Shown: one piece after another, positions 1-40,398 of the stretch
Layout of the letters: every line of letters starts with the position of its first letter
How positions within the stretch are numbered: position 1 is the stretch's first letter
From: Phycisphaerae bacterium
Lineage (GTDB): Bacteria > Planctomycetota > Phycisphaerae > UBA1845
DNA: 40,398 bases
Direction of reading: 5' to 3'
Assembly: GCA_029260075.1 (NCBI GenBank)
Contig: JAJDDY010000079.1
Span: forward strand, 1-40,398
Program-made: the position numbers and the translations under genes
The notes under the pieces: model-generated
Database searches by the model: none
What the model saw: only the letters and a program-made list of their open reading frames with translations
What the model was told of the DNA's origin: nothing

Positions 1-127
1 CAGCAAACTGGAAGGGGTCAACAACAAGATCAAAGTCATCAAACGCATCGCCTACGGCTTTCACGATCTCGACTACTTCGCCCTCAAAGTCAAACAGGCC
101 CTACCGGGGCGTACTTCCAACAACTAA
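1..127 (+). CDS. ISL3-family transposase, C-terminal fragment cut by window edge
   Basis: The frame starting at base 2 is open from the window edge to a TAA at 125-127 and gives 41 residues. It begins SKLEGVNNKIKVIKRIAYGF, which matches the end of ISL3-type DDE transposases, where a conserved E-G-x-N-N-K-I-K motif (with the last catalytic Glu) is followed by K-R-x-A-Y-G-F/Y. The family catalyses transposition of ISL3 elements. The first part of the gene lies outside the window, so whether it is intact is unknown. I could not find a clear terminal inverted repeat between the stop and the next gene at 226. Family assignment is confident although only the tail is visible. Confidence 0.8.
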   Translation, partial: SKLEGVNNKIKVIKRIAYGFHDLDYFALKVKQALPGRTSNN

Positions 128-225
128 TTTGGAGGAGAACCAACAAAGAAAGGACGCCGAAGCCTGTCGGAATCGGCGCCCACACGCAAACGCACTCGCT
201 GTGCAACACGTCTGATCGAAGAAGG

Positions 226-1935
226 TCAGGGCAGGAATCGAAGTACCTGGTACTGGCCGTCCCCGTATGTGTTGTGTCCGGGTGGGATCTCGCCGCGACC
301 GCAGTTGTCGAACACCGCGATCCCGTATTCGTACTCTGTAGACACTCCCAAATCAAACTGTACGTCATCTGAGTTGCCGTTCACCAGTTCGCGCCGAAAC
401 TCGTGGACCCAAGTACCGTTGCTCCAGGTAGCCGCGTGCAGCACATCGCTGCGGCTTCCTTCCGGTTGGCGGAGGATCCGCTCTGGGACTACGGCGTTCA
501 TCGCTGCGTAATCCGCCCAAGAGGCGGCGACGGCAGCCGCGTCATAGCCTGTTTCTGCGGGATCGGCGACGATCGTCTCGCCGTCGTCAATCTCCTGCTG
601 CGTTAAGACCATGGCGTCCGCCCAGTCCACCGGGTCGGTTTCAATCTGCGTGGGTGCGGACTTGTCGCCGTTGCGGTTATGGGAGTAGGCACTGCCTCCG
701 TCGTCCCCACGCCGCCCTGAGTCTTCTGTGTCGTATCCGTCGGCGAAATCTTGATACCAGACAAGCCGTTTGTCATCGAGTACCCCGCTGAAGGTGACCG
801 ATCCTGCGCTAACCTCATACTCTTCGCCCTCAGTTTCGATCCTCAGCGGGGAGTTGATGGTTGCGCTATTAAGGGCCATACCGCGTGCAGCCTTACTGTG
901 CCAGATGTCCCCTACGGAGTTGGCTAGATCGGTGAACTCGGACGAACCCGGGACATTGCCGTGGCACTTGATTGCGCAGCCGTTGCGATCCCGGAATTGC
1001 GGTATCGACACGTTCCAGAGAAACGCCAGTCGATCTTCCGATTGTTTGTCGTTTTCGGTTGTCGCGGTTGGATGCCGCCACGCGTCACCGTCGAGAATCC
1101 AAGCACCGGACCGGGTCATGCTCAACGTGGCGTCAGCGTGTTCAGCTCGAATGTAGAGGTACGTGTCCGAGTACAATGCCTGAAGCTTGATCCGCGACGT
1201 CGCTGTATACATCGTTGGAGTTAGGGCAATCGTGTGTTCGATCGCGTTCTTCCAGACCGGGTCGTCGCCCTTGCCGTTGATGTCGAAGTCACCGGAGATT
1301 TTGACTGCACTCAGGTAGGGATCGTAGTCCAAGTCGCGCCCGCCGAACGCGTTGTCTACCCAATCCGTGATCGTGGCGACTTCGTCGGATGTTAGGTATT
1401 TGGCCATGAATCCGCCCGGTTGGATCCAGCTACGAAGTGTGCCCCATCGTGCCGCGTCGATGATGGCCTCGTCAGTATCCAGGGCAGGCCGACCGGCGCC
1501 GTTGATCTGGTGTCCACCGTCGCGATGGCAGGCGATACAGTCGTCCGCCGCGTTCGCTCGGAGGACCAACTGGTCATCGTCATCGCGGAGGTAGAAGTGC
1601 GTTTGCTCCGGCGTAGTGTGACAGGCCGTGCATCCCGTCATGCCGTTGTCGTGCGCGAGCGCGCCCGTGTTGCCATACGAAACATGGCACGACCCGCACT
1701 GATCCACGTCCCGCGTGCCGGTGTGATCGGAAGGCAAAGTGATGTGGCAACGAGCGCAACTGTCCTCGATGATGGCTTTCACTGCCGGCGAAACGATCGA
1801 CGTGTCCCCGGGCGGGGCGTCGTCAGGGGGAGCGACGGACGAACAGCCGGTGAGGAACATGAGCGATGCACCCACAAGTGGGAATAACAGGGCAAGACCG
1901 CCCTTTGCTGCGAGATTCGTCTTGAAAGTGTTCAT
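226..1935 (-). CDS. Multiheme c-type cytochrome lipoprotein with ethylbenzene-dehydrogenase-like domain
   Basis: This 569-residue protein is probably an exported electron carrier held in a membrane by lipid. A hydrophobic signal ends in the lipobox LTGC, with the acylated Cys at residue 31. Four CXXCH heme-attachment motifs follow near residues 60-64, 80-84, 102-106 and 133-137. A fifth possible site, C-A-I-K-C-H near 320-325, has the CX3CH spacing. From about residue 205 the protein resembles the heme-binding domain of ethylbenzene-dehydrogenase-related proteins: it starts with 'V.ISGDFDINGKGDDPVW' and continues as a beta-rich domain. The start is supported by GGGAG about 8 nt upstream. It lies downstream of the OprB-like porin on the same strand, 224 bp away, so co-transcription is possible but not shown. 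Substrate and redox partners are unknown. Confidence 0.8.
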   Translation of the reverse strand: MNTFKTNLAAKGGLALLFPLVGASLMFLTGCSSVAPPDDAPPGDTSIVSPAVKAIIEDSCARCHITLPSDHTGTRDVDQCGSCHVSYGNTGALAHDNGMTGCTACHTTPEQTHFYLRDDDDQLVLRANAADDCIACHRDGGHQINGAGRPALDTDEAIIDAARWGTLRSWIQPGGFMAKYLTSDEVATITDWVDNAFGGRDLDYDPYLSAVKISGDFDINGKGDDPVWKNAIEHTIALTPTMYTATSRIKLQALYSDTYLYIRAEHADATLSMTRSGAWILDGDAWRHPTATTENDKQSEDRLAFLWNVSIPQFRDRNGCAIKCHGNVPGSSEFTDLANSVGDIWHSKAARGMALNSATINSPLRIETEGEEYEVSAGSVTFSGVLDDKRLVWYQDFADGYDTEDSGRRGDDGGSAYSHNRNGDKSAPTQIETDPVDWADAMVLTQQEIDDGETIVADPAETGYDAAAVAASWADYAAMNAVVPERILRQPEGSRSDVLHAATWSNGTWVHEFRRELVNGNSDDVQFDLGVSTEYEYGIAVFDNCGRGEIPPGHNTYGDGQYQVLRFLP

Positions 1936-2159
1936 GGCGTGGTCTCCCGAGAAATGTGCGTGAACCGCACCCCCCGCGGCGCCGCGCCCGGGCAGGCGGG
2001 CCTACTCTACCCTGCTCTTGCGACGGGGTAGCACCGCAAAAACTCATAGGTCGTTTACGAGGGAAACCTGCAAGAATCATACCGCAACGAGCACTCCAAC
2101 TGCGTAATCCATGTACCTTGGCGGGAATCTCGTTCGTGCATGGCTCGACCCATACGCCG

Positions 2160-3476
2160 CTAGAACGACATGCGTAAACGGACGCCCGCTACGATCGCAT
2201 GGCTGATGGCGCCATCAGCGCCAGGGTTGTCGATGTACTGTATGTCGGGCGTGACTACAAGCTGATCGGATACATGAATCGCATAGTACGCCTCGTAGAC
2301 GGTTTCATTCTTGAAACGATCGTCGACGCGCTCGCGGTACAGGTGTGACGATCTCAGAAGCGAGAATCCAAACCCGAGTACGTCGACGTCGCGCGTCGGG
2401 AACAAGCCTTTGTACGAGAAGCCCGCCGACCAGAAACGTGACATCCGGTTGGTTTCCGGGCTGCGGTAGCCGAATCGAGCGAAAACGCCTAGACCTTGGT
2501 CGTCGTCCTCGCTTTCCCGAACGAGCATTTGATCTAGGCTGACATACACCCCGTAGTCGCCAGCGCGTGTTCGTCGTTCGGTTTCATTCCTGCGAAAGAT
2601 CTTTCTCGGCCCGGGGTCATAGAAGAACCCGAGGCGGTAGTTGCCGGGCAAGTCACCCGCATTGCTCGGCAGCTCAACCTGAAACCCGTTCTCAAGGTAT
2701 GCCGTATACCAATCCTCTTCGTGAAACGCCCCCGAAATGCCGCCCTTGTATGGAACAGACTGGCCGTCGGCGATACCGAGAATCAGCGAGTACCAGCTTG
2801 TTGGTTTGAGCATCAGGCTAACGCCCATGCCGATCCGAAGCGGAATGAGCGGGTTGTTGTCGAGCGACTGGTGCATGAACTGTTTGTCCTCGCTGTTGGC
2901 ATAGGCGTTGCGATCAACGATGGTTTGGTAGTCCAGATAGCCGAGCGTGAGCGAGGCGCGATGCTCGGGGAAGTGCTGCCGATACCAGAGTTGCGCGACA
3001 TGCCCGCCGATCGATCCGTCGGCGTCGTCGTTAACCTGAAACAGACCTCCTGTGCGCGCGTTGACGCCAGCCCCCCAGTTTGACTGGAGATGAAGAAGAA
3101 CTTCTGCGTTGGGAACCACGCCCAGCTTGCCCAGATCGAACGTAATCAGCGTATCGACCGACGCAGCGTTTCGCCCGCCTCCTGAGCCGTCGGCACCGCC
3201 CGTCAGCACGGCCTGATACTGATCGTTCAAAAAGACGTTGACCCTGACGCCTCGTTCCTCCAAGGCCGTGCGGCGCTGGCGCAAGTCTCGAGTCAACGCC
3301 GGCGCGTCGAGCGCTAGTAGACGCAAAGTCGATGGCCGGTCAGAGTCCTCATCATCGGACACGACGGCCTGCGAGCTAGGTTCGGAGGCTTCATCGACCG
3401 GCTCATCCGCAACTGCTCGGAACGAAACTGAAAGGACAACAGCCAAACCAGTGAAATAAATTGCGTGTGCGGACAT
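2160..3476 (-). CDS. OprB-type outer-membrane porin
   Basis: The 438-residue product looks like a carbohydrate-selective porin of the OprB family, which forms beta-barrels for passive solute uptake in outer membranes. A signal peptide (start MSAHAIYFTG, likely cut after FRAVA) is followed by an acidic, Ser-rich linker and then by barrel-like sequence. Visible family features are 'FDLGKL', 'LQSNWGAG', a 'GYLDYQTIVDRN.YAN' segment, 'GFFYDPG', 'ARFGYRSPETNRMS.FWSAGFSYKG' and a last residue of Phe, typical for barrel assembly. A longer reading from 3602 exists, but the ATG at 3476 is preferred because GGAGG lies just upstream and a signal peptide begins there. The gene is divergent from the cytochrome c'-like gene. 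The transported compound cannot be told from sequence. Confidence 0.82.
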   Translation of the reverse strand: MSAHAIYFTGLAVVLSVSFRAVADEPVDEASEPSSQAVVSDDEDSDRPSTLRLLALDAPALTRDLRQRRTALEERGVRVNVFLNDQYQAVLTGGADGSGGGRNAASVDTLITFDLGKLGVVPNAEVLLHLQSNWGAGVNARTGGLFQVNDDADGSIGGHVAQLWYRQHFPEHRASLTLGYLDYQTIVDRNAYANSEDKQFMHQSLDNNPLIPLRIGMGVSLMLKPTSWYSLILGIADGQSVPYKGGISGAFHEEDWYTAYLENGFQVELPSNAGDLPGNYRLGFFYDPGPRKIFRRNETERRTRAGDYGVYVSLDQMLVRESEDDDQGLGVFARFGYRSPETNRMSRFWSAGFSYKGLFPTRDVDVLGFGFSLLRSSHLYRERVDDRFKNETVYEAYYAIHVSDQLVVTPDIQYIDNPGADGAISHAIVAGVRLRMSF

Positions 3477-3480
3477 ACTG

Positions 3481-3485
3481 CCTCC
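3481..3485 (-). promoter_or_regulatory. Shine-Dalgarno site of the OprB-like gene
   Basis: Read on the minus strand this is GGAGG, followed by CAGT and the ATG at 3476. It decides the start: the 42 codons upstream in the same frame have no signal-peptide character. Confidence 0.7.
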
Positions 3486-3724
3486 ACGAGGCGACCGCGC
3501 AACACGTCCCGCCCCTGTACACCCAGCAAAGCGAGTACCACGGATTGATCCATAAAGGTCAATCGGCGAAACTGCACGGATGCTTGTTGGCGTTCGTGCC
3601 ACGCCGACTTGCGGCGGCGCACCACTTGCAGGAAGATCCGATTGGGTGGGATCGTTTCAAGGCGTTCGTGTTGCCCGCACGCGCGCCGACGAACCGGCCC
3701 AAGAAATTTGAAGGAGCCGTGACG

Positions 3725-4252
3725 ATGCTCAAGCACCCAGTCCGGGCTGCGACTGCGGGCGCGTTGATTCTGATGACGACTTCGTGTGCGCGACCGACCG
3801 CCTTACCAGAACGCCAACGCACGGGAATCGGCGAGTTTGAAACGCGGCATTGGGTCCACAGCAAGCGCCTCGGGGCTGTCATGGCTGTCTTGGAGCGCGA
3901 CACGCTTTCTACGTGGCCACAGGAGGTCGAAGACGAGTACGCCGACACGGATGCGGAGAAAGCAGATCAGGCGTTCGATGAGGCCCGCACGTTGGCAGGG
4001 CGGCTCGCAAGTTCAACTCCAAGTATTACGGCGGCGGTGAAAGCAATACGAATGTCCGAGGGTGACCGTCGCGCGTTCGTGGCTCAGGTTGACACTCTCC
4101 GCGATCAGGCCCAACGGCTCAACGACGCCGCCGAAGCAGGCAACATTGATCGCATGCGCCTCGATCTGAAATCCATCATGGCGACCTGCCGTTCGTGCCA
4201 CGAACGCTTCCGCGAATTCACGAAGCCCTTGGAACCACGAAGCAAATCCTGA
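3725..4252 (+). CDS. Cytochrome c'-like (class II) monoheme lipoprotein
   Basis: The 175-residue product has a signal sequence with a lipobox-like MTTSC near residue 18. The body is mostly alpha-helical, and a single C-terminal heme site C-R-S-C-H lies in the context 'IMATCRSCHERFREF'. A lone CXXCH close to the C-terminus followed by basic and aromatic residues is the mark of class II cytochromes, the four-helix cytochrome c' group, which bind small gases or carry electrons in the periplasm. The ATG at 3725 is chosen because AAGGAG lies about 9 nt upstream and the signal peptide begins there; the frame is open further upstream to 3461 but overlaps the start of the divergent porin. Together with the multiheme cytochrome it suggests a periplasmic redox function for this cluster. 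The ligand or partner is unknown. Confidence 0.78.
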   Translation: MLKHPVRAATAGALILMTTSCARPTALPERQRTGIGEFETRHWVHSKRLGAVMAVLERDTLSTWPQEVEDEYADTDAEKADQAFDEARTLAGRLASSTPSITAAVKAIRMSEGDRRAFVAQVDTLRDQAQRLNDAAEAGNIDRMRLDLKSIMATCRSCHERFREFTKPLEPRSKS

Positions 4253-4265
4253 TGAACAGCCCTCT

Positions 4266-4877
4266 GTGCGTGGCGTTCGCATTTGCGAGCACACGCCGCT
4301 AGGAGACGGGCGTGACGCGAGTTGGCTCGAGGAAGCGTTGCTTTCATTCATGCACGAAGGGATGTCCCGCAACGACTACTTCCATCGGTTGACGAAGACT
4401 GTTCTTGCCATAACGCCGGGCGCGAACGCGATTTTCATGGGAAGAACAACTGAACTCATCCTGCCTCGCGACGTCGGTCTGCGAATAAGGATCGTGGCTC
4501 CGCTCAAGCAACGCATTCGGCGGTTCGCCGAAACGCGGGAAGTGACTGTGGAGCTAGCGGGTCGCGATATGGAAGCAATCGATCTCGATCGCGAGAAATT
4601 CGCGGAGAAGCACTTTGGGAGGATGGCTCACGACCCTTGCCGTTTCGACCTGATCGTGAACCGGCAGCATCATGAGCCGAGCGATGTCGTGTCTCTGATC
4701 TTATGCGCATTGAAGCTTCGCGGAATTGCCGTTTGTCCGCGTCGATTTCCTCCAACCTCCGCATCGTCTGGGGTTTGTTGTCGGCGATCATGCGTCAGCC
4801 TCCCCGTTACCCATCTGTTTCTCGAAGGACTGCCGTATCAGTCCCATGACGTACGGCAGATTGTCAACCGAACTTAG
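4266..4877 (+). pseudogene. Cytidylate-kinase-like gene lacking its P-loop end
   Basis: The GTG-started frame encodes 203 residues. Residues about 50-153 match the second half of the cytidylate-kinase-like family: 'GANAIFMGRTTELILP', then 'LRIRIVAPLKQRIRRFAE', 'D.DREKFAEKHFG' and 'DPCRFDLIVN'. Complete members begin with a phosphate-binding P-loop of the type ISRxxGSGG some 80-100 residues before this point. Here the upstream sequence is the stop region of the cytochrome c'-like gene, so the nucleotide-binding end is missing. After about residue 153 the reading loses family character and runs about 90 bp into the convergent DUF262 gene, suggesting loss of the natural stop as well. The fragment is probably inactive. 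A frameshift with an alternative start was looked for and not found. Confidence 0.65.
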
Positions 4878-6893
4878 ACCAACCTCAACATCTCCGTTGC
4901 CCCAGCGTCCCTTGCCGGTTACGTCCCTACACGCACTGCGAGGATCGTGGACCTCGTGGAATAGTATGTTGAGTAAGAGGCGAAGCTGAGCCTTCTGTGG
5001 AACCACGTCCACAAAATTCGTCTCGGCCCTGTACGCGACGTAGCGCTTCAAGAACTCCTCGTCCACGCACGGGTCAATTGCCAAAACCTCTTTGCGGAAG
5101 CTTTCAAAGAGTGCACGCATAGGGCTCCCCTCGGCGAGCCAAGGGTGGTCTGTTATAGAATAGGCTCTTTGCTTTGTGCTCGCAGGGCGATAGCTGTCGA
5201 GGACCTCGGATTGGAGGGCAGGCGCAACCCAGACCTTCGTCGCTAACTCTGCGAGGCGTTCCCCACGGGTTTTGATGGCGCCTTCGTTCCAGGATTCCAG
5301 AGATCCCAAACCCTCATTGACACGAAGCGGGCTTTCTTTGAATCCGCCTTTCATATCGCGTTTTTCAGGAAAGGGTCGATCGCTGTACTCGGAGTTGTAT
5401 CCGGTCAACGTAAGGTTGCCGAGCGTGTGCAGCCTAGCCTCTTGCACTTGCTTCCATTCAGAACCGAGTGCCTCCCGCCAGGGCTGGGAGAGGTGGTCAT
5501 TTTGTGGAAGGATGTGCTCGATGGTGTATTCGTCCACTGGCACATGTTCTTTACGATCATGGTTTTCCAACCTACGGAGCCAGTAACTTCGGTTGCGAAA
5601 GTTGTAGAGATCTCGCACGCCCAGCTCCCGACGAAACTCATCGTCGCCCGGAAAACGTCGGTAGGATGGCAGCAACAGGAAATGCGCCTGAATACTCTCG
5701 AAGTACTGCTCCTTCTTGATCGCGCGACCCAGATTGGCGAAAGTCTTATTGAGCGAGTTCGTCGGGATGTTGCAGACCGCACGTCGAAAAACATAGCTCT
5801 CAACTTGTCGCACGATACGTTCAAAATCGTCTACCGAAAGCAAGTCGGTTGCATAGTCGCGATAAAGCCCAAGTAGGAAAGGGTAGATAACGTCTACTTT
5901 CAACTCTCGTAGATCCCGGAACGCACCGGCAAGTCGTGGGAAGGATTCCTGACCGAGCGCCATCGCGCAGTAGTATCCGGTGAATGCGTGGATGTCGGCC
6001 ACCAGAGCATCGACGCCTGCCGCGGCGATCTCCGGCGAGCGAGCGTAAGCCTTGAAGGCTTCGTATACCTTGTTGACGTTGGGTATGTCGCCAGTCATCA
6101 CCGTTAGGTAGTGACGCATAAAGCTGTCGAACTGTTTGCCGTAGACCTCTTGACCGAACGCCACCTCCATGGGCCGCCAATGGTCGGTGTAGAGTTGCGT
6201 CTGGTGCTTAGGTTCGAGGCCCATCAAGATGAAGTTGCGAATCAGGTCAGCCTGTGTCAGCTCAAGGCCCGTCGAGTTCATGCTTTCAAAGATGAGCTGC
6301 GGGTTGTCTTGATCGCGACTCAACGAAATATCCACAATCATCAACTTCATCAGGCCTCTACAAAGTGGTTCAAGGTCGGCGCCGAGTTTCTTCACCTCTC
6401 GGTCAAAGAAGTCAAAGTTCTCCTTGAGGCGGAGCGAATGCTCAGCGGGAAGATCTTTCTGGGCCACGATGGCTAGCAGGGTCTGTTTGTCAGTCTGAGT
6501 GAGGAGCAGCTTGTAGCCACGTTCGTCATCTTCAAGCGGATTCAGAAGGTAGTAGTTACGGAGCTTCTTGGGGGTGAATCCGTCGATAGGTTCGGAGTCA
6601 CCTAGGTGTCTTGCGATCGCCTCAATGATAAGCATCAGGGTCGTGAGACGTTGCTGGCCGTCGATCACTAAGAGTGATGACTGGCTGGAGACCTGGTAGA
6701 GGCTATCCTCTATGTACACGATGGAACCCACGAAGTGCGCAGAAACGGCTTCATTGCTTCCGACACGTAGAATATCATCCCAGAGCTGACGACACTCAGG
6801 ATCGGTCCATGAGTACGTCCGCTGGTAAATCGGAATGATGAACTGTGGCGACTTCTTGAGGAAATCGAGCAGTCTTGCTTCGGTCGCTTTCAT
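4788..6893 (-). CDS. GmrSD-like DUF262-DUF1524 nuclease with C-terminal DUF5655-like domain
   Basis: The 701-residue protein has the layout of single-chain GmrSD (type IV, modification-dependent) restriction enzymes. The N-terminal DUF262 (ParB-like) domain shows FIIPIYQRTYSW at residues 18-29, IDGQQRLTT at 77-85, and a later FESMNSTG followed by LTQADLIRN near 202-220. In GmrS this part binds and hydrolyses nucleotide. The DUF1524 His-Me finger nuclease is marked by EHILPQN at 459-465 and HTLGNLTL at 489-496, with a following N-x-x-Y-S-D. A DUF5655-like tail (about 600-695) ends the protein. GmrSD enzymes cut phage DNA carrying glucosylated or otherwise modified bases. All core motifs appear intact. 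The start overlaps the stop of the HTH gene by 4 bp (ATGA), so the two are almost certainly translated together. Target modification is unknown. Confidence 0.88.
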   Translation of the reverse strand: MKATEARLLDFLKKSPQFIIPIYQRTYSWTDPECRQLWDDILRVGSNEAVSAHFVGSIVYIEDSLYQVSSQSSLLVIDGQQRLTTLMLIIEAIARHLGDSEPIDGFTPKKLRNYYLLNPLEDDERGYKLLLTQTDKQTLLAIVAQKDLPAEHSLRLKENFDFFDREVKKLGADLEPLCRGLMKLMIVDISLSRDQDNPQLIFESMNSTGLELTQADLIRNFILMGLEPKHQTQLYTDHWRPMEVAFGQEVYGKQFDSFMRHYLTVMTGDIPNVNKVYEAFKAYARSPEIAAAGVDALVADIHAFTGYYCAMALGQESFPRLAGAFRDLRELKVDVIYPFLLGLYRDYATDLLSVDDFERIVRQVESYVFRRAVCNIPTNSLNKTFANLGRAIKKEQYFESIQAHFLLLPSYRRFPGDDEFRRELGVRDLYNFRNRSYWLRRLENHDRKEHVPVDEYTIEHILPQNDHLSQPWREALGSEWKQVQEARLHTLGNLTLTGYNSEYSDRPFPEKRDMKGGFKESPLRVNEGLGSLESWNEGAIKTRGERLAELATKVWVAPALQSEVLDSYRPASTKQRAYSITDHPWLAEGSPMRALFESFRKEVLAIDPCVDEEFLKRYVAYRAETNFVDVVPQKAQLRLLLNILFHEVHDPRSACRDVTGKGRWGNGDVEVGLSSVDNLPYVMGLIRQSFEKQMGNGEADA

Positions 6894-7465
6894 CGACTTG
6901 CCTCCGACCTTCCAATAATCTCTGTGAGAACCACCTCTGACTCCTGTTCCAGTGCCAAAATGTCGACGCGGACTGCTTCCAAGCTCCGCATTGGTTGGAG
7001 TTTGTATAAATGGCGAGTGAATCTGATCTCATACCCGGTCTTGACTCTGTCCGAAACATACCAGGCGTCGGAAGCGTGGGGCAGAACCTCGCGTTCGATG
7101 AACGCCTCGATGCCACCTTCTTCCAAGAGTGGCATCTGTTCGGTGTCGCGCAACTCGCAGTCTGGTTCGTATTCAAGAACGAGGCTTCTGCCTCGCGCGG
7201 GCGAAGCGTAGGGCCCACGGATTGGATCGACTTCAACTTGGCCGGGCTTGTGGATCTTCTTCACTTCCGGTTCCGCGTTCTCGTCCGCCTTGCTCTTGAA
7301 TCGCATGCACTCATCCGGATTCTGGCGTCGAAATCGCCGATCACCTCGCTTGCCGACGCGCACGCACGCCAATTGTCCATTCCGAGTCCACCGTCGGAGG
7401 GTGATTTTCGCCACTCCCAAATACGCGGCAGCCTCGTCGAGCGTCGTGAGCCCATCGTCAACCAT
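6890..7465 (-). CDS. Helix-turn-helix protein fused to the C-terminal tail of a type I methyltransferase (HsdM)
   Basis: The 191-residue protein has two parts. Residues 1-56 form an excisionase/MerR-like winged helix: LTTLDEAAAYLGVAKITLRR followed by W-x-x-N-G-x-L and a basic G-K-R-x-x-R-R-F strand. Residues about 95-187 match the extreme C-terminus of N-6 adenine methyltransferases of type I systems: LRDTEQMPL, then FIEREVLPHASDAW, GYEIRFTRHLYK and RSLEAVRVDILALEQESE. No methyltransferase fold (no NPPY or SAM motif) is present. In HsdM the tail packs against the specificity subunit. The ATG at 7465 is preferred over 7516 because the HTH starts here; no strong Shine-Dalgarno is visible. It is the first gene of an operon with the GmrSD-like nuclease. 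A role as regulator or as adaptor is inference. Confidence 0.82.
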   Translation of the reverse strand: MVDDGLTTLDEAAAYLGVAKITLRRWTRNGQLACVRVGKRGDRRFRRQNPDECMRFKSKADENAEPEVKKIHKPGQVEVDPIRGPYASPARGRSLVLEYEPDCELRDTEQMPLLEEGGIEAFIEREVLPHASDAWYVSDRVKTGYEIRFTRHLYKLQPMRSLEAVRVDILALEQESEVVLTEIIGRSEASR

Positions 7466-8310
7466 GCCCGGAGTGTATCTCACTTGATCATTGACGCAAA
7501 GAATAACGATCAGCAATGGGGAGCAAATCTGTTACTGTCGACTCGCACCGGGGTTTGGCACGTACCGAGTTACCCCGCGGGTCGGGTGGACTCGTCGGAA
7601 TAACCGCGGGCGATGAACTATCGGTACGAGAACTAGACCTCTATGGATTCGTGGTCGACCTACTGTCTCATCTTTTCCATTTTCTACGTGGTCGCCCGCG
7701 ACTTGCCACTGTGTTTCGTGCCGCCTGCAGACACACGTCAGGCGCCGTTTGTCCAAACGTTCGCGGCACCAATTCCCAATAAAGCGATTCGGTCAGGTGA
7801 CCATCTCACGAGAGAAACCACGCCTCGCATGTCACGCGACACGCCATCCCATCGGCTTCAGTCCCAGAGCGTCGGCGCGGGCGCACTGTGTCCAGTCGCG
7901 CGTCCAGCTCACGATCCTCCGGTCCACGGGCAACGTTGTCGTCGAGATGCGGGATCGCGCTGTTTCGCCTGGCCAAGCTGTTGAACCCACCCGACGTCGA
8001 AGACTTGCCCTGATTGGCCGAACGTGTCGGGGATCGCCAGATGTCAGCGGAGTTCCTGAGCGCGCGGAACGCCATCCTCTCGACGTACGGCTGGCGCGGA
8101 CCAAGCGCACCTGCGCTACCGTACCACGCGCCTAGGCGTTCCCTTCCAAGTGATCTAGCGCGCATATCAGTTCAACCTGCGATCGTGCCCGTCGATCGTA
8201 CACTCGTGAAACCAGGGTACTACCGGCGTTGATCCTGGTAAATATCAATCCGAGCGCCGGCGCTGCGCTCCGTCCCCATGGTACGGGTTTCTACTACCGC
8301 GAGCGCGGCG
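7466..8310. other. Gene-poor spacer, probably decayed sequence
   Basis: About 845 bp without a supportable gene. Several short overlapping frames exist on both strands, all rich in Arg and with frequent stops, and none shows a family motif I recognise. The region should hold the promoter of the minus-strand HTH/nuclease pair, but no clear -35/-10 pair stands out. Confidence 0.5.
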
Positions 8311-8604
8311 TCACTCGCCTACTTGCAAGAACACAAATCGGCGCATCGTGCCGGTTCGCACACCCTGGCAAACACCTTCCTTGAGATTGTACTCTTTGAG
8401 CACGTCTCGGAATCCGCCAACGTCCTCCACAGAACGATCCTGGACGCTGACAATGACATCCCTGACCTGAATCCCCGCCCGGCGCGCGGGGCTCAGGGGC
8501 TCGACGTCGATGACCACCACGCCTTTGACGTCATCGTCGTACCCAAGCTGCTGCATAATATCCGGCGTCAGCGTGCGCAGCGTCGGCGCGTTCGGAAAGA
8601 TATG
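8311..8604 (-). pseudogene. HtrA/Deg-type serine protease, C-terminal PDZ fragment
   Basis: The minus-strand frame is open from 8604 (TAG just upstream, 8605-8607) to a TGA at 8311-8313. It encodes the end of a periplasmic HtrA/DegP-like protease: 'LRTLTPDIMQQLGY', then VKGVVVIDVEPLSPARRAGI, 'VRDVIVSVQDRSV' and a C-terminal 'RFVFLQ'. These are the carboxylate-binding loop, hydrophobic core and end strand of a PDZ domain of this family. The protease domain with its catalytic triad is absent: the similarity stops where the leader of the plus-strand kinase begins. The fragment is most likely a truncated remnant. It lies antisense to the in-frame extension of the kinase gene, which argues against using the far upstream start for that gene. 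Confidence 0.72.
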
Positions 8605-8619
8605 CTACGATGGCCAATG

Positions 8620-11343
8620 ATGAATCAGTGTCCCTCATGTTCAATCGACGTACAGATCGAGAGCAGGTTTTGTCCGTCTTGCGGAGCGGCGATGCAACCG
8701 CCCGCGGTTGAGCCGACGGTGACTTCGCCGCCGAGGCCTGCACACCAAGCCGCACAACTGGATGCGACCGGATCATCATCGGACTCGATCGACCAGGCCC
8801 GGTTTACTCCCGGAACAATACTGGCCGAGCGGTACCGTATCGTGGGGTTACTCGGCAAGGGCGGTATGGGCGAGGTCTATCGGGCGGACGATCTGAAGCT
8901 ACGGCAATCTGTGGCCCTCAAGTTCCTTCCGGCCGCGCTTTCAAAAGATGCTCAAAAGCTCGAACGATTCCATCATGAGGTGCGGGTCGCTCGACAGGTA
9001 TCCCATCCCAACGTCTGTCGCGTGTACGATATCGCCGACGCCGATGGGCAGCAGTTCATCTCAATGGAATACATCGACGGCGAAGATCTCGCGTCCGTTC
9101 TTCGCCGAATGGGCAAGCCATCCGCAGACAAGGCCGTTCAAATCGCTCGGCAGCTCTGTGCTGGTCTAGCCGCAGCCCACGACAAGGGTGTGCTCCATCG
9201 CGATCTCAAACCCCACAACGTCATGATCGACGGTCTCGGCGCGGTCCGTGTCACCGACTTTGGTCTGGCCGGGTTTGTCGAAGAATTCTCCGGGCGTGAT
9301 GTGGGGGCGGGAACGCCTGCGTACATGGCTCCGGAGCAGTTGGCCGGTCGAGAGGTCTCGGTCAAGAGCGATATCTACTCGCTCGGGGTGGTGCTCTGCG
9401 AACTGTTCACCGGCAAACGGTTGTTCGACGGCGCCAGCCGCGAGCAACTTCAACGCTCAGGAACTTCCGTGCCGACAAGCTTGTCGACTCTAGCGGACGA
9501 CCTCGATCCCGTCGTCGAGCGGGTCATCCTTCGATGCCTCGAACCCGACCCCACCGCGCGCCCGTCCTCGGCCCTTGCCGTGGCGGCAGCTCTGCCCGGC
9601 GGCGATCCCCTTGCCGCGGCGCTCGCAGCGGGCGAAACGCCCTCTCCAGAGATGGTCGCCAACGCGGGCGAAGTCGGTGGAATGCGGCCCGCGTTGGCCA
9701 TCGCGTGTCTTGTCGCCATCCTCGGCGGCACGTTGGCCTTGGTGCCACTTGGCCGAATGCAGTCTTTGGTACGATTGGTTCCCATGCCCAAGCCGCCCGC
9801 CGCGCTCGCCGATCGGGCGGCGGAAAGCCTCATCAAGCTGGGGCACACCAGTCCGGTTGTGGACACAGCCTTCGGGTTCGGGGCTGATTGGTCGCGTGTG
9901 AGTCACGTCGCGGACACCGATAAGTCCCTCGATCGCTGGAACAAACTCGCCGAATGTCGCCCCTCGCCGGTGCATTTCTGGTACCGCACCAGTCCGCGCC
10001 CGCTCATTCCGCCACCCTCCGACGACCGTGTCAGCACACGGCAGCCTCCTTTGGAAGTTTCCGGAATGGCGACGGTGTTGCTCGATCCCCAAGGGCGATT
10101 GACCGGGCTGGCCGTCGATCCGCCGCAACGGGAGGAGGAGATCGCGTCGCCCGTAGCCGCGACGCCCACGGATTGGTCGGTCCTTCTTACGGAAGCACAG
10201 ATCGATCCGAACCAGTTCACGCCCACCGAACCGCGCTGGACGCCGGGCAACTATTGCGACGAACGCGCCGCCTGGGAGGGCCATTTCCCCAATCAGCCCG
10301 ACGTTCCGATCCGAATCGAAGCCGGTGCCTATCGTGGGAATCCGACGTTCTTATCGATCATCGGGCCCTGGACCAAGCCGTGGCGAATGCAGGAGTGGCC
10401 GGAAACGCTGGGGAAAAGAATCGGCGACGTGATCTTCATAGGCATACTTATGACCCTTGTTCTCAGCGGTGCATTGCTAGCGCGCCGCAACCTCAAGCTA
10501 CGCCGCTCCGACCGAGCCGGCGCCGACCGCCTGGCACTGTTTTGCTTCTTCTTGATCATCGTAAGTTGGCTTCTGCTCATCGACCACGTCTCGGATTTCT
10601 GGGGTGAATTCGATCGCCTTCGCGTCTTGATGGGAAAGGCATTGGTCGCGGTCGTTATCATGTGGCTGTGGTACATCGCCCTCGAGCCGTACGTCCGCCG
10701 CCGCTGGCCCCACGCTTTGATTTCGTGGAGCCGCCTGTTGGCCGGGCGCGTGCGGGATCCACTTGTCGGGCGTGACATTCTTATGGGCGGCATCTTCGCC
10801 GTCGGGGTCACTTTCTTTCAAGCCATCCAGAGTTGGGTCCGGCTCGCTCTGGGGCAGCCGTTGCCACAACCGAGGTTTTGGAGTTGGGAGCTCCTTCCCG
10901 GCCCGAGATTTCAGATCGGCCAAATCCTCGATGGATCGTTCGTCTTCTTTGCCATGGTCTTCCTGTTCCTCCTTCTCGGACTTCGGCTGCTTCTCAGGAG
11001 AGACTGGCTAGCGTTTATGGTCTTCATTGTACTGATGCCCGTACTCAACTTCGTAGGCGCGCCTGCGGATGAAGCCCTGACCATGAAGCTTCTGAAGGTC
11101 GTGTTCGATTCGTTCCTTTTGGTTGCCATCGTGCTGGTGCTCGTGCGCTATGGCTTGCTCGCATTGGTCTTTTTTTGGTTCTTCGTGGTGGTGCTGGAGA
11201 TTCCTCCAATGTTCGGGCTTTCCGGGTGGCAGTCGGAGGCCTCGTGGACGGCGATTCTCTTCATCACTGCCTTAACCGTGTACGGGTTTCACACTGCGCT
11301 CGCGGGTCGCCCGCTCTTCCGCGACGAACTCTTGCAAGAGTAG
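8620..11343 (+). CDS. Zinc-ribbon Ser/Thr protein kinase with multi-pass membrane C-terminus
   Basis: With the start at 8620 the protein has 907 residues. A zinc ribbon uses C4, C7, C18 and C21. After a Pro/Ala linker comes a Hanks-type kinase domain (about 72-335): GKGGMGEV at 79-86, the ATP-anchoring K101, HRDLKPHN at 193-200, DFG at 213-215 and APEQ. All catalytic residues are present. A membrane helix near 354-376 leads to a soluble segment of about 230 residues, presumably extracytoplasmic. From about 604 to the end at least seven hydrophobic helices follow. The membrane part could be the sensor. Starts at 8602, 8617 and 8620 are all possible; upstream codons to 8278 are rejected because they are antisense to the HtrA fragment. 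No sigma-factor gene is directly adjacent. Confidence 0.85.
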   Translation: MNQCPSCSIDVQIESRFCPSCGAAMQPPAVEPTVTSPPRPAHQAAQLDATGSSSDSIDQARFTPGTILAERYRIVGLLGKGGMGEVYRADDLKLRQSVALKFLPAALSKDAQKLERFHHEVRVARQVSHPNVCRVYDIADADGQQFISMEYIDGEDLASVLRRMGKPSADKAVQIARQLCAGLAAAHDKGVLHRDLKPHNVMIDGLGAVRVTDFGLAGFVEEFSGRDVGAGTPAYMAPEQLAGREVSVKSDIYSLGVVLCELFTGKRLFDGASREQLQRSGTSVPTSLSTLADDLDPVVERVILRCLEPDPTARPSSALAVAAALPGGDPLAAALAAGETPSPEMVANAGEVGGMRPALAIACLVAILGGTLALVPLGRMQSLVRLVPMPKPPAALADRAAESLIKLGHTSPVVDTAFGFGADWSRVSHVADTDKSLDRWNKLAECRPSPVHFWYRTSPRPLIPPPSDDRVSTRQPPLEVSGMATVLLDPQGRLTGLAVDPPQREEEIASPVAATPTDWSVLLTEAQIDPNQFTPTEPRWTPGNYCDERAAWEGHFPNQPDVPIRIEAGAYRGNPTFLSIIGPWTKPWRMQEWPETLGKRIGDVIFIGILMTLVLSGALLARRNLKLRRSDRAGADRLALFCFFLIIVSWLLLIDHVSDFWGEFDRLRVLMGKALVAVVIMWLWYIALEPYVRRRWPHALISWSRLLAGRVRDPLVGRDILMGGIFAVGVTFFQAIQSWVRLALGQPLPQPRFWSWELLPGPRFQIGQILDGSFVFFAMVFLFLLLGLRLLLRRDWLAFMVFIVLMPVLNFVGAPADEALTMKLLKVVFDSFLLVAIVLVLVRYGLLALVFFWFFVVVLEIPPMFGLSGWQSEASWTAILFITALTVYGFHTALAGRPLFRDELLQE

Positions 11344-12137
11344 GGTACTATGCGCATCGAGTCGCGGTTTGATGCGAGCAACATCGACTCACGTGCAACG
11401 AGCTTGCCACTGGCAGCCGGCGATCATGGCGATGGTCGCAGTCGCGGGTTGGCTGTTTATGGCCACTGGGCGGCGACGGCTGGAAAGAGCTTCGCCCGCA
11501 GAGTTAGATGACCCTACCGTTGGTAGGTGGCATTGGTAGGGAATGGTGGATGCCGCGCCTATCGCGGCAATCGGGGTCGAGAACTTGACCGAGCGACCGA
11601 GCCACGGCCTGCTGCATCAGCGTGGCTTCCTGTCGTGAGTACCGTTCGTCGTAGTCTCGGTCGCGCATGGACTTCCAGTTCACGGCGAGTCTTGTGTGGT
11701 CGGCTAGATTCTGCGTCGCGCCTTCTCGCGGGACGGGGGTCCACTTCACCGGTTGCAGCTACAAACAATCGATCAAGATCACCCGGGGCCTTCCGGGCCG
11801 GAGACGGAAATATAACGCCGATTTGGGAGCTCAAGAACACTCGCGTTTGACAATCTCGGCGTATCCTTCGTTGACAATTATCGGAACGAGCGCAACATTT
11901 GTACGTACCTCGATCGCCCGGATCGCCCAGCGCAATCATACCTAGTCTGCAATGTGGATTCGTTGCGCCAATGGGTCGACTTACCGGACAACAATAAAGA
12001 CCTTGAGCGAACCAGTCTACGGCTGGCCCGAGCGAGTAGCCACATCCGTCGGGGATTGTTTCGACGTCTTGCGGACGCTATGATCTGGCGTAGTGTGGCG
12101 TGGGGATGGGGGAGTGAGCAGATTGCTCTAGACTAAT
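11344..12137. other. Spacer of about 790 bp with no recognised gene
   Basis: Frames of 80-126 codons occur on both strands around 11500-11940. They overlap one another, are Arg-rich and carry no motif I recognise. It probably contains the promoter of the downstream sigma-factor gene and perhaps decayed coding sequence. Confidence 0.5.
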
Positions 12138-12677
12138 TTGCCAACCAAGCGTGACCATATTCGGAACGACGCGAACGACCGACTTTTTGATCGCTTCTAT
12201 GCTGATCTTCGCCGGTTAGCTGGTTACCATCTCGGAAAGGAACGTCCGGACCACACCCTTCAACCAACGGCGTTGGTCCATGAAGCGTTTCTCCGAATCG
12301 CCGCCCAGTCGCCAGCGCTGCACGACGAAAAAGCCCGTTTCCTGTCGGTTGCATCCGAGATGATCCGACGGATCCTGATCGATCACGCGCGCCACAAGGG
12401 GACACAAAAACGCGGGAAAGGATTCCGACGACTTCAACTCGATGAGGTCAGCATCCCGGAGTTCGGCGAGGAAGCTGTGGACGTGCTCGAGCTCGACGCC
12501 ATCCTCGCTGAGCTGCGCGGTCTTAGCCCCCGGCAAGCGAGCGTCGTGGAACTCCGATTCTTCGCAGGGCTTTCGCTGGAGGAAACCGCTGACGCCCTGG
12601 GCGTGTCGATTGGCACGGTGAAGGGGGATTGGCGAATATCTCGGGCATGGCTTCGCGTGCGGCTTCGGAACGCATAG
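12138..12677 (+). CDS. ECF-type RNA polymerase sigma factor
   Basis: The 179-residue product is a sigma-70 family ECF factor of the planctomycete/acidobacterial kind linked to Ser/Thr kinases. Region 2 includes 'LFDRFYADLRRLAGYHL', 'TLQPTALVHEAFLRIA' and 'FLSVASEMIRRILIDHARH', all typical of that group. Region 4 carries 'LSPRQASVVELRFFAGLSLE' followed by ETADALGVS and 'TVKGDWRISRAWL', the -35-binding helix-turn-helix. It directs RNA polymerase to specific promoters, and activity is probably modulated through the kinase encoded next, 196 bp downstream on the same strand. The start appears to be TTG at 12138: an in-frame stop lies at 12129-12131 and no ATG occurs in frame before region 2. No good Shine-Dalgarno is visible, so the exact start is uncertain. 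Confidence 0.87.
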   Translation: MPTKRDHIRNDANDRLFDRFYADLRRLAGYHLGKERPDHTLQPTALVHEAFLRIAAQSPALHDEKARFLSVASEMIRRILIDHARHKGTQKRGKGFRRLQLDEVSIPEFGEEAVDVLELDAILAELRGLSPRQASVVELRFFAGLSLEETADALGVSIGTVKGDWRISRAWLRVRLRNA

Positions 12678-12873
12678 CCGGAGTTTTCGGACCATAGTTT
12701 GCTGAATTGTTGTCCCCTGAATACAAAAATCACGCGTATCTCGTTGAGCGCTTTGTTGTTGGTTGCGGTGAGCGACCAAAGCTAAGGGTCCTGGTCTGCA
12801 GAGACGCTGGACTGCACGCAAGTTCCGGGGCGGGCCAGTATTCGGATTGGGTGGACGACTCGTCAGGTCGAAC

Positions 12874-15279
12874 ATGACAACGTCTGAACGACATACTAGG
12901 GCTGGCGGATTGTTTCTCGCAGCTTGCGACTTGGGCGCAAATGAGCAGATCTCATTTCTCGACCGAAGTTGCGGCGACGATCTGGCCTTGCGTTCGACGG
13001 TGGACGCGCTCCTGCAAGAAGATTCTCGTGTTGAGTTGTTCCTCGGGGCGGGCGACAGCCACCCGTCCTGGCTGCGGGACTTGACCTCGCCCTCTTGTGA
13101 CGACTCGTCCGCTTGCGCAGACAATGGCTTACGCCCAGCGCTCGCCCCGCAGGACACGCGTGACCGTAAGGCAGCGTGGCCAACGGTCCCCGGCTACGAG
13201 ATTCTCGATGTTCTCGGACATGGTGGCATGGGGATCGTGTACCGAGCACGGCAAGAACAGCTAAGCCGAGAGGTAGCACTCAAGGTCCTGCCGAATGTGC
13301 TTGGTGCCGCCCATCCCTCCATTGTTCCTCGCTTCCGCCGCGAGGCCGCCGCCGCTGCGAAACTCCGGCACAAGAATATCGTCCCGATCCATGACTTCGG
13401 CGAAGCCGATGAATGCTACTACTATGCTATGGAACTCGTTGACGGTTGGCCACTGAACGTTGTCATGCGCCGGCTAATTGCGGCCCGATTGGGCGCCTCT
13501 CGTTTGCCATCCGTCCAGGACAAGACCGGCTCGGATTCTGGGGCCAAGCACGATGCGGTGACATCCGGCGCATCCCCGGTTCTCGGCGAGTGGCTCAGTG
13601 GAAACGAAGCCCCGTTTAGCCGCGCCTACTTCAACCGCATCGCCCGCTGGATCAGCGAAGTGGCGGACGCCCTCCAAGTCGCCCACGATCTCGGCATTGT
13701 ACACCGCGACGTCAAGCCGGGAAACTTGATCCTCGCTCGCCAAGGGCGAGTCATGATTACGGACTTCGGTCTGGCACTCACTGAACACGATGACACAATC
13801 ACGAAGACTGGCGCCATCCTTGGTACGTTGAGGTATCTGTCCCCGGAACAGGCTCTCGGCGGCCGCGTGCCGGTCGATCAGAGAGCCGACATCTACTCGC
13901 TCGGCGCGACGCTCTATGAGTTGATGACCCTGAGCCCTGTCTTTGAAGGAGAGGATGGAAACCAACTCCTCGCTGCCGTGATCGGGACTGAACCACTACC
14001 CCCGTCCAAGCTGAACCCGGGCGTACCGCTAGAACTTGAAACCGTGTGCATGCACGCCATGGCGAAGCTTCCAGAGGATCGCTATCAGTCAGCAGGCGAT
14101 CTCGCTGCCGATCTTCGCTCGTTCGCCGAAGGTCGACCGGTTTCTGTGCGCCCCGCAGGCATCGCACGGCGTGCCATATCGTCGCTACGTCGCCACAAGT
14201 TTGGCATCCTCATCTCCGGCGCGTTGCTGCTTGTCGCCTGCACCGGTGGTCTCCTCATGCGAAGCAACCGGCAGGCCCGCGTCGACCGAGAGGTCGGAGA
14301 TCTGGTCAGTCGTGCGCTGATACTCCAACAGGATAGGCGTTGGGCTGACGCAGCCGATGTGTACCAAGACGCGCTCGAACTCGACCCCGATGGTGTCCGC
14401 ACGCTGGGGAATCTAGCGATTGTGCTCAAGGAACAATTCAATGAACAGCCCGAGCCCGATTTCTCTTTGCTGAACGACGCGGCGTCTTACTGCGACGCGG
14501 CCTTGACATTTGCACCCGAACATGCGGGCTTGTGGAACGTGAAGGGGGTAATTCTGAAGAAGCTTGGCCGCTTCGAAGACGCTCGCCGCGCGTATGAGGA
14601 AGCGTTGGCGATTCCATTAGGATCGCCCGAGATGGTTATCGCCGCTCACAACAACCTTGCAGATGTTCTTTGGTTGGAAGGCGATCGAAATGAGGCAGAA
14701 CAGCACACCCGCAAAGCTGCGCAGGTCGCAGACGAAACCAATACGCCCGCTTGGTTCGCTTGGCAGGATCTCGCTGCAGTCGAACTTGCCTACGACAACC
14801 CTTCGGCAGCGGACCTCATCCTGCGCGGGTTCGATTCGACGAATGAGCCGAATTGGCGACTGCACATCACTAGGGCACGGGTCCATCTCGAGATTGAGGG
14901 GATTCGCAACATCGCGCAGGCCGTCCGCGATGTACATGCGGCGAAGGAGCTAGGCCCGGCGGACCCGCGGATCGAACGGACCGCCGCGCTTGCGATGCTG
15001 CGCAGCGGCGATGCAGATGCATGCCTGAATTACGCACAAGAGGCCCTAGCGCTGGGCGACATCCCGGCGTTTCCATATCTGCTTATGGCCATCGCGGAAG
15101 CGCATCGTGGCAACGCAGAGGGCGCGGGCGAGCATCTGCTCGCCGCGAAAGAAGCCTGGCCGGAAGAACTCATCAACGCAGGGTTTTCGGTGTCAACACA
15201 GAGAGGAATGCTATGGGTGGATACGGCCGAGCAATTGGAGCGGCTATTGGGAGAAGCAGAGGAAATCATTGATGAGTGA
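12874..15279 (+). CDS. Membrane Ser/Thr protein kinase with C-terminal TPR region
   Basis: The 801-residue protein starts with a short helical region common to planctomycete kinases ('RSCGDDLALRSTVDALLQED'). The Hanks-type kinase domain (about 108-430) has GHGGMG at 115-120, K137 in VALK, HRDVKPGN at 277-284 and DFGL from 297. Between HRD and the hinge lies an extra stretch of about 55 residues (roughly 197-250) that is polar and low in complexity. A membrane helix near 442-464 is followed by some 330 residues of TPR-like helix pairs, for instance 'RWADAADVYQDALELDPDGV' and 'GLWNVKGVILKKLGRFEDAR', which would lie outside the cytoplasm and bind partners. The ATG at 12874 is preferred over the TTG at 12847 because AGG lies about 9 nt upstream. 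The last codons overlap the next gene by 8 bp. Confidence 0.87.
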   Translation: MTTSERHTRAGGLFLAACDLGANEQISFLDRSCGDDLALRSTVDALLQEDSRVELFLGAGDSHPSWLRDLTSPSCDDSSACADNGLRPALAPQDTRDRKAAWPTVPGYEILDVLGHGGMGIVYRARQEQLSREVALKVLPNVLGAAHPSIVPRFRREAAAAAKLRHKNIVPIHDFGEADECYYYAMELVDGWPLNVVMRRLIAARLGASRLPSVQDKTGSDSGAKHDAVTSGASPVLGEWLSGNEAPFSRAYFNRIARWISEVADALQVAHDLGIVHRDVKPGNLILARQGRVMITDFGLALTEHDDTITKTGAILGTLRYLSPEQALGGRVPVDQRADIYSLGATLYELMTLSPVFEGEDGNQLLAAVIGTEPLPPSKLNPGVPLELETVCMHAMAKLPEDRYQSAGDLAADLRSFAEGRPVSVRPAGIARRAISSLRRHKFGILISGALLLVACTGGLLMRSNRQARVDREVGDLVSRALILQQDRRWADAADVYQDALELDPDGVRTLGNLAIVLKEQFNEQPEPDFSLLNDAASYCDAALTFAPEHAGLWNVKGVILKKLGRFEDARRAYEEALAIPLGSPEMVIAAHNNLADVLWLEGDRNEAEQHTRKAAQVADETNTPAWFAWQDLAAVELAYDNPSAADLILRGFDSTNEPNWRLHITRARVHLEIEGIRNIAQAVRDVHAAKELGPADPRIERTAALAMLRSGDADACLNYAQEALALGDIPAFPYLLMAIAEAHRGNAEGAGEHLLAAKEAWPEELINAGFSVSTQRGMLWVDTAEQLERLLGEAEEIIDE

Positions 15280-16888
15280 TCTTGACGACAGCAAACAGTT
15301 GCAGCCAAGCCTAATCCCAACGTTTCGGCGGGTAGTTAGCGCCCTGATTCTCGCCGCGCTTTCTATTGCCCTTCTTCTTGCCGTGCGGCTGGACACGTCG
15401 GCGCTCCAGGCAACGGCCCACGGCGCGGAACCAGAATCAACCGAGCTTCGACGTATGATCGGCAAGAAAAGGAGCCTGCTCCAGAAGCTACGACAGTCCA
15501 ATAGCGGCGCCGACTGCAATGGAAATGGCACTCCAGACGCGGACGAGATTAGGAATTGTATCGCCGATCCCGGATGTGACGACTGCAACCTTAACGAAGT
15601 TCCGGACAGTTGCGACATCACCGCTGGCACATCCATCGATGCCAATATGGATGGTGTTCCCGATGAATGCACCTTCTTTGACGACGGTGGCGCGGATGAC
15701 AACTGGAGCACGCCTGAGAACTGGAATAACAACGAAGTTCCAAACAACCTCGATCTGATCAATGATGAAAGTGTGACCATCGATCTCAACGCCGCCGATC
15801 TCGACCTACTGGTAGAGGTCGACACCCTCCGGCTTCTCGACGGTGCCGCGCTTGATATTCTCGGAGTCTCTACCGAAGACTTCTCGATCGAGGAGGTCGG
15901 CGGAATACAAATCGCTTCGGATTTCGCACAACAGAGCACGATGCTCGTGGGTAACACGCGAAAGGTCTCCGTTCCCATTGGAACGCTGCATATCATGAGT
16001 GGCGGGGTTTACGCAGCATCTAACTTCGGACAGCAACCCGCCGCGTCGCGATTGGAAGCCGCCAACGTTCTGATCGAATCTCGCTGCGGCGAGCCCGTGC
16101 CTGGCGAAATGACGCTAAGCGGTCTCATGGATACGGAGATCCAGGGTGACCTTGTCATAGACGCAAGGCAGGATTGTGTTGTTTGCGCCTTTTGCACAAC
16201 TGGAATGGGAACCGCTTACGGGACCGTTAGCGGTGGAGAAACGCCTCCAATTCTTCGTATTCGCGATGCAGCGGTCCTTAGAGTACACGGTAGCCTCGCA
16301 ATCCTGGGGCCCGGACAGTTCATTCATTCGTCCACCGTACCGGTCGAAATCGGTGGCGATTTCATAAATGAGAGCCCATGTCCGCAGTGCTTCCAGGGGA
16401 CAGGTACGTTTATGCTAGGCCCGACTTCAACGCCATTCTTGCCCCAGGAATTTGAGGTCGCCGGAGCTGATGTTGGACCGATCGCCGCCGGGTTTGACGA
16501 AAACTTCGCGCTAGACGCTATCGAGATCACGTCTGACGCCGAAGTCAGCTTTATCGACACCTTCCCCAATACGGCCACGGGCATGTGTGAGGCACAGTAT
16601 GTCCGGACACTCATCCTTCACAACAACGCAACGATTTCTCTGACCGATTGCCGACTCTACTACGGTGAATTGATCAATAAAGGCGGCTCGGTCGTTGTCA
16701 TCGGGACCGGGGCCTTGATTCAAGTGATCCAATCGAACCTGGGCGGCTTCTCATCGCTCGCCACGTGTCTCAGCGGCCCGAACCAGCCGCTGGCACAGGA
16801 GAGTTGCGCGACAGCAGACTTGGACCGCGACGGCGACGTGGACTTGGATGACATGGCGCTGTTCGAGATAGGTTTTACCGGAGGATAG
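15272..16888 (+). CDS. Exported dockerin-like protein coupled to the kinase
   Basis: The 538-residue product has an N-terminal membrane or signal helix (about 18-38). It is followed by two Cys/Asp-rich calcium-type segments, DCNGNGTPDADEI near residue 81 and DCNLNEVPDSCDI plus ANMDGVPDEC, a pattern common in exported planctomycete proteins. The middle is beta-rich and repetitive, with the look of a beta-solenoid or adhesin, including 'LRLLDGAALDILG' and several short Cys pairs (CVVCAFC, CPQC). The end carries a single dockerin-like calcium loop, DLDRDGDVDLDDMALFEIGF. The ATG lies inside the end of the kinase gene (ATGAGTGA, 8-bp overlap), a strong sign of translational coupling. It may be a target, ligand or structural partner of the kinase's outer TPR region; this is inference. 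No enzymatic motif was seen. Confidence 0.72.
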   Translation: MSDLDDSKQLQPSLIPTFRRVVSALILAALSIALLLAVRLDTSALQATAHGAEPESTELRRMIGKKRSLLQKLRQSNSGADCNGNGTPDADEIRNCIADPGCDDCNLNEVPDSCDITAGTSIDANMDGVPDECTFFDDGGADDNWSTPENWNNNEVPNNLDLINDESVTIDLNAADLDLLVEVDTLRLLDGAALDILGVSTEDFSIEEVGGIQIASDFAQQSTMLVGNTRKVSVPIGTLHIMSGGVYAASNFGQQPAASRLEAANVLIESRCGEPVPGEMTLSGLMDTEIQGDLVIDARQDCVVCAFCTTGMGTAYGTVSGGETPPILRIRDAAVLRVHGSLAILGPGQFIHSSTVPVEIGGDFINESPCPQCFQGTGTFMLGPTSTPFLPQEFEVAGADVGPIAAGFDENFALDAIEITSDAEVSFIDTFPNTATGMCEAQYVRTLILHNNATISLTDCRLYYGELINKGGSVVVIGTGALIQVIQSNLGGFSSLATCLSGPNQPLAQESCATADLDRDGDVDLDDMALFEIGFTGG

Positions 16889-16941
16889 GACAAACCGCCT
16901 GGCCGCCAACGCGAGAGTACAAGCGCATTCGCGTCAGTGTC

Positions 16942-17301
16942 TTGAAGCCCGGCAACAGCACTCCGATACCACGACCGAAGAATCTCGTGCCGCGCACGGC
17001 GTCGAGTCGGCGTTCTGTGCACGGCGATCTAACGTCTGAGGCGGTCTTCCAAGCGAAGACGGTCCAAGCGGCCGAGCGAGACCGACCGGATTTCGCAATG
17101 CGCCGCGCCACATCAAAGCACAACCAGCCGGCGATCGATGGTCGACGATTGATCTTCATTGACGAAACCTTGGGCAAGACCAACATGACCCGCGTTCGTA
17201 GCCATGTGCCGCGCGGCCAACGACTGATCGAGATGACGCCGCGACTTGCTACGAACATTGCGGATAAACGATACGGCCGGTTTGAGATTGCTCTGGTCTA
17301 G
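16942..17301 (+). pseudogene. IS630-family transposase remnant
   Basis: The open frame contains a short but clear match to IS630 transposases: 'KTVQAAERDRPDFAMRR', then RRLIFIDETLGKTNMTR and 'RSHVPRGQRLIEMTP'. In intact members the D-E-T is part of the DDE catalytic site and is followed by K-T-N-M-T-R, a basic strand, and then P-H-G-H-W-K-T-T-T. Here the similarity is lost right after EMTP, and neither the N-terminal DNA-binding part nor the last catalytic residue is seen. The element is therefore dead. No terminal repeats were recognised. The fragment lies between two intact blocks of opposite orientation. Confidence 0.72.
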
Positions 17302-17576
17302 GGCGCCGTACCGCACGGCAATAACGGTGAAGGAACGCTTGCTGGTCACGAACCGGTTTGGTGATCGCATGTCGCGGGCCGGACAACGACATGCATCTGT
17401 CAATGAACTGGTGGACGCAGAGCGCACAACGCAAGTGTCATGGGCACGGACGTGTCAAGGCTATTGCTCAAGAGAACTCATCACGCTGCGCTTTCGCAAA
17501 CTCGACCCCAGACAACCTCGCCGTATTCCCTGTAAAGATTCACTTCCGCGGCCAGCGCCAAGGTTTCTCCTTTCAG

Positions 17577-18782
17577 CTACGAACAAAACGGCGGCGGCGG
17601 AAACTCGTCTTCGGGTTCCGGCTCCGGCTCGGGTTCCGGTTCGGGTTCCGGTTCGATGGGAGTGTCCAGTAGCACGGTTGTGACACTCGGGAATCCCGCT
17701 TCCACGGGTACTCGAATCTCCACGGGCATACCGGGGATCAACGCACTAAAGCTACGAGCAGCAGCAGTGTCATAATCAGCATACACGGTCTCCGAACTCA
17801 GATAGAAGGACACACCTAATACGGCAAGCCCAGCCGGTCCAAGTCCTTGAATCCGACCCTCAAGGCGGATTTCGTCCTGGGCATCCTCCAAGCCGATCTC
17901 ATAGGCGATGAACCCACCGCCCGTAGTCATTCCACCGTCTATGGCAACCCAATCGCCTATGCGCAATTCATTCAGTCCGGCCACGTTTGCAAATACGGTC
18001 TCTTGTGTGGTGTCAAACACAAGGTTTCCAATATTGACTGAAGTGGGCGTCATCGCCATGATGGGGCCGAGTATGTCGGCGTTACTTCCGTCTGGCATTC
18101 CAAGGGCGATGCTTGAAGACATCGTCGGCACGATGTTAACCCTTGCCGCACCGGTGCGCGTGAAGCCGGTGGGCGACGTGTCATCAGCGACTTGCGCTTG
18201 CAGTAGGAGTACGCCGCTCACCGCCAGGCTTTCCGGTGGCAGTAGGATTGTCGCCATTCCGTCGTTATCGAGTACGCCAGTCCAAGTAACTCCAAGTTCG
18301 TTCGGATCTCGATAGGTACAACTTGAGACCATGAATGCAGCCCCAGGCGGTCCGTCTATGGCAATGAGATTCAGATCTCGCGATCCCATGAATTGCGTTT
18401 GCGGAAAGACCAAGCTTTCGTTGCGGTTGACCGTTAAGAATGCGCTGCCTTGTCCCGTAGCGCCGTCAATGTCAAAGCAAGACGTGCCGGTTCCGAAGTG
18501 GGCCTGGAACGATGCGAAATCGGCAAGATCGGTAGTTCCGCTCGCATCCGAGTCGTAGGCTTCACAAGAAGCGTCTGCGAATATATCACCGGGTCCGGTC
18601 AAACACGACGTCAAGTCCGCAAGAACGGCTAGTCCGCTGAGTTGACGGGGACTAACTGGCGCGAAGACCGAACTGCTCTTGGGTACGCGAACGCGGTACC
18701 GGTTTTTTTCTAACGCGTATCCGGATGTTCCGTAGACTACGAGGGCCAGTAGTGCGGTTGCTGATATCAAACGGTGGTTCAT
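17577..18782 (-). CDS. Exported DUF5666-like protein with Glu-Pro tail
   Basis: The 401-residue protein begins with a signal peptide (MNHRLISATALLALVVYGTS). It continues with a dockerin-like region ('DLTSCLTGPGDIF' and 'DSDASGTTDLADFASFQAHF') that would bind calcium. Two later segments, 'TSVNIGNLVFDTTQETVF' with 'LRIGDWVAIDGG', and 'IRLEGRIQGL' with 'SSETVYADYD', look like OB-fold DUF5666 repeats. The C-terminus is a run of seven Glu-Pro units followed by DEFPPPPFCS. The start is set by GGGAG six bases upstream of the ATG at 18782; a longer frame to 18953 overlaps the neighbour and lacks a signal. It starts 40 bp after the stop of the giant protease gene on the same strand, so both are probably one operon. 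Function is unknown; a surface-exposed or wall-spanning role is plausible. Confidence 0.72.
   Translation of the reverse strand: MNHRLISATALLALVVYGTSGYALEKNRYRVRVPKSSSVFAPVSPRQLSGLAVLADLTSCLTGPGDIFADASCEAYDSDASGTTDLADFASFQAHFGTGTSCFDIDGATGQGSAFLTVNRNESLVFPQTQFMGSRDLNLIAIDGPPGAAFMVSSCTYRDPNELGVTWTGVLDNDGMATILLPPESLAVSGVLLLQAQVADDTSPTGFTRTGAARVNIVPTMSSSIALGMPDGSNADILGPIMAMTPTSVNIGNLVFDTTQETVFANVAGLNELRIGDWVAIDGGMTTGGGFIAYEIGLEDAQDEIRLEGRIQGLGPAGLAVLGVSFYLSSETVYADYDTAAARSFSALIPGMPVEIRVPVEAGFPSVTTVLLDTPIEPEPEPEPEPEPEPEDEFPPPPFCS
17611..17655 (-). repeat. Hexanucleotide repeat encoding a (Glu-Pro)7 tail
   Basis: Imperfect 6-bp units (GAACCG/GAACCC/GAGCCG on the minus strand) encode alternating Glu and Pro near the C-terminus of the DUF5666-like protein. 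Codon usage varies between units, so the run looks selected as protein and not freshly expanded. Confidence 0.75.
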
Positions 18783-18822
18783 CACAATCTCCCATTCGTT
18801 GCACGCAAGCGTTAATGCCTTC

Positions 18823-21800
18823 CTAATTCCCGACGTCCACGGTTCCGCAGATCTCGTTCGAAAATCCCGACTCAATACCATCTCGCATGAGCGTGATGAC
18901 GTAGCAGAAGAGTCCGTTGCCAGGTTCGTCGTCGTAGTTTGTATCACCGCCATCGACTACTGCGACGATCGAATACGGGCCTCCGGAAACACCAGCCCGG
19001 TAGATTGTAATCATCGCCGTGTCCGGATCGGTGACCGCATTCCATGTAAGGCGCGACGCCTGGTCAAACACACCGGCAAAGCCGGTCGGGGGCTGAGTCC
19101 CCGAACAAGGAATCGGGTCGCAAAGCCCGCCAAGACAGGTGTCACCGGGGCATGCGTCGCCATTGGAACACGCTTGGCCGTCCGGAATCGGATTCGCAAC
19201 GCATGCCGCGCTTGCCTCATCACAAGCACCGGTGTTACATTGGTCGGCAAGGCCCCCACAATCCATTGGCGTACCTACCTGGCAATCCAACAGCGCGTCA
19301 CATGTTTCGGCACCATTACAGATCAGGCCATCGTTACAGGCGAGGTCGCTAGGTATGTGGACGCAACGATCGGTTACACCATCGCACGAGTCGGTCGTAC
19401 AGGTGATTCCGTCATTGCAGTCAGCCGGAATCCCGGATCGGCATTGTCCAAGGACATCGCACAGTTCCAGACCGTTGCAGAACAATCCGTCGTCACAATC
19501 GGCGTCGACAAGACAGCCAACGCACATATCACTTTGTTCATCGCAAGGTTGACCGGCGCACGGATCTGACCCGGGTCCGCAGCCAAGCGCAACGTCACAG
19601 ACTTCGATTCCGTCGCAGAACAGACCGTTGTCGCACGCGATGTCGTTCGGGACGTTGTAGCACAACGCTGTGGCTTCATCACATGCGTCGATCGTACAGC
19701 CAATTCCATCGTCACAATTCACTGGTGCAGTCGGCTGACATCCGAACGCCGTGTCGCACACCTCGACGCCGTCACAGAAAATTCCATTGTCGCACAAGAG
19801 ATCGTCGGGCTGACCCTGGCAAGAATCGGTCACAGCGTCGCAGAAGTCGGTTGTGCAACCAATTCCGTCGTCGCAGAACACGGGTGTTCCCGCCAAGCAC
19901 CCAAGGATGACATCGCACACTTCGGCACCGTCGCAGAAAACACCGTTGTCGCACAGCGCATCATCCACGACACTCTGACACGATTGCGTGGCTTCCACGC
20001 ACGAATCGACTGTACAGCCAATCCCATCGTCGCAGTTGAACGAGATGCCGCTTCGGCAGAATCGATTGAGGCAAACTTCGGCTCCATTGCAGAACAATCC
20101 GTCGTCGCACTCAACATCGGTTACGCATTGCGTTGTCGTCCCCACGCTCAGACCGGCGCTAACGTCCGTCGGTCCGGCGGGATCGCCACCCGTGAATCGC
20201 AGCAGGCCGGCGTCGAAGAATCCATCCACCAGACCCGTCGCGTCAGCAGTGACGTCGATCAGCGTGGATTGTCCCGGTGCCATCACGCCGTTTCGCGGAA
20301 AGATCGTCAGCCACGCCAACCCTTCAATCGCCTTGGCCGCGTTGACCCGCCCGCCAGTAACCGTAAGTCCAGCCATGGATGGAATGAGCTCTACGCTGTC
20401 CATGAGCTTCTGCTTGAGTTCAAGAACCGGGAGCGCTGGATTGCGCGATAACACTAACGCCGCCACGCCACTGACATGCGGTGTGGCCATGGACGTTCCG
20501 CTAATGGTTCGATATGTGCCGCCCGGCGAAGTGCTCAGGATGTCCGAGCCAGGTGCGGCCAGATCCACCGAGAGGGCTCCCCAATTACTGAACCACGAGC
20601 GCTCATCCAGATGATTGATCGCGGCGACGCTGAGAATAGTCGGGGAGTCATAGGCCGCAGGATACATCGGGCTGATGTCTGCGTTTCTGGCGCTGTTTCC
20701 CGCTGCGGCGACGAACAGTTGCCCGGCAGCCCCCGCCGCATCGATCGCATTTTTCAGGGCGATGCTGAACGCCCCGCCGCCCCAGGAATTGCTCGTGAGA
20801 TGCGCACCTTGGGCGACGGCATAATCGACCGCGGCAATGGCATCGGCGGTCGTTCCGCTTCCGGCGGAGTTCAAGAACTTCAGTGCCATCAAGCTGACGT
20901 TCCAGTTGACACCCACCACGCCCAACGTGTTGTTCCCCAAGGCCCCAATCGTTCCGGCCACATGGGTTCCGTGGAAATGGTCGTCGAACGGGTTCCCATT
21001 GGTCGCGACGCCGGTTCCGCTGGTCCATCGCGCACCGTAGATATCATCCACGATTCCGTTCGCGTCGTCGTCGACGCCGCTAATGCCGTTGAGTTCCGCG
21101 GCGTTCGTCCACATGTTCGCAGCAAGCTCGGGATGGTTGTAATCAATACCCGTATCAATCACCGCGACAATAATGTCGCGGCTTCCGGTCGTGACGTCCC
21201 ATGCTTCTGGTGCGTCGATATCCGCATCGATCGAGCCGCCGGTTTGCCCCGCGTTGTTCATTCCCCAGAGTGAACCGTAGCTGGGGTCATCCGGTGCCAG
21301 CGCAGTTGTCCAAATGTAGTTTGGCTCCACATAGGCAACCTCCGGCCGGGCTGCGTACGCCACCGCAACGTCCCGAAGATTCGACTGGGGTGGTACCTGG
21401 ACGATATCGACCGGCGTCAACTGACACGAATAGGCGACTGTCGTCCCACACGCTTCGTGGATCTGTTGGCGACGGAGTGATTGTACTCGAACCTCTTCGA
21501 TGCTTGATCGGATTCGCGCGGATGTGCGACCCCGATTACGGGCGTTGGGGACGGGCTGAGTGCGGAACCCGACAATCAGAGAGTTCGGCACATGATCCTT
21601 CGTCCAATCCGGTGCTACGTTTGGTGCGTTCTTCCGTGGTTCCGCGACCGGCTGACGGGCGGTCAGAGGCTGTCCCGCCGGCACCGGCAAATCCGCAACC
21701 CGCCAGGTGGCCGACGCAGTACCGACGTTGGTCAGCAGAATCTGATTAAGCTGGGACGTCCCCGGGGCAAGCGAATACTCCAGCGTCATTGTATCAACCA

Positions 21801-24800
21801 TCAGACGCGGTACGCCCTGCGTCGAGAAACTCCACACCGGCCCGGTTGCCTGTCCGCAGCAATCGCTCGTGACTACCTGCCAGTAATACGTCGTCACCTC
21901 CGCGAGTGGGCCCGTGGCTACGGTCGGCGTAGTGAGCCCCGAGGCCAGGAGTGCCAGCGGCGGATCGACCGTATCGAAATAGACGTCAAACGTGTTTGGG
22001 CAGTGAACAGGTGCGGGCGGTCCGCCGTCCCAGGATAGCTGAGTTTCAAGCGCTGTATCGGTGGAAAGGTCAGCCGGCGTCGGTGTGGTTGCCGCCGCCG
22101 GAACCGTGCACGCGCCGACTGTCAACAAGAATGATGCCATCGTCGTGGCACCGCAGCTGTCGGTCGCCGTCACAGTCACCGGATAATCGCCAACGACGGT
22201 ATCAATGACGGTGGCGACCGAAACCACGCCCGTTGCAGCTTCGACGGTCAGCGAACCACTGATCGGAAGACCTACGGGATCCACCGTAATGGATGTGATA
22301 GCCCCATTCGTATCGGCAGGCGGTACCGTGGGGACAACCGAAACTGAGTCCACGGCGGCTACCGTTGTCGCCGCATACGCACCCAGAGTCGGCGCCGTAT
22401 TCGCGGAAACAACGACGTCAAGGCTCGCCGTAACCACGAACAGATCGCTATCCGTGACGGACAACGTGACCGCGTGACTCCCGGCCGCCGTACCGCACGC
22501 CGCAGAGGCGACCGCCGAGACGGTACCAGCCAGATTTGAAACAGACACGGTGATGCCCACGGGCGCGCCAGAGACCGAGACCAATAACGATCCGGGTGAA
22601 TCAATAACATCTGAGACCGTCGCCACCGGACCAGTTACGCTCGGACCGCCCTCGACGACCGCCACGTCCCCCGTGATCGTTATCGTAGGCGGTGATACGG
22701 GCGGCGGCAGCGTCGACAGCGAAGCGCCGGCTATTCCGGCGATCGGCGCCTGATTTCCGGCGGCGTCGTATGCGCTAATCCAAATATCGTACGTCGTTCC
22801 AGGGTTCAGGGTCGAAACCGTGTAGGTCGTACCCAAGCCCACGGAATCAGCGATGTTGAATACGAGCGTTCCCGCGCCGGCCTCCTGACCTTTAATCAGA
22901 TACCCGGCCACACCTCGATCGTCTGTCGCGGCGGTCCAGGCGAGATCCGCACCGAACGCGGTGATGCCCGTGATTGTTGGGGGTGGTGTCGTCGAAGGCG
23001 GCGCTGTGTCCGGACCGAGCGTCACCGCGTAGTTGACTAGCAGCTCGTCGAAACCGACAACGCTCGTCCCCCGCACTGTGACCGAACCGCTACCGATCTG
23101 CCCTTCGGTCGGCGCCCAGGAAATCCGACCGGTAATCGCATCGATGATCATCCCCACCGGCGCGCCAATCAGTTCGTACGTCGGTGCCGGGAATCCACCG
23201 GAGTTAATCGCATACATACCCAGAACGCCAGTCTGCGTGGCGAAGACCTCGCCGATCGGATTGTGATAGATCCAGGGCGCGCTATAGAACTGTACGGTGA
23301 TCACGGGACTCCCCCATGACGAATTCCCGCTTGTATCAATGGCTCTTACGTAGTACCGGTGCGACGACGAAGTCGCCGTAACCGTTACAGACGTTCCGGT
23401 TACGCCCGGTATGTGCAGCACGAAACCCTTTACGAATCGGTTGACGCGTCGCCAGCGGTACACGTCGTAGTGTGATACGGCCACATTGTCCGTCGAAGCG
23501 ACCCAGGAAAGAAGGGCCGTGGTTTCCGTTACGTTGCCGGCGGTCAGCCCCGTGGGCACTGATGGCGCCGTGGTGTCGACGACCGTTACCTGCGATGTCT
23601 GCTCATCGAATCCCAATGTGTTTTCGGCACGTACGACCACGGCGTGGGGTCCGCCAAGTTGATCGGCCGTCGGAGTAAAACTCATAGCGCCCGTCGCCGC
23701 ATCCATGGTCATACCGATCGGTGCTGTGACAATCGAGAATGTTGGCGACGGATTGCCGTTTGCAGCGATGGTCCGTCCGAATCCGGTTCCCACATCGATC
23801 TGCACATCGAACGGCGATGACGTGATGAGCGGTGTCGCGTTGTCGACGTTCGCGACGACCGGCGGAGAGACCACCTCGGCTTCAGAGATGTCCGTGGCCT
23901 TGGCGGTCAGCGTGTGGGATCCGTCGCTTCCAAGATTAGTGTTCCACGAGATGGTAAACGGTGGATTCGTGGCTTTTCCGAATTGCACACCGTCTACGAA
24001 GAACTTGACCTGCGTTACGTTCTGGTCATTGGTTGTCGTCGCTGTTACGGGAACAATGTCGGACACTGTTGCGCCGTAGGTCGGATCCACGATATCCACG
24101 GACAGATTAGGAATCCCGACAATCGCTATCGACCGCACCACGCTCCGATCCGTTCCGTTGACATCGTCCCGCACGACAAGCGATATTTCGTAAATGCCGT
24201 TTCGCTGGTAGGTGTGCTGCGGGTTGGGGACAGTCGATGACGTGTAATCGCCGAAGTCCCAAATCCATTCCACAATGCTTCCGTCGTTGTCCTTGCTCAG
24301 ATCTTCGAAACTGCCTACCGCCCCATTGACCTCGTAGGCGAAGTCAGCCGTCGGCAGTTGATTGGCGCCGGGATCAACCCACGTCCCGAATTCGAATGCG
24401 CCCATGTCGACTACCGGTGCCGGGCCGACGCCGTTGTCCACGGTGGTTGGATCGTCGAAGTAGCGCGGGTTTCCGTCGATGTCGGCGGTGATGTCCGTCG
24501 GTACGGCGGTGTTGTCCGCAGCGTCGATGCACGGTGAGCCGAAGCTCAGACGAATGTCATCGTCGGCGTTGCCGAGGATTCCGTCAGCACCGTCCACGTC
24601 CACAAAGATTGGGTCCATATCCAGGGTACCGGGGAAGTTTGTCGGATCGGGCGGATCCTCTCCGGGAAGCGGCTGGAACAAACCGCGAATACAACTGTTC
24701 CTGATCATCGGGTTGCCCTGAATCTGCTGGTCGATCAACGGCGCACCAACCTCAGTGGCGATGTTGGTCCAAAGAATCGAGTTCGTGATCGTTACATCCG

Positions 24801-25950
24801 GACTGGCCCAAACGCCGCCGACGTTGCGGGACTTGTTGGCATGAAACGTGCAGTTTGTGATATTTGAGATACCACCCGCAACGATCGCGCCACCGAACCC
24901 GCCGAAATCGTATGGCGCGACGCTGAAGCGTTTTGCTTCGTTGCTTGCAAACAGGCAATTCGAGAAATCGGTATCGCCGAAAGAATACACGGCGCCCCCG
25001 GCCATCGCCCAATTCGACCGGAATATGCTGTTTTTGATGGCTCCACCGTCGGCATGAATGAGCATGGCGCCACCGAGAGTGTCGTAGCTGCCGTATGTAA
25101 ACCGCCAAGTGGCGACATTACCTTCAAACAAGCATCCGTCTACGAGAACGGGTGCGTTGAAATACGAATAGATTGCTGCGGCGTGTCCTTGGGCACCGCC
25201 GTTTTGATGCGCCGTATTGTTTAGAAACTTGGAGTTTGTGACTGTAAGCGTGTACGCTGTGGGAGAAGCGCTATTCGCCCCATGATATATGCCCCCACCG
25301 TTCCCTCCCAACGCATAGTTGCCGGTGAACACGCAGTTTGAAACCGTCGCGGGGCTTTCATATAAGTAAAGACCCGCTCCGCTGTGGGAGAGGTTTTGTG
25401 CAAAAGTGCAATCGTTCAAGGTGAGCGTGCTGTTTGTGGAGTACATTCCGGCCGCTATGCCGTTGATGCCGCTGGATTGCCAGGCATAGCCGCGTGTGAC
25501 GGTCACGCCATCAAGAATTACGTCGGTGACGCCTATCGCCCTGATAACGTGATGGCTATTCTCACCCATATTCCCCCAGCCAGGCGGGTCGTCGCCGTTC
25601 AGGTCACCCGTGAGGATGGTTGGATTGGCTAACGGGTCGCGATCAGTGCGGAGCGTTTCCGTGCCGGCAAACCCACCAAAGACCGCTTGGCCGGTCTGGA
25701 GTACGAATGACGTATCCCGATTGCCGCCCGGCAGTGCAGGCGCATAGGTCCCCGCTGCGACCCAAATCTCGGCGCCTGGAACGGCAAGCGCATCGCGCAA
25801 CTCGCTGTACGCGTCGACCCAACTCGATCCGGTACCTGCGCCAGTTGCGGTTTTGTCTACATAGACAACCTGTTGCGCAGCCGTGCTTGAAGCAAATGCG
25901 CCAGTTAGCGAGATACATGTGACCCAAACTGTCAAGGACGAATGGTTCAT
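18823..25950 (-). CDS. Giant exported subtilisin-like protease with beta-helix, PKD, Ig/FN3 and Cys-rich modules
   Basis: The 2375-residue protein starts with a signal peptide (cut near STAAQ). In order it shows a right-handed beta-helix region (about 28-525) ending in a 'GNPRYFDD...VDMGAFEFG' module, a PKD domain (about 540-615, with WDFGD), an Ig-like domain, putative-Ig and fibronectin III modules (to about 1100), further cadherin/Ig-like repeats, and a subtilisin-type protease with its own I9-like propeptide (about 1450-1565, ending ARPEVAYVEPNYIW). Catalytic residues are intact: Asp1599 in VIDTGIDYNHPEL, His1660 in HGTHVAG and Ser1820 in SGTSMATPHVSG. Six Cys-rich repeats (1942-2282) and a fibronectin-like end follow. 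GGGA lies upstream of the ATG. It is probably a surface or secreted protease. The neighbouring kinase/sigma pair lies upstream on the same strand, separated by a 1.1-kb spacer. Confidence 0.85.
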   Translation of the reverse strand: MNHSSLTVWVTCISLTGAFASSTAAQQVVYVDKTATGAGTGSSWVDAYSELRDALAVPGAEIWVAAGTYAPALPGGNRDTSFVLQTGQAVFGGFAGTETLRTDRDPLANPTILTGDLNGDDPPGWGNMGENSHHVIRAIGVTDVILDGVTVTRGYAWQSSGINGIAAGMYSTNSTLTLNDCTFAQNLSHSGAGLYLYESPATVSNCVFTGNYALGGNGGGIYHGANSASPTAYTLTVTNSKFLNNTAHQNGGAQGHAAAIYSYFNAPVLVDGCLFEGNVATWRFTYGSYDTLGGAMLIHADGGAIKNSIFRSNWAMAGGAVYSFGDTDFSNCLFASNEAKRFSVAPYDFGGFGGAIVAGGISNITNCTFHANKSRNVGGVWASPDVTITNSILWTNIATEVGAPLIDQQIQGNPMIRNSCIRGLFQPLPGEDPPDPTNFPGTLDMDPIFVDVDGADGILGNADDDIRLSFGSPCIDAADNTAVPTDITADIDGNPRYFDDPTTVDNGVGPAPVVDMGAFEFGTWVDPGANQLPTADFAYEVNGAVGSFEDLSKDNDGSIVEWIWDFGDYTSSTVPNPQHTYQRNGIYEISLVVRDDVNGTDRSVVRSIAIVGIPNLSVDIVDPTYGATVSDIVPVTATTTNDQNVTQVKFFVDGVQFGKATNPPFTISWNTNLGSDGSHTLTAKATDISEAEVVSPPVVANVDNATPLITSSPFDVQIDVGTGFGRTIAANGNPSPTFSIVTAPIGMTMDAATGAMSFTPTADQLGGPHAVVVRAENTLGFDEQTSQVTVVDTTAPSVPTGLTAGNVTETTALLSWVASTDNVAVSHYDVYRWRRVNRFVKGFVLHIPGVTGTSVTVTATSSSHRYYVRAIDTSGNSSWGSPVITVQFYSAPWIYHNPIGEVFATQTGVLGMYAINSGGFPAPTYELIGAPVGMIIDAITGRISWAPTEGQIGSGSVTVRGTSVVGFDELLVNYAVTLGPDTAPPSTTPPPTITGITAFGADLAWTAATDDRGVAGYLIKGQEAGAGTLVFNIADSVGLGTTYTVSTLNPGTTYDIWISAYDAAGNQAPIAGIAGASLSTLPPPVSPPTITITGDVAVVEGGPSVTGPVATVSDVIDSPGSLLVSVSGAPVGITVSVSNLAGTVSAVASAACGTAAGSHAVTLSVTDSDLFVVTASLDVVVSANTAPTLGAYAATTVAAVDSVSVVPTVPPADTNGAITSITVDPVGLPISGSLTVEAATGVVSVATVIDTVVGDYPVTVTATDSCGATTMASFLLTVGACTVPAAATTPTPADLSTDTALETQLSWDGGPPAPVHCPNTFDVYFDTVDPPLALLASGLTTPTVATGPLAEVTTYYWQVVTSDCCGQATGPVWSFSTQGVPRLMVDTMTLEYSLAPGTSQLNQILLTNVGTASATWRVADLPVPAGQPLTARQPVAEPRKNAPNVAPDWTKDHVPNSLIVGFRTQPVPNARNRGRTSARIRSSIEEVRVQSLRRQQIHEACGTTVAYSCQLTPVDIVQVPPQSNLRDVAVAYAARPEVAYVEPNYIWTTALAPDDPSYGSLWGMNNAGQTGGSIDADIDAPEAWDVTTGSRDIIVAVIDTGIDYNHPELAANMWTNAAELNGISGVDDDANGIVDDIYGARWTSGTGVATNGNPFDDHFHGTHVAGTIGALGNNTLGVVGVNWNVSLMALKFLNSAGSGTTADAIAAVDYAVAQGAHLTSNSWGGGAFSIALKNAIDAAGAAGQLFVAAAGNSARNADISPMYPAAYDSPTILSVAAINHLDERSWFSNWGALSVDLAAPGSDILSTSPGGTYRTISGTSMATPHVSGVAALVLSRNPALPVLELKQKLMDSVELIPSMAGLTVTGGRVNAAKAIEGLAWLTIFPRNGVMAPGQSTLIDVTADATGLVDGFFDAGLLRFTGGDPAGPTDVSAGLSVGTTTQCVTDVECDDGLFCNGAEVCLNRFCRSGISFNCDDGIGCTVDSCVEATQSCQSVVDDALCDNGVFCDGAEVCDVILGCLAGTPVFCDDGIGCTTDFCDAVTDSCQGQPDDLLCDNGIFCDGVEVCDTAFGCQPTAPVNCDDGIGCTIDACDEATALCYNVPNDIACDNGLFCDGIEVCDVALGCGPGSDPCAGQPCDEQSDMCVGCLVDADCDDGLFCNGLELCDVLGQCRSGIPADCNDGITCTTDSCDGVTDRCVHIPSDLACNDGLICNGAETCDALLDCQVGTPMDCGGLADQCNTGACDEASAACVANPIPDGQACSNGDACPGDTCLGGLCDPIPCSGTQPPTGFAGVFDQASRLTWNAVTDPDTAMITIYRAGVSGGPYSIVAVVDGGDTNYDDEPGNGLFCYVITLMRDGIESGFSNEICGTVDVGN
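19105..20127 (-). repeat. Six tandem Cys-rich repeats inside the giant protease
   Basis: Units of about 53 codons (roughly 159 bp) follow one another. Each has a pattern like CDDGLFCNGAEVC, a middle C-x(6-8)-C, then CDDGIGCTTDFCD and a final C, followed by a short acidic linker. The fourth unit is shorter and the sixth is more diverged. Such Cys-rich tandem domains are usually disulfide-bonded and occur in exported proteins. Confidence 0.8.
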
Positions 25951-27049
25951 AGCTGATTCCCAATTCTAGAGTTGGCTAATGTTTCGGTAGTAGTGTAGTC
26001 ACACTGGATTTTGAATCCGTGCCCCCACGGACCTAATCCTCAAGCAAGTTCATGTCGAAGTACGTCTTCTTCGAATCACGACACGTGGGCTTACTGGCCA
26101 GACGGCACAGAAGCTCTCTTGGCCCCGTATTCTCTGGGCACACCTTGGCCATCGCTTACGCGAACATTCAAGCGTAGGTCGACACGCCCCTGACCCCGGA
26201 AACCACGTCTTGCAGTAACGCGAGGAAATGGCAAGCGGAGGTCAAGAAATCTCCGCAGGAACGGTCTTGGCGACGTGCCGCCTTGATTTGGGTCGATTTG
26301 CCGGGCGAATATTCTGGCTGGAAGATGGATGAAAGGGACGTCAGTTTTGTGGACATGAGGTCATTTGCGACGGCACAGATCACCCACAAGCTCCTGCACG
26401 CTGAGGTCGAGATCGCCGGCCGAAGTACGCGCAAGGCTGAGCGTCGCGGTGGGACGGAACATGATCGCTCGATAGCCCGTAGCGACAACACCTTGGCTGC
26501 CGCATCGGGATACCGGGAGCAGGCGAGCGAGAAGCCAGAGACTCTCGTAAGCACGACGAGGAGCCGAAGCAGCGCCACGAGCCACTCGACGCGATTTCGA
26601 AAAGGGAGTACTTATTGCCGAAGGTTGAGGGCGTCCATATCGAAGACGTCAACAGTGACAATTTCGGCGCGAGTCGATGTGACCCAGCCGTGAGCGATGG
26701 ACGGAGAGCACCTCGCCGTTCCGCGTGCCCGATGTCAACTATTGATCGGACAAGGCCGCGGAGGCGATGGTCATATCTGCGCAGGATTCGAGTCGTTGAA
26801 ATCACGCCTCAATCATGACGGTCGCCGCGTGCCGAGCGACTCCGGAGAAGATTGACAAGACACAAACCCAGCCAGTTCGGCCTCGAATTCGCGCCAAGAA
26901 GCGGAGTTTGTGGCGAAAACTCGCGCATGAAAGTCCAGAATGTCGGTGTGGATAGCACTGTTGTCTTGACAACCCTGTTTCCGCGACGCGACCGTCTTAC
27001 ACCAGTCCGGCCGCTGCGATAAAGTCTCTTGTCGGAGGAGAAGCGCCAG
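25951..27049. other. Spacer of about 1.1 kb with decayed transposase sequence
   Basis: Apart from the transposase-like segment listed separately, no coding region can be supported. Frames of up to about 140 codons exist on both strands but overlap and carry frequent family-breaking frameshifts. The part next to 25950 should contain the promoter of the giant protease gene; no convincing -35/-10 pair was found. Confidence 0.5.
26417..26611 (-). pseudogene. Integrase-type (IS3/IS481-like) transposase fragment
   Basis: A minus-strand frame carries 'WLVALLRLLVVLTRVSGFSL', then YPDAAAKVLSLRAIERS and 'RRSALRVLR'. This resembles the helical region before the catalytic core in a group of rve-type transposases, where one finds L-L-R-L-L-L-V-L-x-R-x-S-G-F, then a K-x-x-L-L-R-A-I-E-R-A segment and L-R-A-V-L-R-V-L. 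An in-frame stop lies upstream and a frameshift appears right after the last block, so no functional protein is made. The catalytic core was not recognised downstream. Assignment rests on remembered family pattern only. Confidence 0.45.
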
Positions 27050-29845
27050 CTAGTCCGTGTTGCCGGCGATCTTTGACCACCGGGACGCCTCATCAGCTCG
27101 CTCCCACGCCGTGTAGAGATCCGCGATAATCCGAGCGGTCTTACGTTGCTCGGTTTCGCTGAGACGCTCCACCATCTCCTCGTACGCTGTCAACAATGCA
27201 TCCTCCGCGTCGTCGAATCGCTTTACGGCCGTCATCGCTTTTCCGAGGTTTCGCCTGAACTGCGGCACGAGAGGCAAGAACTCAGCATCTGTCGCACCGG
27301 CAAGTGACGAAGCCAGCAACTCGAGCGCGACCTGCGTGTTGCCGGATTGCAACTCGAACATCCCGAGATTGCTCTGCGTGATCAAGGCGCCATACGCGGT
27401 TTCGCCCATAGCAGCTTTTTGAAGCGGCAGGACTTCCCTAAGCTCGTCGATGGCCGCCGGCCTGTCGCCACTCATGCCTAGCGCTTGCGCTAGGCTTGCA
27501 CGATTCGCGAGCGTACTTGGATGGGTCGGGCCATATACGCGGGCAAGCTTGGCGATGAGGGCGCGCGCCGCAGGAATCCCTTGCTCCCAATTGTGTTCGC
27601 CCATCAATGCAGCAGAGTACACGTTTTCGGCAAGCAAGAGGAACGGCGCGTCCGGCGGGTATATCTTTCGTCCATCCGTCAAAACCGCTTCGGCGATTTC
27701 GACGGCTGCACGGTAATCACCACGTGTGAACTCAAGAGCGGCTAGCGACCTTCGAGTGGCGAGCAGATCTGGGTGCTCGGCGCCCCAGATTGAAGTTCCG
27801 ACCACGATCACATGATCGAGAAGTGCCCGTGCTTCATCAAACTCACCAAGATCCACCAGTGTTCCGGACAGGTTTTGCTGCGCGACTAATGTACTCACGT
27901 GATTGGGGCCGTAAACGCGAATGTAGCGTTCGACGATCTCTCGCTGCGTTTTTTCTGCATCGCGCAGTCTGCCGGCATAAGAAAGAACGAGCGCGTATCT
28001 TAGTTGCCAGTTTTCTAGTTCGTCGTCGTCGATCAAGTCTGGGATGTTGGCGCAGCGCGAAAGAATATCTTCGTACACGAGAGCCGCACCCTCGTAGTCA
28101 CTTTGCTCAACCAGCAGATTCGCGCGGGCTTCATCGAGCATCGCGTTCGCCCTTGCCATGGATTGCCTATCATGCAGGCCTGAAATCCGTTCAGGCAGCG
28201 ACGTCAGCAGATGCTGCGCGGCGTCTAGCTGGCCAACGTTCGCCAATGTGCCGGCCTGTTCGATCGCAATACCGATGGCCTGCTCGCTGGCGGGACCGCT
28301 CGCAACACAAGCGAGTTCATAAGCACGGGCGTATTCAGCAAGCGCCTCGTCACCGTAGCCGAGTTCCCTGAGCGTAGTGGCGACGGTCAGCCTTAGATCG
28401 CTCTCCGCAGCTGGGTCGCCTCCAGCGAATTTCTCGATGGTGGGCAACGCCGCTCGGACTGCATCAACCACCGTAACGTCGCGCCCACTCTCGCCGGGCG
28501 CGGCAGACGAAACGATATACCTCAGGAAATCTCGAGCGGACTCGGCTTTCGCGCGTTCGCGATTTGCAACCTGAGTCGCAGCGTCGGCATCGAGGTGGGC
28601 GCTGCGCTCTCTCAATAATCCGACCGTGGCGACGGCACTTCCAGTGACTAGGGCTGCGAGTATTCCGACCGCTGCCAAGACGCCAAGGCGATTGCGTCGC
28701 ATGAACTTGCGGGCCTTGTAGAAGGACGTGGCGGGTTGTGCTACAACGGGCTCGCACCTGAGCAGTCTGCGCAGATCGTCCGCGAACGCCTCGACAGATG
28801 AGTAGCGACGCTGCTTTTCCGGCGCCAGCGCCACAGACAAGACACTCGCCAAGTCTCCTCCAGTAAAATCATCGACAACGCTTCGCTCCAGGACGTCGGG
28901 ATCCGACAATCGTCGAAGCGTTTCGGTCAGCGGCAACCCCTTGGTGTCCACCGGCAATACGCCGTGAACGATTTCATACAGCAGAACGCCCAGGGCATAG
29001 ACGTCAGTTTGAAACCCGACCTCATGCTGATCGCCACGCGCCTGTTCAGGGGCCATGTACGCGAGCGTACCCATGACAGAGCTTGACGAAAAAACGGCCG
29101 TGACGTTTCCGACACCGGTCTCCATGAGTCGCGCGAGTCCAAAGTCGACAACCTTTACACTTCCCACCGCATTCGTCGCGTTCGGTGGCAACACCAGAAC
29201 GTTGGCCGGTTTCAGATCACAATGCACAACCGCTCGTTGGTGTGCCGCTTGAACGGCATCGGCAACGCCAATCATTAGCTGGACGCGGGCATTGAGGGAC
29301 AGATTGTATGTGCTGACGTGCTTGGTCAGCGGCTGACCTTCCACCCATTCCATGGCAAAATACGGGATGGGTGCAAGCCCTGGCGGACTTGTTTCCAAAT
29401 GCAGGCCGGAGTCGTAGACGCGAGCGACACCGGGGTGGTCGATCCTGCCCAGTGCCTGTATTTCTCGCTCGAAACGGGACCGTGCGTCGAACATCAGTGC
29501 GTGAGGCGGAACAACCTTGACCGCCACGTTGCGATCGACGCCGTGTTGCATTGCCAGATAGACGGCGCCCATGCCACCCTGTCCTACCAGACGTCGCAGC
29601 GTGTACTTGCCTAGCTGCTTACCTACAAGCCCCGCCGGGTTTGCACCTGCAATTCCCATGAAGGCGTCGGCGCGACGGTCGAGCAGGCGCTGCGAACTGT
29701 CGGAGACGTCGAATGTGGCCAAGGCTATGGCTTCGCTCAGTAACCCTTTGTCGAGGCCGCTTTGCGAGAGAAACGCAGAGCGTTCTGCGAGCGGCAATTC
29801 TAGCGCACTCGCAACCACATCCTTGAGTGATTCCCACGACGTCAT
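27050..29845 (-). CDS. Membrane TPR Ser/Thr kinase with HCD in place of HRD
   Basis: With the start at 29845 the protein has 931 residues. The Hanks-type kinase domain (about 79-370) has GQGGMG at 88-93, K110 in VAVK and FAMEWVEG at the hinge. The catalytic loop reads HCDLKPANV (208-216), with Cys at 209 where most kinases have Arg. DFGLAR (234-239) and APEQARG are intact. Asp210 and Asn215 are present, so catalysis is expected. A membrane helix lies near 385-412. The remaining 500 residues are TPR-like, resembling kinesin-light-chain-type repeats ('YGPNHVSTLVAQQNLSGTLV', 'YGPTHPSTLANRASLAQALG'), and would bind protein partners outside the cytoplasm. A start at 29920 would overlap the sigma-factor gene by 53 bp; the ATG at 29845 leaves a 22-bp gap and is preferred. 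It is co-oriented with that gene and probably co-transcribed. Confidence 0.87.
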   Translation of the reverse strand: MTSWESLKDVVASALELPLAERSAFLSQSGLDKGLLSEAIALATFDVSDSSQRLLDRRADAFMGIAGANPAGLVGKQLGKYTLRRLVGQGGMGAVYLAMQHGVDRNVAVKVVPPHALMFDARSRFEREIQALGRIDHPGVARVYDSGLHLETSPPGLAPIPYFAMEWVEGQPLTKHVSTYNLSLNARVQLMIGVADAVQAAHQRAVVHCDLKPANVLVLPPNATNAVGSVKVVDFGLARLMETGVGNVTAVFSSSSVMGTLAYMAPEQARGDQHEVGFQTDVYALGVLLYEIVHGVLPVDTKGLPLTETLRRLSDPDVLERSVVDDFTGGDLASVLSVALAPEKQRRYSSVEAFADDLRRLLRCEPVVAQPATSFYKARKFMRRNRLGVLAAVGILAALVTGSAVATVGLLRERSAHLDADAATQVANRERAKAESARDFLRYIVSSAAPGESGRDVTVVDAVRAALPTIEKFAGGDPAAESDLRLTVATTLRELGYGDEALAEYARAYELACVASGPASEQAIGIAIEQAGTLANVGQLDAAQHLLTSLPERISGLHDRQSMARANAMLDEARANLLVEQSDYEGAALVYEDILSRCANIPDLIDDDELENWQLRYALVLSYAGRLRDAEKTQREIVERYIRVYGPNHVSTLVAQQNLSGTLVDLGEFDEARALLDHVIVVGTSIWGAEHPDLLATRRSLAALEFTRGDYRAAVEIAEAVLTDGRKIYPPDAPFLLLAENVYSAALMGEHNWEQGIPAARALIAKLARVYGPTHPSTLANRASLAQALGMSGDRPAAIDELREVLPLQKAAMGETAYGALITQSNLGMFELQSGNTQVALELLASSLAGATDAEFLPLVPQFRRNLGKAMTAVKRFDDAEDALLTAYEEMVERLSETEQRKTARIIADLYTAWERADEASRWSKIAGNTD

Positions 29846-29867
29846 GCCCAGGTTTCCAATGGGTTGC

Positions 29868-30458
29868 TCACCGGCCGGCCACTCGCCGCGCGAGCCACAC
29901 CCGAGCGAAGGCCCAATCACGCTTCACGGAACGCGCCGAGCATCCAAGAGCGGCAGCGGTCTCATCCACACTCATGCCGACGAAGTATCGCAGTTTGACG
30001 ACATCGCACATACGAGAATCCAAATCCTCCAGGTCGCTTAGGGCACTATCCAATTCGACCATTCCCTCCGCTGCCGCCTCGGTACCCGCGCTCGCAGAAA
30101 GATCGTGGTCATCCAAGGATACTTGTGCCCGATTCCCACCGCGTTTCTTCGTCAAACGGCGCCGCGCACGCTCGATGAGAATGCGGCGCATGGCTTCTGC
30201 GGCAGCGCCAAAAAAATGAGCGGGACCGTCCCACGACACCGCATCATCTTGCTGAAGACGCAGATACACCTCATGCACGAGAGCGGTGGTCTGGAGTTCG
30301 CGCTCCTGATACTCATGCGTCATCCGCGCGTGCGCGAGGCCACGAAGATTCTCGTATACCGTATCGAAAAGGGTGTCGGTTCCATGGTGCGCGCGAGGGA
30401 CGCCAAGGGCACGTCGGTCTTCGCCGGCGTCACGACTAGTTTCTCGTTCTGAGGCCAT
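29868..30458 (-). CDS. ECF-type RNA polymerase sigma factor
   Basis: The 196-residue product belongs to the same ECF group as the one encoded at 12138. Region 2 shows 'LFDTVYENLRGLAHARM', 'LQTTALVHEVYLRLQ' and 'FFGAAAEAMRRILIERARRR'. Region 4 shows 'SRMCDVVKLRYFVGMSVDET', then AAALGCS and 'SVKRDWAFARVWL'. It would direct RNA polymerase to its own promoter class. The start is set by GGAG four to five bases before the ATG at 30458; an upstream ATG at 30494 lacks such a site. The TPR kinase follows 22 bp downstream, forming a sigma/kinase pair. The gene is divergent from the exported-protein operon starting at 30987. Confidence 0.88.
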   Translation of the reverse strand: MASERETSRDAGEDRRALGVPRAHHGTDTLFDTVYENLRGLAHARMTHEYQERELQTTALVHEVYLRLQQDDAVSWDGPAHFFGAAAEAMRRILIERARRRLTKKRGGNRAQVSLDDHDLSASAGTEAAAEGMVELDSALSDLEDLDSRMCDVVKLRYFVGMSVDETAAALGCSARSVKRDWAFARVWLARRVAGR

Positions 30459-30986
30459 ATTGCTCCACGGTAGCGGCTGAGGGCTATTCCACACAAGTAT
30501 TCACCAATGTGGCCCTTCGATTTCGGCTTCACGCATTACCCGTTGGATGGTTGTTTCGCAGGACGCTGTAGACCGCGGAAGCCAACTCCAAGCAAGATTG
30601 TACGCGATTGTAACGCGAGAGTTTCTGAAAAACACAACATCGGGGGCATTATCGAAAGTGATGCGTGCGGAACAAACGACCTGGCTTGAACTTTGCAAAG
30701 CTAGCCTGCCGATAAATCCGGCCCTGCATGACGTTCGGCGTCGTGAAACTGGCCCACACTACCTCGGGCCAGCCGAAATTACGGATCGTGGATCGCGTCC
30801 GATATATGGCGCTCTCTTGAATAATCCGGCTCGGATTTGAGTCCGGTCAGCCGCGCTTGTATTATGGCTGCCGAGAGTGCAGGGGCGAGACTCCGCTCGA
30901 TGGGGCGCCCAAAAACAGTCCAAGCGAATGTCCTCAGTCGATCGTCGCTGGTCGGGTCGGGCATGGTGCGTATCTGGAGGCCTGCA
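30459..30986. other. Divergent intergenic region between sigma factor and exported-protein operon
   Basis: About 530 bp lie between the two divergent starts. Short frames exist but none is supportable. This region must hold the promoters of both the sigma/kinase pair and the plus-strand operon. I could not identify matching -35/-10 elements by eye. Confidence 0.5.
30976..30980 (+). promoter_or_regulatory. Shine-Dalgarno site of the PASTA/PLA2-like gene
   Basis: GGAGG followed by six bases and the ATG at 30987. It decides the start: the frame is open 50 codons further upstream (from TTG at 30837), but the signal peptide begins right after this site. Confidence 0.75.
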
Positions 30987-33900
30987 ATGGCTAGCAGCAA
31001 CAAGAAGTCATACTCAGATCGAGTTCGATGGGCTCTCAGCGTCGCGTCCGTCGGTCTCGCCATCTTCGCGGCGATTCTGACGGCGCATGCCGATCCAACT
31101 GATCGAAGCGGCGTACGACAGACCAAAGATGCTTCGGATACACATATGTCGATTCGCTCGACGTCCCGTGCGATCGAGGTCCAAGGTGGGTCCGCGTTAA
31201 CTCGTGGTGACTGCGATGGCAACGACACCGTTGACCTGCTCGATCACACGATCTTCACGGACTGTTTGCTAGGGCCAGGTGGAGGGCTGAGTCTCGGTTG
31301 CGAGTGTGTTGACGTCGATGGCGACTCGAACGTGACACTTTTCGACTATTGGCTTTTTCAACGCGACTTCCTCCCGCCGGGGTCGGCTGTCGTGCCGCAG
31401 GTCCAGGGACTGGGGCAAGTGGCAGCAGAAAGTTCTATCGCACTGGCGAACTTGCTCACCGGGACCGTAGCCTTCGCCCACAGCGAAACCGTATCGACGG
31501 GTAGTGTCATCAGCCAGGATCCGCCAGCGGGAACATCAGTCGCCACCGGAACGGCTGTCAACCTTGTCGTTTCTCTGGGGTCTGCGCTCGTAGTTGTTCC
31601 TGATGTTGTCGGACTCGATCAGCTTGCTGCTGAAGACGCAATCCCCGCCGCAAGCTTGACTATTGGGCTTGTCACTACGGCCTTCAGCGACACCGTTCCG
31701 GCTGGCCTGGTGATTTTTCAAGACCCTCCGGCTGGCGCAGCGGTGTTGCCCGCGACTGCCGTCGACCTAGTTGTGTCGTTGGGCGTGCTCATGGCGACTG
31801 TGCCGGACGTCGTCGGCCTTACCGAGGCGAGTGCGACTACTGAGATCGAGTCCGTCAACCTGATGGTCGGTGCGGTGACGGAAGCATTCAGCGACGCCAT
31901 CTCATTCGGCAACGTAGTCGACCAGACGCCTGTCGCCGGATCGACGGTCCCCGAGGGAACTCTTGTAAACATCGTGACGTCGTTGGGTCCGGCGTTGCGG
32001 GTTACGCTTACATCGCCGATGCGGTCGATGCTTACGAGCTCCACTGCCATCGACGTGGCTGGAACCGTGTCAGACCTTTCGGCGACGGTCGATGTCAACG
32101 GAATTCCTGCAATCGTCTCAGCCGGCGATCCTCCGACGTTCCTCGCGACGGCAGTTCCGATCGTCGAGGGCAACAACATTTTATCTGCAACTGCTCGCGA
32201 AGGGATTCGATTGTCGTCGGCCGAGGTGTCCGTCACTCGCGACACCGCGCCGCCAACTGCTGTGATCGAGAGTCCGTCGCCCGGTCAGGTCGTATGTACG
32301 ACGATGGTAACCATAGTCGGCCAGGTTAACGACATCGTCCTAGGCAATGTCGGAGCGGAGGACTGCGGGGTCGTGGTCAGCGGGCCGGGTGGGTTAAGAG
32401 TCGCGGAGATCATGAACGGCACGTTCCTCGTGCGAAACTTCCTTCTGGCACCCGGTCCTAACACGATTACCGCCTTGCCTACGGACACTGCTGGCAATGT
32501 CGGCTCGCCGGCGACGGTGGACGTTACACGTCAGATTCTCGCAGGCCAGCAGTTGCGCGTGTTGAGCGGCAACGACCAAGTAGGTGTTGTCGGCCAGATG
32601 TTGCCGGCGTCATTGGTCGTGCAGGCGCTAGACGCCAGCGGCGCGCCGCTGGCCGGACGCACGTTGACATTCGGAGTCGTTCGCAATAACGGCACTTTGG
32701 GGACAACCGGCGAATCCACGGCTTCTTTGAACGTGATGACCGACACAGTTGGCGAGGCGACGGTAAACTGGACTCTGGGAGAACGCGTAGGCGCCGGCAA
32801 CAACCGCGTGATGGTGAGCGCTGTAGGCTTTGTTGCACCGGTCCAATTCTGCGCGACGGGTACGGTTGGGACTTGCGCACTACTGATTGCCAACGCCGGC
32901 GACAAGCAGGTGGGCGAAGTCGGTGAATTGCTTCCGCGACCAATACAAGTCCTGGCGCTCGACGCCATGGGAAACGCCTGCGCCGGTGTTAGCGTAACCT
33001 TCACCGTGGATTCCGGGGGGGGGATGATCGACGGCGCGGATAGCAGTGTAGTCGTTACAAGCTCGGATGGGTTTGCAGCAGCGAACTTGACCGTCGGCCC
33101 TCTACCGGGCACGACCAACAACATCGTATCGGCCGCATTCGTGGGGCTGTTGGAGGCGCCGGCGTCTTTCGTGGCGTCGGCAGTCGAGGCCGGTCCAGAG
33201 GACGGGACCACGTTTTCCGGTGTCGTGCTCGATACGGAAAACAGACCCATTCCAGCAGCCACCGTTTCCATCAAGGACACCATCCCGCCGGTTACGACCA
33301 CGACGGACGCCGCCGGATTGTTCAACCTCGTCGATGTGCCGGTAGGAAGTCATCACTTGGTTGCGGACGGCGCGACTTCGACGCGCCCCGGACCTTGGCC
33401 TCGTCTAGCATTCCAAGTCGAGATTATCTCCGGTATCGACAACCGCTTGGGTTCGCCCGTGTACATCCCGCAACTGGACGGCGCTGGGTTCCAGGTGGTC
33501 GGTGGAGCGGCGGATGTCGATCTGCAACTCGCAGGCGTGTCTGGCTTCTCGCTGAAAGTCTTCGCAAACTCGGTAACGTTTCCGAACGGGGCGACGAGCG
33601 GATCGATGGGCGTTACCCAGGTCTCGAACGACCAGGTGCCCATGCCGCCCACCGGTGGCGCAGCGCCGCCTTGGGTTATGACCGTTCAGCCTGCCGGGGT
33701 GCGTTTCGATCCGCCAGCCCAGGTAACCGCGCCGAACTCGGAGGGAGCGTCGCCCGGCACGATCGTGGACATGGTTAGCTTCGACCACGATCTCAACGAT
33801 TTCGTGGGCATCGGCACGGGCACGGTACAGGCGGACGGGGCGACCATCGTTTCCGATCCCGGGTTTGGGATTGTCAAGTCGGGGTGGTGGCTCTTTCGTC

Positions 33901-34751
33901 TACCGCCTCCGCCACCGCTTTGCGCCTGTAGCTGCAATGATGACGATCCCTGTACCAAGGACCTTTGCAGTGGGCAGCCCAGTTGCGTGTGTACGCACGA
34001 GCCGATAACGCCTACCGCGGATTTCGACTGCTGCGACGGCCAGCCATACAACCCCATGATTCAGGGCTGCTGCGAGAGTTTTAGGGGTGGAGTCAGATCG
34101 CTGGTGTACGAAAAAAGTCGATCGTGCTGCATCCATGTCGATGGTATCCCTTCGGCTATTGCGAAGCATCCGATGACCGACGACACGAGCGATGGCAAGC
34201 TGAATTGCCCCAACCCTGTCGCCACCAAGAACTCGTCGCAACAAAACCCCGGTCCCGGCGGAACATGGCGATTCGAGTATGACGGTTGCAGCGGTCCCAA
34301 CGGAATCCTCGGAGTTTGCAGTGCTTCCACGATCGACACGTTCGTCACCCAAGACCCCGGCGAAATCTGCAATTTCGATGCAAATTGTTTCAACGGCATC
34401 TGCCAGCCGTTCAACAAGGACAACCCCACGGGCGCAGCCAACATGCTGTTCTCTGGATTCGACATCGGCTCGGATGTCCATGAGAGACCTGTGCCGTTCG
34501 TTGGGTGCGACGCCCACGACGAATGCTATCAGCAGTGCTATCCGCGCGATCAGTATGAATCTGCTCAGTTGGCTTGTGACAACGCGATGCTCCAAGACAC
34601 GATCGATGTATGCACGACCTCTGGGCGTCGCGATGAACTCGTTCAGGCCTGCATCGCCTGGGCGAGTGACTACTATGCGATCCTGAGAAAATACGGAAAG
34701 TCGCAGGGTTTCTTGCCGCGACAGAAGGACGTATGCGACTGCTGCGAATAA
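30987..34751 (+). CDS. Exported protein with dockerin-like, PASTA, Ig-like and phospholipase A2-like domains
   Basis: The 1254-residue protein starts with a signal peptide ending near LTAHA. A dockerin-like pair of calcium loops follows at about 73-128 (DCDGNDTVDLLDHTIF and VDVDGDSNVTLFDYWLFQ). Three PASTA domains lie near 135-200, 205-270 and 271-336, each with V-P-x-V-x-G-L and a 'DPPAG' or 'TPVAG' motif. Ig-like and invasin-type modules follow (about 340-770), then a carboxypeptidase-regulatory-like module. The Cys-rich end resembles secreted phospholipase A2: a calcium-loop-like DGCSGPNG at 1099 and the catalytic-type GCDAHDECYQQC with His1177-Asp1178, then ACDNAMLQD. The usual CCxxHD has Gly for the first Cys. 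If active it would hydrolyse phospholipids outside the cell. It is the first gene of a three-gene operon. Confidence 0.78.
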   Translation: MASSNKKSYSDRVRWALSVASVGLAIFAAILTAHADPTDRSGVRQTKDASDTHMSIRSTSRAIEVQGGSALTRGDCDGNDTVDLLDHTIFTDCLLGPGGGLSLGCECVDVDGDSNVTLFDYWLFQRDFLPPGSAVVPQVQGLGQVAAESSIALANLLTGTVAFAHSETVSTGSVISQDPPAGTSVATGTAVNLVVSLGSALVVVPDVVGLDQLAAEDAIPAASLTIGLVTTAFSDTVPAGLVIFQDPPAGAAVLPATAVDLVVSLGVLMATVPDVVGLTEASATTEIESVNLMVGAVTEAFSDAISFGNVVDQTPVAGSTVPEGTLVNIVTSLGPALRVTLTSPMRSMLTSSTAIDVAGTVSDLSATVDVNGIPAIVSAGDPPTFLATAVPIVEGNNILSATAREGIRLSSAEVSVTRDTAPPTAVIESPSPGQVVCTTMVTIVGQVNDIVLGNVGAEDCGVVVSGPGGLRVAEIMNGTFLVRNFLLAPGPNTITALPTDTAGNVGSPATVDVTRQILAGQQLRVLSGNDQVGVVGQMLPASLVVQALDASGAPLAGRTLTFGVVRNNGTLGTTGESTASLNVMTDTVGEATVNWTLGERVGAGNNRVMVSAVGFVAPVQFCATGTVGTCALLIANAGDKQVGEVGELLPRPIQVLALDAMGNACAGVSVTFTVDSGGGMIDGADSSVVVTSSDGFAAANLTVGPLPGTTNNIVSAAFVGLLEAPASFVASAVEAGPEDGTTFSGVVLDTENRPIPAATVSIKDTIPPVTTTTDAAGLFNLVDVPVGSHHLVADGATSTRPGPWPRLAFQVEIISGIDNRLGSPVYIPQLDGAGFQVVGGAADVDLQLAGVSGFSLKVFANSVTFPNGATSGSMGVTQVSNDQVPMPPTGGAAPPWVMTVQPAGVRFDPPAQVTAPNSEGASPGTIVDMVSFDHDLNDFVGIGTGTVQADGATIVSDPGFGIVKSGWWLFRLPPPPPLCACSCNDDDPCTKDLCSGQPSCVCTHEPITPTADFDCCDGQPYNPMIQGCCESFRGGVRSLVYEKSRSCCIHVDGIPSAIAKHPMTDDTSDGKLNCPNPVATKNSSQQNPGPGGTWRFEYDGCSGPNGILGVCSASTIDTFVTQDPGEICNFDANCFNGICQPFNKDNPTGAANMLFSGFDIGSDVHERPVPFVGCDAHDECYQQCYPRDQYESAQLACDNAMLQDTIDVCTTSGRRDELVQACIAWASDYYAILRKYGKSQGFLPRQKDVCDCCE

Positions 34752-36010
34752 CTCAACTGGTCGCGATCGCTGCCTCGGTCTTTGACCCGAGTCCGCGCTT
34801 CGCCTTAGGCGACTCCGGAGCGCCATCGCCTCGCGCGGACGCGCCGGAGTTGAGATCGGAGACCTACGTGGGCGACGCGCAAAGCTCGTGGTACGAATGC
34901 GCATCGCTTGGCCTATCGCCGAAGGGACAGCTCATTGTCTCCGCGGTGGAGCTTCGACGCGTCGAAGGGTCGAAAAACCACCTTTGGCTGTGGATGATGG
35001 ACGAGAAGGGTCGCAAGGTGTCTGAGATTGAAGTCACGAAACCCACGCACGACAGCAGCGGCAATAAGCTCCAGGCCGACCTCTCCGAGACGATTCTATT
35101 CGACGCCCGCGAGGACGGTGAGATTATTCTCGTTTCCCACGTCGTCGCGGCCCGACCGTGGATTGTCAGGCTGGACAAGGACGGAAAGCAGTCACTCTCG
35201 CGTGAGATCGTGCCGGGGCGGCGCGTCACAATCGCCCGCATGATTCCCACCGGCGCTGAGCACTATCTGCTGCTGGGTTCGGAAGGCGTCCACGCAGTGG
35301 CCTTGAAGATCAATCTGGAGGGTCGCGTGGTCCAGGAGTATTTCAGTGATCGCGGCGACATGGAGTTTTTCGTGGACGGCGTCTGTGACAAGACTGGGTC
35401 ATGCACCTTGATGGAAAACTCCGGGCAATACGGCGCGCTGGGAGCGGGGCCGTCCAAGGTGTGGGTTACCCGATTCGACGCCGCGGGCGGCATCGTGTCT
35501 GAGGCCGTCTTCGAGGGGCGCGGTGGTCGCATCGTACGCGGAGTGGCCGGCGGAATTGTGCTGGTCCATGACAACAACATCGGTTTCCAGCAATCCATCG
35601 TTGTCCGTGGGTTGGACGCGCGCTTTGTCCAGCAATGGGCGTCGAAGCCAATGGCGGCTGGTCGCCTGCCCGGACGCCGATCGCTCTGTCCCGACGGCGA
35701 CGGTTGGGTCGTCGCGGGCAATCGGCATGGGCGACCCTGGCTGTTCAAGGTCGGAAAGACCGGCCAGCTTGTATGGGAAAAATCGCACGACACGATCGAG
35801 CGGGCCGTCGACGGCGAACTCATCGTCTCGCCGAAGCACGGCTTCGTCATGGGCTCGACGGTGTTCACGAAGACGGACAAGGGATACACCCGCAAAGTGC
35901 GCCTGCTGCAGTTTGGCGGCGATTCTGCGGGCGGGCAGCAACCGAATCGAAACGCGTCCACGGTCTCCAAGGTGGAAGCAGAACATCAGATCAAGAAAGA
36001 GGCGGAGTAG
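34733..36010 (+). CDS. Exported predicted beta-propeller protein of unknown function
   Basis: The 425-residue product starts 19 bp inside the end of the preceding gene, at an ATG with AAGGA six bases upstream, so it is translated in coupling with it. A weak signal peptide (MRLLRITQLVAIAASVF) comes first. The rest is built of short strands with recurring phrases such as 'GEIILVSHVVAARPWIVRLD', 'EHYLLLGSEGVHAVALKINL', 'SKVWVTRFDAAGGIVSEAVF' and 'GWVVAGNRHGRPWLFKVGKT'. This is the pattern of a beta-propeller whose blades report 'value, then variable' units. No catalytic motif is visible. The C-terminal tail is charged and Lys/Glu-rich. It may be an accessory of the phospholipase-like protein; this is inferred from position only. 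Confidence 0.65.
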   Translation: MRLLRITQLVAIAASVFDPSPRFALGDSGAPSPRADAPELRSETYVGDAQSSWYECASLGLSPKGQLIVSAVELRRVEGSKNHLWLWMMDEKGRKVSEIEVTKPTHDSSGNKLQADLSETILFDAREDGEIILVSHVVAARPWIVRLDKDGKQSLSREIVPGRRVTIARMIPTGAEHYLLLGSEGVHAVALKINLEGRVVQEYFSDRGDMEFFVDGVCDKTGSCTLMENSGQYGALGAGPSKVWVTRFDAAGGIVSEAVFEGRGGRIVRGVAGGIVLVHDNNIGFQQSIVVRGLDARFVQQWASKPMAAGRLPGRRSLCPDGDGWVVAGNRHGRPWLFKVGKTGQLVWEKSHDTIERAVDGELIVSPKHGFVMGSTVFTKTDKGYTRKVRLLQFGGDSAGGQQPNRNASTVSKVEAEHQIKKEAE

Positions 36011-36016
36011 ATTATC

Positions 36017-39000
36017 ATGCGCGACTACCAACGATGGATAACCGCGATCGCATTGGTTCTGGCGGGCTTGAGCGCTGACGTGCGCGGGCAAGGCAGACCA
36101 GGTGTGCCGACTGCGCCAATAGAAGAGGTGCTTGAAGTCACGGCGCCCACGACGTTTCTCGAAGTTGGCCAGGCGGTGCAGCTTCAGGTAATAGAAACTC
36201 TGGGCGACGGTTCGACGGTTGACTACACTTCCGCGAGCAGTGGAACGATGTACCACCCAGGATCGCTTGCGGGGCCGATTGTCGTTGGCGCTGACGGCCT
36301 CGTGACTGGGGTAGCGCCGGGAACGGTGAACATCACCGTGATCAACGGCGACCTTCTCTCTGAAGACCCAGCCGCCCGCACTCTCCTCGGCTCGATTAGT
36401 TTCACCGTCGGGCCTATCGGCGATGAAGACAACGATGGACTTCCAAGCGACTACGAAACCGCGAACGGTCTGGACCCGAACGACTCCACAGACGCCGATG
36501 TGGATTCCGACGGTGACGGTCTTACCGGAATACAGGAGTTCGCGTTGGGGACGCTCCCCAACAATCGTGACACGGACGGTGACAGTCTGCTCGATGGACA
36601 GGAGATTCCGAAGGGCTTCGATCCGCTGGTCGCAGACTTCATACGGCTCGACGAGTCCTGCACCGCAAGCGTTGCCAACCGAACCATTCAGGTAAACCCG
36701 GACGGAACCTTCTCGCTACAGAACATCCCACGGATACGGAGTTTCACCCGCGTCCGCGTGCTCTGCGATCGCGACGGTCAGCTCTTCGGGGGGTTTAGTG
36801 ACTTCTTCAGACCAGCCTTCGACCTCCGCGACGGGCTCCCGCCGTTCCGAATGGGCCCCGTACCGCCAAGCGTTGAGTCCCTGACCCTGAGCGCGACGCC
36901 TCCGTCCCTGGACACGATCGGACAAATGTCGCAGTTGGGCGTCGTGGCCACCATGTCCGACGGCGGCACCGTTGATGTGACCACCGGAAGTTTCACCACA
37001 TACATGAGCAGCAACCCAGCGGTTCTTTCCGTAGACGAAAACGGTCTAGCCGCAGCCGTGGCGAGCGGTACCGCCTTCGTTAGCGTCATCAACGACAGCG
37101 TCTTCGCCTCATTGATGGTTCCCGTCATCGCCGGAGACGATCGCGACGGCGATGGGATGCCCAACGATTATGAAGAGGCGAACAGGCTGAACCCCGACGT
37201 CAATGACGCAGCCGGTGATGCCGACCTGGACGGGCTGACCAACTTCACGGAGTTCGGTCTGGGGACTGATCCCAATCAATCAGACACAGACGGTGACGGT
37301 CTGGATGACGCCGCAGAGGGCGTCGCCGGAACCGATCCGCTCATCGGCGACACGGATGTTGACGGCATCGTGGACGGCGAGGAAGTAATCCTCGGTACTG
37401 ACGGTTTCGTCACGCTTCCGTTGAATCCGGATACCGACGGTGACGGTATTCCTGACGGCGTCGAGGTTCGCTGCAATCTGAATCCGACCAATACAACGAC
37501 GGATGGTACTACGCTGGATGGCAACGCCGATAGCGATTCCGACGGGCTGACTAACGCGACCGAATTGCCACTGTTCACGGACCCCTGCAACGCGGACACA
37601 GACGGCGACGGCCTTCCGGACCTGGAAGAAGTAACCGCCGGTACGGACCCGGGCGTGCCGGATTTCGAATTGCCGATGATCACCATTTCTTCGCCGCTCG
37701 ATGGTGCGGAGTTTGTGGTGAACTCAGTGGTTCACGTCGTGGCGGTGGCCTCTGATGATGGACGCGTAACTCGCGTCAGTTTTCAGGCTGACACCGGGCC
37801 GACTGTGGACGATCTTTTCCCGCCTTTCGAGTTCGACTTGGTCCTTCCGTCAAGTCCGACATTCGTGGCGATTAGCGCGACGGCGGAAGACACCAACGGG
37901 AACATCGGCGTCGCCGTGCCCATCACCATCGGCGTCGTGGCGGATCCTCCGCCGACGATTTCGATTACCAGCCCACTCGACGGCGCTACCATGACCGAGG
38001 GGTCGGTATTCAACGTGCTCGCCGACGCTACCGACAATATTGCGGTTAGTAGGGTGGACTTCACGACCAGTGCCGGCGCTTCTGAGGTCGATTTCGTACC
38101 ACCTTACAGGGCATCCGTAACCATTCCTATCGGCGTCAGCCAATTTGTTATCAACGCCACGGCCACGGACAATCTCGGGGCAACCACGGCGGCATCGCCA
38201 GTAACACTCAATGTCATTACTGACCCATTGACTACGGTGATCGGCACGACCGTGGACACAAACGGAACCCCCATCGCCGGCGCGACACTAACGACGAACG
38301 GTGAGGCTGCGACGGTTAGCGGGCCGGATGGTAGCTTCCTGCTGGGCAATGTGCAGACGATCTTCGGTCCAATCGTTGTTGAGGCGACCATCGATGCGGG
38401 CGGAGTCATGCTCAGCGGCAGTTCAGGGACCATCCCACCGGTTCTTGGCGGGGTGACCAACGTCGGTGACATCACGCTCAACTCCGCTGTGCCCGTGCTC
38501 GTATCCGTTTCGCCATTCGATCCCCAATTGCGGTACATCGACGTCTCCTCCGCTCAGGTTCAAGGCAGCGTCACGATCACCAAGGGCGGCGTACCGATCG
38601 ATGGCGCCAATGGTTTGGCCACGCATCCGCTTACCGGCGAGCTGTTTGCTTTGATCAAGGACGGATCGGGCGGCGGTGGTCGCGGGGGCGTTTCTCCGTC
38701 GCCGCGAGAGCTTGCGATCGTCGATCCGTTAACCGGTGTGGCCACGGTCATAGGACCAACGAGCGACAAGTTCGCGGGACTGGCGTTCGATGCAATCGGA
38801 ACGCTTTACGGGATAACGGGGGCAGGGGCGGACGTGCCAAGCACGCTTTACGTCCTCAGCACAGTCGACGCATCGGAAACATTGGTCGTCTCCCTTTTCT
38901 CAGAAGGCTTCGGCGGCGAGACAATCGCGTTCAATCCGTTGGACGGTTTTATTTACCGAATGTCTGGCGAGTTCACATTTCAGGCCATTGATCTCGACAA

Positions 39001-40177
39001 CCTGTCTGTGTTCGACATGGACCTCATAGAGCCACTCCAGGGCGAGCCCGGCGCACTTACTTTCTCGAACCAGCAAAATCTCTTCCTACTCGCGACGGAT
39101 GAGCTGATCCAACTGACCGAGATGGGGGAGATGTTTCCCATCAATTTCCTAGAGGATAGAATCAAGGGACTCGCGTTTATTACGATTCCGTCGACCTCAC
39201 TCACAGGGATCGTTCAGTTGGAAGATGGCACACCCATCGCGGGTGCCAATGTAACCACGGTTGGAGGTGACTCGGCCGTCACTGGCGTGGACGGTCGATT
39301 CACGATCCCATCTGTTTCGGCGGTTCCCGGGGGCCTCCGTGCATTCGTGCTGCATCGTCTGAACGGAACATTGCTTCATGCGATATCGGCCACTGTGCCC
39401 GCCGTTCCGGACGGCGACACCGACCTTGGCGCCATCACATTGGTGCCCATGTTCCTCGCCGCAGCCACGAACGGCTCTGGAGTCGATAGCTCGCTCTATG
39501 GTGTCAGTCGGGTGACAGGGGCGTATGTGGAGATCGGCGCCATCGGATTCCGTGACGTTAGTGGTCTCGACTTCCATCCGTCCGGTGTGCTGTACGGCGC
39601 GGGCGTGAGAGCGGACGGAACCGATGTATTGATTCGCATTGATCCCCTGACAGGAAGTGGCGTCGAAGTCGGACCGCTGGGTCTAACGGGCGGCCCCACG
39701 AGTGGTCCAGTGCGAGACATATCGTTTAGAAACAGCGACAATGCGTTGTTCGGATATCTAATCGGTGGAACGCACGGCGTAGCGACTTACGACCTTGCGA
39801 CAGGCGCAGGCACTGTAGTCGGGGCTTCTGGCCTCTCTTGCTGCGGCAATGGATTGGCGTTCTCGCCAGCGGACGTGTTGTACCATGCCAACAACAACGC
39901 GCTCAACATCATTGATCCGGTCACCGGGATTGGAACCGAGGTCGCCCCCTTCGTTTTTCCGATCGTGGACGACATCAACGGCATCGACTCGCTTGAGTTC
40001 AGCAACGGCGTTCTGTATGGGATCTACAGCAACGGTAGGATTGTCGGGGGAATCTTCGGGACCATCTTTTGGTCGCAGTTCCTCGTTACCATTGACACGG
40101 CCTCCGGCGCGATCAACGTGATAACGCCACGAACACTTCCGGGTATGGACGCAATTGTCGCGCAGCCTGGCAACTAA
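36017..40177 (+). CDS. Large exported calcium-repeat and Ig-like protein
   Basis: The 1386-residue protein begins with a signal peptide ([20 protein letters not shown]). Ig-like (Big-type) domains lie near residues 35-130 and 280-370. Thrombospondin type 3-like calcium repeats, D-x-D-x-D-G-x-x-D, occupy about 135-200 and 375-550, for example [13 protein letters not shown] and [13 protein letters not shown]. Two Ig-like domains of about 90 residues follow ([14 protein letters not shown] and [14 protein letters not shown]). A carboxypeptidase-regulatory-like module is followed by propeller-like repeats, then a second such module and a second set of propeller-like repeats containing '[12 protein letters not shown]'. 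It starts 6 bp after the previous stop, so it is the third gene of the operon. Such proteins usually act at the cell surface in adhesion or matrix. No enzyme motif was recognised. Confidence 0.78.
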
Positions 40178-40299
40178 CCCTTCAGATCAGATGTTTCGAC
40201 AACGTAACAGGTCAGCCATGTGCAATGCCACACGGGGCGGGAGCATATTAAAATAGGCAAGCTGGCGCGATCGCCCCGGCGCTGGTATATCAACCGGTC

Positions 40300-40398
40300 A
40301 TGCAGCCAGGGACGGCGAAGTCGGCTAACGCAATCATGGACGCCGCGGTGCGCGGCGAACTCAGCCGGGCGCAGACGTTGCGACTCTGCAAGGATCAT
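40300..40398 (+). CDS. Start of an unidentified gene, cut by window edge
   Basis: An ATG at 40300 opens a frame of 33 codons to the end of the window (MQPGTAKSANAIMDAAVRGE, then LSRAQTLRLCKDH). The composition is that of a helical protein. An AT-rich element, CATATTAAAATAGG, sits about 45 bp upstream in otherwise GC-rich sequence and could be part of a promoter. No family can be assigned from so few residues. The minus-strand frame covering the same bases looks like a shadow. Confidence 0.4.
   Translation, partial: MQPGTAKSANAIMDAAVRGELSRAQTLRLCKDH

What the first reader, a model, noticed from the sequence alone, without database searches (positions are those of the whole stretch)
6890..7465. 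HsdM C-terminal tail fused to a helix-turn-helix without any methyltransferase domain
Residues about 95-187 match the tail found at the very end of type I N-6 adenine methyltransferases (DTE.MPL, EREVLPHASDAW, GYEIRFTRH), yet the catalytic domain is absent and an excisionase/MerR-like HTH takes its place. In HsdM this tail packs against the specificity subunit. A free-standing version could dock on a resident type I system, compete with it, or have become a ligand-responsive part of a regulator.
Basis: partly seen in the sequence, partly recalled or inferred. Interest (0 to 1): 0.62.

Follow-up and report, generated by a model that had tools for sequence, protein, structure and literature searches.

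The report
HTH leader fused to HsdM stump
A small bacterial gene looks like a deletion scar: the DNA-binding leader protein of a DNA restriction operon joined to the last part of a lost methyltransferase, directly in front of a still-intact GmrSD-type restriction gene; this is a neat case of gene decay and re-use rather than a new kind of system.

Summary
Window 6890-7465 (minus strand, 191 aa) encodes an HTH_17/MerR-like domain (residues 8-48) joined directly to the last ~135 residues of a type I HsdM; no methyltransferase body, hsdS or hsdR was found beside it. It overlaps by 4 bp an intact GmrSD/RloF-like gene (4788-6893).

Relatives explain it. In five loci a complete HsdM sits directly before the same GmrSD gene, and a separate HTH leader gene opens an R-M operon in a same-family genome. 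In five further loci an intact GmrSD gene sits behind an hsdM stump without a catalytic body, so collapse of hsdM beside a surviving GmrSD gene recurs. I found no second HTH-tail fusion.

The tail looks relaxed (5 of 32 otherwise invariant columns broken; 0-2 in 26 other rows) while the GmrSD protein is normal. My reading: a deletion fused the operon's HTH leader to the hsdM stump; the ORF now serves as leader and translational run-up for the GmrSD gene. The parts are shown; the deletion event and the function are inferred. Docking on a resident type I enzyme is unlikely: the genome's one other type I HsdM lacks this tail.

The parts
6890..7465 (-). HTH-HsdM-tail fusion ORF, 191 aa (P0001)
   Evidence: homology
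7304..7465 (-). HTH part, residues 1-54 (HTH_17 core residues 8-48), most likely derived from a stand-alone leader gene
   Evidence: 74% identical over residues 1-54 to a separate leader gene in a same-family genome (78% over 51 aa); dN 0.151, dS 1.055
7292..7306 (-). junction of the two parts, residues 54-58, no linker
   Evidence: HTH homology to the G327 leader ends at residue 54; HsdM homology begins at 54-58 in the best matches
6893..7294 (-). HsdM C-terminal part, residues 58-191
   Evidence: PADLOC MTase_I 553-660/661, E 1e-25
6899..6982 (-). predicted C-terminal helix, residues 162-189; probable counterpart of the HsdS-binding helix of HsdM
   Evidence: only well-predicted stretch of a poor model, pLDDT blocks 81 and 80; role of the helix from PMC3047542, PMC9613975 (passages)
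7472..7490 (-). conserved upstream element TGATCAAGTGAGATACACT, possible promoter/operator of the leader
   Evidence: 17 of 19 bases shared with the same-family leader gene; the sigma-70 scan found no promoter in 4500-8300
6901..6905 (-). GGAGG Shine-Dalgarno-like site of the GmrSD gene inside the last codons of the fusion ORF; ATGA stop/start overlap at 6890-6893
   Evidence: read from sequence; the ATGA overlap is shared with L042, L093, L094, L110, L118 (GTGA in L077)
4788..6893 (-). intact GmrSD/RloF-like protein, 701 aa (DUF262, DUF1524, DUF5655; P0002)
   Evidence: 80 relatives kept, best-segment identity 54-75%; DGQQR motif kept

Best explanation
The gene arose by a deletion inside a type I restriction-modification operon of the form [HTH leader][hsdM][gmrSD][hsdS...]. 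The deletion ran from the 3' end of the HTH leader gene to about 135 codons before the end of hsdM and happened to keep the frame; hsdS and hsdR were also lost. What remains is a two-gene unit. The HTH most likely still binds the conserved element just upstream and sets expression of the unit. The HsdM stump is mainly a translated run-up: its last codons carry the ribosome-binding site and the ATGA overlap that couple translation to the GmrSD gene, which is intact and most likely restricts modified phage DNA. Shown: the two-part composition, the parent arrangements in other genomes, other hsdM stumps in front of intact GmrSD genes, the overlap and site, the intact GmrSD, faster evolution of the stump. 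Inferred: the deletion event itself, HTH autoregulation, translational coupling, phage defence.
For: Parent order with the same overlap: complete HsdM directly before the same GmrSD gene in L042, L077, L093, L110 and in L118, where hsdS follows. Recurrent collapse: among the 80 relatives, five more have an open GmrSD frame of 701-702 codons behind an hsdM stump without catalytic body: L100 (HsdM residues 1-126 joined to 673-771, out of frame), L053, L065 and L094 (tail end only), L073 (N-terminal residues 9-56 only; its contig begins 453 bp upstream). Separate HTH leader: G327 (L151) opens an operon of helicase, 385-aa protein, HsdM and HsdS with an 84-aa HTH protein 78% identical over 51 aa; L116 has a 74-aa HTH_17 ORF 20 bp before hsdM. 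17 of 19 bases upstream are shared with G327. Tail relaxed: 5 of 32 otherwise invariant columns broken versus 0-2 (of 27-29) in 26 other rows; terminal branch 0.58 versus 0.20-0.34 in five intact loci, while its GmrSD branch is 0.28 versus 0.12-0.33. GmrSD normal: 1 of 118 otherwise invariant columns broken. HTH: dN 0.151, dS 1.055 against G327.
Against: The exact order HTH + HsdM + this GmrSD was not seen together in one locus; it is assembled from L116, L118 and G327, and in G327 a helicase and another gene lie between HTH and hsdM. The stump's frame is open: in a neutral simulation with 70 substitutions this has probability 0.13 without indels, 0.015 or 0.002 with 5% or 10% indels per substitution, so something may keep the frame. 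27 of the 32 otherwise invariant columns are still intact, and tail dN (0.30-0.40 to the five intact loci) is only a little above that among intact tails (0.23-0.33), with dS high or undefined. The row is the most distant in the alignment, which by itself raises its count; pair ratios overlap (ours 1.35-2.11; intact pairs 0.97-2.31, the highest being L118-L110). The trees are unrooted, so part of our tail branch may lie before the root. The sigma-70 scan found no promoter. A misassembly at the junction cannot be excluded, since no second copy was found.
Confidence: 0.72

Rival explanations
1. Adapted regulator: the HTH protein kept the HsdM tail as a sensing or dimerising part, for example sensing free HsdS or contacting the GmrSD protein, and so controls the GmrSD gene.
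For: Open frame against neutral expectation with indels; 27 of 32 otherwise invariant columns kept; HTH conserved against G327; the last helix is the best-predicted stretch.
Against: Five invariant columns broken, three of them (I165V, G178V, L179V) in the last helix; tail branch about twice its peers'; no second fusion in the genomes and records searched.
Confidence: 0.15
2. Decoy: the tail docks on the HsdS of a resident or incoming type I enzyme and competes with HsdM.
For: The C-terminal helix of HsdM is needed for HsdS binding in TTE-HsdM and forms a four-helix bundle with HsdS in PacII (PMC3047542, PMC9613975, passages read).
Against: The only HsdS found in the genome belongs to a system whose HsdM lacks this tail; helix columns broken. 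In TTE-HsdM an N-terminal helix is also an inter-subunit site and is missing here.
Confidence: 0.06
3. Dead relic: the whole ORF, HTH included, is without function and only the GmrSD gene matters. This shares the deletion origin with the best explanation and differs only in the role left to the ORF.
For: Relaxed tail; related relics exist, such as the frameshifted L135 and the out-of-frame L100 and L053 stumps.
Against: HTH and its upstream element look conserved, though most of that conservation may predate the fusion; open frame.
Confidence: 0.2
4. Assembly artefact joining an HTH gene to an hsdM-gmrSD end.
For: A single example in a draft genome of 93 contigs.
Against: Joined in frame where both homologies end, in the right orientation and order for the parent operon; natural hsdM stumps before the same GmrSD gene exist in other assemblies.
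Confidence: 0.03

Closest known systems
GmrSD-family genes embedded in type I R-M loci (RloF of Campylobacter jejuni; TgvAB of Vibrio cholerae; HEC-06)
   Same: GmrSD_N and GmrSD_C domains, DGQQR motif, relatives often beside hsdM/hsdS/hsdR (PMC11411939 and PMC4619093, passages read).
   Different: Here the type I genes are gone except an HsdM stump fused to an HTH; a C-terminal DUF5655 domain is present. TgvAB needs two proteins, HEC-06 acts alone (PMC11411939); which holds here is unknown.
Type I methyltransferase subunit HsdM (PADLOC PDLC03029 type)
   Same: Last ~135 residues align at 48-63% to HsdM C-termini.
   Different: HsdM_N and N6_Mtase domains absent.
Small HTH_17 leader proteins of R-M operons (MAD1-like)
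   Same: HTH_17 match; G327 leader 78% identical over 51 aa; PADLOC mad1 E 4e-6 for ours and 1e-10 for G327.
   Different: Ours lacks the end of such a leader and carries the HsdM stump; it scores far below the NCBIfam MAD1 cut-off (20 versus 80 bits).

Membership tests
Type I HsdM methyltransferase | N6_Mtase catalytic domain | tested here: not met
   no Pfam match in P0001; no remnant in window 1-12000
Type I HsdM methyltransferase | HsdM N-terminal domain | tested here: not met
Type I HsdM methyltransferase | C-terminal tail | tested here: met
   PADLOC MTase_I 553-660/661; alignment
Type I R-M system | adjacent hsdS and hsdR | tested here: not met
   tblastn of four HsdS and two HsdR-type proteins from relatives against window 1-12500 gives nothing better than E 0.45; HsdS are diverse, so a very distant remnant could be missed
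GmrSD (DUF262/DUF1524) type IV family, for P0002 | GmrSD_N and GmrSD_C domains | tested here: met
   E 1.4e-35 and 1.7e-22
GmrSD (DUF262/DUF1524) type IV family, for P0002 | DGQQR nucleotide-binding motif | tested here: met
   present in P0002 and in 77 of 77 aligned sequences
GmrSD (DUF262/DUF1524) type IV family, for P0002 | cleavage of modified DNA | not testable with these tools
   needs an experiment
MAD1 / HTH_17 leader protein | HTH_17 domain over cut-off | tested here: met
   35.7 bits, cut-off 27
MAD1 / HTH_17 leader protein | NCBIfam MAD1 equivalog cut-off | tested here: not met
   20 bits, cut-off 80

The most novel reading that the evidence does not exclude
A deletion turned a methyltransferase stump into the working C-terminal half of a new transcription factor, which senses type I specificity subunits (or the GmrSD enzyme itself) through the old HsdM-HsdS interface and switches a type IV restriction gene when the type I system is lost or enters the cell.
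Probability: 0.07. Interest if true: 0.65.

Novelty: new variant of a known kind. Interest (0 to 1): 0.32.

Why it matters
It shows, with intact parent arrangements and other stumps at hand, how a type I operon can collapse to its embedded GmrSD gene while the leader, its upstream element and the translational overlap stay in place. It also warns that tail-only HsdM hits near defence genes can be stumps rather than new regulators. If the tail still bound HsdS it would matter more.

Tried and rejected
Structure prediction of P0001 (7 rows) and of the complete HsdM of L042 (4 rows) gave poor models, mean pLDDT 46.4 and 46.7, so no fold search was run; only the last helix of P0001 is usable. A sequence search of solved structures with P0001 gave one weak HTH hit (E 0.058) and nothing for the tail; the complete HsdM L042 matches ten PDB sequences, whose best stretches end by its residue 483 of 778.

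Searches for a second HTH-tail fusion found none. Genome sets overlap and thresholds differ: 294 phylum genomes, 45 with a match at E 1e-6; 100 relatives, 15 at 1e-6; 397 of the class, 29 at 1e-10; 14 of another class, 3 at 1e-15; these counts include the own genome except. In these only the window's own row covers both residues 1-39 and the tail. Plasmids: 757 of 72,556 records match, 0 cover 80% of the query (40 rows seen). Phages: 3 of 50,697. Viral contigs: 5 stretches, 1 locus. Of 80 relatives of the GmrSD gene kept out of 121 found, none shows the fusion, though some contigs end just upstream.

Remnants of hsdS, hsdR or the G327 helicase beside the window gene: nothing better than E 0.14. 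Flank synteny: OprB and cytochrome c' are neighbours in two same-family genomes (L190, L191), but the kinase side was not found there, so the right border of the unit was not defined. Alignments A1 and A2, with two HTH rows, misplaced those rows and were not used for folding. Paper searches for a truncated, orphan or remnant HsdM, for an excisionase-type HTH with HsdM and for the MADS system listed no description of such a fusion; only listings with titles and abstract starts were seen for these.

The confidences overlap because the relic rival shares the deletion origin.

Full report
What is there. The finding lies on the minus strand. The ORF 6890-7465 starts with ATG at 7465 and encodes 191 aa. 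Residues 8-48 are an HTH_17 domain. Residues 50-184 match the last part of PADLOC's type I methyltransferase model, positions 553-660 of 661, E 1e-25. Genome searches align residues from about 54-58 to about 186-189 to the ends of HsdM frames at 48-63% identity, for instance G137, G192, G019 and G314. The HTH homology to a leader gene ends at residue 54 and HsdM homology begins at 54-58, so the two parts abut without a linker. No catalytic domain is present in the protein, and no other HsdM piece was found in window 1-12000.

The neighbour. The stop codon of the fusion overlaps the start of a 701-aa gene at 4788-6893 (ATGA). It carries GmrSD_N, GmrSD_C and DUF5655 and matches the PADLOC Orf5 model PDLC02693 at E 9e-194 and HEC-06 at 7e-64. 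Its G+C is 53.9% against 58-61% in four other genes of the window, a hint of acquisition. Eighty relatives were kept from 121 found in named genomes, best-segment identity 54-75%, over many phyla and including one contig titled as an archaeon. In the 44 of 80 loci with an ORF of at least 90 aa ending close upstream, 15 of those ORFs match Methylase_S, 6 HsdM_N and 5 N6_Mtase; in the 45 of 80 with such an ORF close downstream, 17 match HSDR_N. The other 36 and 35 loci were left out of those two counts, and the ORF choice was mechanical. GmrSD genes inside type I loci are known: RloF in Campylobacter and TgvAB in Vibrio cholerae (PMC4619093, PMC11411939; passages read).

The parent. In L042, L077, L093 and L110 an HsdM frame of 707-780 codons sits directly before this GmrSD gene with the same 4-bp overlap (GTGA in L077). 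In L118, from the same phylum, the order is HsdM, GmrSD (72% identical to ours), HsdS, each overlapping by 4 bp. The HTH also has a source. In G327, of the same family as the window's genome, an 84-aa HTH protein, 78% identical over 51 aa, opens an operon with a DEAD helicase, a 385-aa protein, HsdM, HsdS and a protein with a FokI-type cleavage domain. A 19-bp element just before the start codon is shared at 17 of 19 positions. In L116 a 74-aa HTH_17 ORF ends 20 bp before hsdM. Among 150 genomes searched with the HTH alone, only the own genome and G327 match at E 1e-7. The complete order HTH-HsdM-GmrSD in one locus was not seen; it is inferred from these pieces.

Other stumps. tblastn of three complete HsdM proteins against all 80 GmrSD loci shows that five carry an hsdM stump without a catalytic body beside an open GmrSD frame of 701-702 codons. 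L100 joins HsdM residues 1-126 (80% identical to L077) to residues 673-771 (79%), out of frame. L053, L065 and L094 keep only 29-78 residues of the very end of HsdM, with about 4 kb of upstream sequence at hand; in L053 these lie in two frames. L073 keeps only N-terminal residues 9-56, in two frames, and its contig begins 453 bp before the GmrSD gene. None of the five has the HTH. So loss of the hsdM body in front of a surviving GmrSD gene has happened more than once, and in four of these five, as in the window, the piece that touches the GmrSD gene is the end of hsdM.

Constraint. I aligned P0001 with 27 tails (stop-to-stop frames of at least 500 codons whose match starts near the tail start, chosen from the hits) and dropped one frameshifted row (L013). 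Leaving each row out in turn over residues 97-184, P0001 departs at 5 of 32 columns that are invariant in the others (F153L, P156L, I165V, G178V, L179V); the other 26 rows depart at 0-2 of 27-29. P0001 is also the most distant row, mean identity 0.63 against 0.68-0.76, which inflates its count. As an internal control I compared six loci that hold both genes: the terminal branch of our tail is 0.58, the others 0.20-0.34; for the GmrSD protein ours is 0.28, the others 0.12-0.33 (unrooted trees). The pairwise ratios are less clean: 1.35-2.11 with ours, 0.97-2.31 without. Tail dN is 0.30-0.40 for ours against 0.23-0.33 among intact tails, with dS high or undefined. The GmrSD protein breaks 1 of 118 otherwise invariant columns; 45 of 77 sequences break none and the worst breaks 9 (five of 81 loci were dropped by a length and start filter). 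The HTH against G327 gives dN 0.151, dS 1.055, which may be mostly history before the fusion. So the tail looks relaxed, though not lawless, and the GmrSD gene does not.

Why is the frame still open? In a neutral simulation with 70 substitutions (about 0.30 amino-acid change per site) the tail stays open with probability 0.13 if only substitutions occur, 0.015 or 0.002 with 5% or 10% indels per substitution. A simple reason for keeping the frame is at hand: the last codons of the stump carry GGAGG seven bases before the ATGA overlap, so translation through the stump can feed the GmrSD gene. This coupling is inferred.

How it most likely works. The HTH probably binds the upstream element; both genomes have a TACACT hexamer (6 or 8 bases before the ATG) and a TTG-starting hexamer 16 bases further up (read from the sequences), but the sigma-70 scan did not accept it as a promoter. 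That would fit a very short or absent leader controlled by its own product, as MerR-like proteins do (knowledge of the family, recalled). The stump is carried along. The GmrSD enzyme probably acts against modified phage DNA; some relatives act alone, TgvAB needs two proteins (PMC11411939, passages read).

The docking idea. HsdM binds HsdS through its C-terminal helix: of four C-terminal deletions of TTE-HsdM only the 10-residue one still co-purifies with HsdS (PMC3047542), and PacII shows a four-helix bundle (PMC9613975). The corresponding helix, residues 162-189, is predicted here but contains three of the five broken columns. The own genome holds one type I system that I could find, on contig C36, with an HTH leader (41% identical), HsdR, HsdS and a 497-aa HsdM whose end does not match this tail. 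A further N6_Mtase protein of 1090 aa on C8 has no HsdM_N match and no such tail. No partner for the tail is visible.

Decay elsewhere in the phylum.

Verdict. No second HTH-tail example was found in the searches listed.

Noticed in passing
L053, L065, L073, L094, L100 (just upstream of the GmrSD gene): hsdM stumps without catalytic body directly before open GmrSD frames in five named genome records: the GmrSD gene seems to outlive its hsdM repeatedly.
   Followed up: partly
L131 (G045:C3) 6144-6638: Stand-alone ~165-aa HsdM tail behind a transposase-like gene (rve domain), with an HsdR-type gene downstream; no methyltransferase body found in the 13 kb.
   Followed up: partly
L134 (G153:C1) 5006-6040: 344-aa HsdM lacking the first half of its N6_Mtase domain, with a 997-aa HsdR-type gene downstream.
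   Followed up: partly
L135 (G274:C261) 6015-6325: HsdM tail relic in two frames; its first piece has the highest identity to the window's tail found (71-74% over ~57 aa).
   Followed up: partly
L151 (G327:C2) 2503-13876: Operon: HTH leader, DEAD helicase (HamB/PDC-M23B-like), 385-aa unknown protein, HsdM, HsdS, FokI-type cleavage-domain protein, 776-aa protein with weak methylase matches; possibly an undescribed R-M variant.
   Followed up: no
L156 (own genome C36): Own type I system with HTH leader, HsdR, 83-aa protein, HsdS, 444-aa and 589-aa proteins, HsdM.
   Followed up: no
window 4788-6893: The GmrSD protein family is well conserved for a defence gene: 54-75% best-segment identity in 80 loci across many phyla, an archaeal MAG included.
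   Followed up: partly
window 18823-25950: 2375-aa protein with subtilase, PKD, fn3 and Ig-like domains.
   Followed up: no
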